A DNA stretch of 53,973 nt from Burkholderiales bacterium (lineage in GTDB: Bacteria > Pseudomonadota > Gammaproteobacteria > Burkholderiales > Burkholderiaceae_C): NCBI GenBank assembly GCA_947381415.1, contig CANCVB010000017.1:1-53973 (forward strand). Reading direction: 5' to 3'. Position numbers and translations under genes: made by a program. The notes beneath the pieces are model-generated. The model did not search any database and was not told where the DNA came from. It saw nothing but the letters and a program-made list of their open reading frames with translations. Shown here in pieces: positions 1 through 53,973 of the stretch; positions within the stretch are counted from its first letter, which is position 1, and the number at the start of each line of letters is the position of its first letter.

Positions 1-53
1 TGATTCGCTCTATAAATTTCTTGTATTGACGCTGTCAGTACGAGTACAAGTTA
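1..53 (+). other. rRNA operon spacer before 5S rRNA
   Basis: This AT-rich stretch directly precedes a complete 5S rRNA gene, so it is most simply the 23S-5S spacer of an rRNA operon whose 16S and 23S genes lie upstream of the window. I cannot locate the 23S 3' end with certainty, and a few of the first bases may belong to it. No tRNA is visible here. Confidence 0.6.
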
Positions 54-168
54 TGCCTGATGACCATAGCGACGTGGTACCACTCCTTCCCATCCCGAAC
101 AGGACAGTGAAACGCGTCAGCGCCGATGATAGTGCGGATACCCGTGTGAAAGTAGGACATTGTCAGGC
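54..168 (+). rRNA. rrf: 5S ribosomal RNA
   Basis: This is a 115-base 5S rRNA of the large ribosomal subunit. The 5' end (TGCCTGATGACC) pairs with the 3' end (CATTGTCAGGC) to form helix I. The universally conserved core ACTCCTTCCCATCCCGAACA is present near positions 80-102, and the 3' domain carries the usual GATAGTGCGGATACCCGTG segment. A strong intrinsic terminator follows at 184-218, so this is the last gene of its rRNA operon. The ends are placed by helix I pairing and could be off by a base or two. Confidence 0.96.
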
Positions 169-183
169 TATTACAGCCTCAGA

Positions 184-218
184 AAGCCCAACTCAAATGA
201 GTTGGGCTTTTTGTTTTT
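184..218 (+). terminator. Intrinsic terminator of the rRNA operon
   Basis: A perfect 12-bp stem (184-195 with 198-209, arms AAGCCCAACTCA and TGAGTTGGGCTT) is followed by a T-rich run through 218. It ends transcription of the 5S gene. The A-rich 5' flank gives a short T tract on the other strand, so it may also help end the convergent MBL-fold gene that stops at 227. Confidence 0.93.
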
Positions 219-226
219 ATAAGTCT

Positions 227-1144
227 CTATTTATTGTGAATAGTCTCAGCCTGCATAAATGCTGCATTTTTCACAATCAATTCTTGCAAAAGGCTATCAA
301 GCCAGTTTTCGATGGGCATTGTGTAGAAAAAGACACTGTGGATGTCAGCGATCAAAGGGGTAGACATCGCCCATTGCAAAAATGCAGACTTCAATGAATA
401 TTGAAGTTCCAGCAGTTTAAATTTCAACAATACCTTGGCGGCATGAGAGGCATGCATTACTGGGGACTGTGAAAAATAATTTAATCGTTGATAAGCAACA
501 TCAAGCGCATGAGAAGCATTTGTTATAACAGACCCATGCCCAGGTAAGACCATCAAAGGATTCAGCCTCTTAATCAAATCGAGGGTTTGACTTACCTCTT
601 CAAATCCAGTTCCACCCATGATTTCAGGGAAAACAATACCAAAACCATTTGCCCATAAGGCGTCGGCAGAAATCAGTATCCGATGGTGTGGATTAAAAAA
701 AAGCAGCGAATCGTGGTCATGACCAGGTGCAGCGTGTATTTCCCATTCAAAACCAGCCCAACGCGTCAAATCACCAGGAAACAAACGCGTGTGCGGTGTG
801 AATCTTGGGCATGATTGACCGGTAGCGTGAAAACTCAGCTTATCAGCATCCCAAATTGCAACAGCATCAAAAAGACCATAGGGAATATGTATCTCGGCAT
901 TGGGAAAGGCTGACTCAACCGCATGATTACCACCACAATGATCGCTGTGTAAATGCGTATTGACCAATAAATCTAAGGGTCTATTGTTTAACTGTGAAGA
1001 CAAAAAAGACAGCAAGAGTGGTGCATGTGTGTAATAACCTGTATCGATCAATACAGTAGTAGCACCATCATCCAAAAAAATAGAATTGGAAGAAAGCCAT
1101 CCTCGTTCGACAAAATGTAGGCCAAAAGGTAGTTCAACAGGCAT
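227..1144 (-). CDS. MBL-fold metallohydrolase
   Basis: This 305-residue protein is a metallo-beta-lactamase-fold hydrolase. The core metal-binding motif is THLHSDH followed by CGG. Further along come AAPGHDHDS, an aspartate-containing SADALW segment and a late PGHGS histidine, so the set of ligands for a two-metal site looks complete. The start is set at the ATG at 1144 (MPVELPFG). The open frame reaches a TTG at 1222, but that extension is low-complexity and lacks family-like sequence. The gene is divergent from corC and converges on the rRNA terminator. There is no signal peptide, so it is probably cytoplasmic. MBL-fold enzymes act on thioesters, lactones and other substrates, and nothing here identifies this one. 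Confidence 0.85.
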   Translation of the reverse strand: MPVELPFGLHFVERGWLSSNSIFLDDGATTVLIDTGYYTHAPLLLSFLSSQLNNRPLDLLVNTHLHSDHCGGNHAVESAFPNAEIHIPYGLFDAVAIWDADKLSFHATGQSCPRFTPHTRLFPGDLTRWAGFEWEIHAAPGHDHDSLLFFNPHHRILISADALWANGFGIVFPEIMGGTGFEEVSQTLDLIKRLNPLMVLPGHGSVITNASHALDVAYQRLNYFSQSPVMHASHAAKVLLKFKLLELQYSLKSAFLQWAMSTPLIADIHSVFFYTMPIENWLDSLLQELIVKNAAFMQAETIHNK

Positions 1145-1230
1145 AACTGACTGTAGCTGAAAAAAAAAGGATGACGGACAGGAAGGATCAGAAAAACAAG
1201 TATCCTTAACGAATAGAAACAAAAGCAGAC

Positions 1231-2097
1231 ATGTGGGTCTGCATTGCAGTGAACGCTACTTCAGATCAGAACCAATCCAAAAAGGTCGGCGCCAAGAAAT
1301 GGCGACATCGATTATTAAGGGCATTTCAAATACGGCCCAAAACCAAAGAAGTGCTACTGGAAGTCATGGCAGAAGCTGAGAAAAACAGCTTAATAGGCCC
1401 AGAAAGTCGTTTGATGATTGAAGGTGTCCTTCGTATCAGTGAGATGCGCGCCTTAGACATCATGGTGGCGGCACCTCGTATAGACATGATTGATATCGAT
1501 ATGAACCAAGATGAATTGTTTCATCAAGTCATCGATATAGGACATTCACGTTATCCAGTGTTTGAAACCCACCGTGAAAACATTTTGGGAGTGCTGCATT
1601 CCAAAGACTTGCTGAAGTTACAAAGAGCACCCGACTTCAATATCAAAGCCCTGTTGAGAAATGTGTTGTATGTGCCAGAGTCTAAAAGTTTGGTAGACCT
1701 GCTTCGAGACTTTAAAAAAAATAGAAACCATCTTGCCTTGGTCGTGGATGAGTTTGGAAGAATCGCAGGACTTGTCACCTTAGAAGATGTATTGGAAGAA
1801 ATTGTCGGCGAAATTGAAGATGAATTCGATACCCAAGCCCATAACAGCGATATTTATGCTTTAGCAGATAAAAGCTATCGGATCGCAGGAAATTGCCCCA
1901 TACAAGACATCAATAAAGCCTTTCATGTGAATTTGTTAGAAGACACTGAAGAGGAATTTGACACGATTGGAGGGCTTGTCGCACACACCATTGGCCATGT
2001 TCCCCAAAAGGGAGAGGCCACTTCCATCGCGGGTCTGCGTTTTGAGGTGATGCACGCAAAAAGTAGTTCGGTCAAATGGTTCCGTGTGCGTACTTAA
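1231..2097 (+). CDS. corC: CorC/YbeX-type CBS-domain protein
   Basis: This 288-residue cytoplasmic protein has the CorC/YbeX layout. An N-terminal linker (about 1-75) precedes two CBS domains (about 80-210, with LVVDEFGRIAGLVTLEDVLEEIVGEI as the second-CBS signature, here about 175-200) and a C-terminal transporter-associated domain ending WFRV. It lacks the DUF21 membrane domain, as do the short proteobacterial forms. The family has been linked to magnesium/cobalt efflux and, as YbeX, to ribosome-related phenotypes, so the biochemical role is open. It lies 24 bases upstream of lnt, the conserved ybeX-lnt pairing. The ATG at 1231 is used, but the first dozen residues are not family-like and the true start may be slightly downstream. 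Confidence 0.9.
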   Translation: MWVCIAVNATSDQNQSKKVGAKKWRHRLLRAFQIRPKTKEVLLEVMAEAEKNSLIGPESRLMIEGVLRISEMRALDIMVAAPRIDMIDIDMNQDELFHQVIDIGHSRYPVFETHRENILGVLHSKDLLKLQRAPDFNIKALLRNVLYVPESKSLVDLLRDFKKNRNHLALVVDEFGRIAGLVTLEDVLEEIVGEIEDEFDTQAHNSDIYALADKSYRIAGNCPIQDINKAFHVNLLEDTEEEFDTIGGLVAHTIGHVPQKGEATSIAGLRFEVMHAKSSSVKWFRVRT

Positions 2098-2121
2098 CAG
2101 GTAAAGACTCGAACTGAGAAC

Positions 2122-3657
2122 TTGAATGTGATTCGTTATTGGCTATTCATACTGTGCGGTGTGTTGCAAGCGTTGGCACTGGCTGCACCTTGGAGTGGAG
2201 AGGCAAACGCAAGTCTTCAAGTGGCTGCTCTTGCGTTGTTTATCGCACTCCAGCAAGAAGACGATGGCTTCCAAAAAAGCTTTTGGCCCGCATGGCTGTT
2301 CGCTACCAGCTGGTTGCTGGCCTCTGTCTGGTGGCTCTTTGTGTCGATTCACGACTTCGGCGGAATGCCCATTTCCTTAACAATTGCAGCCATGTTGTTG
2401 CTATGCGGCGCACTCGCTGTTTACTACGCATTGATGCTCAGTGTGTATTTAAAAATAAAAAAAGGATACGGACCTTGGTTGGGGGCGGGTTTATTGGCAT
2501 CATGTTGGACGCTGGGGGAATTGGCAAGAGCAGAATTTTTCACTGGGTTCCCTTGGGGGGCGATTGGCTATGCGCATATTGACAGTGCATTGGTCATGCT
2601 GGCACCGTGGGTTGGTGTGTATGGCATTGGGTGGGTCGCAGCCTTCCTGGCTTCCCTCCTCGCAGAACATCTCAAGCAAATAAAAGCCAAACAAACAAAT
2701 TTTTTTGCATTCTTATGGCCCGTACTTGGGCTCATCGCATTGGCGTTGCCATGGGAAACACACACAAAAAAATCAGAAGAAACATTCAGTGTCAGTTTGC
2801 TTCAAGGCAATATTCCTCAAGACCTGAAGTTTACGCAGGCCAGAGAAGAATCACTGCGGTGGTACACCGAACAAGCGCTACTGGCTGAATCAGATTTGGT
2901 CGTGATGCCGGAAACTGCACTGCCCTATCTCAAACAAGATCTTCCAGTTGGTGTTTGGGACAAACTGCAAGGACATTTTGCATCTGGCGAGAAAGCGTTG
3001 GTGATGGGTATTCCCACGTTTGAGCCTTCCAAGGGTTTTGGCAATTCAGCCATCGCCATTCAAGCCAATAACGAAGAGTACATTTACAACAAGCAGCACT
3101 TGGTGCCATTTGGTGAGTTTGTGCCAAGATATTTCAAATGGTTTAACCAGGCTGTCAATTTCGGCATCACCGATTTTGTGCGTGGCCCAGTAAAACCACA
3201 ACCCTTACTATGGAAACATTACAACTTGGCTGTTCAAATTTGTTACGAAGATTTGTTTGGCGAAGAACTTGCGCAACGATTCATAGACTCAGACAACACA
3301 CCCACAGTGTTGGTGAATTTGAGCAATATCGCGTGGTTTGGGAATACCGTGGTCATTCCCCAGCATTTGCATATTGCGCGTATGAGAAGTATTGAACTGA
3401 ATCGACCCACAGTCAGGGCTACCAATTCGGGTGGAACAGCCATCATTGACGCCGGCGGCAAGGTGTTGGCCAAAGCCCAAGCCTACACCAAAACAGTTTT
3501 AGTAGGGGAGGTGCCTATCAGCGACGGTCGCATGACAGGTTATGCGCAATGGGCCGGCCGATGGGGTTTGTGGCCCTTGTGGATCTTGTGCATTGCCGTC
3601 GTACTGGTGTTGTCGTCTGGCCGTATCCGGCAAAGATCCATAGCGCCAAGTCATTAA
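2122..3657 (+). CDS. lnt: Apolipoprotein N-acyltransferase
   Basis: Lnt adds the third acyl chain to the N-terminal cysteine of lipoproteins in the inner membrane. The protein has 511 residues, normal for the family. The N-terminal half (to about residue 215) holds a series of hydrophobic membrane segments. The C-terminal periplasmic part is a nitrilase-type domain with the catalytic Glu264 (MPETALP), Lys324 (YNKQHLVPFGEF) and Cys374 (QICYEDLFG), followed by a last membrane helix near the C-terminus. The frame begins at TTG 2122, and the GTG two codons later is an alternative. No ATG lies nearby in frame. It sits between corC and glyQ on the same strand. Confidence 0.96.
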   Translation: MNVIRYWLFILCGVLQALALAAPWSGEANASLQVAALALFIALQQEDDGFQKSFWPAWLFATSWLLASVWWLFVSIHDFGGMPISLTIAAMLLLCGALAVYYALMLSVYLKIKKGYGPWLGAGLLASCWTLGELARAEFFTGFPWGAIGYAHIDSALVMLAPWVGVYGIGWVAAFLASLLAEHLKQIKAKQTNFFAFLWPVLGLIALALPWETHTKKSEETFSVSLLQGNIPQDLKFTQAREESLRWYTEQALLAESDLVVMPETALPYLKQDLPVGVWDKLQGHFASGEKALVMGIPTFEPSKGFGNSAIAIQANNEEYIYNKQHLVPFGEFVPRYFKWFNQAVNFGITDFVRGPVKPQPLLWKHYNLAVQICYEDLFGEELAQRFIDSDNTPTVLVNLSNIAWFGNTVVIPQHLHIARMRSIELNRPTVRATNSGGTAIIDAGGKVLAKAQAYTKTVLVGEVPISDGRMTGYAQWAGRWGLWPLWILCIAVVLVLSSGRIRQRSIAPSH

Positions 3658-3681
3658 AATGCAAAATCAATCAAAGAAACC

Positions 3682-4587
3682 ATGCTGACATTTCAACAAA
3701 TCATTCTTCAACTGCAGAATTACTGGGACAAACAAGGCTGCGCCTTGTTGCAACCCTTGGATATGGAGGTGGGAGCGGGTACTTCACACACCGCCACTTT
3801 TTTAAGGGCATTGGGCCCCGAGCCTTGGAAAGCCGCATATGTCCAACCCTCACGGCGGCCCAAAGATGGCCGCTATGGCGAAAACCCCAACCGCTTACAG
3901 CACTATTACCAGTACCAAGTGGTTCTCAAGCCTGCGCCTTCCAACATCCTTGAGTTGTATTTGGGTTCCCTCGAGGCATTAGGCTTCAATTTAAAAACCA
4001 ATGACATACGGTTTGTAGAGGATGATTGGGAAAACCCCACTTTGGGCGCCTGGGGTTTGGGCTGGGAGGTGTGGCTCAATGGCATGGAGGTCACACAGTT
4101 CACCTATTTTCAACAAGTTGGCGGGGTGGATTGCAAGCCGATCACGAGTGAGATCACCTATGGATTGGAGCGCTTGGCCATGTACTTGCAAGGCGTTGAC
4201 AATGTGTACAACTTGAAATGGACAGATACGCTGAGCTATGGTGATGTGTATTTACAAAATGAACAAGAGCAATCAGCCTATAACTTTGAACACAGCGATG
4301 CGGAGTTTCTCTTTGGGGCATTTGCCGCGCATGAAAAACAAGCCCAATACCTGATGTCGCAAGCGCTGGCCTTACCCGCGTATGAACAGGTGTTGAAAGC
4401 GGCGCATACCTTCAACTTATTGGATGCACGCGGCGCGATCAGTGTGACTGAAAGAGCCGCATATATTGGCCGTATCCGTCATCTGGCGCGAAATGTGGCA
4501 CAAAGTTATGTGAAAAGTCGCGAAGCCTTAGGTTATCCCATGGCGCCCAAAGCTTGGGTACAGCACCTCTTCGAAGCGGTGGTTTGA
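3682..4587 (+). CDS. glyQ: Glycyl-tRNA synthetase alpha subunit
   Basis: This is the 301-residue alpha subunit of the bacterial alpha2-beta2 glycyl-tRNA synthetase, which holds the class II active site that makes glycyl-adenylate. The start [15 protein letters not shown] and the segments [39 protein letters not shown] and [11 protein letters not shown] are strongly conserved in the family. The ATG at 3682 matches the usual N-terminus. The stop is followed after one base by glyS, so the two subunits are probably translated together. Confidence 0.98.
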
Positions 4588-4588
4588 G

Positions 4589-6724
4589 ATGAGTCACAGT
4601 TTATTGGTTGAGTTGCAAGCCGAAGAGTTGCCACCCAAAGTTTTGTCTTCGTTGGCCAACGCCTTTGCACAAGGTATTCACAAAAGCTTGGAGCAACAAG
4701 GGCTGTTAAACAGCGGATCCGCGTTGTCCATCTTTGCGACGCCACGCCGCCTGGGAGCACACATTAGCCATGTGTCTGCCAAAGCCCAAGACAAGCACAT
4801 CCAACTCAAACTGATGCCTGTCAGTGTGGGCTTGGATGCGCAAGGAAACCCCACAGCCGCCTTATTGAAAAAACTTCAATCCCTTGGGGTGGGTGTTGAA
4901 CAGGCTGCGCATCTTGAACAGAAAATGGATGGCAAGTCTTTGGCTTTGTTTTTACAACAAACGCAAGCTGGGTTAACGGTACAGCAAGGCTTGCAAATCG
5001 CCTTGGAACACAGCATCAGCCAGATGCCGATTCCAAAACTCATGACCTACCAACTGGACAAAGATTGTGCATTGCCAGGTTGGGACAGTGTCAGTTTTGT
5101 GCGTCCTGTTCATCATTTATTGGCCTTGCTGGATGACCAAATTCTTTCTGTCAATGTCTTGGGGCTTAGCGCAGGGCGAAAGACACTGGGCCACAGGTTT
5201 GAATCCAGCGCAGTATCTATTGAGATCGACCATGCCGATCGCTATGAAGACATCTTGTTGCATCAAGGCGCAGTGATTGCCAGCTTTGATAAACGCAAAA
5301 CACTGATTCAGCAACAATTACAACGAGCGGCCAAAGAAGCTGGTGAGGGCTTACGACCCATCGAAGACGAAGCCTTATTGATGGAAGTAACAGGCTTGGT
5401 CGAAAGACCCAATGTATTGCTGTGCCAATTTGAGAAGACTTTTTTGGAAGTGCCTGCCGAGTGTTTGATTTTGACGATGAAGGCGAACCAAAAATATTTT
5501 CCATTGCTCAATGCCAAAGGCGAATTAACCCATCAGTTTTTGGTTGTGAGCAATATTGCGCCAAGCGACCCAAGTGCTGTCATCACAGGCAATGAGCGGG
5601 TGGTGCGCCCTCGGCTTGCAGATGCCCAGTTTTTTTATAACCATGACCGACAACGCACTTTGGCCGACAGAGTCGAGGGCTTAGGCAAAGTGGTCTACCA
5701 CCACCAACTGGGCACACAGTTGCAGCGCATGCAGCGTGTCAGAAATTTGACGCAACAAATAGCCACAGTGTTAGGTTCAACCGCAGAGCAGGCCGACGCA
5801 GTCACAGCAGCGCAATTGGCCAAAACCGATTTACTCACCGACATGGTGGGTGAATTTCCTGAGTTGCAAGGCACCATGGGTGCCTATTACGCTTTAAACG
5901 ATGGCCACTCTGTGCAAGTGGCGCAAGCCATTGAAGACCATTACAAGCCACGCTTTGCCGGCGATGACTTGCCGCGGAACGATGTCGGGTGTTTGTTGGC
6001 TTTGGCTGACAAGTTGGAAACCCTCTCGGGTATGTTTGCCATTGGCAACTTGCCCACAGGGGACAAAGACCCTTATGCCTTGCGCCGACAAGCTTTAGGC
6101 GTCATTCGGATTTTGATGCGCCGGCCATTTGATACCTTGAATATCCATCATCTGTTAAACAGCAGTCTAGGCATTTTGTCAAAAGAGCTGAATCAAGACA
6201 TGGCACAGGCGGCGACTGATCTTTACCAATTCATATTGGATCGTTTGGCAGTGACTTTGAAAGACCAGCAATACAGCGCTGCTGAAATTGACGCGGTATT
6301 GGCATTGCGTCCCATCTGTCTGGGTGATGTGCCTGCGCGCATGGTGGCAGTTCAAGAGTTTGCCAATTTGCCACAAGCGGCGGCGCTGGCTGCGGCCAAT
6401 AAACGCTTAGCCAATATTTTGAAAAAAGCAGCACCTGAGGAAGCCGGTCTGTTTGCGGCCGAGAAGATGAGCGAAGTGGCAGAGAAAAATTTGTATCAAG
6501 CCATGCTGCAATGTGTTAGCCAAGCCGATAACTTCTACGCTGAAAAAAATTACACCACCTCTTTGAAAACATTGGCTTTGCTGCGTGAGCCTGTCGATGC
6601 ATTTTTCAATGATGTGATGGTCAATGACCCCAATGACAGCATAAGGCGTAACCGCTTGGGCTTGTTAAAACAGTTGCATGACAGCATGAACCGTGTTGCG
6701 GATTTATCCCGTTTGGCGCATTGA
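4589..6724 (+). CDS. glyS: Glycyl-tRNA synthetase beta subunit
   Basis: This 711-residue beta subunit binds and recognises tRNA(Gly). The typical opening SLLVELQAEELPPKVL, the central FATPRRLGAHI and FVRPVHHLLALLD segments and the HD-like region GVEGLGKVVYHHQLGT in modified form (here VEGLGKVVYHHQLGTQL) are all visible, with the conserved GNLPTGDKDPYALRRQALG near residues 490-510. The C-terminal part looks like the usual anticodon-binding helical domain (FNDVMVNDPNDSIRRNRLGLL). It begins one base after the glyQ stop. Confidence 0.98.
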   Translation: MSHSLLVELQAEELPPKVLSSLANAFAQGIHKSLEQQGLLNSGSALSIFATPRRLGAHISHVSAKAQDKHIQLKLMPVSVGLDAQGNPTAALLKKLQSLGVGVEQAAHLEQKMDGKSLALFLQQTQAGLTVQQGLQIALEHSISQMPIPKLMTYQLDKDCALPGWDSVSFVRPVHHLLALLDDQILSVNVLGLSAGRKTLGHRFESSAVSIEIDHADRYEDILLHQGAVIASFDKRKTLIQQQLQRAAKEAGEGLRPIEDEALLMEVTGLVERPNVLLCQFEKTFLEVPAECLILTMKANQKYFPLLNAKGELTHQFLVVSNIAPSDPSAVITGNERVVRPRLADAQFFYNHDRQRTLADRVEGLGKVVYHHQLGTQLQRMQRVRNLTQQIATVLGSTAEQADAVTAAQLAKTDLLTDMVGEFPELQGTMGAYYALNDGHSVQVAQAIEDHYKPRFAGDDLPRNDVGCLLALADKLETLSGMFAIGNLPTGDKDPYALRRQALGVIRILMRRPFDTLNIHHLLNSSLGILSKELNQDMAQAATDLYQFILDRLAVTLKDQQYSAAEIDAVLALRPICLGDVPARMVAVQEFANLPQAAALAAANKRLANILKKAAPEEAGLFAAEKMSEVAEKNLYQAMLQCVSQADNFYAEKNYTTSLKTLALLREPVDAFFNDVMVNDPNDSIRRNRLGLLKQLHDSMNRVADLSRLAH

Positions 6725-6736
6725 CAAGGGGAACTT

Positions 6737-7330
6737 ATGCATATGCCACTGGTGATTTTGGACAGAGACGGCACCATCAACCAAGACAGTGATGACTACA
6801 TCAAGTCGCCCGAAGAATGGGTGGCCTTGCCAGGTGCAATTGATGCCATTGCCAAGCTCAACCATGCGGGTTGGCGAGTGGTCATTGCTTCTAATCAGTC
6901 AGGGCTGGGGCGCGGTTTGTTTGATGTGGCGACTTTGAACCAAATGCACGACAAGATGAACAAGGCTTTGGCTAAAGCGGGAGGCCGTATAGAGGCAATT
7001 TTTTATTGCCCGCATACACCCGACGAAAACTGCACCTGTCGAAAACCTTTGCCGGGCTTGTTTGATCAAATTGCGGATCGCTTTGGTGTGGATATGAACG
7101 AAGTCCATGCCGTCGGCGACTCTCTCAGAGATGCGCAGGCCGCAGCTGCAAGTGGCTGCATACCGCACTGGGTGTTGACCGGTAAGGGTGAGCCCTTTAT
7201 CGGGAAAGACTTGCCCGAGAGCTTTCCACCACAGACTCGCATACATGCAGATTTGATGGCTTTTGCAGACTGGCTGCTGGCACAAGCTGTTTTGAAAAAC
7301 ACAGCCCATTCAGCACACACGGGTACCTGA
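6737..7330 (+). CDS. gmhB: Heptose 1,7-bisphosphate 7-phosphatase
   Basis: GmhB is a HAD-superfamily phosphatase that removes the C7 phosphate during ADP-heptose synthesis for the lipopolysaccharide core. The nucleophile motif LDRDGTIN puts the catalytic aspartates at residues 9 and 11. A zinc-binding loop is visible at Cys91, His93, Cys99 and Cys101 (CPHTPDENCTC). The third HAD motif appears as VGDSLRDAQAA. The length, 197 residues, is normal. An AAGGGG ribosome-binding sequence lies about ten bases upstream of the ATG. The stop overlaps the plsC start by one base (TGATG), which suggests co-translation. Confidence 0.94.
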   Translation: MHMPLVILDRDGTINQDSDDYIKSPEEWVALPGAIDAIAKLNHAGWRVVIASNQSGLGRGLFDVATLNQMHDKMNKALAKAGGRIEAIFYCPHTPDENCTCRKPLPGLFDQIADRFGVDMNEVHAVGDSLRDAQAAAASGCIPHWVLTGKGEPFIGKDLPESFPPQTRIHADLMAFADWLLAQAVLKNTAHSAHTGT

Positions 7331-8070
7331 TGACGTTGCTTCGGTCGTTGCTTCATTTGGCATGGATGTTGGTCACCGTGATTCCTGTGGCTTTCGCCAT
7401 GTTGCTGGCTGCGGGATTGCGTCTCAGTAGCCACCGTTTGTATAGAATGGCGGTGTTTTGGCTGTCGCTGGCCGTTGGTGGCGCCAAATCCATACTGGGT
7501 ATTCGTTATGAATTACGCGGACAAGAAAATCTTCCTGCAACGGACCAACCGGTCATACTGTTGGTGAAGCACCAGTCTACCTATGAGACTTTTTTAATGC
7601 CGGTGATCATGCCTTGCGATTTGGCCTATGTGTTTAAAAAGGAATTGTTGTATGTGCCTTTTTTTGGTTGGGGTATTGGTCGATTGGACATGATTCACAT
7701 CGACCGCAAATTACGCAACCAAGCATTTCAAAAAGTCGTTAGCCAGGGCAAGGCTTTGCTTGACCGTGGTATTTGGGTCATTATGTTTCCTGAAGGTACG
7801 CGCATTGAGCGGGGACAAGCTGGGTTGTACAAATCTGGCGGCACCCGATTGGCGATTGAAACGGGTGTTCCCGTCATCCCGATTGCGGTTAATTCTGCGC
7901 GTTGTTGGCCGCGAAAGGCATTGATCAAATACCCAGGCATGGTCACGGTGTCGATAGGGCCGATGATTCAAAGCACTGATCGACAACCAGAGGAAATGAT
8001 GCTTGAAGTTCAGCAATGGATAGAAGGCGAAATGCATCGCCTTGATCCTGAAGCCTACGCATCTGTCTGA
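7330..8070 (+). CDS. plsC: 1-acylglycerol-3-phosphate acyltransferase
   Basis: PlsC makes phosphatidic acid from lysophosphatidic acid at the inner membrane. The 246-residue protein begins with one or two hydrophobic segments (about 1-55). The acyltransferase block HQSTYE begins at His81, and FPEGTR lies at 154-159. The first motif is H-X4-E rather than the textbook H-X4-D. I believe this variant also occurs in related betaproteobacterial enzymes, so I do not read it as inactivation. The pairing with gmhB is a conserved envelope-biogenesis neighbourhood. Confidence 0.92.
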   Translation: MTLLRSLLHLAWMLVTVIPVAFAMLLAAGLRLSSHRLYRMAVFWLSLAVGGAKSILGIRYELRGQENLPATDQPVILLVKHQSTYETFLMPVIMPCDLAYVFKKELLYVPFFGWGIGRLDMIHIDRKLRNQAFQKVVSQGKALLDRGIWVIMFPEGTRIERGQAGLYKSGGTRLAIETGVPVIPIAVNSARCWPRKALIKYPGMVTVSIGPMIQSTDRQPEEMMLEVQQWIEGEMHRLDPEAYASV

Positions 8071-8073
8071 TTC

Positions 8074-8925
8074 ATGACATCCTTTGTGCAACTCGCCTTA
8101 GATTGGTTCAGTGGTCCGACCTTAGAACCAGCGCAAAGCACCCCCGACCCAGCCCCGCGAACGCTGCCTGAGCGTGACGACTGCGCCTTTATTCATCCCT
8201 TGGCAAGCCGACGCATTCAATTGCAGCAAACCTCGGTTGCCTATGCGTTTCAAAGGGCAAAGCGCAAAACCATAGGCATGTCTGTCGGTGCTGATGGCCT
8301 TGAGGTGCGCGCCCCTCGCTGGGCCACAGTGGCCAGCGTAGAGGCTGTGCTGCATGAAAAGAGTGCTTGGATTTTGCGGAAATTGCAAGAATCCCAAGAG
8401 CGTCAAAAACACATGCGCAACACCATTATTGAATGGCGTGATGGTGCCTCACTGCCTTTGTTGGGCGAGCAGTGGGTGCTGCGTTTGGACCCTGAGCACC
8501 AATCGTCCCCTGCCGGCGATCACAACGACATACCTCGTTGTTTATATATTGCGCTATCGCTGCATGCGCAACCAGGGCAAATTCGCGACGCTGTACAAGC
8601 GTGGTTGATGCAATATGCCAAACGCTATTTCACACAACGTCTAGACCATTTTGCGCCGCAACTGGGTGTGACGTGGAAGCGCTTATCGCTAAGCAATGCC
8701 AGTTCACGATGGGGAACGGCTTCGGCTGATGGCAGCATTCGGTTGAATTGGCGACTGATTCACTTCAAGCCTGATGTCATTGACTATGTGGTGGTGCATG
8801 AACTCAGCCATTTACGTGTCATGAACCACAGCCCGCAGTTTTGGGAGACTGTGGGATCTTTGGTGCCAGACTATCAGCAGCGCCGCGATGCCCTCAATGC
8901 ACAGGTACTGCCTCAATGGATTTAA
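8074..8925 (+). CDS. YgjP-type M48-like metallopeptidase
   Basis: This 283-residue protein belongs to the YgjP/DUF45 family of SprT-like zinc peptidases. The HELSH zinc motif begins at His242 and is followed by VMNHSPQFW, which supplies the third ligand. A characteristic SSRWGTASADGSIRLNW segment precedes it. The first 50 residues are a poorly conserved extension rich in Pro, Thr and Glu. It starts four bases after plsC and is probably in the same operon. Its 3' end overlaps the convergent MBL-fold gene by 32 bases. The substrate is unknown. Confidence 0.88.
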   Translation: MTSFVQLALDWFSGPTLEPAQSTPDPAPRTLPERDDCAFIHPLASRRIQLQQTSVAYAFQRAKRKTIGMSVGADGLEVRAPRWATVASVEAVLHEKSAWILRKLQESQERQKHMRNTIIEWRDGASLPLLGEQWVLRLDPEHQSSPAGDHNDIPRCLYIALSLHAQPGQIRDAVQAWLMQYAKRYFTQRLDHFAPQLGVTWKRLSLSNASSRWGTASADGSIRLNWRLIHFKPDVIDYVVVHELSHLRVMNHSPQFWETVGSLVPDYQQRRDALNAQVLPQWI

Positions 8926-9982
8926 AGCGGATGACTTCGCCTGTAACTCGCTGAAGTTCCCCAGCCCACCACAGCAAATGCAAATGGGCCAGCGACTCGC
9001 CCAGCGCAAATATGCTTTGGTGACCATCCAACTCACGCTTGAACAACACACCCATGGCCTCGCATGCACTCATGGCATGGCCAGCGCAAGCTTCTCGAAG
9101 CTCTTGCAATCGTTCGGCATGGTGTTTGTTCAATTGCTGAATTCGTGCGTGTAGTCCCGTGAACGGTTTACCGTGGGAGGGAAGGCACAGGCAGTCAGCA
9201 GGCAGATTGCCAAACTTTTTCAATGAGTCCAGAAACAGTTGCAAAGGGTTGGCCAAGGGTTCGGAGTGGTAAACACTGATATTGGTAGATATACGTGGCA
9301 AAACCATGTCACCGCTGATCAGCACATTCATCGAATCACAGTAAAGCGCAATATGTTCGGGGGCGTGACCAAAGCCACTGATGCATCGCCAGTGGTTACG
9401 GCCTATCGTCAGCGTCAAACCATCGTAAAAGCGAACATAGTGTGGAGGCAATGCAGGCACCATATGGCTGAACTGAAAATTGCGTTGTGTCGCAGCACTC
9501 CATACTTTGGGATCAGTGATGCCATGGACCTTTAAAAAATTCAAACCTTGCTCGCGGTACTGCGGATGAGAAGGATGAATCAAACTGTGCGCAGTATGGT
9601 AGTCAGTGGCGCTGATCCACAACGGCACTTTCCAGTAGTCACAGAGCCAGTGCGCAAGACCCAAATGGTCTGGATGTAAATGGGTGACAAACACCCGCAA
9701 AACCGGTAAACCTTCCAAGCTGTGGTCAAAGATCTGCTGCCATTGCTCGCGTGCGCTGGGTTGGTCTAAGCAGCAGTCCACAATGGCCCAACCATCGCGA
9801 CCATCGTAGCGGTCGCGCAGCAACCACAAATTGATGTGGTCCAGCGCAAAAGGCAAAAACATGCGCAACCAAAAAACACCAGGGGCCACCTCGGTCAGGG
9901 TGCCCGGTGATGGCAAGTGTTCACCCAAGGAATAGTCAAGTTCTTTTTCGTCAGCATTCATAGTGGGGGGATTTTGCTTCAT
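8894..9982 (-). CDS. MBL-fold metallohydrolase, divergent from liuR
   Basis: This 362-residue metallo-beta-lactamase-fold hydrolase has the metal motif THLHPDHLG, a FGHAPEHIALY histidine segment, the bridging aspartate in LISGDMVLPRIS and a late SHGKPF histidine. A helical C-terminal region (about 270-362) extends the domain. It is transcribed divergently from liuR across only 32 bases that consist almost wholly of the LiuR-type operator, so it is very likely under that regulator. The ATG at 9982 is used. The second Met, at 9961, would leave room for a short leader and is a real alternative. A thioesterase or acyl-CoA-related role would suit the context but is inference. Confidence 0.85.
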   Translation of the reverse strand: MKQNPPTMNADEKELDYSLGEHLPSPGTLTEVAPGVFWLRMFLPFALDHINLWLLRDRYDGRDGWAIVDCCLDQPSAREQWQQIFDHSLEGLPVLRVFVTHLHPDHLGLAHWLCDYWKVPLWISATDYHTAHSLIHPSHPQYREQGLNFLKVHGITDPKVWSAATQRNFQFSHMVPALPPHYVRFYDGLTLTIGRNHWRCISGFGHAPEHIALYCDSMNVLISGDMVLPRISTNISVYHSEPLANPLQLFLDSLKKFGNLPADCLCLPSHGKPFTGLHARIQQLNKHHAERLQELREACAGHAMSACEAMGVLFKRELDGHQSIFALGESLAHLHLLWWAGELQRVTGEVIRFKSIEAVPVH

Positions 9983-9985
9983 AAT
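9957..9985 (+). promoter_or_regulatory. Possible liuR promoter
   Basis: A TTCATA box (9957-9962), a 17-base spacer and CATAAT (9980-9985) would start transcription near 9992, inside the operator, and leave about 23 bases before the liuR ATG. That geometry fits autorepression by a bound dimer. It matches the consensus only in part and no ribosome-binding sequence follows, so it is tentative. Confidence 0.35.
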
Positions 9986-10007
9986 TGACGTTTACGTAAA
10001 CGTAAAC
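9985..10007. promoter_or_regulatory. LiuR-type operator, site 1
   Basis: This inverted repeat is centred on the ACGT at 9994-9997. The left arm TTGACGTTTAC (9985-9995) matches the reverse complement of the right arm GTAAACGTAAA (9996-10006) at 10 of 11 positions. It fills the gap between the divergent MBL gene and the MerR-family gene. A copy with 20 of 23 identical positions lies at 25929-25951, ahead of the methylcrotonyl-CoA carboxylase genes, so the two form one regulon. Assignment to the adjacent LiuR-like regulator is inference from position and from the known style of LiuR sites. Confidence 0.82.
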
Positions 10008-10014
10008 AGTCAAC

Positions 10015-10440
10015 ATGGCGACCCTCTACACCATCCGCGAATTGGCCAAAGAGTTTGATTTGACCACGCGTGCCATTCGATTTTATGAAGACATGGGCTT
10101 GTTGCGTCCTGAGCGCCAAGGTCCAGGCGGTCGCAATCGCATGTACAGCGCCCGTGAAAGAGCCCGGTTGCGACTGACTTTGCGTGCCAAGCGCTTAGGT
10201 TTGTCTTTGATGCAAGCCAAAGACATCATTGACATGTATGACAGTCCCCGTGACACTGCCCCTCAATTGGAAAAATTCATTGAGGTATTGGCCAGTCATC
10301 GACAACAATTGGAGTCACAGTTGGATGAAATTCAAGCCAACTTAGACGAAGTCAAGCAACACGAACGAGAAGCCAAAGCCTTGCTAAACAAGCACAACAC
10401 CAAAAGCAAGCGCAGTTCTACCATTGTCACTACTGATTGA
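10015..10440 (+). CDS. liuR: LiuR-like MerR-family regulator
   Basis: This 141-residue MerR-family regulator has an N-terminal winged helix-turn-helix (TIRELAKEFDLTTRAIRFYE, about 6-25, then DMGLLRPER), a second DNA-binding helix region and a long coiled coil (about 82-128) for dimerisation. The short C-terminus has no cysteine pattern, so it is not a metal sensor of the MerR/CueR type. The N-terminus resembles LiuR, which controls leucine/isovalerate degradation. The adjacent operator recurs before liuB. The effector is presumably an acyl-CoA intermediate, which is inference. It heads an apparent operon with can, aceK and a thiolase. The ATG at 10015 lacks an obvious Shine-Dalgarno sequence. 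Confidence 0.85.
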   Translation: MATLYTIRELAKEFDLTTRAIRFYEDMGLLRPERQGPGGRNRMYSARERARLRLTLRAKRLGLSLMQAKDIIDMYDSPRDTAPQLEKFIEVLASHRQQLESQLDEIQANLDEVKQHEREAKALLNKHNTKSKRSSTIVTTD

Positions 10441-10455
10441 TCGCCGCCATTGCTT

Positions 10456-11115
10456 ATGCCTGATGCTTTAAACACACTTTTCGCCAATAACCGAGACTGG
10501 GCAAGCCGCATGTCTTTGGAGCGTCCCGGTTTTTTCCAAAAATTGGCCAAGCAACAGTCCCCCAAATACCTGTGGATCGGTTGTTCAGACAGTCGCGTGC
10601 CGGCGAATGAGATTGTTGGACTCGATCCGGGTGAGGTGTTCGTGCATCGCAATGTGGCCAATGTGGTGGTCCCCTCTGATTTGAATGCTTTATCGGTGAT
10701 TCAATTTGCCGTTGAGCATTTGCGGGTCGAACACATCATGGTGGTGGGGCATTATGGTTGCGGTGGTGTGATTGCTGCAGCCAGAGGCACGCGCATTGGA
10801 TTGGTGGATAACTGGTTGCGTCATGTGCAAGATGTCCGCCTGCGCCATCGCCAACGCTTAAACCATTTGCCCCAGACAGAATTGGAAGATGTGTTGTGTG
10901 AAATGAATGTCCTAGAGCAGGTTGGCAATGTGGCTTTGTCCAACGTGATGCAAGATGCCTGGGCCAGAGGTCAAAACATTCAGGTACATGGCTTGATTTA
11001 TGGTTTAAGCGATGGCTTGCTCAAAGACTTGCATGTCAGTATGCGACATTCTGGCGAGGTGGTCGATGTGTTTCGCAATGCATTCAAGCGCTATCCACGT
11101 CAGTCAGCCAAGTGA
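10456..11115 (+). CDS. can: Beta-class carbonic anhydrase
   Basis: This is a 219-residue cytoplasmic zinc enzyme interconverting CO2 and bicarbonate. The zinc ligands of the beta class are visible: Cys43 and Asp45 in GCSDSR, then His99 and Cys102 in GHYGCGG. The start is the ATG at 10456, and a TTG two codons upstream is less likely. It lies 15 bases after liuR and overlaps aceK by 4 bases, so the three are probably one transcript. In this setting it could supply bicarbonate to the biotin-dependent carboxylase encoded at 25993-30762, which is inference. Confidence 0.95.
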
Positions 11116-12950
11116 ATACATTGCAAAAGACCATGTTCCCACAGCGCCTAGACTCTACGCTGGCCTACGACATCGCCAAAGCCATGATGGATGGGTTCAA
11201 TCGCCATTACGATTTGTTTCGAACAGAGTCCGCCAAGGCCAAGCATCGCTTTGAAACACAAGACTGGCATGGGCAACAGCGAGCCCAACGTGAGCGTATT
11301 GAGTTTTACGATTTGCGTGTGAAAGAGTGCTCTGGTCGACTAGAGACAGAATTCAAGGCGGGTGAGCAAGCCAGTGAGGTATGGCAACAAGTCAAACTGC
11401 ATTACATCGGCTTGTTGGTGGACCATTTCCAGCCCGAATTGGCAGAAACATTTTTTAACTCGGTCACCACCAAAATACTCGACCGGAGTTATTTTCAAAA
11501 TGACTTTATATTTGTGCGCCCTGCTGTCAGCACAGAGTACATAGAAAACTCGGAGCCAGACGCCAAGCCTACCTACAAAGCGTGGTACCCCAGTGAAGCC
11601 AATTTGCATGAAGTCATTGTGCGCATGATTCATGACTTTGACCTCAAACGCCCTTTTGAAAACCTCGAGCGCGACGCCCACGATATTTTGCGCAACGTGA
11701 AACAACGCTTAGGTCAAGCCAAGTTGCGGGCTAACTTTCAGGTGCAAGTGCTCTCTAGTTTGTTCTTTCGCAACAAGGGCGCGTATGTGGTGGGTAAAGT
11801 CATCAACGGTTTTCAAGAAATACCTTTTGCCTTACCCATACTGCACAACCACAGTGGCGAGTTGGTCATTGATGCAGCTTTGTTTGGCGAAGACGATTTG
11901 TTGATCTTGTTCAGCTTTGCACGCGCCTACTTCATGGTCGACATGGATGTACCTTCGGCCTATGTGCAGTTTCTGCGCAGCATGATGCCCCGCAAACCGC
12001 GTGCAGAAATTTACAACGCCTTGGGTTTGGCCAAGCAAGGTAAGACCTTGTTTTACCGCGATTTGCTCTATCACCAACGGCACAGTACCGACAAATTCCG
12101 TATCGCACCAGGCATCAAAGGCATGGTCATGTTGGTGTTTGATCAGCCTTCGTTTCCTTTTGTCTTCAAGGTCATCAAAGATTTTTACCCGCCCCAAAAA
12201 GACACTTCGCGTGAGCAAATTCAAGGCAAGTATTTGCTCGTGAAGCAACACGATCGCGTGGGGCGTATGGCTGACACTTTAGAGTACAGCAATGTGGCTT
12301 TCCCCCGTGAGCGTTTTGAAGACGAGTTGATTGCCGAGATTCAAAAATTTGCGCCCAGTCAAATCGAGATCAACCGACGAGCCGATTCGGGTCAAGAAGA
12401 AGTGGTGATCAAACATGCGTATATCGAGCGCCGCATGATCCCCTTGAATATCTATTTGCAAGAAGCGTTCGACGCGGGCTTGGACGATGTGCGTGCCAAA
12501 AGCCAAATGGAGCGTGCGGTGGTGGAGTATGGCAATGCCATCAAGGATTTGGTGGCCGCCAATATTTTCCCGGGCGATATGCTGTGGAAAAACTTTGGCG
12601 TCACTCGCCACGGCAAGGTGGTGTTTTATGACTATGACGAAATTGAATACATCACCGATTGCAATTTCCGACGCGTTCCTGCACCTCGCAACGAGGAAGA
12701 TGAAATGTCGGGTGAAATTTGGTACCACGTTGGCCCTCACGATGTTTTCCCTGAAACCTTTGGCCCATTTTTGCTAGGTAACCCTGCTGTGCGAGAGGTG
12801 TTCATGCGGCACCATGCCGATTTGCTGGAGGCCAGTTTTTGGCAAGGACACAAAGAGAAGATCCATCAAGGCCATGTGCATGACGTGTTTCCCTACGAGG
12901 CCGATAAACGATTTCAAATTCAACGCGCCGCTTTAGGCTTATCACTTTAG
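11112..12950 (+). CDS. aceK: Isocitrate dehydrogenase kinase/phosphatase
   Basis: AceK phosphorylates and dephosphorylates isocitrate dehydrogenase, setting the split between the TCA cycle and the glyoxylate bypass. The 612-residue length is close to the family norm. The nucleotide-binding motif APGIKGMVM begins at residue 332, and the kinase-like segment [26 protein letters not shown] lies near 487-512. The GTG at 11112 overlaps the can stop (GTGA). An ATG at 11133 is the alternative start. The substrate gene icd and the bypass genes aceA and aceB are not in the window. Its place in a LiuR-headed operon links acetyl-CoA-yielding catabolism to the bypass. Confidence 0.96.
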
Positions 12951-12969
12951 TTTTTTTCAGGAGCTTTTC

Positions 12970-14151
12970 ATGTCAGATCCCATCGTTATCGTCAGTGCCG
13001 CCCGTACACCTATGGGCAGTTTTCAGGGAGATTTCTCCGCTTTGTCCGCCCATGATTTAGGTGGTGCTGCCATCAAGGCAGCGGTGCAGCGTGCGGGGAT
13101 TTCGCCTGAAGCTGTGACCGAAGTCCTGTTTGGCAATTGTTTGATGGCCGGCCAAGGCCAAGCGCCTGCCCGTCAAGCGGCCTTCAAAGGCGGATTGCCC
13201 AAAAGCGCAGGCGCAGTGACCTTGTCCAAGATGTGTGGTTCTGGCATGCGCGCAGCCATGTTTGCCCATGACATCCTGAGCGCTGGCAGCCAAGAGGTAA
13301 TCATCGCTGGCGGCATGGAGAGCATGACCAACGCGCCTTACCTTATCCTCAAAGGACGTGGCGGTTACCGCATGGGCCACGACAAGATTTACGACCACAT
13401 GATGCTCGACGGCCTGGAAGACGCCTACGAGGCGGGTCGCTCTATGGGTACCTTTGGCGAAGACTGTGCGGCCAAATACCATTTCACCCGAGAAGCGCAA
13501 GACCAATTTGCCATGGCCAGTGTGGAGCGTGCCAAAGCCGCCACGGCGTCGGGTGCATTTGCCAAAGAGATCATCCCTGTGACCGTCAAAGACCGTTCGG
13601 GTGAGCGTGTGATCAGCATTGACGAGGGCCCAGGCAAAGTCAAACTGGACAAAGTCACCAGTCTTAAACCCGCGTTCAAAAAAGATGGCACCATCACTGC
13701 CGCGTCCAGTTCCTCTATCAATGACGGTGCTGCTGCGCTGGTCATGATGCGCGAAAGCACGGCCAAGAAATTGGGTTGCACACCTTTGGCCCGCATCGCT
13801 GGGCATGCCACTTTTGCACAAGAGCCCGAGTGGTTCACCACCGCGCCAGTGGGTGCCACGCAGCAAGCCTTAGCGCGCGCTGGCTGGCAGGTGGGCGATG
13901 TGGACTTGTGGGAGGTCAATGAAGCGTTTGCCGTGGTGCCCATGGCACTGATGCACGAGCTCAAAGTGCCCCACGAGATTGTCAATATCAACGGTGGCGC
14001 CTGTGCCTTGGGTCACCCCATTGGCGCGTCGGGTGCACGCATCATCGTCACTTTGATTCATGCCTTGCAAGCCAAAGGCTTGAAAAAAGGCTTGGCCACC
14101 TTGTGCATTGGCGGTGGCGAAGGCACGGCCATGGCCCTCGAATTGGTCTGA
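12970..14151 (+). CDS. Acetyl-CoA acetyltransferase (thiolase)
   Basis: This 393-residue thiolase condenses or cleaves acetoacetyl-CoA. All catalytic residues sit at the canonical positions: Cys89 (KMCGSGM), His349 (GHPIGASG) and Cys379 (CIGGGEG). An AGGAG ribosome-binding sequence lies just before the ATG, 19 bases after aceK. Thiolase is the last step of leucine breakdown after HMG-CoA lyase, which fits the LiuR-headed operon. A biosynthetic role, for example in polyhydroxybutyrate synthesis (phaA), cannot be excluded from sequence alone. Confidence 0.93.
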   Translation: MSDPIVIVSAARTPMGSFQGDFSALSAHDLGGAAIKAAVQRAGISPEAVTEVLFGNCLMAGQGQAPARQAAFKGGLPKSAGAVTLSKMCGSGMRAAMFAHDILSAGSQEVIIAGGMESMTNAPYLILKGRGGYRMGHDKIYDHMMLDGLEDAYEAGRSMGTFGEDCAAKYHFTREAQDQFAMASVERAKAATASGAFAKEIIPVTVKDRSGERVISIDEGPGKVKLDKVTSLKPAFKKDGTITAASSSSINDGAAALVMMRESTAKKLGCTPLARIAGHATFAQEPEWFTTAPVGATQQALARAGWQVGDVDLWEVNEAFAVVPMALMHELKVPHEIVNINGGACALGHPIGASGARIIVTLIHALQAKGLKKGLATLCIGGGEGTAMALELV

Positions 14152-14164
14152 CAGTCAATCCATA

Positions 14165-14193
14165 CCGTCGGCCCCCTGGCGCAGGGGCTGACG
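14165..14193. terminator. GC-rich hairpin between convergent genes
   Basis: An 11-bp stem (14165-14175 with 14183-14193, one G-T pair) and a 7-base loop lie in the 54-base gap between the thiolase stop and the stop of the minus-strand ATPase gene. Neither strand has a T run after it, so it is at best a weak or Rho-assisted terminator for both operons. Confidence 0.4.
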
Positions 14194-14205
14194 GTGGCTT
14201 GCTAT

Positions 14206-16161
14206 TCAGTTCAGCATCAATGATCGACCATCGTACAAATGGGCCTGCATGGGCACCACATAACGGTGTGACTGGGTCAACATCAAGATCAACCCTGGTG
14301 TTCGGTTGAAACGAATGGCGTTTTCACAACCTTGAAACGCCACCTGCATTTCACACAAACAGTCCACTTCCTTTTGGCTGGACAAATGGCCAATGAAAAA
14401 ATTCTCGGTTTGTGCCAGCAAGTCGGGGTTGATGGTGCTAGGGGACTGTGTGGCATAGGCAATACCGATGTGAAACTTGGCCCCCTCCTTGGCAAATCGT
14501 GCGTACACATTGGTCATCAAGGTGTCTTGCATGGGAAAGATGGTGTGTGCCTCTTCAAAGTAAATTTGCACATAACGACCCTTCAACGCATTTTGATTGA
14601 ATTTGTGCTCTTGCTCGGCAAAAATGGCCAAGCACAGTTTTTGCGCAAAGAACTGAACCACACGTTCGACGGCATTGCTCAAGTCAATGATGACGGTACG
14701 GCCTTGGTTCAAGGAGTTCAAAATTTGATGGATGAAGTCTTCTGCGATGGGACTGTGATAGGGCAAGCAAGAGCGCAGCTGTGAAGGGCCTTGGGAATTG
14801 TTGCCACCTTCTTCGCCACACAAGAAGTTCATCAATATCACCTCCTCGCTGTCAAACAAGGGTCGGCCTTGCACCATCAAATTGGGGTCGTTGGCATAGA
14901 TTTGTCGAAAGCGCGCGACCGTGTTGATTTCATACAGCAAGGCAGGCATGGTGCTGGGCACTGCCGCCGCCGGGGTGTTGTGAATGGCCTGGTAAGCGGC
15001 TTGGCGTAAATTGGCAGAAAAACTGGGGTTGAAAGGTGCGGCAAAGCCCAAGTCCATCAACCAAACTTTGGTGCGCTCGGCGTCATAAGGGAAACCAGCG
15101 GCGTCCAGCACCGCCCAGAACAACATCACCTTGCGCAATTGCTTGTGCTTGCTGGTCTCAGTGTCATGTTCACCGAACAGCATGTCGGACAAGCGGCAGG
15201 TCAAAAAACTGCGCACCATGGGCAATTCCACCACCTGGGGTGGCAGCAGTTCCTGCATCACTTCCAGGGCTTGTGTGGGTGTTTGGTAAAAATTAAACCG
15301 CAGCAAGTGCCCGTCTTTGTTGCCCTGACGTGCAGTTAGAAAATACGACTTGCAACGCTCTTTGTTGTGAGAGGCCAGTGTGATTTCCCCATGGCTGGGG
15401 TTGGTATTGGAGTATTCACCGCTGACATCAAACAGCAATTGGCCGACGTTTTGTGTTTGTTGGGTGTAGTCCAACAAGCCTTGGGCAATCAATTTCACAA
15501 TATTGGATTTCCCCAGCCGGGTTTTGCCAAGCATCGCCGAGCGTTTGCCCACCATGTCATACATGCCTATGCGTGTGGAAATGGCGTGCTTACGCCAATC
15601 AATTTGTTCGTTGTAGCGGAGCATGCCGAATTCCAACAAACCGTAGGGACGCAGGGTGCCATTGACCAAACCCTGCAATACAAGAGGGGAAGGTGCGCAG
15701 GCTTTGAACGCGTGAGCGTCCATGTTCAAACTGATTTGGCTGGTGAATCCCCAAGGGGCTTGCTCGTCTTGAACGTCTTTGTTGAAGCTGCCCAAGATGG
15801 CGCACCGCAAAAGGTTTTCAGTGCCTTGTCCGCCAGGTATTGGTAGCAACTCCCAGTCTTCCACCCGCAAGATCAGCAGTTTGCTGTGGTCCAGCAAGGG
15901 GGTTCGTGCCAGTCCATGCGGTGGGTGTTCCATCGCTTGTGGCAGCATCACCAGAAATTCGCTTTGCGACACAGGGTGTTGTGCCAAGGCGTGGGAATCT
16001 ATACGCAGCCAAGCTTGTCGAAACTGCAGCCGAATGCAATACCCCAGCGGCAGGAGTTGGCTCAAATCTTCAGGTGAAAAATGCAAACCTTGTCTGGTGG
16101 GGGTTGCGGTTGGTGGATTCAAATGAGGGGTTTCTGTCGAGGTGTTCATGGTCGCTTTCAT
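14206..16161 (-). CDS. HerA/DUF87-type ATPase of the pilus operon
   Basis: This 651-residue protein is a P-loop ATPase of the HerA/FtsK (DUF87) class. The Walker A segment GKTRLGKSN begins at residue 212. The DUF87-like strand QLLFDVSGEYS follows, and a Walker B with two acidic residues lies at 536-537 (YFEEAH). A later segment, IAYATQSPSTI, resembles the sensor region of hexameric translocases. About 200 N-terminal residues form a separate domain that I do not recognise. No membrane segment is evident. The ATG at 16161 overlaps the stop of the upstream minor pilin gene (ATGA), so it is co-translated with the pilus genes. An ATG at 16173 is possible. HerA-like motors usually move DNA or proteins. 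The role here is unknown. Confidence 0.82.
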   Translation of the reverse strand: MKATMNTSTETPHLNPPTATPTRQGLHFSPEDLSQLLPLGYCIRLQFRQAWLRIDSHALAQHPVSQSEFLVMLPQAMEHPPHGLARTPLLDHSKLLILRVEDWELLPIPGGQGTENLLRCAILGSFNKDVQDEQAPWGFTSQISLNMDAHAFKACAPSPLVLQGLVNGTLRPYGLLEFGMLRYNEQIDWRKHAISTRIGMYDMVGKRSAMLGKTRLGKSNIVKLIAQGLLDYTQQTQNVGQLLFDVSGEYSNTNPSHGEITLASHNKERCKSYFLTARQGNKDGHLLRFNFYQTPTQALEVMQELLPPQVVELPMVRSFLTCRLSDMLFGEHDTETSKHKQLRKVMLFWAVLDAAGFPYDAERTKVWLMDLGFAAPFNPSFSANLRQAAYQAIHNTPAAAVPSTMPALLYEINTVARFRQIYANDPNLMVQGRPLFDSEEVILMNFLCGEEGGNNSQGPSQLRSCLPYHSPIAEDFIHQILNSLNQGRTVIIDLSNAVERVVQFFAQKLCLAIFAEQEHKFNQNALKGRYVQIYFEEAHTIFPMQDTLMTNVYARFAKEGAKFHIGIAYATQSPSTINPDLLAQTENFFIGHLSSQKEVDCLCEMQVAFQGCENAIRFNRTPGLILMLTQSHRYVVPMQAHLYDGRSLMLN

Positions 16162-17003
16162 TGCGCGCTGCATTGAATGGCTGCAGAGTTTTGAATGGCC
16201 AAAATGCCTGGAATACCCTTGTTGGCTGCATTGACAATCGGATTGGCTAAAAAAGTTTGCTTGCCCACGCTGAACAAATTGCCGGAGGTGTCCACCGTGC
16301 TTTCAAGAGACATCAGGCCGTCGCTGCCAATTTCCGACAACGCAGTACTTAACTTTTCATCACGCGTCATCTTGAAACTGCCAGCGGTACTTCTAGAAAA
16401 CGGCTGCGAGTTAAAAACCAAGCTTTTGAAAGTTGGCGTTAGACATATCGTTTCATCAACCACCTGAACGTTGTTACACCAGCGTTGAATATTGACAAAA
16501 TAAGTGCTGGGAGCCACACCGCCCGCTCTATTTCGGACAGTTTTATCGGTACTGAATAAAAACCGATCTGCAAAGTTGGCGTCCAACATGCCCAAGGCTT
16601 TGAGGTTTTGCAAAGTTGGCTGGTAAGCATTCGCTGGTGCTGCCGGCCCCGAGACAACCGAAGTGGCGAAAGCACATGGCAAACTCGTTCCAGAGGCTGT
16701 AGCACCATCTTTCAATGGAACAGTGGAACACTGGCCACGTATGCCGCTCAATCCATCGTAATAACGAAGCATGTACCGGCCTACTGCATCATTGACTGTC
16801 ATGTAATAGCCGGCTTGTGCTTTGGATAAATTCGTTTGCGTGTCGTTGGTTTGAATATAAAGATAAGACACAGCGACGATGCCTGCCAAGACCATGGTCA
16901 AGGCAATTTCCAGCATCGTGAAGCCCCGTTGGTCGCGGCGTGAATCGAGGCATCCAAGGGAGGCATGAGGCAAATAAGAATTCTGAAGGTGGCTGGCGCG
17001 CAT
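16158..17003 (-). CDS. Minor type IVb pilin, paralogue B
   Basis: This 281-residue prepilin-like protein has a 27-residue leader ending RDQRG, then FTMLE with Glu at +5, then a hydrophobic helix (EIALTMVLAGIVAVSYLYI). The long leader is typical of type IVb pilins. The C-terminal domain is clearly paralogous to the protein encoded just upstream: both share VNDAV..YM..YY, I.GQCS, PANA.QPTL, IQRWCN, SLVFN.QPF and a terminal GILAIQN. Several cysteines are conserved, including one next to the C-terminus, suggesting disulfides. It could be a PilV-like tip pilin or adhesin subunit. The gene starts 9 bases after its paralogue and overlaps the HerA-type ATPase. Confidence 0.8.
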   Translation of the reverse strand: MRASHLQNSYLPHASLGCLDSRRDQRGFTMLEIALTMVLAGIVAVSYLYIQTNDTQTNLSKAQAGYYMTVNDAVGRYMLRYYDGLSGIRGQCSTVPLKDGATASGTSLPCAFATSVVSGPAAPANAYQPTLQNLKALGMLDANFADRFLFSTDKTVRNRAGGVAPSTYFVNIQRWCNNVQVVDETICLTPTFKSLVFNSQPFSRSTAGSFKMTRDEKLSTALSEIGSDGLMSLESTVDTSGNLFSVGKQTFLANPIVNAANKGIPGILAIQNSAAIQCSAQ

Positions 17004-17012
17004 ATGAATAGC

Positions 17013-17813
17013 TCACAAATTAAGGCAAGTGACGTCAGACGTATTTTGAATAGCCAATATGCCTGAAACGCCACTGGCGTTGAAACTGGATATAGGACTG
17101 CTGGTAGCTGTTCCGGTTAGTGTGAAGAGATTAAGGTCGTTGTTGGTGCCCGGACTTGCATAGCCATTGCTGCCCATGGCCGTCAAAGCAGCTCTCATGA
17201 ATTCAAATCTAGACATCGACAAATAGCTACCACCCCCAGTCATGACAAATGGTTGTGTATTGAAAACCAAGCTGCGCAACTGAGTCGCAACGGCTCCGCA
17301 GGTCGTTGCATCGGTCATTTGGATGCTGTTACACCAGCGCTGTATACGCACACCATAGGTGCCAGCAGGCTTTACACCTGACGCATTGACAGCCACAAGA
17401 TCTGTAGGAAACAACAAACGGTTATTGAAATTCCTGTCAAGCAAAGACAGGTTTTGCAATTCAATCAAAGTGGGTTGCAGTGCATTCGCTGGAGAGCTGG
17501 GGGCTCCCCCGATGAATTGGCAGTTGGTGCTGGGTGTCATCGGAGGGGGTGTTGCGCCAGTCATCAGCAAAACCCTAGAGCACTGTCCAGGAATGTCTTT
17601 CAAACTGACGTAATAGTTGATCATGTATTTCGATACAGCATCATTGACTGACTTGTAAAAGCCTGCCTGAGTAACAGCGATGCTGTATTGGTTCTCAGAG
17701 ACTTGGTTCTTCAAATACCCGATAGACAAGGTCAAGGCCAAACCCATGAACAGTGATACTTCCAGCAAGGTATAGCCCCGTTGCGTGGAATGAAAGCTGT
17801 GGGTGCGGTTCAT
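17013..17813 (-). CDS. Minor type IVb pilin, paralogue A
   Basis: This is a 266-residue prepilin-like protein. The leader MNRTHSFHSTQRG is followed by YTLLE and a hydrophobic helix (VSLFMGLALTLSIGYL). The ATG at 17813 overlaps the pilR stop as ATGA. The longer frame to 17909 runs inside pilR and is rejected. The C-terminal region is paralogous to the next gene, with the shared motifs GQCS, PANALQPTL, RIQRWCN, SLVFNTQPF and GVSGILAIQN. By position after pilQR it may fill the PilV role, but its length and sequence do not prove this. Confidence 0.8.
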   Translation of the reverse strand: MNRTHSFHSTQRGYTLLEVSLFMGLALTLSIGYLKNQVSENQYSIAVTQAGFYKSVNDAVSKYMINYYVSLKDIPGQCSRVLLMTGATPPPMTPSTNCQFIGGAPSSPANALQPTLIELQNLSLLDRNFNNRLLFPTDLVAVNASGVKPAGTYGVRIQRWCNSIQMTDATTCGAVATQLRSLVFNTQPFVMTGGGSYLSMSRFEFMRAALTAMGSNGYASPGTNNDLNLFTLTGTATSSPISSFNASGVSGILAIQNTSDVTCLNL

Positions 17814-18898
17814 TTGGATAACATTTGGGTAGGGTTGCGCAAACCTGCTTGCAAGGACATGGTGGTCGACAAAAAGCCCAGCATCATGGCGGCCAACATC
17901 ACACCGCAAACCACCATCAAGACCGAGTTCAACTGTTTGGCACGCTTGTCGATGCGCACAATCATGCGGTCGATGGAGCCAGTACCGATATAAATGAAAG
18001 CCTCAATCGGGTTGCTGCGCTCGGAAGCGTCTTGGATCCGGTCTTCCATCTCTTGGTCAAACATGCCTGTGGAAAAGGCTTTGCCAAAGGTGCCGTTGCT
18101 GGGCTTGGCCAGGTTGATGAGGATTTGGCGGATATGCCATTTGCTCCAGGTAGAACTGTTTTTGTAGCTTCGCTCCAATGAAGAGCGCAACGAAATGCCC
18201 GAACGCATCAGCGAGGCCAGCGAAATCATCAGCATGGAACTGGCGTAATCGCGGTACAAATTCATGGGCAGCCATTGGTCAAAGCGTTTGCGAATGCGAC
18301 CAGTCCAGCGCGGCAGGCTGTAGAAAAATGCGGCAAAGGCTGCCACCGCGAACACACCCAAATAAACGCCGTAATGGGTGATGAACTGCGAAACGATGTA
18401 CAAAGCCCTGCCCATGGGGGGCCACTGGGTAGGGGGGGAAATTTGCGTCAAGATGGGCACGGCGTTCAAAGAAAAGCCAGTGAGCAAGGATGCAAACATC
18501 AGCAGCAACATGATGGGGTAAATCACCGCTTTGCGCATGGTCGCCACCATGGCATCGGTTTTGATCACGGTTTCAGACAAGAACATCAGTCCATCGGCCA
18601 TGGTGTTGTCACCTGCCGCCTGGGTGGCGTCAATCATGGTGAGTTCCACGTCCGAGGCGATGCCTTTGAGCGCGTCCGACAAAGACCCGTTCTCCAGCCC
18701 TTTGAGCATGCTCATGTACATGGGTGCTGTCAGCGGTGTGCGTTGTCTGGCCCTGGATTCAAGTTTGCGCACCGTGGTGAACAGCGGTACCCGGTCCTTC
18801 AATGTGGAGGCCAGGTCGTAGTAAAAGTCGGCGCGACGCTGGTGCAACTCGCGTCTCGCCCACCACACCGGAATCGCCATCACCATGTCTTTCATCAT
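17810..18898 (-). CDS. pilR: PilR/GspF-type pilus platform protein
   Basis: This 362-residue inner-membrane protein has the GspF/PilR fold: two homologous helical domains separated and followed by membrane helices (AVIYPIMLLLMFASLLTGF, GVYLGVFAVAAFAAFFY, LMVVCGVMLAAMMLGFL). In R64-type systems PilR is the platform on which the PilQ ATPase acts to assemble pilin. The ATG overlaps the pilQ stop (ATGA), and the stop overlaps the start of the first minor pilin in the same way, so three genes are translationally linked. Confidence 0.85.
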   Translation of the reverse strand: MMKDMVMAIPVWWARRELHQRRADFYYDLASTLKDRVPLFTTVRKLESRARQRTPLTAPMYMSMLKGLENGSLSDALKGIASDVELTMIDATQAAGDNTMADGLMFLSETVIKTDAMVATMRKAVIYPIMLLLMFASLLTGFSLNAVPILTQISPPTQWPPMGRALYIVSQFITHYGVYLGVFAVAAFAAFFYSLPRWTGRIRKRFDQWLPMNLYRDYASSMLMISLASLMRSGISLRSSLERSYKNSSTWSKWHIRQILINLAKPSNGTFGKAFSTGMFDQEMEDRIQDASERSNPIEAFIYIGTGSIDRMIVRIDKRAKQLNSVLMVVCGVMLAAMMLGFLSTTMSLQAGLRNPTQMLSK

Positions 18899-20643
18899 GC
18901 AAGTCCTGGCGTAGTCAGTTGCCTGGTTCGGGCAATGATGGAGGGCGAGCCAAAGGTGCGCTCAAAGTGATAGGGGTCCAAACGACCTTGCGACATGTCA
19001 AACAAAGCGTGTCCCCAAGCTTCTTTGCCCAACATGTCCTCTTGGTCAAAACCCGATCGGCGCAAACTCAGCCAATGGTTGCGCGCGCCCAAGTCATTGC
19101 CTTGGTGTAGCAGGGTCAGTAAGGTGTTGTCCAAGGGAAGGACTTCTGCACATACCTTGACCCCGCGGACACCTGAATGCGCATTGGGCATGGCTTCCAG
19201 CCCTGCCACTTGGCAGTGTTCGCAGCCCGCATCGCTGGCACAGCGCATTTTGGCCACATCCAATTGAAAGTATTTTTCATACTCCACCAAGGTGGCTATG
19301 GGCAAAGCAGAAATTGCAGGTACCTGGCAATGCATACAATTGAGGGGGATGAGCACCTGATAGACCAACAAGGACAAAAACTCAGCACTGCACACATCCT
19401 CTCGCAGCAAGCCAATGTGCTGCGAGGTGAGCCTGGCCACGATGCCCAAAGCCGAGGTGGCATGCACCGTGGTCAGCAGTTTGTGGCCCGTTTGAATCGC
19501 TGCATGCGCCATCTGCCCTGACAGTCGTTCGCGGATTTCACCAAACATACCTACATCGGGGTCCATGCGCAAAAAAGCCATCATCGCCGCTTCAAACGGG
19601 TTGTGGGTACTGCCCTTGGCTTGGCGTTGAATGGAAAAGTGAGACACCCCCGGCACCTGGTATTCCACGGGGTCTTCTATCGAAATGATTTTGCGTTGGC
19701 CTTGCGCCGCCAGTTTTGACAGCAAGGCGGTGAGTGTGGTGGTTTTGCCGGAACCGGTGATGCCCGCAATAAAGACACCGCCCCAGGCCGATTGGGTGGC
19801 TTCGTGCAGTTGCTCAATTTGCCAAGGGGTGTAGCCCAGTTTTTCAATTTGAGGCATCTCCGCGTGGCTGGATTTGCCTGTGCGCAAAATGCGAATCGTT
19901 ACATCAAAGCCGCCCACGCTGGGATGGCTTTGGTAGCGCAGTTGCAATTTTTGCCCGCGCACCTCCAAGGGGATCATGGCCGACTGTGGCAAGCCTGCAT
20001 TGAAGGCCACTTCCGAGCTGGAGCCTTCTTGCGACAGCACGGTATAGCCTGCCGATATACCGCTGATGACCATGCGTGCAGGCAGTTGTTTGACCAGACG
20101 CATCAGACCATCTCGGCGCACGCGCAGTGCAGCCTGGTCGCCCCGAACCTCAAAGTGAATATCGCTGCTGCCCAGTTGCAAACAATGGGCAATCACACCA
20201 TTGAGCCAACCCAGTGGTGCTGAGTTTTGGATGATTTTGGACATGGTTTCACGTTCCATATCCAAGATTTTTTGGGCGCTGAGGGCGTCTTTGGCATTCA
20301 CATGCTCGTTAAGCAGTGTTTGCAAAATTTCAGGTGTGCAGGTGAATGCGCCTTCGAATTTCAGATTCAGACGCTTACCCTGTTCAATCAAATTGAACCA
20401 ACCCGTGCTGCGGTATTCACTGGCCAGACACATGATGATGAACCGCTGAGGCTCGACACCCAAGGCCACCATTTGGTTCAACTGGTTGCTGGCAATGCTT
20501 AAGACGGGCTTGGGGCCATGCGATAGCACGTTGCTGAAATTGGGAATTTGAAAGTAATCATCCACATGCATCCGTTTGACCGACTGGGGCTCACTGCCCA
20601 TTTGGGTCGTCGTGGTTGATGCGGGATTGGCTGCTGCTCTCAT
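18895..20643 (-). CDS. pilQ: PilQ/GspE-type pilus assembly ATPase
   Basis: This 582-residue secretion ATPase powers pilus extension. The Walker A GITGSGKTTT lies at residues 294-303, followed by the Walker B region KIISIEDPVEY, the Asp-box area MDPDVGMFGEIRE and the His-box HKLLTTVHATS. Two CxxC pairs near the C-terminus (CMHCQ, CEHCQ) match the zinc site found in many GspE proteins. The start is the ATG at 20643 (MRAAANPAS), two bases after the pilP stop. The open frame continues to 20955 but only through pilP in another frame. By operon position and by pairing with PilR it is called PilQ in R64 nomenclature, not the PilQ secretin of type IVa pili. Confidence 0.88.
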   Translation of the reverse strand: MRAAANPASTTTTQMGSEPQSVKRMHVDDYFQIPNFSNVLSHGPKPVLSIASNQLNQMVALGVEPQRFIIMCLASEYRSTGWFNLIEQGKRLNLKFEGAFTCTPEILQTLLNEHVNAKDALSAQKILDMERETMSKIIQNSAPLGWLNGVIAHCLQLGSSDIHFEVRGDQAALRVRRDGLMRLVKQLPARMVISGISAGYTVLSQEGSSSEVAFNAGLPQSAMIPLEVRGQKLQLRYQSHPSVGGFDVTIRILRTGKSSHAEMPQIEKLGYTPWQIEQLHEATQSAWGGVFIAGITGSGKTTTLTALLSKLAAQGQRKIISIEDPVEYQVPGVSHFSIQRQAKGSTHNPFEAAMMAFLRMDPDVGMFGEIRERLSGQMAHAAIQTGHKLLTTVHATSALGIVARLTSQHIGLLREDVCSAEFLSLLVYQVLIPLNCMHCQVPAISALPIATLVEYEKYFQLDVAKMRCASDAGCEHCQVAGLEAMPNAHSGVRGVKVCAEVLPLDNTLLTLLHQGNDLGARNHWLSLRRSGFDQEDMLGKEAWGHALFDMSQGRLDPYHFERTFGSPSIIARTRQLTTPGLA

Positions 20644-20645
20644 GG

Positions 20646-21293
20646 CTATTTCCCGGCCTGTCCTGGATTGCCAGTGGTCGATCGGAGCAGGTCGACGGGT
20701 GAGCTGAAGTTGGCGTTTTGAGACAAGACATTGGGCGGCATGATGGCACCCAGGTTTTGTGCCGAGTTGCTTGCCAGATTGCCAGGCCTTGGTAACCCCA
20801 AGCCAGATAGGTTGGTGTTGCCAGCGGTGGGGATGTCGTAAGCGTAACGGTCCAGAGTCATGCCTGCGGCAGGTGGGCGCAGGTACAGGCTGATTTTTTT
20901 GTTTTTGGCCATCACCAGTTGCAAACCATTGTTGCCATAACGCTCTATCACCCAAGGACCAACGGTGCGATCACCTTCGTGCAAGCGCAAGACATGCACT
21001 TGTTGGTTGTAAATCACCTCGGCCACCAGTTGGTGGTTCACGCCTGTCAGCGACCACAGCACAGGGTTGTTTGGATTGCTCATCGCGTCGACATTGGCGT
21101 TGAGGTTGGCAGGTGTTTGAGACATGCCAGAAGGGGCCATCATGCGCAAACTGCTCACGTGCTGCTGCTTGGCAGACACGATCAAGTCGCCCAAAGTCAT
21201 GGGTTGTTGCGGTGTTTTTTCAGCATGTACGCCCACCTGCCATAGCAATCCCAGCGATAGAACAATATGCCCATGTTTAATCGGGATGAACAT
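20646..21293 (-). CDS. pilP: PilP-like type IVb pilus protein
   Basis: This 215-residue periplasmic protein has an N-terminal signal peptide ending near VHA-EKTPQ. The body includes NPNNPVLWSLTGVN and VHVLRLHEGDRTVGPWVIERYG, typical of PilP in R64-like clusters, and it has a Gln/Asn-rich tail. In such systems it is thought to link the inner-membrane platform to the secretin. It overlaps the pilO stop by 17 bases and is followed directly by the ATPase gene, the standard O-P-Q order. Confidence 0.78.
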   Translation of the reverse strand: MFIPIKHGHIVLSLGLLWQVGVHAEKTPQQPMTLGDLIVSAKQQHVSSLRMMAPSGMSQTPANLNANVDAMSNPNNPVLWSLTGVNHQLVAEVIYNQQVHVLRLHEGDRTVGPWVIERYGNNGLQLVMAKNKKISLYLRPPAAGMTLDRYAYDIPTAGNTNLSGLGLPRPGNLASNSAQNLGAIMPPNVLSQNANFSSPVDLLRSTTGNPGQAGK

Positions 21294-22536
21294 AGTAGTC
21301 TCCAGTCAACTGATAGGTGCTGCCCAAATTGCTTTGCATTTGGGTCACAGTGGCAAAGGGGGGAATTTGTAAACTGCTGGCCAGACCCAGCGGTATCTCG
21401 GCCGACCAAGTGCCTTTGAACAAAGGTTGCTTGATCACTGCGGCGTCTAAGTTGTTGGTCCACAGTTGTGCTTTTTCGGCATTCACATTGCGCGCACCAA
21501 TCAGGCTCAAGTCTTGTAACCAGGTGGACACGTGGCGAAACCCCACGGCGTTTGCTGGCAAGTCAGACAGTGTCTTGAAGCCTTGGTCAGTCAGCTCTAC
21601 GCGGGCTTCGTGCAGGGTTTCTAAGCGGTGTTTGAGCACGTCTTTGTCAGCGGGCAGGTGCTGTGTGCTTTGGCTTCCTGGGGGCAAGTGGTCATAGAAG
21701 TCGTCCACACTGCCATACAGGCGACGCCAGCCAGCGGTGCACTGGTTGCCTTTGCAATCAAACTGGTTCAATACCCAGCCTTGGTTGGACATTGGCATGG
21801 TTTGGGCAATTTGTAACCACTGCGCATACAAGGACTGGCCCTGCAGGTGAATGGTTTTGATGCTTTGCAGCACCTGCTGGTTGTAGCCGGGGTTGGGGTC
21901 TGAGGGCGAAGGAGCAGCCATTTGACTGAGCATGTTCTCGCGTTCTTGCAGTTGCCAGTAGTAAAAACCACCGCCTGCACTAAACAACAGCACCACCACG
22001 CCCAACACACTGATCAAGGCTTTTAAACTGGGCAGCCGTTTCAGCTTGGAATCGTTGTTGGGTTGGTCAAAGACGGTGTGTGCATTGAGTTGCTCTTCGT
22101 TGGCCAAAATGCCCAGGTCGCCCACGTGGCGAATTGGCTGGTCCTGGTGAATGGCCTCAAACTCTTGCACCAAGGCTTCGGCCTCGGTCAATGTGCCTAT
22201 GAAGTCAAACCCCGGCACGGGGCGGCGCTCGTTCAGACCAATCACGGCCACCTGTTGGTTGCCCATGCCAAAGGCGAACAATTCCAAACCGCCATTGCTC
22301 CATTCCGTGGCCAGGTGCAAGGCGGCGGAGTACATGGGCTGTTTAGATTGGGGAATCGCGCTGCAGACGCCAATAAAGTCTTGCAAACCGCTAGAGGCAT
22401 ACCAGTACATGCCTTGTCGCTGAATCGCGGTCAGTGTGGATCTGGCCAGTTTTTGGTCTGGGGTCAATAAGCGCCACTCCATGCCCAATACAAAGCGGTA
22501 CTGTTCAAATTTGACCCACAAAGCGCTCTGGTTCAT
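21277..22536 (-). CDS. pilO: PilO2-like type IVb pilus protein
   Basis: This 419-residue bitopic inner-membrane protein has a cytoplasmic N-terminal domain (about 1-165), one membrane helix (172-193, VLGVVVLLFSAGGGFYYW) and a periplasmic domain. The N-terminal block around FIGVCSAIPQSKQPMYSAAL and the conserved FDCKGNQCTAGWRR segment are features of the type 4b pilus PilO2 family. It lies between secretin and pilP, as in plasmid R64. There is no separate PilM gene; the N-terminal domain may serve that function, which is inference. Confidence 0.82.
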   Translation of the reverse strand: MNQSALWVKFEQYRFVLGMEWRLLTPDQKLARSTLTAIQRQGMYWYASSGLQDFIGVCSAIPQSKQPMYSAALHLATEWSNGGLELFAFGMGNQQVAVIGLNERRPVPGFDFIGTLTEAEALVQEFEAIHQDQPIRHVGDLGILANEEQLNAHTVFDQPNNDSKLKRLPSLKALISVLGVVVLLFSAGGGFYYWQLQERENMLSQMAAPSPSDPNPGYNQQVLQSIKTIHLQGQSLYAQWLQIAQTMPMSNQGWVLNQFDCKGNQCTAGWRRLYGSVDDFYDHLPPGSQSTQHLPADKDVLKHRLETLHEARVELTDQGFKTLSDLPANAVGFRHVSTWLQDLSLIGARNVNAEKAQLWTNNLDAAVIKQPLFKGTWSAEIPLGLASSLQIPPFATVTQMQSNLGSTYQLTGDYYVHPD

Positions 22537-22540
22537 GGCA

Positions 22541-24181
22541 TCACAAATCCAACAAACGGGGGGTGATCAATACCAAGGTGGTGGTGCGACTTTTGGAGCC
22601 GCTGCGGGAACCTGGCAATTTTTGGATCAGTGGATCGACCTGTTGGTTATTTAACAACTCGGCATCAAAGCCACTGAGCACAATGGTTTCGTTGGACTTG
22701 GCCACCAAGCGTTGCATCACGCCGAAGTTGTCGATGCTGGGTTGTTGAACGGTTTGCAAATTGGCACCGGTACCTGAATTGAATGCCGTTAGCGAGGTGA
22801 GCGAACTCAGGGACAGGCCGCACTCCACCAGTACATTGTTGGAGTCCAACAAAATGGGCAGCAAGGTGATGGTGAAGCCCGTGGTGATCTCGCCCGGGGT
22901 CAGTGTCGACAAGCCATACGAGGTCGATCCATTGGTTGAGGTCAAGACCGTGGGTGTGACGGATTTCAAATAGCTTTGCGTGGTTTGCTTGCCCACAGGC
23001 ACCGGTTGTCTGTTGAGTGTGGTGACCACGGTGGAGTAAGCCGAACTGACCCGACCAAATTTCTCCAAGGCCTGAATCACCAACTGGTTGCTGCGCCCAG
23101 CGCTGTTGGTCACCACAAAACCAATGCTGGCGGCTGCGGTCGAACTGCTCACAGGTGTAGGGCCTTTGATTTGCAAATTGCCGGCCACAATGTTCCAGTC
23201 AATTCCAGACTGAAACTCCTTGTTCAAATTCACCTGTAGCACCTCGACCGTCATAGAGACCTGACGCAACAAGGTTTGGTTCAACACCTGAAGATAGGCT
23301 TCGATCGCTTCGACATTGCGGTAGGCATCTCTGACAGTCACCGTGCCTGTGTTGGGGTCGGTGGAAATTTTGCCGCTGACCGACACCATGTTGGCCAGGT
23401 TTTTCTCTATGCCTGTCCAGATGTTGATGTCGCTGGCCGTGCTGGAGCTGGAGGTGCCTCCACCGGTAGAGGTCAAGCTCAGGCTAGAGGCCAACTTCAA
23501 GCCACCAGGCAAGGTGTTGATGGTGATGCTGCGTGACACCATGCGGTAAAACTGGATGCGACCGGCGTCGTACGACCAGCGCAAATCCGAGCGCAAAGCC
23601 ACTTGGTTGAGCAAGCCTGCCAAGCTGCCCGAGTAATTGAGCTCGATGTCGTTTTGCATGTTGGCGTCGCTGTTGAAATTCAAGCGACTGCCACCCGCAC
23701 GTTGCACACTGTCCAAAATAGATTTGTCACTGGGAGGCGCACCTGGCGTGTTGGCGGCTGGGGCCGCCGCCGTTGGTGCCACCTGCGCCATGCCTATAGG
23801 TACAAACATCGAAGAGGGCATCATCGCGTCGGCGCTCACATGCACCGGTATATCGATGGCACGCTCGATGATGGCGGCAATGGTTTTGATGTTGTGCTGC
23901 CCCGGAATGCGCAAAGTCACCGAAGCAATATGGTTGGGCAGCATTTCACTGCGGTCCAGCGGAATGGAGTGTTTGGTAAAGCGAGGTGCTTGGCTGTTGA
24001 CCACGGTCGAGGTCGGCCCCGGGTAGGCGCGCAACAGGCTGTTGGCTTTTTCAGCCCGTGTACCAATGTCATTTTGGTCATGGGCTATCGAGCGCTCAAA
24101 CACAGAGGTTGCACAGGCTTGCAACAACAGAGCGACGAAAAAGCTGCAAAACGTGGACATCAGGCGAGGGGTGTTTTTCAT
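22541..24181 (-). CDS. pilN: PilN-type outer-membrane secretin lipoprotein
   Basis: This 546-residue lipoprotein secretin forms the outer-membrane pore for the pilus. The signal peptide ends in a lipobox (LLLQAC), with Cys about 23 residues from the chosen start at 24181. The ATG at 24199 would place six extra residues ahead of a good signal peptide. An STN-like region (about 170-215, NDIELNYSGSLAGLLNQV) precedes the secretin core, which includes VSMTVEVLQVNLNKEFQSG, VPVGKQTTQSYLKSVTPT and the terminal TTTLVLITPRLL. Low-complexity Ser/Thr-rich linkers separate the domains. The stop is 4 bases from pilO. Confidence 0.9.
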   Translation of the reverse strand: MKNTPRLMSTFCSFFVALLLQACATSVFERSIAHDQNDIGTRAEKANSLLRAYPGPTSTVVNSQAPRFTKHSIPLDRSEMLPNHIASVTLRIPGQHNIKTIAAIIERAIDIPVHVSADAMMPSSMFVPIGMAQVAPTAAAPAANTPGAPPSDKSILDSVQRAGGSRLNFNSDANMQNDIELNYSGSLAGLLNQVALRSDLRWSYDAGRIQFYRMVSRSITINTLPGGLKLASSLSLTSTGGGTSSSSTASDINIWTGIEKNLANMVSVSGKISTDPNTGTVTVRDAYRNVEAIEAYLQVLNQTLLRQVSMTVEVLQVNLNKEFQSGIDWNIVAGNLQIKGPTPVSSSTAAASIGFVVTNSAGRSNQLVIQALEKFGRVSSAYSTVVTTLNRQPVPVGKQTTQSYLKSVTPTVLTSTNGSTSYGLSTLTPGEITTGFTITLLPILLDSNNVLVECGLSLSSLTSLTAFNSGTGANLQTVQQPSIDNFGVMQRLVAKSNETIVLSGFDAELLNNQQVDPLIQKLPGSRSGSKSRTTTLVLITPRLLDL

Positions 24182-24188
24182 GGCAGAT

Positions 24189-25109
24189 TTACCTGGCATA
24201 GGGGTCTTGGTGGCGGATGATGCTGATGACTCGGGTGTTGTCGTTCATGACGGCTTGCAAGGGGTAGTCGGTGCTGGCCAAGGCATTCATCACCAACTGA
24301 ATTGCCGAGGTGAAATTGCCCTCAATGCTGATTTGCGCCTGGATGGGGAAGTCGCGATCTGCATCCCAAATCAGTTGCCAATTCGCCGCTTGGGACCAGC
24401 GACTCAGGCAGTGGTAAAGCGTTTTGTCCTGGGTCAAAAGGGTCCAAGTGGCGCTGGGTTCGTCCATCGGTGCCAAGCGCGCTTGGCTCAGGCCACCATT
24501 GGGGTTGGGGAGATTGGGTTTGGGGGTCTTGGCCCATTCCACGCCAATTTCAAATTCGTCGTTTAGGGCTTGGCCTGCCGTGGCTTTTTGGTTGCGTTCA
24601 CTGACCTGGTCTTGCCGAGACTTCACACCCTGAGACGCCGCGTCGCTGGCCACTGGCGAGGCCTGTGCCCCTTGTGGTGAGATGGTGTAGATGCCTTGCG
24701 ACAAGCTCATGCCGAGTTTTTGGTTTTTCAAGGCTTGGCTGAACAGGTCCCAAGCCACCGCAGGCGACACGGCCTGCGTACTTTGCAGGGTCATGCGACC
24801 CTCGACCCGCGTGTCCACCAAGACCTGACGGCCGGTCATGTGGCCAATGCTGCGCGCCACGGTGGCAATGTCGACATTGACAAACTGCAACCACACGTTA
24901 CCCGCCGCATCGCTGGCAGGTGCATTGGGTGAGGCGGGCAGGTTGGCGACATTGATATTGGGCACCGACCACCCCATGGGGGTGGCGCGGGCTTCAGACG
25001 TTGCAGGCGGGGAAGACGCCACACCCATGCGAGGCTCTGCATGCACCGCCGCTTGGCCAACCAGGGCGGCGAGCCACAGCCAGCGGCGCCAAGAAGAATG
25101 AACGCGCAT
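24189..25109 (-). CDS. PilL-like protein: N0-like plus TcpQ-like domains
   Basis: This 306-residue periplasmic protein starts with a signal peptide (RRWLWLAALVGQAAVHA). Residues about 72-145 (VNVDIATVARSIGHMTGRQV, then VDTRVEGRMTLQS) look like a secretin N0 domain of the GspD type. Residues about 213-306 (TLYHCLSRWSQAANWQLIWD, then VISIIRHQDPY) look like the TcpQ/PilL C-terminal domain. In type IVb systems TcpQ-like proteins help the secretin reach or stay in the outer membrane. It lies between major pilin and secretin, 11 bases after the pilin stop. The start at 25109 is chosen for the signal peptide. The longer frame overlaps the pilin gene. The N0 assignment is from pattern only. Confidence 0.75.
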   Translation of the reverse strand: MRVHSSWRRWLWLAALVGQAAVHAEPRMGVASSPPATSEARATPMGWSVPNINVANLPASPNAPASDAAGNVWLQFVNVDIATVARSIGHMTGRQVLVDTRVEGRMTLQSTQAVSPAVAWDLFSQALKNQKLGMSLSQGIYTISPQGAQASPVASDAASQGVKSRQDQVSERNQKATAGQALNDEFEIGVEWAKTPKPNLPNPNGGLSQARLAPMDEPSATWTLLTQDKTLYHCLSRWSQAANWQLIWDADRDFPIQAQISIEGNFTSAIQLVMNALASTDYPLQAVMNDNTRVISIIRHQDPYAR

Positions 25110-25120
25110 GGGTGTCAGGC

Positions 25121-25732
25121 TCAAGGTTTGAGGGCGATCACAAAGTCGCTTGAAGTGTTGGCTGTACAGGCGGTTGCCAAGGTTGCAGGGACCACTGCGG
25201 TGGTGTCCTGGGCTTTGACAAGGTTGGTTGTAGGCCAAGTCGTTACCGCAGCTGGAGTAGCAAGTGGCGTTTGAACGGAAATAGCAAAAACCAAGGCACT
25301 GAGTCCATTGGCCAGATCGGGACAAGCGGCGCTGGGGACACCAGAGATGGTGTAAATGAAACCAGAATTTTGAGCCAAGCTTCCAATGGCAGCAGGATTG
25401 GTCACAATGAATTCACCCGAATTGAACGACGATTTGATGGCCATCGTTGCACCTGTTCCAGTGATTTTGGAGGTTTCCCACCCACCCAAGTTCGCCACGG
25501 TTGCCAAAGTAATACCTGAGGTGCTGCTAGCACTGAAGTTTGAACTGAGTTTGGCACCCAACTTGGCTGCAACCTTGATTTGGTCATTGACCTTGCCTGA
25601 GGTCAGAATGCCTTGGACACCGCTCAAGCCGGCGACGATGAGCACGGCCAGGATGGCTACGGCGATGGCCAGTTCGACCAAGGTGTAGCCACCTTGTTTT
25701 TTGTTTTTGGGGTTGATGACAGTTTGTTGCAT
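25121..25732 (-). CDS. pilS: Type IVb major pilin
   Basis: This 203-residue prepilin heads the operon. A short hydrophilic leader ends KKQGG, and YTLVE with Glu at +5 starts the mature protein, followed by the hydrophobic helix IAVAILAVLIVAGL. A Cys near position 138 and another near 189 could form the C-terminal disulfide loop seen in pilins. An AAGGAGC ribosome-binding sequence ends four bases before the ATG, the strongest in the operon, as expected for the main structural subunit. Called PilS by analogy to R64. No prepilin peptidase is encoded nearby, so the housekeeping PilD presumably processes it. Confidence 0.88.
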   Translation of the reverse strand: MQQTVINPKNKKQGGYTLVELAIAVAILAVLIVAGLSGVQGILTSGKVNDQIKVAAKLGAKLSSNFSASSTSGITLATVANLGGWETSKITGTGATMAIKSSFNSGEFIVTNPAAIGSLAQNSGFIYTISGVPSAACPDLANGLSALVFAISVQTPLATPAAVTTWPTTNLVKAQDTTAVVPATLATACTANTSSDFVIALKP

Positions 25733-25771
25733 GAAAGCTCCTTGGTTGTGAAAATTGGAAAATACGACACA

Positions 25772-25800
25772 ATTGTTACTACTAACTTTTTATTTGTAAA
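25772..25800 (-). promoter_or_regulatory. Candidate pil operon promoter
   Basis: On the minus strand TTTACA (25800-25795) is followed after 17 bases by AACAAT (25777-25772). Transcription would begin near 25765, about 33 bases before the pilin ATG. The stretch is strikingly AT-rich compared with its surroundings. No operator for a known regulator is evident. Confidence 0.5.
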
Positions 25801-25928
25801 CAAATATAACGCAATTATCTGAAGAATATTAACCTAAAAAAATTATATTGATGTTTTTTAACGACTTAGCGCGCGTTCTTCATTTGTATTTACGCTGAAA
25901 GTACGCTTTATGGTTGGTGGTGAATGAA

Positions 25929-25951
25929 TTGACGCTTACGTCAACGTCAAC
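25929..25951. promoter_or_regulatory. LiuR-type operator, site 2
   Basis: This inverted repeat has the left arm TTGACGCTTAC (25929-25939) and the right arm GTCAACGTCAA (25940-25950), matching at 9 of 11 positions. It is identical to site 1 at 20 of 23 positions with the same spacing. It covers the spacer between the -35 and -10 boxes of the liuB promoter, the usual position for a MerR-family protein. Confidence 0.82.
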
Positions 25952-25957
25952 TACATT
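25929..25957 (+). promoter_or_regulatory. Candidate liuB promoter
   Basis: TTGACG (25929-25934) is separated by 17 bases from TACATT (25952-25957). A start near 25964 would give a leader of about 29 bases before the liuB ATG at 25993. The operator lies between the two boxes. Confidence 0.55.
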
Positions 25958-25992
25958 TACAGTCTTTCCTCACTCGCACAACCGCTACAAGC

Positions 25993-27600
25993 ATGAGCGT
26001 TCTGGCCAGCCAACTCTCCCTCCGATCTGCCTCGTTTTTGGCGAATACCCAAGCCATGCAGGCACTGGTCGACGATTTGCGACAACAGTTGCAGGCCAGC
26101 GCCATGGGCGGCGGCGAAGCGGCCCGCGCCAAGCAGCTCGCCCGTGGCAAATTGCCACCGCGCGAACGTGTGGCCTTGTTGCTGGACCCTGGCACCCCGT
26201 TTTTAGAACTCAGTCCGCTTGCGGCGCATGGCATGTACAAGGGCGACGCCCCTTGCGCGGGGGTGATTGCGGGCATTGGCCGGGTCAGCGGCGTGGACTG
26301 CCTGGTGGTGTGCAACGACGCCACGGTCAAGGGCGGCACCTACTACCCGATGACGGTGAAAAAACATTTGCGCGCCCAAGAGGTGGCACAGCAAAACCAC
26401 CTGCCCTGCATTTACCTGGTGGACTCGGGCGGCGCGAATTTGCCCAACCAAGACGATGTCTTCCCCGACAAAGAGCACTTTGGCCGCATCTTCTACAACC
26501 AAGCCAATATGAGCGCCCAAGGCATTGCGCAAATCGCGGTGGTCATGGGCAGTTGCACCGCCGGTGGCGCTTATGTACCTGCCATGAGCGACGAAACCAT
26601 CATCGTGAAAAACCAAGGCACCATCTTCTTGGGTGGGCCGCCCTTGGTGAAGGCCGCCATTGGCGAAATCGTCTCGGCCGAAGACCTGGGCGGCGGCGAT
26701 GTGCACACCCGTTTGTCGGGCGTGGCCGACCACCTGGCCGACAACGACGCCCACGCCATTGCTTTGGCGCGGGAAGCGGTGGCGCGCCTGAACCACCGCA
26801 AGGAGATTCAACTGGCGGTGCGAGAAGCTCGGCCCCCTTTGTATGACGTGCAAGAGCTGCACGGCGTGATTCCCACCGACACCAAAAAGCCCTACGACGT
26901 GCGCGAAATCATTGCCCGCATCGTGGATGGCTCGGAATTTCACGAATTCAAAGCGCGTTTTGGCAGCACCTTGGTGTGTGGCTTTGCCCATGTCGAGGGC
27001 ATGCCCGTGGGCATCGTGGCCAACAACGGCGTGTTGTTTTCCGAGTCGGCGCAAAAAGGCGCGCACTTCATCGAGCTGTGTTGCCAGCGCAAAATTCCCT
27101 TGGTGTTTTTGCAAAACATCACCGGCTTCATGGTGGGGCGCAAGTATGAAAACGAGGGCATTGCCCGCCACGGCGCCAAGATGGTCACCGCTGTGGCCAC
27201 GGCTCAGGTGCCCAAGTTCACCTTCATCATTGGCGGCAGCTACGGCGCGGGCAACTACGGCATGTGTGGCCGCGCTTTCAATCCCCGCTTTTTATGGATG
27301 TGGCCCAACGCCCGCATTTGTGTGATGGGTGGCGAGCAAGCCGCCAGCGTCTTGGCCACGGTGCGCCGTGATGGCATCGAGGCCAAAGGCGGTCACTGGA
27401 GTGCCGAAGAAGAAGCGGCGTTCAAACAGCCTTTGCTGGACCAGTTCGCCCACCAATCCCACCCGTATTACGCCAGCGCCCGCTTGTGGGACGATGGCGT
27501 GATTGACCCGGCCGACACCCGCCGCGTACTGGCCTTGGGCTTGTCCGCGGCGTTGAACGCGCCCATTCCCGAGACACGCTTTGGCGTGTTCCGCATGTGA
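25993..27600 (+). CDS. liuB: Methylcrotonyl-CoA carboxylase beta subunit
   Basis: This 535-residue carboxyltransferase subunit moves the carboxyl group from biotin to 3-methylcrotonyl-CoA in leucine degradation. The two crotonase-like carboxyltransferase halves are intact, with the conserved blocks [32 protein letters not shown] and [19 protein letters not shown] LiuR-type operator precedes it. The paralogous geranyl-CoA carboxylase subunit (AtuC) is the main alternative; the FGRIFYNQ segment and the operator favour the leucine pathway. The ATG at 25993 has only a weak ribosome-binding sequence. Confidence 0.9.
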
Positions 27601-27620
27601 TTGTTTGAAACCTGAAAACC

Positions 27621-28754
27621 ATGAACCACATTTACCACCTGCCTGAACACCAAACCCTGCGCGACCAAATGCAGCGCTTTCTCGAGCGCGAAGTTGAGCC
27701 TTTTGGCATGGAATGGGAAAAAGCCGGCAAAGTGCCGCGCGAGGTGTTGCACAAAATGGGTCAAGCGGGATTTTTTGGGCTGATGTACGAGAGCGAACAC
27801 GGCGGCGCCGAGGCCGATGCCTTGACCAATCTGGTGTTTGCCGAAGCTTTGTCGCAGTCCACGTTTGCCGGCTTCATCGTCAGTGTGCTGGTGCACACCG
27901 ACATGGCCAGTCCGCATTTGCACCATGCAGGGACTGCCGCGCAAAAGGCCAAGTACATGCCCAGCATCATCGCCGGCGACACGATTTGCGCGGTGGCCAT
28001 GACCGAACCCGGCGCGGGTTCCGATTTGTCGGGGATGAGAAGTACCGCCAAGCGCGATGGCGACGGCTGGGTGCTCAACGGCACCAAAATGTTCATCACC
28101 AATGGCGTGCATGCCAACCTTTACTTTGTGGCGGCCAAAACCGGTGAAGGCAAGCACCAAATGTCCATGTTCATCGTGGAAAAAGGCACGCCCGGTTTCA
28201 GCGTGGGCCGCTCCTTGGACAAAACCGGCTGGCTGTGCTCGGACACCGCCGAGTTGGTGCTCGACAACGTGCGCTTAGGTCCCGAGGCCTTGTTGGGCGA
28301 GCAAGACAAGGGCTTTTACGCCCTTATGAAAAACCTGCAAACCGAGCGCATCGCGCTGGCGGCGATGGCGGTGGGGCATTGCCAACAAGCGCTGCGCCTG
28401 ACCTTGGACTATGTTCGTCAACGCCAAGCCTTTGGCAAGGCCTTGTGGGACATGCAAAACATCCGCCAGCGCATCGCCATGCTGGACGCCAAAACACGCG
28501 CTGCACGCCAGTTCATGTACCACTGCGCCTGGTCGGTCACCCAAGAGCACGACATCGTGCAAGAGGTGTCCATGCTCAAGTCGCTCACGGGCGAATTGGT
28601 CAACGAGGTGGTGGGCGGTTGCCAGCAGTTTTGGGGCGGCATGGGCTATATGCGCGAAGCGCCCATCGAGCGCCTGTGGCGCGATGCCCGCGTGCTGGCC
28701 ATCGGTGGCGGCGCCACCGAGGTGATGTTGGAAGAAGTGGCCAAGCGTTACTGA
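27621..28754 (+). CDS. Acyl-CoA dehydrogenase in the liu operon
   Basis: This 377-residue FAD-dependent acyl-CoA dehydrogenase has the flavin/substrate blocks AMTEPGAGSDLSGM and LNGTKMFITNG. The catalytic base of most family members (the Glu in a YEGT motif near the C-terminus) is absent: the equivalent segment is IGGGATEV with Gly363. Instead Glu242 in LQTERIAL sits where isovaleryl-CoA and long-chain enzymes carry theirs, so it belongs to that class. It does not read like the canonical isovaleryl-CoA dehydrogenase N-terminus. It lies between the two carboxylase subunit genes, 20 bases after liuB and 4 before liuD. Isovaleryl-CoA or a longer methyl-branched substrate are both possible. Confidence 0.85.
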   Translation: MNHIYHLPEHQTLRDQMQRFLEREVEPFGMEWEKAGKVPREVLHKMGQAGFFGLMYESEHGGAEADALTNLVFAEALSQSTFAGFIVSVLVHTDMASPHLHHAGTAAQKAKYMPSIIAGDTICAVAMTEPGAGSDLSGMRSTAKRDGDGWVLNGTKMFITNGVHANLYFVAAKTGEGKHQMSMFIVEKGTPGFSVGRSLDKTGWLCSDTAELVLDNVRLGPEALLGEQDKGFYALMKNLQTERIALAAMAVGHCQQALRLTLDYVRQRQAFGKALWDMQNIRQRIAMLDAKTRAARQFMYHCAWSVTQEHDIVQEVSMLKSLTGELVNEVVGGCQQFWGGMGYMREAPIERLWRDARVLAIGGGATEVMLEEVAKRY

Positions 28755-28758
28755 GCCC

Positions 28759-30762
28759 ATGTTTTCCAAAATCCTGATTGCCAACCGTGGCGAAATCGCT
28801 TGCCGTGTGGCGTCCACCGCGCGTCGCCTGGGCATTCGCACCGTGGCCGTGTACTCGGATGCCGATGCCCAATCGGCCCATGTCCAGGCCTGCGACGAGG
28901 CGGTGCATATCGGCGGCAACGCCCCGCGTGACAGCTATTTGCAATGGCAACGGATTTTGCAAGCCGCCTTGCAAACCGGCGCTCAGGCGATTCATCCCGG
29001 CTACGGTTTTTTGAGCGAAAACGCGGACTTTGCCAACGCCTGCATGCAAGCTGGCGTGGTCTTTATCGGCCCGTCCTCTGCCGCCATCAAGGCCATGGGC
29101 CTCAAAGCGGCTTCCAAACAACTGATGGACAAGGCGGGCGTGCCTTTGGTGCCCGGCTACCACGGTGCCGACCAAGACCCTGCGCTGCTGGCGCAAGAGG
29201 CTCAGCGAATGGGCTTTCCGGTGCTGATCAAGGCCAGTGCAGGCGGCGGCGGCAAGGGCATGCGCATCGTTGCGCGTGCTGAAGATTTTGCCGAGGCTTT
29301 GGCGTCTTGCCAGCGCGAAGCGCGCAGCAGTTTTGGCGATGAGGCGGTGCTGATTGAGAAATATGTGCAACGCCCACGCCACATCGAAATTCAGGTGTTT
29401 GGCGACAGCCACGGCCACATCATCCATTTGCACGAGCGCGATTGCTCGGTGCAACGCCGCCATCAAAAAGTGCTGGAAGAGTCGCCTGCACCAGGCCTGA
29501 CGCCCGAACTGCGCGAGCGCATGGGTGCGGCTGCGGTGGCTGCGGCTCAGGCGGTCAATTACGTTGGGGCGGGCACGGTGGAGTTCATCGTCGAGCAATC
29601 CGAGCGCGGCATGGATTTTTTCTTCATGGAAATGAACACCCGCTTGCAGGTCGAGCACCCGGTCACCGAGGCCGTGACAGGCTTGGACTTGGTGGAATGG
29701 CAGTTGCGCATCGCCGCAGGCGAACCGCTGCCGCTCACGCAAGACCAGGTGCGGGTGCAAGGACACGCCATCGAGGCGCGGATTTGTGCGGAAACCCCCG
29801 ACAACGATTTCCTGCCAGCGACTGGCCATTTGCATGTGATGCGCACGCCTGTGGCGCAAGCTTTTGCGGTGGGTGCGGTGCGCTGGGACAGCGGTGTGCG
29901 CGAAGGTGACGACATCAGCCCGCATTACGACTCCATGATCGCCAAGCTGATCGTGCACGGTGAGACCCGTGCGCTGGCCTTGGCGCGACTCGACCAAGCA
30001 CTGTCCGAGTTGCACATCGTCGGTGTCGCAAACAACGTGGCTTTTTTACGGCAATTGGTGCGTAGCCCATCGTTCGCCACAGCCCAGTTGGACACCGCAC
30101 TGATTGAGCGCGACAAAGCCGTGCTGTTTCACCAACAGCCCTTGCCCGTGCCCAGGGCGGTGGCGTCTGTGGTGGCACATATTTTGGCGAGTGAACATGC
30201 CAGCACCTCTGCGTGGCTTGATCCTTGGGCGCGAACCGATGGTTGGTTGGTGCAGGGCGTGAGTCAGCGCCATTGGTCCTTGTCACAAGGGGAGTTGCCT
30301 TTGCAAGCCCAATTAACCCGTCACACCCGTGGTGCGGATGTGTTGCAGGTGGGCGAACAGTCTTACCCCTTCCAGTATGTAGAGCAGGAGAAGGGCCTGC
30401 TGGTTCAGTGGGGCCCGCACCGCTGGCATGCGCATGTGTATGCCCTGCAAGCCATGCTTCATGTGTTCACAGACATGGGGTCTTGCAGTTTGAATCTGAT
30501 CGACCCCTTGGCCCATGCCGCCCAAAATACCGCTGCCGGTGGTAACTTGACTGCGCCCATGCCGGGCAAATTGCTGTCGTTTGCGGTGCAAGTGGGCGAC
30601 CAGGTGAAAGCGGGTCAAGCCTTGGCGGTGATGGAGGCCATGAAGATGGAACACACCGTGGCCGCCCCCGCCGATGGCACCGTGGCTGAATTGTTGTTTG
30701 CGCCGGGCGATCAGGTCAGCGAAGGTGCACCCTTGTTGCGCATGGACGTGCAGGCGAATTGA
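28759..30762 (+). CDS. liuD: Methylcrotonyl-CoA carboxylase alpha subunit
   Basis: This 667-residue biotin-dependent subunit has three regions. A biotin carboxylase domain (about 1-450) carries the ATP-grasp glycine loop KASAGGGGKGMRI and the HERDCSVQRRHQK segment. A BT/BC-CCP linker region (about 460-590) follows. The C-terminal biotinyl domain has the acceptor Lys629 in AMKM. It pairs with the product of liuB. Bicarbonate and ATP are its substrates, which gives a functional reason for carbonic anhydrase to be in the other LiuR-controlled operon. Confidence 0.93.
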   Translation: MFSKILIANRGEIACRVASTARRLGIRTVAVYSDADAQSAHVQACDEAVHIGGNAPRDSYLQWQRILQAALQTGAQAIHPGYGFLSENADFANACMQAGVVFIGPSSAAIKAMGLKAASKQLMDKAGVPLVPGYHGADQDPALLAQEAQRMGFPVLIKASAGGGGKGMRIVARAEDFAEALASCQREARSSFGDEAVLIEKYVQRPRHIEIQVFGDSHGHIIHLHERDCSVQRRHQKVLEESPAPGLTPELRERMGAAAVAAAQAVNYVGAGTVEFIVEQSERGMDFFFMEMNTRLQVEHPVTEAVTGLDLVEWQLRIAAGEPLPLTQDQVRVQGHAIEARICAETPDNDFLPATGHLHVMRTPVAQAFAVGAVRWDSGVREGDDISPHYDSMIAKLIVHGETRALALARLDQALSELHIVGVANNVAFLRQLVRSPSFATAQLDTALIERDKAVLFHQQPLPVPRAVASVVAHILASEHASTSAWLDPWARTDGWLVQGVSQRHWSLSQGELPLQAQLTRHTRGADVLQVGEQSYPFQYVEQEKGLLVQWGPHRWHAHVYALQAMLHVFTDMGSCSLNLIDPLAHAAQNTAAGGNLTAPMPGKLLSFAVQVGDQVKAGQALAVMEAMKMEHTVAAPADGTVAELLFAPGDQVSEGAPLLRMDVQAN

Positions 30763-30763
30763 G

Positions 30764-31027
30764 ATGAACCTGTCTGCAACCCCTTGGCATGTCTTGCGCG
30801 AGCGTTGGTTGTCGGTGCAACAAACCCCTTCTGATGAACATCCCTTGTCGCCATGCATGTCGATTTGCACCATGAACGACAGCACAGGTGAATGCGTCGG
30901 TTGTTTGCGTACCTTGGACGAAATTGCCTGCTGGTCATACGCCAGTGCCCAAGCGCAGCACCGTGTCTGGGCACGGCTGGGCGAGCGTATTTCACATAAC
31001 GACACCAAGTCACAGGGTTTGCCCTAG
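30764..31027 (+). CDS. DUF1289-family small protein
   Basis: This 87-residue protein starts two bases after the liuD stop. The central part (PCMSICTMNDSTGECVGCLR, then TLDEIACWSYASA) is the four-cysteine DUF1289 pattern, and WARLGERI ends the domain. The cysteines suggest a bound metal or iron-sulfur cluster. The family has no established function; members are often found beside unrelated enzymes. It is probably co-transcribed with the liu genes. Confidence 0.82.
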   Translation: MNLSATPWHVLRERWLSVQQTPSDEHPLSPCMSICTMNDSTGECVGCLRTLDEIACWSYASAQAQHRVWARLGERISHNDTKSQGLP

Positions 31028-31130
31028 GGTTGTCAGCATGAGTTCAGCTTGAAGTCAGTCCACGGCAAGCACACTTCACCACAATGCGAGACGGTCCAAT
31101 CACTGGGCCCTATAAACCCTAGGAGACCCC

Positions 31131-32894
31131 ATGGCCATCGTTCATGAAGACCGACCAATGTCGTCGGAAGAGAAGAAAGTTATTTTTGCGTCCTCACTCG
31201 GCACCGTCTTCGAGTGGTACGACTTCTACCTGTACGGCTCTTTGGCCGCCATCATCGCCAAGCAGTTTTTCAGTGGCTTGGACGCTGGCTCGGCCTTCAT
31301 TTTTGCACTGCTGGCTTTTGCCGCCGGTTTCATTGTGCGACCCTTTGGCGCCATTTTCTTTGGCCGCTTGGGAGACATGATCGGTCGCAAATACACTTTC
31401 TTGGTCACCATCCTGATCATGGGTTTGTCGACCTTTATCGTGGGTGTGTTGCCAGGCTATGCCAGCATCGGTGTGGCGGCGCCTGTCATCCTGATTGCCT
31501 TGCGTTTGTTGCAAGGTTTGGCCTTGGGTGGTGAGTACGGTGGTGCTGCCACCTACGTTGCGGAACACGCGCCGCACGGCAAGCGTGGTGCCTATACCGC
31601 TTGGATTCAAACCACTGCCACCTTGGGTCTGTTCTTGTCCTTGCTGGTCATTTTGGGTACCCGCACCGCCATTGGTGAAGACGCCTTCCAAGAATGGGGA
31701 TGGCGCATTCCTTTCTTGGTTTCTATCGCTTTGTTGGCGGTGTCGGTTTACATCCGCTTGTCCATGAACGAGTCACCCGCTTTCGTGAAAATGAAAGCCG
31801 AAGGCAAAACCTCTAAAGCGCCTTTGTCCGAATCATTCGGTCAATGGAAAAACCTCAAGATCGTGATCTTGGCCTTGATCGGTTTGACCGCTGGCCAAGC
31901 CGTGGTCTGGTACACCGGCCAGTTCTACGCCTTGTTCTTCTTGACCCAGGCCCTGAAAGTGGACGGCGCCACCGCCAATTTGTTTGTGGCAGCCTCTTTG
32001 ATCATCGGCACGCCTTTCTTCATCGTGTTCGGCGCACTGTCAGACAAAATTGGCCGCAAGCCCATCATCATGCTGGGCTGTTTGCTGGCTGTGCTCACCT
32101 ACTTCCCGGTGTTTGAGCAGCTCACCAAAGCCGCCAACCCCGACTTGCACGCGGCACAACAAGCCAACAAAGTGGTGGTGATTGCCGATCCAGCGGAATG
32201 TTCGTTCCAGTTCAACCCCACGGGTACAGCCAAGTTCACCTCCTCTTGTGACATTGCCAAACAAAAATTGGCGGCCAATTCGGTCAGCTATTCCAATGAA
32301 ATTGCGCCTGCTGGCACACCCGCGCTGATCAAAGTAGGCGATGTGGAAATCAAGACCACCGTCACACCGGAAGACGTGGCTGCTGCCAAAGAAGTTGCTG
32401 AAAAGAAATTGGCTGACCTCAAGGCGGCAGAACCTGTCAATGAAAAAGCCGTGAAATCTGCTGAAGACGCGTTGAAAAACCTGTCAGACGAGAAGAAAAG
32501 CAAAGATGCGGTGATTTCTGCCAACCTGAGCGCCGCATTGAAAGCGGCTGGTTATCCCGCCAAAGCCGATCCAGCCAAAGTCAACAACATCATTGTCATT
32601 GCGATCTTGACCTACTTGGTGCTTTTGGTGACCATGGTCTACGGCCCTATCGCCGCCATGTTGGTGGAAATGTTCCCCACCCGTATCCGTTACACCTCCA
32701 TGTCCTTGCCCTACCACATTGGTAACGGCTGGTTTGGTGGACTGTTGCCCACCACGGCCTTTGCGATCGTGGCGCAAACCGGCAATATGTATAACGGCTT
32801 GTGGTACCCCATCATCATTGCTGGCGCGACCTTCATCATTGGTACCTTGTTCATCCAAGAAACCAAAGACGTAGACATCTACGCCGGCGACTGA
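31131..32894 (+). CDS. MHS-family MFS transporter with periplasmic insertion
   Basis: This 587-residue major facilitator of the metabolite:H+ symporter (KgtP/ProP/ShiA) type begins with SSLGTVFEWYDFYLYGSLAA and has the family motif GRLGDMIGRK after helix 2. Twelve membrane segments can be drawn. Between helices 9 (PIIMLGCLLAVLTYFPVF) and 10 (IIVIAILTYLVLLVTMVYG) lies an insertion of about 145 residues (343-486) with Cys357 and Cys373 and a Lys/Ala/Glu-rich helical stretch. With an N-in topology this loop is periplasmic. An AGGAG ribosome-binding sequence precedes the ATG, and a terminator follows. Substrate unknown; a carboxylate is likely from the family. Confidence 0.88.
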   Translation: MAIVHEDRPMSSEEKKVIFASSLGTVFEWYDFYLYGSLAAIIAKQFFSGLDAGSAFIFALLAFAAGFIVRPFGAIFFGRLGDMIGRKYTFLVTILIMGLSTFIVGVLPGYASIGVAAPVILIALRLLQGLALGGEYGGAATYVAEHAPHGKRGAYTAWIQTTATLGLFLSLLVILGTRTAIGEDAFQEWGWRIPFLVSIALLAVSVYIRLSMNESPAFVKMKAEGKTSKAPLSESFGQWKNLKIVILALIGLTAGQAVVWYTGQFYALFFLTQALKVDGATANLFVAASLIIGTPFFIVFGALSDKIGRKPIIMLGCLLAVLTYFPVFEQLTKAANPDLHAAQQANKVVVIADPAECSFQFNPTGTAKFTSSCDIAKQKLAANSVSYSNEIAPAGTPALIKVGDVEIKTTVTPEDVAAAKEVAEKKLADLKAAEPVNEKAVKSAEDALKNLSDEKKSKDAVISANLSAALKAAGYPAKADPAKVNNIIVIAILTYLVLLVTMVYGPIAAMLVEMFPTRIRYTSMSLPYHIGNGWFGGLLPTTAFAIVAQTGNMYNGLWYPIIIAGATFIIGTLFIQETKDVDIYAGD

Positions 32895-32918
32895 TACATT
32901 TTCTTTCGTCCTAGGTGA

Positions 32919-32947
32919 AGCCCTCCCCTTGTGGAGGGCTTTTTTTT
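32919..32947 (+). terminator. Intrinsic terminator of the MFS gene
   Basis: An 8-bp perfect stem (AGCCCTCC at 32919-32926 with GGAGGGCT at 32933-32940), a 6-base loop and an eight-T run form a strong terminator 24 bases after the MFS stop. Its loop and 3' arm overlap the -35 region of the livH promoter. Confidence 0.93.
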
Positions 32948-32956
32948 ACCTACAAT
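32929..32956 (+). promoter_or_regulatory. Candidate livH promoter
   Basis: TTGTGG (32929-32934), a 16-base spacer and TACAAT (32951-32956, five of six consensus bases) would start transcription near 32963. The leader to the proposed livH start is about 17 bases. The -35 TTG is the same triplet that an ORF finder would take as the livH start codon. Confidence 0.55.
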
Positions 32957-32979
32957 CCGGCACCCTTGGGAGATCTGCC

Positions 32980-33909
32980 ATCGATATCTTTTTTCAACAA
33001 ATCATCAATGGCTTGGTTCTGGGCAGCATGTATGCGCTGGTTGCTCTGGGCTACACCATGGTTTACGGCATCATCAACCTCATCAATTTCGCCCACGGCG
33101 AGGTTTTGATGGTGGGTGCTCTCACCAGTTGGACCGTGGTGGGCTTGTTGCAAGAACATGTCCCCGGCATGCCAGGCTGGCTGATGCTGATGGTGTCGCT
33201 GGTGGTGGCTTGTGGGGTGGCTGCGGCTTTGAACTTTGCCATCGAGAAAATTGCCTACCGTCCTTTGCGCGGTGCGCCCAAGTTGGCGCCCCTCATCACG
33301 GCCATCGGTATGTCTATCTTGTTGCAAACCTTGGCCATGATCATTTGGAAGCCCAACTACAAAGCTTTCCCCACCTTGTTGCCTGCTGACCCGATTGACA
33401 TTGGTGGCGCGGTCATCACGCCCACGCAAATCATGATCTTGGGTGTCACCGCCATTTCGCTGGCTTTGCTGATGTGGTTGGTCAACGGCACCCGCTTGGG
33501 ACGCGCCATGCGAGCCACTGCCGAGAACCCACGCGTGGCGACATTGATGGGCGTGCGCCCAGACACCATCATCTCGGCCACTTTCATCATTGGCGCAGTG
33601 CTGGCGGCCTTGGCCGGCGTGATGTGGGCCTCAAACTACGGCACAGTGCAACACGCCATGGGCTTTTTGCCGGGCTTGAAAGCATTCACCGCAGCTGTCT
33701 TTGGCGGCATCGGCAATTTGGCAGGTGCGGTGGTGGGCGGTATCTTGCTGGGCTTGATCGAGTCGATTGCCTCGGGCTACATCGGTGACCTGACTGGCGG
33801 CGTGCTGGGCAGCCACTATGCAGATATTTTTGCGTTTGTGGTGCTCATCATCATGCTGACCTTGCGGCCCTCGGGCTTGCTGGGCGAACGTGTGGCGGAT
33901 CGCGCATGA
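32980..33909 (+). CDS. livH: Branched-chain amino acid ABC permease LivH
   Basis: LivH is one of two inner-membrane permeases of a HAAT-family ABC importer. The frame reads D-I-F-F-Q-Q-I-I-N-G-L-V-L-G-S-M-Y-A-L from 32983, exactly how homologues continue after their initiator Met. The codon at that position is ATC (32980), with GGGAG ending seven bases upstream. A start there gives 309 residues, the normal length. No ATG, GTG or TTG is in frame between the proposed transcription start and the codons inside the first helix. The later EAA-like region and the motif NPRVATLMGVRPD are typical. The stop overlaps livM (ATGA). The transporter family is certain, the substrate class likely. Confidence 0.9.
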   Translation: MDIFFQQIINGLVLGSMYALVALGYTMVYGIINLINFAHGEVLMVGALTSWTVVGLLQEHVPGMPGWLMLMVSLVVACGVAAALNFAIEKIAYRPLRGAPKLAPLITAIGMSILLQTLAMIIWKPNYKAFPTLLPADPIDIGGAVITPTQIMILGVTAISLALLMWLVNGTRLGRAMRATAENPRVATLMGVRPDTIISATFIIGAVLAALAGVMWASNYGTVQHAMGFLPGLKAFTAAVFGGIGNLAGAVVGGILLGLIESIASGYIGDLTGGVLGSHYADIFAFVVLIIMLTLRPSGLLGERVADRA

Positions 33910-34994
33910 ACAAAGCCAAACCCTCTTCGTATCTTGTGTGGGCGATTGCCCTGTTGGTGCTGCCCTTGTTGCTGCAGTCGGTGGGCAATGCTTGGGTGCG
34001 TATTGCCGACATGGCGCTGCTGTATGTGTTGTTGGCGCTGGGCCTGAACATCGTGGTCGGCTATGCTGGCCTGCTCGATTTGGGCTTTGTGGCGTTTTTC
34101 GCGGTCGGTGCTTACATGTTTGGCTTGCTGGCCTCGCCCCACCTCACCGACACCTTCCCATGGATTGCCGCGCTCTTCCCAGGCGGCCTGCATACGCCCT
34201 TGTGGGCGGTGATTCCCATTGGTGCGGGATTGGCGGGTTTGTTTGGCGTGCTGCTGGGTGCGCCTACCCTCAAATTGCGCGGCGACTACTTGGCCATCGT
34301 CACTTTGGGTTTTGGTGAAATCATCCGCGTGTTCATGAACAACTTGGACAACCCGGTCAACATCACCAACGGGCCCAAAGGCCTGGGTCAAATTGACGCC
34401 ATGTCGGTGCTGGGTCATCCCTTGTCGCGCAAATTGGATTTGGGTTTTGTGCAACTCTCCAGCGTCACCCAGTATTACTACCTGTTCTTGGCTTTGGTGT
34501 TGCTCAGTGTGCTGATTTGCTATCGGCTACAAACCTCGCGCATCGGGCGTGCATGGATGGCCATCCGCGAAGATGAAGTTGCGGCCAAGGCCATGGGCAT
34601 CAACACCCGCAATTTGAAACTCATGGCGTTTGGCATGGGGGCCACCTTTGGTGGCGTGGCCGGCGTCATGTTTGCCTCCTTCCAAGGCTTTGTGTCGCCC
34701 GAGTCTTTCAGCTTGATGGAGTCGGTCATGATTGTGGCCATGGTGGTCTTGGGCGGCTTGGGCCATTTGCCCGGCGTCATCTTGGGAGCGGTGCTGTTGT
34801 CGGCTTTGCCTGAGGTCTTGCGCTTTGTGGCGGGTCCTTTGCAAGCCATGACCGATGGCCGTTTGGATGCGGCGATCTTGCGTCAGTTGCTCATTGCCTT
34901 GGCCATGATCATCATCATGTTGTGGCGACCGCGTGGTCTGTGGCCTGCGCCCGAGCACGGCAAAGTCTTGCCCAGCCATGGAGACAAGCCATGA
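33906..34994 (+). CDS. livM: Branched-chain amino acid ABC permease LivM
   Basis: This is the second permease, 362 residues, with about ten hydrophobic segments. Family signatures include LGLNIVVGYAGLLDLGFVAF, LKLRGDYLAIVTLGFGEIIR and GINTRNLKLMAFGMGATFGG. It overlaps livH by 4 bases at its start and livG by 4 bases at its end (ATGA in both cases), indicating tight co-translation. The insert between the second and third helices is ordinary for the family. Confidence 0.94.
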   Translation: MNKAKPSSYLVWAIALLVLPLLLQSVGNAWVRIADMALLYVLLALGLNIVVGYAGLLDLGFVAFFAVGAYMFGLLASPHLTDTFPWIAALFPGGLHTPLWAVIPIGAGLAGLFGVLLGAPTLKLRGDYLAIVTLGFGEIIRVFMNNLDNPVNITNGPKGLGQIDAMSVLGHPLSRKLDLGFVQLSSVTQYYYLFLALVLLSVLICYRLQTSRIGRAWMAIREDEVAAKAMGINTRNLKLMAFGMGATFGGVAGVMFASFQGFVSPESFSLMESVMIVAMVVLGGLGHLPGVILGAVLLSALPEVLRFVAGPLQAMTDGRLDAAILRQLLIALAMIIIMLWRPRGLWPAPEHGKVLPSHGDKP

Positions 34995-35761
34995 GCACGC
35001 CCGTCCTACAGGTACAAGGTATTTCCAAACGCTTTGGCGGTTTGCAAGCGCTCAGCGATGTGGGCATGACCATACAAGCCGGTCAGGTCTATGGCTTGAT
35101 TGGCCCCAATGGGGCTGGCAAAACCACTTTTTTCAATGTCATCACTGGTTTGTACACACCTGACAGCGGCAGTTTCATGTTGGCTGGCTTGCCTTACAAG
35201 CCCACCGCGGTGCACGAGGTGGCGCAAGCCGGCATTGCCCGCACCTTTCAAAATATCCGTTTGTTTGCCGAAATGACCGCGCTGGAAAACGTCATGGTGG
35301 GTCGCCATGTGCGTACCCGTTCGGGTTTGCTGGGCGCGATCTTTCGCACCAAACAGTTTGCCCAAGAGGAAATAGATATTGCAGATCGCGCCCAAGCCTT
35401 GCTTGACTATGTGGGCATAGGCCATTTGGCCGAGTTCAAGGCACGCACCCTGAGTTACGGCGACCAGCGCCGCCTAGAGATTGCCCGCGCCTTGGCTACC
35501 GACCCCAAGTTGATCGCCTTGGACGAGCCTGCAGCCGGTATGAACGCCACTGAAAAAGTGCAGTTGCGCGAGTTGATCGACCGCATCCGCAAAGACGGGC
35601 GCACGATTTTGTTGATCGAGCACGATGTCAAATTGGTCATGGGTTTGTGCGATGCCGTGACGGTGCTCGACTACGGCAAACAAATCGCACAAGGCACGCC
35701 CGCGCATGTGCAGTCAGACCCCAAGGTGATTGAAGCCTATTTGGGCACGGGGGAGCATTGA
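34991..35761 (+). CDS. livG: Branched-chain amino acid ABC ATPase LivG
   Basis: This 256-residue ATP-binding subunit carries Walker A GPNGAGKTTFFN, the LSYGDQRRLEIARAL signature and Walker B LIALDEPAAGM. The long insert after FQNIRLF and the LSYG form of the signature are typical of LivG as opposed to LivF. The ATG at 34991 overlaps the livM stop. The frame upstream to 34922 lies inside livM and is ignored. Confidence 0.94.
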   Translation: MSTPVLQVQGISKRFGGLQALSDVGMTIQAGQVYGLIGPNGAGKTTFFNVITGLYTPDSGSFMLAGLPYKPTAVHEVAQAGIARTFQNIRLFAEMTALENVMVGRHVRTRSGLLGAIFRTKQFAQEEIDIADRAQALLDYVGIGHLAEFKARTLSYGDQRRLEIARALATDPKLIALDEPAAGMNATEKVQLRELIDRIRKDGRTILLIEHDVKLVMGLCDAVTVLDYGKQIAQGTPAHVQSDPKVIEAYLGTGEH

Positions 35762-35762
35762 G

Positions 35763-36485
35763 ATGGGTGACGCAACAGTTTTGCTCAAAGTCAACAACCT
35801 CAAGGTCGCTTATGGCGGCATACAGGCTGTCAAAGGTATCAGCCTTGAGGTCCGTCAAGGAGAGTTGGTGTCCTTGATTGGCTCCAATGGTGCTGGCAAG
35901 ACCACCACCATGAAAGCCATCACCGGCACCTTGTCGGCCACATCGGGCAGCATCGAGTATTTGGGTCAGAGCATCCAAGGCCAAGGCGCTTGGGATTTGG
36001 TCAAACAAGGCTTGGTGATGGTGCCTGAAGGGCGTGGTGTGTTCACCCGCATGAGCATTGTGGAAAACTTGCAAATGGGTGCGTATTTGCGTGACGACAA
36101 GGACGGTGTCAGCGCTGATATAGAGCGCGTGTTTGCCTTGTTCCCGCGTTTGAAAGAGCGCAGTGCGCAGTTGGCAGGTACCTTGTCGGGGGGGGAGCAG
36201 CAAATGTTGGCCATGGGTCGGGCCTTGCTGAGTCGTCCCAAGGTCTTGTTACTCGATGAACCCTCCATGGGTTTGTCACCGTTGATGGTCGACAAAATTT
36301 TTGAAGTCATCCAAGAGGTGGCATCCATGGGTGTGACCTTGTTGTTGGTCGAGCAAAACGCCAGCCGTGCGCTCAAAATTGCCCAGCGCGCCTATGTCAT
36401 GGAGTCGGGTCAAATCAGCATGCAAGGTCAGGCGCATGATCTCTTACACGACCCTAAAGTGCGGGCGGCCTACCTCGGGGAATAG
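35763..36485 (+). CDS. livF: Branched-chain amino acid ABC ATPase LivF
   Basis: This is the second ATPase, 240 residues, with Walker A GSNGAGKTTTMK, signature LSGGEQQMLAMGRAL and Walker B VLLLDEPSMGLSP. The form VPEGRGVFTRMSIVENLQMG is characteristic of LivF. It begins one base after the livG stop. No periplasmic binding protein gene (livJ/livK) accompanies livHMGF here, so the receptor must be encoded elsewhere. The tandem uvrA gene follows after 7 bases and could be on the same transcript. Confidence 0.94.
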   Translation: MGDATVLLKVNNLKVAYGGIQAVKGISLEVRQGELVSLIGSNGAGKTTTMKAITGTLSATSGSIEYLGQSIQGQGAWDLVKQGLVMVPEGRGVFTRMSIVENLQMGAYLRDDKDGVSADIERVFALFPRLKERSAQLAGTLSGGEQQMLAMGRALLSRPKVLLLDEPSMGLSPLMVDKIFEVIQEVASMGVTLLLVEQNASRALKIAQRAYVMESGQISMQGQAHDLLHDPKVRAAYLGE

Positions 36486-36492
36486 CGACTGA

Positions 36493-39400
36493 ATGGCACA
36501 GGGACTGATACGTATCCGGGGCGCCCGCCAGCACAACCTCAAAAACCTAGACATCGATATCCACACGGGTGAGTTGACTGTGTTCACGGGTCCCAGCGGC
36601 TCGGGGAAATCCAGTTTGGTGTTTGACACCTTGTATGCCGAGGGGCAACGGCGTTATGTCGAAACCTTCAGTGCCTATGCGCGGCAATTTTTAGACCGCA
36701 TGGACCGACCGGCGGTGGACAAGGTGGACGGTGTGCCCGCCGCCATCGCCATCGACCAAACCAATCCGGTTCGCAGTTCTCGCTCAACGGTAGGCACCAT
36801 GACCGAGCTCAACGACCACTTGAAGTTGTTGTTTGCACGCGCGGCCCAGTTGTTTGACAAGCACACCGCAGAGCCTGTCAAGCACGACAACGCGCAAACC
36901 ATTTTGGCGCAACTGCATGCCTTGAGTGCAGGCGACCCGCGTTGGGTCATCACCTTTCCCGTGGCTTTGCCTGCCAACACCAGCGCTGAAGAATTGCAAG
37001 CCTGGTTGAGCGCCAGTGGCTTTAGCCGTGTGCATACCCAGCGCGCAGCGAAGGCCAAGGACGCACCCCAACGCTTGGATGTGGTGGCTGACCGTTTGCG
37101 GGTGCAAAGTGCCGAGCCTTCACGGGTGATGGAAGCCATTGAGGTGGCGTTGCAACGTGGCAGTGGCCATATGACCGCTTATCGCATCCCACCTGACGCC
37201 GATGCTGAATCCAAGGGCGAGGCTTTCGCTTACTCGACGGGCTTGCATTGCCCCCGCAGTGACCTGCATTACAGCGACCCCACGCCGTCCATGTTTTCAT
37301 TTAACTCGCCTGCAGGTGCCTGTCCTACCTGCCGTGGCTTTGGACGTGTCATTGGTGTGGATTACGGTTTGGTGATTCCCAACGACAAGCTGACCTTGCG
37401 CATGGGCGCGATCAAGCCGATTCAAACGCCAGCTTGGCAAGAGTGTCAAGACGATTTGATGCGCCACGCGGAAGCAGCAGGTATACCGCGCGACACACCT
37501 TGGAACAAACTCACCACCGAGCAACGTGATTGGGTGATTCAAGGCTCACCCCAGTGGGCGGGCAAATGGAACCAGCAGTGGTATGGCATCAAGCGGTTTT
37601 TTGAATACCTGGAAACCAAGTCCTACAAGATGCACATTCGCGTCTTGCTCTCCAAGTACCGCAGTTACACACCTTGTGGTGACTGCGGTGGCGCGCGTTT
37701 GCAAACAGACAGCTTGTTGTGGCGTATCGGCAGCATGGCCAGTGCGCAGGCCGCCATGCCGACTGCGCAACGTTTCATGCCGCAAGGGGTGACTTGGCAA
37801 ACCGCCCAGTTGCAAGCCTTGCCGGGCTTGTGTTTGCACGATTTGATGCTCTTGCCTATCGATCGCTTGCGGGTGTTTTTTGAGCACATGGCCAGCGACG
37901 ATTCACTCACAGCCCATGCACAAGCCGAGCAACAAGCGCTGCATTTGTTGTTCGAAGAAATCCGCACCCGTTTGAAATACCTGTGCGATGTGGGGCTGGG
38001 TTACCTCAGTCTGGACCGACAAAGCCGCACCTTGAGTGGTGGTGAGGTACAGCGCATCAACTTAACCACCGCTTTGGGCACCTCGTTGGTGAATACCTTG
38101 TTTGTGCTGGATGAACCCAGCATCGGTTTGCATCCGCGCGACATGCACCGTATCACCCAAGCCATGTTGCGTTTGCGTGATGCTGGCAATACCTTGGTGG
38201 TGGTCGAGCACGATCCCGCGGTGATGCTGGCAGCTGATCGCATTGTGGACATGGGCCCGGGCCCGGGCGAGCGTGGCGGACAGATAGTGTTTGATGGCAA
38301 GCCCGAGCAGCTCAAAAGCGCGAACACCTTGACGGGCGACTACCTGGGCGCACGCAAGCAAGTGGGCTTAGGTCTTAAGCGCTTGGTCAGCGACAGCACA
38401 CCGCGCCTGATCTTGGAAGGTGCACGCGAACACAATTTGCAAAACCTGAGTATTGAATTTCCCCTGCAACGCTTGGTCACTGTCACTGGCGTGAGCGGGT
38501 CGGGCAAGTCCACCTTGATACAAGACATCTTGGCCCCCGCCTTGCTGCGTCATTTTGGCAAATCCACCGATGGCGCCGGTGCGCACGACCGGTTGTTGGG
38601 GGCCGATCACTTGAGTGATGTGGTGTTTGTCGATCAGTCCCCTATTGGCAAGACCGCACGCTCTAACCCTGTCAGTTATGTGGGCGCATGGGATGCGATA
38701 CGCGAGATCTTTGCCAACACCGCGATGTCGCGACAGCGCAGTTACACCGCGTCCAAGTTCAGCTTCAACGGCGGTGATGGTCGTTGTCCCACCTGTGGTG
38801 GTTCGGGCTTTGAACATGTGGAAATGCAGTTTCTTAGCGATGTGTATTTGCGCTGCCCCGATTGCGATGGCCAACGCTACCGTCCCGAAATTTTGGAAGT
38901 CAAAATTGAGCGAAAAGCATCGGCGTCAGATGCAATTTCTTTTTTGAATGTGGCCGATGTGCTGGCTCTGACCGTCAGCGAAGCCGCGCAACTGTTCGCC
39001 AATGACCGTGAAGTGATCCGTGCATTGCAACCGATTGTTGATGTGGGTTTGGAGTATGTGCGTTTGGGGCAACCCGTGCCCACGCTCAGTGGTGGAGAAG
39101 CGCAGCGGTTGAAGTTGGCAGGCTTTTTGGCCGAAGCGGCGAAGTCGGCTTCGTCCAGTCGACAAGCTTCCGCGCGCAAAGGCACCTTGTTTTTGTTTGA
39201 TGAACCGACCACAGGTTTGCACTTTGATGACATTGCCAAATTGATGCGTGCCTTGCGTCGTTTGTTGGAAGCAGGCCATTCCCTCATCGTGATTGAACAC
39301 AATTTGGATGTGATTCGTTCTAGCGATTGGTTGATAGATCTGGGCCCTGAAGGTGGCGAGGGTGGCGGTTTGCTGGTGGCCGAAGGCTCGCCGGAGACTT

Positions 39401-42225
39401 TGCGTGAACACCCCACATCACATACCGGTCAAGCACTGCGTGACTACGAGCACAGCATGGCCCAGGTGCACTCGGTGAACGAGGTCGCAACGTCCTATGC
39501 TGCGGTGCCACGTCCTGCAGTCAGCAACGATATTCGCATCGTTCACGCCAAAGAACACAATTTGAAGAACTTGAGCGTGGACATTCCACGCGGGCAGTTC
39601 AATGTGGTCACGGGTGTCAGTGGGTCGGGTAAATCCACCTTGGCCTTTGACATATTGTTCAACGAAGGTCAGCGCCGTTATTTGGAAAGCCTCAACGCCT
39701 ACGCGCGCAGCATCGTTCAACCCGCTGGCCGTCCAGAGGTGGATGCGGTGTATGGCATTCCACCCACTGTCGCCATCGAGCAGCGCCTGTCGCGTGGCGG
39801 GCGCAAATCGACGGTCGGCACCACCACCGAAATTTGGCACTTTTTGCGACTGCTGTATGTGAAACTGGGCACACAGCATTGCATCCACGACGATGCCGCG
39901 GTGCAACCCCAAACACCAGAGCGCTTAACCGCATTGTTGATGCGCGAATACCGTGGCCAGCACATCGGCTTGCTGAGTCCCTTGGTGATGAACCGCAAAG
40001 GTGTTTATACCGAGTTGGCCGATTGGGCGCGACCGCGCGGCTATACCCATTTGCGTGTGGATGGTCATTTTTTACCGACCACCGGTTTTCCGCGTTTGGA
40101 CCGATTTAAAGAGCATACGATTGAATTGCCGGTGGCCAGTTTCACAGTGGACCCTGCGCAAGAAGACATCTTGCGACAAGCATTGATGACAGCCTTGGAG
40201 CATGGCAAGGGCGTGGTGCATGTGTTGAGTGATCTGGGCGGGTTGCGAGAGGCGATGTTGGGTGGCGAGTCCACCGCAGGCATTGGCCGATTGCAAGCCT
40301 ATTCCACGCGCCGCGCCTGCCCCGTTTGTGATACCTCTTATGCCGAACTCGACCCGCGTTTGTTCTCCTACAACAGCAAGCACGGTTGGTGTGGTGATTG
40401 TGTGGGAACTGGATTGGCTTTATCGCGAGAGCAACGAAAAGCCATGGACGACTCCGTGGCTGATGCACAAGACAAGGGTCGCGAAAGAAGTTTTGCCGAA
40501 CCTGAATTGGATGAGGTCAGTGACAAGGCTTGCGCTGCTTGTGCTGGCACACGATTGAACGCGACTGCCCGCGCGGTCTATTTTGGCGGTGCTGCCATCA
40601 CCGAGTTGGCCCAACGCAGTGTGCTGGACATGTCCCAATGGGTGGCTGGTTTGCGCTTGCAAGGGCGCGATGCCGATATTGCGCGTGACCTCTTGCCTGA
40701 AATTGAAAGCCGTTTGGCGTTTCTCGAGCGTGTCGGCTTAGGCTATTTGACCTTGGACCGCGGCGCGCCGACGCTCAGCGGTGGTGAGGCGCAGCGCATA
40801 CGCTTGGCTGCGCAATTGGGTAGCAATTTGCAAGGCGTGTGCTATGTGTTGGACGAACCTACCATTGGCTTGCATGCCCGCGACAACCACATCTTGCTCG
40901 ACGCTTTAAAGAGCCTGAGTGACAAAGGCAATACGCTGGTGGTGGTCGAGCACGATGAGGACACGATACGCCGTGCGGACCACATCATTGACATCGGCCC
41001 GAGTGCGGGCAAACGGGGTGGCCATTTGGTGGCACAAGGCTCTGTCAAGGATGTCATGGCTGCTGCAGATTCGCAAACGGGGCGTTATTTGCGCCACGCC
41101 ATGCACCACCCATTGCAAGCACGGCGTCAAGTGACTTTGGACCAGCGCAGCAAGAGCGCAACTTCATGTCTGCAGGTCATGGGTGCAGATTTGCACAACC
41201 TCGGGACACTGTCGGCGGCTTTCCCCTTGCAACGCTTGGTGGCGGTCACTGGCGTGAGTGGTTCAGGCAAGTCCACGCTGGCACGCGATGTGTTGCTGGC
41301 CAATGTGCAGGCTGTGGTCAGTTTGCGCTCTACCCAAGCGGGGCGGAAAGCACACGACGCGGGCAAGTTGCCAGTGTGGCAAGGTTGCGTGGGTTTGGCT
41401 GGTTATGAAAGCATCGAACGGGTGCTGGAGGTGGACCAAACCCCGATCGGCAAAACGCCGCGCAGTTGCCCTGCCACCTACATCGGTTTTTGGGACACCA
41501 TCCGCAAACTGTTTGCGGAAACCTTGGAAGCCAAGGCGCGAGGCTATGGTCCCGGGCGCTTCAGCTTCAACACCGGTGAGGGCCGCTGCCCTGGCTGTGA
41601 AGGCCAAGGTATGCGCACCATCGAGATGAGTTTTTTGCCCGATGTCAAAGTGCTGTGTGAGGTGTGCAAGGGTGCGCGCTTCAACCCAGAAACCTTGTCG
41701 GTACGTTGGCGTGGCAAAAGCATTGGCGAGGTGTTGCAAATGGAAGTCGATGAGGCGGTGGATTTTTTTGCTGCCATGCCGCTGATCAGCCATCCTTTGC
41801 AGTTATTGAAAGATGTGGGTTTGGGTTACCTTACCTTGGGACAGCCGTCGCCCACACTCAGTGGCGGTGAAGCGCAACGCATCAAATTGGTGACGGAACT
41901 CTCCAAGGTGAAAGACGAGGTTGCACGCCGAGGTCAAAAAACACCGCATACCTTGTATGTGTTGGATGAACCCACGGTAGGTTTGCACATGGCCGATGTG
42001 GACAAGCTGATTCGTGTCCTGCACCGTTTGGTCGACGGTGGTCACAGCGTCATTGTCATTGAGCATGATTTGGATGTCATCGCTGAAGCCGATTGGGTGA
42101 TTGACCTCGGCCCCGAAGGCGGCAATGGCGGTGGTCAGGTGGTAGGCGCCACCACGCCTGAGGGATTGGTGAAGTTGGGTACCCACACCGGCGTGGCTTT
42201 GGCGCCGGTGCTTGCCAGAGTCTGA
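36493..42225 (+). CDS. uvrA: Tandem double-length UvrA
   Basis: This 1910-residue protein consists of two complete UvrA units in one chain, about 1-1000 and 1013-1910; a normal UvrA is about 940. Four ATPase sites are visible: Walker A at residues 33, 666, 1041 and 1587, and LSGGE signatures at 514, 865, 1428 and 1789. Both units keep the region between the first Walker A and the first zinc finger where UvrB binds. Zinc modules: unit 1 insertion finger is C253-P-R-S256 with C277-C280, lacking one Cys; the other CxxC pairs are intact. UvrA dimers find bulky DNA lesions for nucleotide excision repair; this protein may act as a covalent pseudo-dimer, or alongside a normal UvrA. Such long UvrA proteins are known in some proteobacteria. 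Confidence 0.93.
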
Positions 42226-42283
42226 ACACGTTACGTTGCAAGACCGTCCCTGTCACAACGACGGCCGACCCTGCGACCCGTAA

Positions 42284-43915
42284 CTAGCCCGCCGACCCCA
42301 AGGCCAATCCCGCGTGCTCGCGCAGGGGGTGGAAATGGATTTTGGGGAAACGCTCTTGCGCCAAACGCACGTCATAGGGCGAGGTGCACAAATACGCCAG
42401 TGAGTTGGCGGCATCGGTGGCCATGCGCTGTGGGTAGGCGTTGACGAACTCTTTGAGCTCGGCAGGTGTGTCGGCGGTGATCCAACGCGCACCGGTGTAG
42501 CTGCTGTTTTCCAAGCGCACATCGCAGTCGTATTCGCCACGCAGTCGGTGCTGCACCACTTCAAACTGCAGTTGGCCAATGGCACCTAAGAGCATGGCTC
42601 CACCCATTTCGGGTTTGAACACCTGGATGGCGCCCTCTTCGCCCAGTTGCTCCAAGCCGGTTTGCAGCTGTTTGGTGCGCAGCGGGTTTTTCAAGATCAC
42701 GGTCATGAACATCTCGGGCGCGAAAAACGGCAAGCCCGTGAATTGCAGGGCCGCGCCATCGGTGATGGTGTCGCCGAGTTGCACACCGCCATGGGTGGTG
42801 AAGCCGATGATGTCGCCTGCATACGCTTCGTCCACCGCTTCGCGGCGCTGGCTCAAAAACGTCACCACCGACGTGGGGCGCAACTCCTTGCTGCTGCGTT
42901 GCACTTTGAGCTTCATGCCCGGCGCATAGCGGCCCGAGGCCACGCGCACAAAGGCGATGCGGTCGCGGTGGTTGGCATCCATATTGGCTTGCACCTTGAA
43001 CACCACGCCGGCAAACCCCGGATCTTCCGGTTGGATGGTTTTGTCCACCATGTGTTTGTTAACCACCAAGTGGCTCATGCGTGGTCGCGGAGAGGGTGCG
43101 AGGTCGACCAAAGCGTCCAGCACTTCCATCACGCCGAAGTTGTTCACACCAGAGCCAAAGAACACAGGGGTTTGCTTGCCGGCCAAAAACGCCTCGCGGT
43201 CAAAACTGGGAGACGCACCGGTGGCCAACTCCATGCTGTCCATGGCGGTTTGCCATTCCAAGCCAAAGCGCTCGGCCAATTTGGCTTGCTCTGTCAGCGC
43301 AACGGTTTCAAAGTCTTGCGGCAAGCGCTCAGAGCCCGACTCGAACACCGTCATGGCCTGGGTGCGCAGGTTGATGATGCCGCCAAACTGCTTGCCTTGG
43401 CCCACCGGCCAGGTCATGGGCACGCAAGGCATGCCCAGTTCGCGTTCGACCTCGTCCAGAATGTCCAAGGGGTCGCGCACCTCGCGGTCCATTTTGTTGA
43501 CAAAGGTGATGATGGGCGTGTCGCGTTGTCGGCACACCTCGATCAGGCGGCGGGTTTGCGCTTCCACACCGTTGGCCGCGTCAATCACCATCAAGGCTGA
43601 ATCCACCGCGGTGAGCACGCGGTAGGTGTCTTCCGAAAAGTCTTTGTGGCCGGGCGTGTCCAGCAGGTTGATGACGTGCTCGCGGTAGAGCATTTGCATC
43701 ACCGATGAGGCCACCGAAATGCCCCGCTGCTTTTCAATTTCCATCCAATCCGATGTGGCGTGGCGCGAAGCTTTGCGCGCCTTGACCGAACCGGCGATTT
43801 GGATCGCCCCCGAGAACAGCAACAGCTTTTCAGTGAGGGTGGTTTTGCCCGCGTCGGGGTGGGAGATGATGGCAAAAGTGCGCCGGCGGCGCACTTCTTC
43901 TAAGGCTGTCGTCAT
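42284..43915 (-). CDS. prfC: Peptide chain release factor 3
   Basis: RF3 is a translational GTPase that recycles RF1 and RF2 from the ribosome. The 543-residue protein has the G1 motif SHPDAGKTTLTE, the G3 motif DTPGHKDFSED and the G4 motif NKMD, followed by RF3-specific domains 2 and 3 (GVQLGDTITDGAALQFTGLP, RLRGEYDCDVRLE). It converges on uvrA across a 58-base gap in which I see only a weak inverted repeat. The reading frame on the opposite strand is a shadow. Confidence 0.97.
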   Translation of the reverse strand: MTTALEEVRRRRTFAIISHPDAGKTTLTEKLLLFSGAIQIAGSVKARKASRHATSDWMEIEKQRGISVASSVMQMLYREHVINLLDTPGHKDFSEDTYRVLTAVDSALMVIDAANGVEAQTRRLIEVCRQRDTPIITFVNKMDREVRDPLDILDEVERELGMPCVPMTWPVGQGKQFGGIINLRTQAMTVFESGSERLPQDFETVALTEQAKLAERFGLEWQTAMDSMELATGASPSFDREAFLAGKQTPVFFGSGVNNFGVMEVLDALVDLAPSPRPRMSHLVVNKHMVDKTIQPEDPGFAGVVFKVQANMDANHRDRIAFVRVASGRYAPGMKLKVQRSSKELRPTSVVTFLSQRREAVDEAYAGDIIGFTTHGGVQLGDTITDGAALQFTGLPFFAPEMFMTVILKNPLRTKQLQTGLEQLGEEGAIQVFKPEMGGAMLLGAIGQLQFEVVQHRLRGEYDCDVRLENSSYTGARWITADTPAELKEFVNAYPQRMATDAANSLAYLCTSPYDVRLAQERFPKIHFHPLREHAGLALGSAG

Positions 43916-43962
43916 AAGTCTTCTAAGGAATGGCCGTGATCATAGCGGTGTTGGATAAAACT

Positions 43963-45756
43963 TTAGGCCCTAGGCAAGTCTTTGTCCACGGTGTAATGCC
44001 GTATCGCGCGGATCAGGATTTGGCGATCAAACGGTTTGGCCAATACTTCGTTCACCCCAGCGGCGTTGCAACGGTCCACGGCGTCTTGTGCCACATTGGC
44101 TGTCAATGCAATCACAGGGACGCTGCAAAAGGGTTCAGGGCAGGATTGTCGAACTTTAGCCACCACTTCCGAACCGTCCATGTCGGGCATGACCAAGTCG
44201 ATCAGCACCACATCGAAAGCCGTCGATCGCATCTTTTGCAAACCCTCTTGTCCGTTGGCGGCTTGCTCGATGATGGCGTTGGGGAAACTGCGCATCAAGG
44301 TGGTCGACACCACCAAACGGTTCACATCGTTATCGTCGACCACCAAGACATGGATCGCCGTGGGGTCTTGGCTGGTGGTCAAATTGAAAGCGGGCAAAGG
44401 GTTGATTGGCTCAGCACTGACGGTCAGTGGAAGGTAGAGGGTGAACACAGAGCCTTGGCCGAGTTCGCTCTGCAACAGCAAACGCCCATGGTGGCTTTTC
44501 ACCAAGCTTTGGGTGATGGCCAAGCCCAAACCATTGCCGCGCATGGGTTCACTCAAACGCAAAGAGGTTGTGACGTCGTATACCTGTGTAAATGGTTGGT
44601 AAATGCGTTCTTGTTGGCTGGTGGACATGCCAATGCCAGTGTCTTCAATGCGGCAGACCAAATCCAAACCATTCGGGGATGACGCCACACTGGCATGCAT
44701 CAAAACATGGCCTTTCGGTGTGAATTTGATGGCATTGCCCAACAGGTTGATGAGCATTTGCGACAAGCGATTTTGGTCTAACAAAACCCATGTGGGCACC
44801 TGGGGGCTGATGTCCAAGCGGTAATTGAGTTGGGCCTCTTGCGCTTGGTTGCTCAAGGTGTGAAAAGTTTGACGCAAGGCCATGGGCAAGTTGATCACCT
44901 GCGGATGCAAGGTCAACTGGCCCAGCCGAATTTGAGAAAAATCTAACAGGTCATTGATGACTGTGAGCAAATGGGCTGCAGCGTGTTGGGCGTTGTTGAC
45001 AAAATCTTTGGACTCCTCAGAGAGTTGCCGGTTGTCGTGCAATAAACCCAAATAACCAATCACAGCATTGAGTGGTGTGCGCATGTCATGGCTGACCATG
45101 GCCAAAAATTTGTCTTTGTGCGAGTCGGCAATCAGCAAAGCAGACGACAGTTTTTCCAAGCGAAGGTTGTTGCGTCTGAGGGTTGCCAAATTTTGCGAAT
45201 TGGCCGAGTCATACACATACACCAATAGGATTTGGGTGCACTCCAATATGACAATGCAAATCGCACTTTGCATCAGGTTTCGCCAGTCTTCGCCGGGGTG
45301 CATGGGCAAGTAGCCCTGCACTTGCAGGGTAAACAAGATAGCGAGCAGCACAAAACTGATCAACACCCAAAAAACAGCCCAAGTTCTTCCCACCGAAAAC
45401 ACAGGCAGTATGGGCACCACGCCCATGAACACCAGCATGGAAGACCCCACGCCAAAGGTGAATGCGGCGTTGTAAAAAATCAAAAACATCAAGGTGGTTT
45501 GGTATATCGCATGAACCCAAACCAAGGACAGACCTTTGCGCCACATCACCAAATTGGCTGACAAAATCACCGCCGTGAGCGCGCAAGACCATCCGGCTTG
45601 AGGGTTTTGTAGCCACAGCATCAAGGGGCCGATGGGAACCAAAAACACCACCGCGCTGAGCGAATTGAGCAAAAAATAAAAATTTTGGGGACTTCTCAGG
45701 CGAGAAGGTAATTTGCGCAAAACCCACAAATAAAAACGGTAATTGGGGTTGTTCAT
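43963..45756 (-). CDS. Membrane hybrid histidine kinase
   Basis: This 597-residue sensor has about six N-terminal membrane helices (residues about 25-185) without a sizeable periplasmic domain. A HisKA domain with the phospho-acceptor His223 (VSHDMRTPLNAVIGYLG) follows. The HATPase domain has DQNRLSQMLINLLGNAIKF, the EDTGIGM G1 box and GNGLGLAI G2 box. A C-terminal receiver domain has the acceptor Asp520 (VLIDLVMPDMDG) and the Lys of LAKPFD. No HPt or DNA-binding regulator gene is adjacent. It is divergent from ahcY. The signal is unknown; the membrane-embedded sensor suggests detection within or at the membrane. Confidence 0.87.
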   Translation of the reverse strand: MNNPNYRFYLWVLRKLPSRLRSPQNFYFLLNSLSAVVFLVPIGPLMLWLQNPQAGWSCALTAVILSANLVMWRKGLSLVWVHAIYQTTLMFLIFYNAAFTFGVGSSMLVFMGVVPILPVFSVGRTWAVFWVLISFVLLAILFTLQVQGYLPMHPGEDWRNLMQSAICIVILECTQILLVYVYDSANSQNLATLRRNNLRLEKLSSALLIADSHKDKFLAMVSHDMRTPLNAVIGYLGLLHDNRQLSEESKDFVNNAQHAAAHLLTVINDLLDFSQIRLGQLTLHPQVINLPMALRQTFHTLSNQAQEAQLNYRLDISPQVPTWVLLDQNRLSQMLINLLGNAIKFTPKGHVLMHASVASSPNGLDLVCRIEDTGIGMSTSQQERIYQPFTQVYDVTTSLRLSEPMRGNGLGLAITQSLVKSHHGRLLLQSELGQGSVFTLYLPLTVSAEPINPLPAFNLTTSQDPTAIHVLVVDDNDVNRLVVSTTLMRSFPNAIIEQAANGQEGLQKMRSTAFDVVLIDLVMPDMDGSEVVAKVRQSCPEPFCSVPVIALTANVAQDAVDRCNAAGVNEVLAKPFDRQILIRAIRHYTVDKDLPRA

Positions 45757-45808
45757 TGAAAGGCCTCTTGGTAGAGCGGCTTATTCTAGGGGGCTTATCC
45801 AAAGCCAT

Positions 45809-45814
45809 TAGAAT
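45809..45814 (+). promoter_or_regulatory. Candidate -10 box for ahcY
   Basis: TAGAAT ends seven bases before the first base of the SAH aptamer, which is the spacing expected if transcription starts at the aptamer. No convincing -35 box was found, so this is a partial promoter call. The same hexamer serves as -10 for rplM at 53703. Confidence 0.4.
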
Positions 45815-45821
45815 AACCCCA

Positions 45822-45880
45822 CCGAGGAGCGCTGCAGCGTCCAAGACGCGAGGCTCGGAAAACGTCCCAACTGCGCTCAC
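45822..45880 (+). ncRNA. SAH riboswitch aptamer
   Basis: All core elements of the S-adenosylhomocysteine riboswitch are visible. P1 pairs CCGAG (45822-45826) with CTCGG (45854-45858). P2 is GCGTC/GACGC (45837-45841, 45845-45849). The pseudoknot pairs GAGCGC (45827-45832) with GCGCTC (45873-45878). The conserved GGAGCGCTGC and AGGCTCGG strings are present. It lies directly before ahcY, which encodes the enzyme that removes SAH, as in known cases. Confidence 0.93.
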
Positions 45881-45967
45881 CCACTGACAACGTGAGGTGA
45901 GCACCTCGGTCCCCCCAAGTGCTTGTTTTTCTGCGTCAGTGGCCCTGAACCTTTATCGGAGCCTCGC
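45881..45967 (+). promoter_or_regulatory. SAH riboswitch expression platform
   Basis: Immediately after the aptamer an 8-bp stem pairs CCACTGAC (45881-45888) with GTCAGTGG (45935-45942) and encloses a small hairpin (45894-45907). The last nine bases before the ahcY ATG, GAGCCTCGC (45959-45967), include the ribosome-binding GGAG core. They are perfectly complementary to GCGAGGCTC (45848-45856) inside the aptamer, which forms part of P2 and P1 when SAH is bound. No intrinsic terminator is present. This predicts translational control: without SAH the site is masked; with SAH it is free. Confidence 0.72.
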
Positions 45968-47401
45968 ATGAATGCATCTTTAAAACCTGCCCAAACCACT
46001 GACTTTCACGTCGCCGACATGAGCTTGGCCGACTGGGGTCGCAAAGAAATCAAAATCGCCGAAACCGAAATGCCCGGCTTGATGGCCATTCGCCAAGAGT
46101 TCGCCAAAGCCCAGCCATTGAAAGGCGCGCGCATCACCGGTTCTTTGCACATGACCATCCAAACCGCTGTGCTGGTCGAAACCCTGCAAGCCTTGGGTGC
46201 CCAAGTGCGTTGGGCCTCTTGCAACATCTTCTCGACCCAAGACCACGCGGCTGCCGCCTTGGTGGCCAATGGCACACCCGTGTTTGCCTACAAAGGCGAA
46301 ACCTTGGCCGATTACTGGGACTACACCCACCGCATTTTTGAGTTTGCGGCCAAGGGTGCTGAGGGTGAAGGCCCCAACATGATTTTGGACGACGGCGGCG
46401 ACGCCACCTTGCTCATGCACTTGGGCAAGCGTGCAGAGACAGACGCCTCTTTGCTGAACAACCCTGGCAGCGAAGAAGAAGTGTGTTTGTTCAACGCCAT
46501 CAAAGCCAAATTGGCCGTGGACCCCACCTGGTACAGCCGTAAAGGTGCGCACATCATTGGCGTGACCGAAGAAACCACCACCGGCGTGTTGCGCCTGAAC
46601 GAGATGGCCGCCAAAGGCAGCCTGATGTTCCGCGCCATCAACGTGAACGACTCGGTGACCAAGAGCAAGTTCGACAACCTGTATGGCTGCCGCGAATCCT
46701 TGGTGGACTCCATCAAACGCGCCACCGACGTGATGATCGCCGGCAAAGTGGCTTTGGTGGCTGGCTATGGCGACGTGGGCAAAGGTTCTGCCCAAGCCCT
46801 GCGTGCCTTGAGCGCCCAAGTCTGGGTGACCGAGATCGACCCGATCAACGCTTTGCAAGCCGCCATGGAAGGCTACAAAGTGGTGACCATGGAATACGCG
46901 GCTGACAAAGCCGACATCTTCGTGTCGGCCACCGGCAACAAAAACGTGATCCGCTACGAGCACATGGCCGCCATGAAGGACGAAGCCATCGTTTGCAACA
47001 TCGGTCACTTCGACAATGAAATCGATGTGGCTTCGCTGGAAAAACTGCAGTGGGACGAGATCAAGCCCCAGGTCGACCATGTCATCTTCCCTGATGGCAA
47101 AAAGATCACCCTGTTGGCCAAAGGCCGTTTGGTGAACCTGGGTTGCGCCACTGGCCACCCCAGCTTCGTCATGTCCTCCAGCTTCGCCAACCAGACCATC
47201 GCGCAAATCGAGTTGTTCACACGCCCTGACCATTACGAATCTGGCAAGGTCTATGTGTTGCCCAAGCACCTGGATGAAAAAGTCGCGCGTTTGCACCTGA
47301 AGAAAGTCGGCGCCATGCTGACCGAACTTACCGATGAGCAGGCCGCTTACATTGGTGTGAGCAAAAGCGGTCCTTACAAGGCCGACACCTACCGCTATTG
47401 A
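45968..47401 (+). CDS. ahcY: Adenosylhomocysteinase
   Basis: AhcY hydrolyses S-adenosylhomocysteine to adenosine and homocysteine with bound NAD, relieving inhibition of methyltransferases. The protein has 477 residues, the usual length of proteobacterial forms. The NAD-binding block [26 protein letters not shown] is intact in the middle, with [12 protein letters not shown] upstream and the C-terminal [12 protein letters not shown] that contributes to the neighbouring active site. The ATG at 45968 follows GGAG by eight bases. It is the first gene after the SAH riboswitch, and tlyA follows after 4 bases. Confidence 0.98.
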
Positions 47402-47405
47402 AACC

Positions 47406-48155
47406 ATGCGCGCCGACCAGTTGCTGGTCGAGCGCGGCTTGGCCGCCACGCGCTCGCAAGCGCAGCGCCTGATTGCCGCAGGCGTGCAATGGCGGCTTGG
47501 CCCAACAGCTTGGCTGCGGGTGGCGAAAAACGGTGAAGACCTTCCCTCATCTTGTGAAATGCAATTGCTGGACGACGCTGAAACCCGCTACGTGTCCCGT
47601 GGCGGCTTGAAGCTTGAAGGTGCTTTGCAGCAAACAGGTTTGCAAGTTGGGGGTTGGGTTTGTCTGGATGTCGGGCAATCCACTGGCGGCTTCACCGACT
47701 GTTTGTTGCAACAAGGTGCTTCGCAAGTTTGGGGTGTGGATGTTGGTCATTCGCAGCTGCATCCTCGCTTGCGTGCGGATTCGCGGGTGTTGTGCATAGA
47801 GCATTGCAATGCCCGCGATTTGCTGCGCTCTCCATTGATCAGCAAGCAAGGCTTTGATTTGATTGTGGCTGATGTGAGTTTCATTTCACTCACTTTGATC
47901 TTGCCAACGCTTTGCCCCTTGCTGACCACAACAGGTCACATGTTGCTACTGGTCAAGCCGCAGTTTGAGCTACAACCCAGTGACATCGGAAAGGGTGGTT
48001 TGGTACATGACCCTGCCAAGTATGTGCAAGTACAAGAGCGTTTGCGCAGTGCGGCGCACACGTTGGAATTGCAGGTGGCGCATTGGTTACCCAGTGCCAT
48101 CACGGGCGGTGACGGTAACCATGAGTTTTTCATTCATCTCAGGAGGCACGCATGA
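47406..48155 (+). CDS. tlyA: TlyA-family rRNA methyltransferase
   Basis: This 249-residue protein has an N-terminal S4 RNA-binding domain (MRADQLLVERGLAATRSQAQ, about 1-60) and an FtsJ-like SAM-dependent methyltransferase domain with motif I at CLDVGQSTGGFTDCLLQQGA. TlyA proteins 2'-O-methylate rRNA; older annotations call them hemolysins. It lies between ahcY and metF and overlaps metF by 4 bases, so it should be on the SAH-controlled transcript. The enzyme both uses SAM and produces SAH. Confidence 0.9.
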   Translation: MRADQLLVERGLAATRSQAQRLIAAGVQWRLGPTAWLRVAKNGEDLPSSCEMQLLDDAETRYVSRGGLKLEGALQQTGLQVGGWVCLDVGQSTGGFTDCLLQQGASQVWGVDVGHSQLHPRLRADSRVLCIEHCNARDLLRSPLISKQGFDLIVADVSFISLTLILPTLCPLLTTTGHMLLLVKPQFELQPSDIGKGGLVHDPAKYVQVQERLRSAAHTLELQVAHWLPSAITGGDGNHEFFIHLRRHA

Positions 48156-48997
48156 GCGACGCCACGACAACTTCCATCAGCTTTGAATTTTTCCCCCCTA
48201 AAACCCCTGAAGGTGCTGACAAGTTGCGCCTTGTGCGACAAGATTTGTATGCCTTGAATCCGCATTTTTTCAGTGTGACCTATGGCGCAGGAGGCTCCAC
48301 CCAAGATGGCACATTGCAGCAGGTTCAAGCCATCTTGGCCGAAGGCCATGACGCTGCCCCTCATTTTTCATGCATTGGTGCCACCCGCGACAGCGTACGC
48401 GCGCAATTGGCGCAATTCAAAGCCGCAGGTATTCGGCGCATGGTGGCTTTGCGAGGAGACTTGCCCAGTGGCCATGGCACGTTCGGTGAGTTTCGCTATG
48501 CCAGTGAATTGGTCGCCTTTATCCGAGAAGAAACAGGTACGCATTTTCATATCGAGGTGGGTTGTTACCCTGAAGTTCACCCACAAGCCAAGTCGCCAGA
48601 ATCAGACTTGAAGGCCTATGTGACCAAAGTCAAGGCAGGCGCGACCTCAGCCATCACACAGTATTTTTTCAACACCGACGCGTATTTTCGGTTTGTCGAC
48701 GAGGCCTACCAACAAGGTGCCGACATACCCGTGGTGCCTGGCATCATGCCCATCATCAGTTCCACCCAATTGATGCGTTTTTCTGACGCTTGTGGCGCAG
48801 AGATTCCGCGCTGGGTACGTTTGAGATTGCAGTCATTCGGCGATGACAGTGCTTCTATCAAAGCATTTGGTTTAGAGGTGGTGACCGATTTGTGCGATCA
48901 GTTGTTGACTGCTGGCGTGCCTGGTTTGCACTTCTACACCATGAACCAAAGCACGGCGGTGAAACAAATCTGTCAAAACTTGAGGCTCGGGGTTTGA
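48152..48997 (+). CDS. metF: Methylenetetrahydrofolate reductase
   Basis: MetF is a flavoenzyme making 5-methyltetrahydrofolate, the methyl donor for homocysteine remethylation to methionine. The 281-residue protein shows the family opening ISFEFFPPKTPEGADKL, the SVTYGAGGST block and the flavin-binding ALRGDLP segment. The ATG overlaps the tlyA stop (ATGA). With ahcY it completes the homocysteine part of the SAM cycle in one operon. Its stop lies 3 bases from that of the convergent paaE. Confidence 0.96.
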   Translation: MSDATTTSISFEFFPPKTPEGADKLRLVRQDLYALNPHFFSVTYGAGGSTQDGTLQQVQAILAEGHDAAPHFSCIGATRDSVRAQLAQFKAAGIRRMVALRGDLPSGHGTFGEFRYASELVAFIREETGTHFHIEVGCYPEVHPQAKSPESDLKAYVTKVKAGATSAITQYFFNTDAYFRFVDEAYQQGADIPVVPGIMPIISSTQLMRFSDACGAEIPRWVRLRLQSFGDDSASIKAFGLEVVTDLCDQLLTAGVPGLHFYTMNQSTAVKQICQNLRLGV

Positions 48998-49000
48998 CCT

Positions 49001-50083
49001 TCATCGTTCGTCAAAACTCAGCACCAACTTAAGTGTCAAGGCTTTGGCTTGGCAAGTCAGCACAAAGCCTTGGTCAATTTCTTCCTGCGTCAGCGTGAAA
49101 TTTTTGTGCATACTGACTTTGCCCTCCATCACTTTGGCTCGGCAGGTGCAACACACACCGTTGCGGCAAGAGTAGGGTAAGTCCAAACCCGCTTGCAGGC
49201 CCGCTGACAAAGGATTGTCATCTTCTGCCATGGATAAGCTGTGTTGTTTGCCGTTGCAAACAAGTTGAAGATCAATGCCACGTGCATCGCTTTGGGGTTC
49301 TGCACGCACTGGCGGGCGTTGCGGGCTGGCGTCACCAAAGTGCTCGCTGTGAATGCGCTCTGGCGCGACGCCTGCACGCTGTAGCGCAGCGACTGTGGCT
49401 TGCATCATGGCCGAAGGGCCACACACAAACACTTCATCCATGTCGGTGCTTGGCAAGATACGCTGGGTGAGTGCCCAGACTTTCTCTTCATCAATACGAC
49501 CTTGCAACAAAGCAATGTCTTGTTCTTGACGTGACAAGACATGCATCAGCGATAAGCGCTGCGGATAGCGGTCTTTCAGGTCTTGCAAGGCTTCATTGAA
49601 CATCACGCTTTGCATGCGTTGGTTGCCGTAGACCAAGCTGTAGCGACTGTGGGTGTTTGACGTCAGTCCGTTGGCGATCAACGATAAAACGGGGGTGATA
49701 CCAGAGCCTGCTGCAAAACAGACAGTATGTTGGGCTTGCGCTTGTGTGGATACAAACCTGCCATCAGGTGGCATGGCATCCAGGCTTTGACCCTCCATCA
49801 GTTCGGTGTTGGCCCACACGGAAAAAACGCCGCCACTGACAGCACGAACACCTATTTCAATTTCACCTGTGGAGCGAAGACGTGCAGGCGTGCTGCACAC
49901 TGAGTAACTGCGTTGACATACCTGCCCAGCAATCGTTGTTCGCACCACCATGTATTGACCCGGCTTGAAATGAAATGTCTCGCGCAAGGTATCGGGTACA
50001 TACAAGGTGATGGCTTTGCCATTGAGGCCTTCGCTGCGCAGTCGAACGACTTGCAATGTATGAAATTGGGGAAGCTTGTCCAT
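49001..50083 (-). CDS. paaE: Phenylacetyl-CoA epoxidase reductase subunit PaaE
   Basis: PaaE passes electrons from NADPH to the PaaABCD oxygenase. The 360-residue protein has an N-terminal FAD-binding domain (the RSYSVC motif near residue 60), an NAD(P)-binding domain (FAAGSGITPVLSLI, VFVCGPSAMM) and a C-terminal plant-type 2Fe-2S ferredoxin domain with YSCRNGVCCTCRAKV and a last Cys in VLTCQAKAL. The ATG at 50083 is preferred; the frame extends to 50113 over the paaD end. It is the last gene of paaABCDE. Confidence 0.95.
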   Translation of the reverse strand: MDKLPQFHTLQVVRLRSEGLNGKAITLYVPDTLRETFHFKPGQYMVVRTTIAGQVCQRSYSVCSTPARLRSTGEIEIGVRAVSGGVFSVWANTELMEGQSLDAMPPDGRFVSTQAQAQHTVCFAAGSGITPVLSLIANGLTSNTHSRYSLVYGNQRMQSVMFNEALQDLKDRYPQRLSLMHVLSRQEQDIALLQGRIDEEKVWALTQRILPSTDMDEVFVCGPSAMMQATVAALQRAGVAPERIHSEHFGDASPQRPPVRAEPQSDARGIDLQLVCNGKQHSLSMAEDDNPLSAGLQAGLDLPYSCRNGVCCTCRAKVMEGKVSMHKNFTLTQEEIDQGFVLTCQAKALTLKLVLSFDER

Positions 50084-50090
50084 GGCAAAT

Positions 50091-50591
50091 TCAATAAGGT
50101 TTGAAATAGTCAAAAGGCTCTGAACAACTTAAGCACTTGCACAGCGCTTTACACGCCGTGGAGCCAAATGCGGAGGTGATGGTGGTGTCGGTCGATTGGC
50201 AGTGCGGACAGGCAATCACATCGTTTTGTAAGCGCCGAGTGAAGCGCACCACCTGCGAAGTCGCGGCACTTTGTCCATTTGGTGGTGCGATGCCATACGC
50301 TTTCAATTTGGCTTTGGCAGTGTCGCTCATCCAGTCCGTGGTCCAAGCAGGGGCGAGTTGGGTAATGACACGCCCTTGCACACCCAGTTGTTGCAATGTG
50401 CTTGTGATGTCGTCGTGTATTTGCGCCATTGCTGGGCAGCCGCTGTAAGTGGGGGTGATGACGACTTCTACTGCATGATGAGTGATGTGCACGTCGCGCA
50501 ATATGCCCATTTCACGCAAACTCACTACCGGTATTTCGGGGTCACAGAGTTGATCCAGCGCCGCATGCACAGCGGCCATGGTTGTGGACAT
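50091..50591 (-). CDS. paaD: Phenylacetyl-CoA epoxidase subunit PaaD
   Basis: This 166-residue PaaD has an N-terminal MIP18/DUF59-like domain (LCDPEIPVVSLREMGILRDV, ITPTYSGCPAM) and a C-terminal cysteine-rich region with CPHC and CKCLSC that may hold a metal. PaaD is thought to assist in assembling or maturing the epoxidase. The ATG at 50591 lies 8 bases after the paaC stop. Five more residues are possible if an upstream start is used. Confidence 0.93.
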   Translation of the reverse strand: MSTTMAAVHAALDQLCDPEIPVVSLREMGILRDVHITHHAVEVVITPTYSGCPAMAQIHDDITSTLQQLGVQGRVITQLAPAWTTDWMSDTAKAKLKAYGIAPPNGQSAATSQVVRFTRRLQNDVIACPHCQSTDTTITSAFGSTACKALCKCLSCSEPFDYFKPY

Positions 50592-50599
50592 GGAAAGAT

Positions 50600-51385
50600 T
50601 CACCACACCGCGTTTGGGTGCGCACGAGCCAAACTTTGCATTTCAGCCAACAGATAGGTCAAATGCTCTGAATGGATACCGTGGTTGCCACTGGGAACAA
50701 AGCCACCCGCAGCTGGAAGTTTCAAACAGGCTTGAAGCAACACAGTGTCAATCAGCGCTTGCCATTCATCCTGGGCTTGTGCGCGAGAAATGGACACACC
50801 CACACTCAGCAACGCGTCGGCATGTGCCAACGGCATCCAAAATTCTTGGGTATAGGGCATGAGGTGGTCTAGCGCTGCTTGCGCGCGCTGCTGCGACTCA
50901 GTTGTGCCGTCCCCCATGCGAATCACCCAATCTTGTGCGTGTTGCCAGTGGTAAGTGGTTTCTTTGATCGCTTTGGCGGCAATCGCTGCAAGGTGGGCAT
51001 CCGTGCATTGCGCCAACTGTGTCCATGTGCCCAACGCCCAGGCGCTGTATAAATAGTTGCGAACCAAGGTGGTGGCGAAGTCGCGTTGGCTACGTCCACT
51101 CGGCGCAAGGGGGCCGTGGTGGGGTAATTCCAACAAGGTGAAATTGCGGAACGTGGGCGCATCTCTGAAGTAAGCCAAACTGTCTTCGGTTTCGCCACTG
51201 CCCATTAACGCTGCAGCGTATTGGTAAAGCAAACGCGACTGTCCGATCAAATCCAAGCTGTGATTCGCCAGTGCAATGTCTTCTTCCAAGACAGGGGCGT
51301 GACCGCACCACTCGGCATTGCGTTGACCCAAGACCAGTGCGTTGTCTGCCAAGTGCAGCACCAAAGGAAGTTGAGGTGCATGCAT
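50600..51385 (-). CDS. paaC: Phenylacetyl-CoA epoxidase subunit PaaC
   Basis: PaaC is the structural, non-catalytic ferritin-like subunit that pairs with PaaA. The 261-residue protein has the typical opening LADNALVLGQRNAEWCGHAP followed by ALANHSLDLIGQSR. The start overlaps the paaB stop by one base (TAATG). The order paaA-paaB-paaC is conserved. Confidence 0.95.
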   Translation of the reverse strand: MHAPQLPLVLHLADNALVLGQRNAEWCGHAPVLEEDIALANHSLDLIGQSRLLYQYAAALMGSGETEDSLAYFRDAPTFRNFTLLELPHHGPLAPSGRSQRDFATTLVRNYLYSAWALGTWTQLAQCTDAHLAAIAAKAIKETTYHWQHAQDWVIRMGDGTTESQQRAQAALDHLMPYTQEFWMPLAHADALLSVGVSISRAQAQDEWQALIDTVLLQACLKLPAAGGFVPSGNHGIHSEHLTYLLAEMQSLARAHPNAVW

Positions 51386-51681
51386 TACATATGCCCAACG
51401 TCGTCGGGGATTGCGTAAAAACTGGGATGGCGAAAAATCTTGTCACCCGCTGGCTCAAACAAAGCCGCTTTGTCATGGGGTTCGCTGGCGTGGATATGCG
51501 CAGAAGCCACCACCCACAAGCTCACACCTTCTTGTCGGCGGGTGTAGACATCGCGCGCCATTTGCATGGCATGCTTGGCGTCACTCGCGTGCAGACTTCC
51601 GCAGTGGCGATGTTCCAAGCCTTGCTTGCTGCGCACGAACACTTCCCACAGTGGCCATTCATGTGATGTGGTGGTGCTCAT
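51385..51681 (-). CDS. paaB: Phenylacetyl-CoA epoxidase subunit PaaB
   Basis: This 98-residue small subunit has the typical sequence [20 protein letters not shown] and [12 protein letters not shown]. PaaB bridges PaaAC heterodimers. The ATG at 51681 overlaps the paaA stop (ATGA). The frame open to 51762 lies within paaA. Confidence 0.95.
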
Positions 51682-52679
51682 GCGGCCTCCTTTAATTGCC
51701 GTCCTTGCTGTTTGCGCGCATGCGCCAGTGCAGCCTCGCGTACCCAAGCACCATCTTCCCAAGCGGTGACACGAGTGGCCAACCGCTCTTTGTTACAGGG
51801 GCCGTTGCCATTCACTGTGGCCCAAAACTCATCCCAATCGATGGCACCGTAGTCGTGGTGCTGGCGCTCTTCATTCCACTTTAAATCGGGGTCTGGCAGG
51901 CTGATACCCAGAGCCTTGGCCTGTGGCACGGTGGCGTCCACAAAGCTTTGACGCAAATCATCATTGCTGATGCGCTTGATGCCCCAGCGCTGGCTTTGCG
52001 CCGAGTTGGGGCTGTCGCTGTCAGGGGGGCCGAACATGGCCAGACATTTCCACCACCAGCGGTTGACCGCGTCTTGCACCATGGCTTGTTGCTCGGGCGT
52101 GCCTTGCATCATCACCATCAGTGACTCAAAACCTTGGCGTTGGTGAAACGACTCCTCTTTACAAATGCGCACCATGGCGCGGGCATAAGGCCCATAGGAG
52201 CAGCGGCACAGCGGTATTTGGTTCATGATGGCTGCGCCGTCGACCAGCCAGCCAATCACGCCGACATCGGCCCAGGTGAGAGTGGGGTAGTTGAAGATGG
52301 AGCTGTATTTGGCTTTGCCACTGTGCAAGGCCTCGAGCATGTGGTCGCGGCTGGTGCCCAAGGTTTCAGCGGCGCTGTACAGGTACAAACCGTGCCCCCC
52401 CTCGTCTTGCACTTTGGCAATCAAGATGGCTTTGCGCTTCAAGCTGGGCGCGCGGCTGATCCAGTTGCCTTCGGGCAGCATGCCGACGATTTCGCTGTGC
52501 GCATGTTGGCTGATTTGGCGCACCAAGGTTTTGCGGTAGTGCTCGGGCATCCAGTCGCGGGGCTCGATTTTGCCCTCGCGGTTGATGGTCTCTTCAAAAT
52601 GGGCTTGTTTGTCTGCGTCCGTCGAGGGATCGGGGTTGACGCTCAGGGGGGGATTCAGGTCTAAAGCCTGTGTGTACAT
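51678..52679 (-). CDS. paaA: Phenylacetyl-CoA epoxidase catalytic subunit PaaA
   Basis: PaaA is the di-iron subunit that makes the 1,2-epoxide of phenylacetyl-CoA, the entry step of aerobic phenylacetate breakdown. The 333-residue protein carries the di-iron ligand motifs DEGGH and EESFH. GGAG lies six bases ahead of the ATG at 52679. It leads the paaABCDE operon; the ligase, isomerase and ring-opening genes are not in the window. A TetR-type operator lies about 50 bases upstream. Confidence 0.97.
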
Positions 52680-52719
52680 GGGCAGCTCCAATGGCCGAGG
52701 AGGTCAACGGCGTCTACAA

Positions 52720-52725
52720 AGTATA
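52720..52725 (-). promoter_or_regulatory. Candidate -10 box of the paa promoter
   Basis: TATACT on the minus strand (52725-52720) would place the transcription start about 34 bases before paaA. The matching -35 region falls inside the inverted repeat at 52730-52753 and is a poor match, as expected for a promoter closed by a bound repressor. Confidence 0.45.
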
Positions 52726-52729
52726 TCAA

Positions 52730-52753
52730 TTAACCGACCAATCGGTTGGTTAA
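52730..52753. promoter_or_regulatory. TetR-type (PaaR-like) operator
   Basis: This 24-bp inverted repeat has the left arm TTAACCGACCAA and the right arm TCGGTTGGTTAA, matching at 10 of 12 positions. The core ACCGACC...GGTTGGT resembles sites bound by PaaR and other TetR-family regulators of phenylacetate genes. It overlaps the paa -35 region and the last bases of rlmJ. No tetR gene is in the window. Confidence 0.72.
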
Positions 52754-53649
52754 CCGGCATTCAGTGTGAAACCAGCTTGGTTGTCTTGGCCCATCAACAA
52801 AACCATTTGAGGCAAAGCGGCTTCCAATTCTTCTTTCAAGGTGAAAGGCGGATTGATGACCACAATTCCGCTTTCAACCAGGCCTAAGCGCTTGACCGGG
52901 TCGCCTGTGACGGCTTCGGGTCTCTGCGCCCCAGAGCGAATGCGCAAGCTTGCATGCAACCAAGGGCGGTTGTATTGTTTGGCCAAGTTACTCAAATGTC
53001 GCGGCAGACTATGGGCTTGGGGGCGCGGAATGATGGGGTACCAAATGACAAAAGTGCCCGTGGCAAAGCGTTGCAAGCCGGTGGATACCGCAACCACCAC
53101 ACGCTCGTAATCCAGTTTGATTTCGTAACTGGGATCAATAAATACCAAGCCTCGACGCGTCGGCGGCGGCAGGTATTTGGGCAAGCCCAGGAAGCCGTCC
53201 TCGTGCATCACCATGGTTTGTCGACCCGCTTGCAAGGCCTCGACATTGGTCATCAGATTGCGAATATCGGTAGGGTGAAGTTCAAACAATTTCAGCTTGT
53301 CTTGCTCACGCAATAAATGGTGGGCAATAAAGGGTGACCCAGGGTAGTGAAGCAAACCCCCTTGCGGGTTGAAATGGTCAAGAACGGCACGATAGGCCAG
53401 CAAGGCTGGCGCCATCGGTCCAGAAAGCCTGGATTTGTTGCGCATTAACGCCAGCAGACCCTCTTGCGCTTCACCGCTTTGTTTGGCATCAGGGCTGTCA
53501 AGTTTGTAAAGCCCAGGCCCGCTGTGGGTGTCAATGGCTGTGTAACCCACCTCTTTTTGTGCAAGATAGTGCATCACAGAGATCAAAACCGTGTGTTTTA
53601 AAACATCGGCGTGGTTTCCTGCGTGAAAGGCGTGACGGTAACTGAACAT
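52750..53649 (-). CDS. rlmJ: 23S rRNA A2030 N6-methyltransferase
   Basis: RlmJ methylates A2030 of 23S rRNA. The 299-residue protein begins MFSYRHAFHAGNHADVLKH, diagnostic for the family, and carries the catalytic motif DPSY (FIDPSYEIKLDY) typical of N6-adenine methyltransferases. Its stop lies inside the putative PaaR operator. It is divergent from rplM. Confidence 0.95.
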   Translation of the reverse strand: MFSYRHAFHAGNHADVLKHTVLISVMHYLAQKEVGYTAIDTHSGPGLYKLDSPDAKQSGEAQEGLLALMRNKSRLSGPMAPALLAYRAVLDHFNPQGGLLHYPGSPFIAHHLLREQDKLKLFELHPTDIRNLMTNVEALQAGRQTMVMHEDGFLGLPKYLPPPTRRGLVFIDPSYEIKLDYERVVVAVSTGLQRFATGTFVIWYPIIPRPQAHSLPRHLSNLAKQYNRPWLHASLRIRSGAQRPEAVTGDPVKRLGLVESGIVVINPPFTLKEELEAALPQMVLLMGQDNQAGFTLNAG

Positions 53650-53680
53650 GCACTATCGTAACCCGCTGCGGCAAAATCAG

Positions 53681-53708
53681 TTGGTAAGCCTTCTATTTGG
53701 CATAGAAT
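53681..53708 (+). promoter_or_regulatory. Candidate rplM promoter
   Basis: TTGGTA (53681-53686), a 16-base spacer and TAGAAT (53703-53708) form a reasonable sigma-70 promoter with a start near 53715, about 110 bases before the rplM ATG. Confidence 0.6.
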
Positions 53709-53714
53709 AGTGGG

Positions 53715-53825
53715 CTTCGCAGCGAACAAGGCCCCGCGGCGAAGTACACATCCCCACCTAAGAGGTTCCCAGAAGAGGAACACCGACCGTGGAAAAGGGC
53801 CCCACAACCCACTCTAGGAAAACAC
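53715..53825 (+). promoter_or_regulatory. Structured leader of rplM
   Basis: The untranslated leader contains successive small stems: CTTCGC/GCGAAG (53715-53720, 53739-53744) and GTTCC/GGAAC (53765-53769, 53777-53781), plus a GTGG/CCAC pair near 53789-53804. AGGA lies ahead of the ATG. Ribosomal-protein leaders are often autoregulated by a protein of the operon. Whether this one is cannot be told from sequence. Confidence 0.4.
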
Positions 53826-53973
53826 ATGTCCACTTTCAGCGCAAAACCCGCTGACGTGACGCATGAGTGGTTTGTGATTGACGCCACCGACAAGGTGCTC
53901 GGACGGATTGCCAGCGAAGCAGCCCTCCGTTTACGCGGCAAGCACAAAGCCATTTATACGCCCCACGTCGATA
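53826..53973 (+). CDS. rplM: 50S ribosomal protein L13, 5' part
   Basis: The first 49 codons of L13 are present before the window ends. The sequence [19 protein letters not shown] followed by [16 protein letters not shown] matches the L13 N-terminus closely. It is normally followed by rpsI (S9), which would lie beyond the window. The gene is cut by the window edge, not broken. Confidence 0.96.

Follow-up and report, generated by a model that had tools for sequence, protein, structure and literature searches.

A HerA-type motor gene in an R64-like type IVb pilus operon of betaproteobacteria suggests a DNA-moving pilus machine

HerA-type motors in described systems

Several described systems employ HerA-type ATPases in DNA exchange or in defence. 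In the available portion of the report on TdtA of Thermus thermophilus, this FtsK-HerA-type hexameric ATPase has no recognised anchor, its operon includes a NurA-like nuclease and a methylase, and Thermus transjugation requires it for donating DNA but not for taking it up (PMC5365140). Sulfolobales require CedB and CedD, together with Ups pili, to import DNA, according to the accessible text of the reports concerned (PMC11868833, PMC9905601). Defence systems, DndH and others, have captured HerA-type motors as well, as far as the available parts of two further papers describe (PMC10853773, PMC12839542). In TdpAB, TdpA works with TdpB. Type IV pili are known for motors of a different kind, the GspE/PilT-type ATPases.

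The window considered here (the whole stretch of DNA that was analysed, 53,973 nucleotides of Burkholderiales contig CANCVB010000017.1, assembly GCA_947381415.1) carries a gene for a HerA/DUF87 ATPase of 651 amino acids (14206-16161, minus strand) within an R64-like type IVb pilus operon. Like TdtA, the product is a HerA-FtsK-type ATPase without a recognised anchor, whereas TdtA, in the available text, resides on an integrative element, has retained its nuclease and is encoded outside a pilus operon. The Ced/Ups system is comparable in that HerA/VirB4-type ATPases act with type IV pili in DNA exchange; it differs, in the portions of the reports available, in being archaeal, in using the membrane channel proteins CedA/CedA1 and in having its ATPase genes outside the pilus operon, and the CedD profile scores the window HerA at 26.6 bits against a cut-off of 600. 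The capture of HerA/FtsK motors in defence, as described in the accessible text, likewise moved a motor into a new multi-gene system, but there it joined nucleases and here it joins a pilus operon. No gene like tdpB accompanies the motor in the pilus operons, and the TdpAB structures (PDB 8wet, 8wfd) are 20-22% identical to the window HerA. In a literature search that took in few subscription journals, no published description of HerA paired with a type IV pilus operon was found. The HerA fold, the pilus type and HerA capture by defence are known, and what is new is the pairing of HerA with a pilus, with an origin that can be traced.

The HerA gene and its pilus operon

The HerA gene is read from the minus strand, the forward reading of its interval being interrupted by stops. 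Its ATG at 16161 gives 651 residues, and starting from another in-frame ATG, at 16173, would make it 655. The initial annotation had described a 651-residue P-loop motor with Walker A at 212 and an acidic pair at 536-537, and this is borne out by the alignment and by the Pfam DUF87 match (44 bits, cut-off 23.2): Walker A is GKTRLGKS (residues 212-219), and the acidic Walker B pair E536-E537 lies within YFEEAH (534-539). Both are invariant, L216 excepted, across a 46-row alignment (A1) of the window HerA and 45 of the other 98 proteins with E <= 1.1e-90; in total, 136 database proteins match HerA, 98 of them (the window's own included) at E < 1e-90. The protein consists of a disordered stretch (1-21), a HerA barrel (~34-200), a RecA-like core and a helical insert (~301-470). 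Its predicted structure, a single-chain model with a pLDDT of 89.7, matches full-length HerA proteins, and comparison of the model with known folds finds the HerA fold with its N-terminal barrel and the RecA-like translocase core, so that the assignment to HerA-type motors stands. The annotation's remark that the N-terminal 200 residues match no recognised family does not survive this comparison; by structure match and divergence, they form a fast-diverging HerA barrel. No named HerA equivalog is reached by curated cut-off, with the best NCBIfam HerA model at 47.2 bits against 800.

Other identities for the motor were tried and rejected. For a type IV coupling protein (VirD4/TraD), there is no profile match at E <= 0.1 in Pfam or NCBIfam, and the N-terminal membrane anchor of that type is absent, with a 19-residue hydropathy maximum of 1.26 in the window HerA and of 0.98-1.66 across 23 pilus-side HerA rows. 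VirB4 was discarded with no VirB4 profile match in Pfam or NCBIfam and no anchor.

The operon begins with a pilin in the PilS position (25121-25732; N_methyl 31.5 bits; all operon genes lie on the minus strand). It continues with a TcpQ/N0 protein in the PilL position (ORF limits 24189-25325; TcpQ 78 bits, GspD N0 51.7 bits) and a PilN-type secretin (22541-24199; Secretin 30.4 bits) that scores 237.9 bits against the PilN equivalog TIGR02520, under its cut-off of 287.65. Next come a PilO-position protein that marks this R64-like pilus type (21277-22536; no Pfam match) and a PilP-position protein (20646-21293; no Pfam or NCBIfam match), both of which recur in place in related operons, then a GspE/PilB-type assembly ATPase in the PilQ position (ORF limits 18895-20955; T2SSE 205.9 bits) and a T2SSF inner-membrane platform protein in the PilR position (17810-18898; 34.2 bits). 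Of two minor pilins, the first to be read (ORF limits 17013-17909, the true start probably inside) has no Pfam match and matches the profile of its neighbour, which adjoins HerA (16158-17003; N_methyl 23.4 bits). The names PilL to PilS are presumed from position and the R64 gene order. At the junction, the minus strand reads CAATGAAAG; the ATG of HerA overlaps the TGA of the minor pilin as ATGA, just as had been annotated.

With TcpQ, secretin, T2SSE, T2SSF and prepilins in one operon, the locus shares with R64-like type IVb pili their TcpQ/N0 protein, PilN-type secretin, both ATPase and platform components, and prepilins. The R64 operon also includes a prepilin peptidase and a lytic transglycosylase; neither was found among the ORFs and Pfam matches of the window operon, and the transglycosylase gene is present in two related loci (L032 and L035). 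The window's genome (2.51 Mb, 40 contigs, five T2SSE genes over cut-off) encodes ComEC and two A24 prepilin peptidases outside the operon, so that DNA import could end in a standard channel and the pilins could be processed in trans. In L032, the gene two before HerA (6801-9098) codes for a long product whose Gly repeats resemble collagen (Collagen 24.4 bits, below cut-off); it matches the minor-pilin profile and is perhaps a tip adhesin. Similar repeats were read by eye in a large frame upstream of HerA in L034 (3-1478). Elsewhere in the window, a 1910-aa open frame on the plus strand (36493-42225) is by far the longest.

Linkage to the pilus and origin of the motor

A contig scan that took one genome per species, for 84,980 species, yielded 188 HerA relatives, the best 80 of which were kept. 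Among these 80, the pilus side comprises 24 loci (L027-L044, L071, L073, L077, L079, L081, L085). Pilus genes adjoin HerA in 20 of the 24, and the other four (L034, L073, L079, L085) are cut by contig ends where pilus genes would lie; in L085, a prepilin peptidase gene stands on HerA's other side. Wherever both sides of the junction are visible on the pilus side, synteny and co-occurrence thus uphold the annotated membership of HerA in the pilus operon. Two loci call for comment in their own right. L027, recorded as a Bordetella parapertussis MAG, carries aceK, thiolase and neighbours 92-95% identical to those of the window, and its label is doubtful; in L031 (Methylobacillus glycogenes, 2585-8394), PilN and PilQ are each split into several open frames and HerA is intact, through decay or sequencing errors.

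Co-occurrence was followed with profiles of PilO (A2) and of pilus-side HerA (A3), the best 4 or 5 candidates per genome being scored. Across 299 genomes of the family, PilO matches in 13, four of them strong (>500 bits: G000, G011, G082, G277) and nine below 80 bits; HerA matches in 27, where the strong matches (>900 bits) fall in the same four genomes and the rest stay below 165 bits. Across 300 genomes of the order, PilO matches in 11 and HerA in 25, with G000 and G506 strong for both (at least 449.9 bits, next best 60.4 for PilO and 135.8 for HerA). Each time, strong PilO and strong HerA share a contig and are no more than ~8 kb apart, and neither occurs strongly without the other in the 299 family and 300 order genomes. 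The genome samples and the contig scan overlap (L033/G006 and L040/G011, for example). Closer to the window, among 61 relatives (37 of the genus), five genomes carry both genes (G000, G006, G011, G024, G035). PilO alone is seen in G007, G014 and G036, whose contigs (9.5, 4.3 and 6.1 kb) stop within the operon before HerA's place and whose completeness is 69, 84 and 58%; these three count neither for nor against the link. HerA without PilO is found in G002 (two pieces at contig ends, 57% complete), in G019 (pieces at a contig end, 81%) and in the 95% complete G034. The G034 gene (L197, ~9700-11230) is broken by stops, with no pilus gene across the 20 kb viewed of its 40.7-kb contig and no PilO in the genome; it is perhaps a relic of a lost block. 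In the weaker R64-like pili of G295, G172 and G089, HerA was not seen in the stretch viewed, the G172 contig ending at PilR.

The pilus and HerA form a block that comes and goes as a unit. In the window, the thiolase and carboxylase flanks lie 11.8 kb apart (14151 and 25993) with the block between them, and in G006 the same flanks are 14 bp apart (L222, 6401 and 6416), an empty site in a genome that carries its own pilus+HerA block on a different contig. Ten genomes matched the thiolase, and seven besides the window's own were opened (G015 and G034 were left out); the six other than G006 have other genes between the flanks or no carboxylase match, and none has HerA there. This mobility bears on one alternative, in which HerA is a passenger that entered beside the operon once and was inherited with the moving block, with no role in the pilus. 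The block does occupy different chromosomal places, and linkage alone could be inherited. Against a passenger, however, the link survives rearrangement: among the 20 loci, HerA is first in 3 (Herbaspirillum), precedes a minor pilin in 2 (L031, L036) and is the last recognised operon gene in 15. Moreover, the 299 family and 300 order genomes contain no strong HerA where this pilus is missing, the motor is under strong constraint, and the one near-complete genome with HerA and without PilO, G034, has a decayed gene. Taken together, these observations make a passenger highly improbable.

Chance neighbourhood was ruled out by synteny and co-occurrence. A plasmid-borne element was rejected as well: across 72,556 plasmid records, tblastn with HerA hit only 5, and the top match reached 27% identity with 80% of the query covered. 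For PilN, the relatives on plasmids do not exceed 34% identity among the 15 matches listed of 2882 records.

The origin of the motor can be read from the other 56 of the best 80 loci (L045-L070, L072, L074-L076, L078, L080, L082-L084, L086-L106), in which HerA stands within a three-gene set (~9000-13300 in full-length loci) of methylase, HerA and nuclease-like gene. The gene immediately upstream of HerA belongs to a single protein cluster in 54 of the 56 (absent from L084, with L063 cut), and the gene immediately downstream belongs to a second cluster, also in 54 (L094 and L100 being cut); the clustering took 57 loci, one of them the pilus-side L085. The upstream protein is a Dam-type methylase in two examples (MethyltransfD12 157.8 and 183.2 bits; TIGR00571). 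The downstream protein has no PADLOC or NCBIfam match in two examples and no informative Pfam match in four. Its model (pLDDT 74.4, built from eight sequences) matches first chain G of TdpAB (E 6.8e-10), which we take to be TdpB, and then NurA; it is NurA/TdpB-like, with a probable zinc ribbon. We know of no name for this three-gene set, which looks like an undescribed restriction-like system. In L083, T2SSF- and T2SSE-like genes lie ~7 kb off on the other strand; they were taken as a separate locus and not counted as pilus-linked.

Of the systems compared, this set is nearest to the pilus HerA in sequence (~35-42% identity) and in the tree. Its HerAs have the same length and the same motor residues, but differ in the methylase before and the nuclease-like gene after them, in a conserved barrel, in having no pilus operon and in their spread over many phyla; every record with a name on the pilus side is, by its title, from betaproteobacteria. 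A tree of 94 rows places the 25 pilus rows in one clade (support 100) that is joined with 56 methylase rows (98), and the pilus/methylase split has support 100 without outgroups. In the rooted tree, the grouping of the methylase rows is supported at just 80, so that the pilus clade could also fall inside them; the tree is of a 'quick' type, with long-branch warnings for L085, L204, L205 and the Herbaspirillum rows. More distant HerAs (G300, G267, G515) have a NurA-like neighbour too. One recruitment of HerA into the pilus, with loss of both partners, would be the simplest history of these sequences. The idea that the motor might belong to an ordinary family always found independently of pili fails for its own clade and holds for the neighbouring one. 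In all, HerA is very probably a dedicated partner of the pilus that derives from the methylase-HerA-nuclease module.

This ancestry raises a second alternative, that HerA acts as a guard at the base of the pilus and intercepts foreign DNA, or that of pilus-binding phages, entering through it. Its relatives do accompany a methylase and a nuclease-like gene, anti-phage proteins are common among the solved HerAs, and 'HerA/FtsK capture' in defence is described in the available text of one report (PMC10853773). Against a guard, no nuclease or methylase was recognised beside HerA in the pilus operons examined, the barrel that docks the nuclease is no longer conserved, and no PADLOC HerA model scores the window HerA above 54.2 bits. 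A guard is, on this evidence, distinctly improbable.

A conserved motor with a diverged barrel

Within the two sides, the motor and the barrel have followed different courses. Motor identity is 78% within the pilus side and 78% within the methylase side over residues 201-255, and 69% versus 71% over 471-600, whereas barrel identity is 26% versus 68% over 34-140 and 32% versus 57% over 141-200 (23 and 54 rows). In pairs matched for motor identity (five bins, 60 to 85%), the barrel (34-200) has a mean identity of 20-36% among pilus pairs, against 56-77% among methylase pairs, without overlap, where the last bin has 3 pilus pairs only and the pairs are not independent. Low barrel identity may in part reflect poor alignment of a fast-evolving domain. 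Just three columns (39, 533, 541), all hydrophobic, are fixed differently between the sides. Incomplete or long-branched rows were left out, namely L079 and L085 from the column counts and these two with L063 and L100 from the identity comparison. In the T. kodakarensis HerA complex, as the available text has it, the barrel domain docks NurA (PMC12977600). With the barrel diverged and the motor kept, the nuclease-docking part appears to have been released or refitted and the pump retained.

Every row on either side has a basic residue at the positions of R343 and K344 in the helical insert. Residues of this insert contact DNA in a solved HerA, in the part of the report available (PMC11291478), and by analogy R343/K344 may contact DNA in the pilus HerA. 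At residues 561-562, the protein reads AK in pilus and methylase rows alike, which is unexplained; TdpA and four other PDB rows read RK at this position. By our own mapping through the accessible text of two papers (PMC11291478, PMC12977600), AK would take the place of the trans finger pair that is RK in other HerAs, and because of this replacement the activity of HerA is not certain.

Distances between HerAs, compared over 18 operons with the distances of PilQ, PilO, PilN and PilR, give r 0.88-0.91 (0 of 2000 permutations as high), slightly below the r of 0.94-0.97 among the four pilus proteins themselves; correlations of this size can arise from common descent alone. With the motor controlled, barrel distances track six pilus proteins alike (partial r 0.67-0.76; PilS, absent from L044, was excluded), and for this reason no pilus partner is named for the barrel. 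L031, with PilN and PilQ in pieces, does not figure in A4 or in the distance tests.

A third alternative concerns the load. HerA could be the motor of the pilus machine itself, one that extracts, retracts or delivers a pilin or a tip adhesin, with DNA no longer its load; VirB4, for its part, powers pilus biogenesis in type IV secretion. A changed load should, however, change the channel residues, and only the three hydrophobic columns differ while R343/K344 stay basic; in addition, weakly related R64-like pili (the nine family genomes with PilO below 80 bits) do without a strong HerA. The unchanged motor speaks for a DNA load over a pilin, as far as the residues can tell, and a pilin or adhesin motor seems unlikely. 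The initial annotation had proposed that the motor may move DNA through the pilus pore or retract or deliver a tip component, and these steps stay conjectural. For DNA transfer as the function of the pilus HerA, the chances appear about even.

The explanation that best accommodates these findings, itself about evenly poised, is that a restriction-type pump was recruited once into an R64-like pilus and probably moves DNA there. A HerA pump from a module of Dam-type methylase and NurA/TdpB-like nuclease would have entered a type IVb pilus operon in betaproteobacteria and lost its methylase and nuclease partners. HerA, seen in the model as a single chain, would form a cytoplasmic hexameric ring, and its barrel would now face a pilus or inner-membrane component in place of the nuclease and dock at the pilus base. 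ATP hydrolysis by HerA may then move DNA across or towards the envelope, in or out, during pilus-mediated contact, on the pattern of TdtA in Thermus DNA donation and of Ced/Ups in Sulfolobales DNA import, with pilus assembly presumably still driven by the GspE-type ATPase. The chance that a ring docks in this way and moves DNA in such contact can be put at one in two. What sequence comparison shows in favour of this explanation is the single pilus clade and that clade's relatives, the synteny and co-occurrence, the motor residues left intact and the relaxed constraint on the barrel. A bolder reading can be offered tentatively, as somewhat short of an even prospect: the operon might specify a DNA-transfer machine new to bacteria, in which an R64-like type IVb pilus is equipped with a DNA pump of its own. 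That pump would have been domesticated from the methylase-HerA-nuclease restriction module by shedding both enzymes and refitting its barrel to the pilus base, and the machine, a bacterial counterpart of archaeal Ced/Ups, would carry chromosomal DNA from cell to cell, by pushing or pulling, with no need of a relaxase.

Ultimately, a HerA motor with restriction-like kin, fixed in the pilus operon of freshwater and soil bacteria, suggests a DNA-moving pilus machine. The question is directly testable in named isolates that carry the block, Roseateles depolymerans DSM 11813 (L035) and Limnohabitans sp. B9-3 (L040). Even if no DNA is moved, a regular HerA motor would be a second kind of ATPase in type IV pilus machines. 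If the pump does move DNA, these freshwater and soil bacteria would have a self-contained, pilus-driven DNA exchange system whose restriction-like origin is readable in its sequence.
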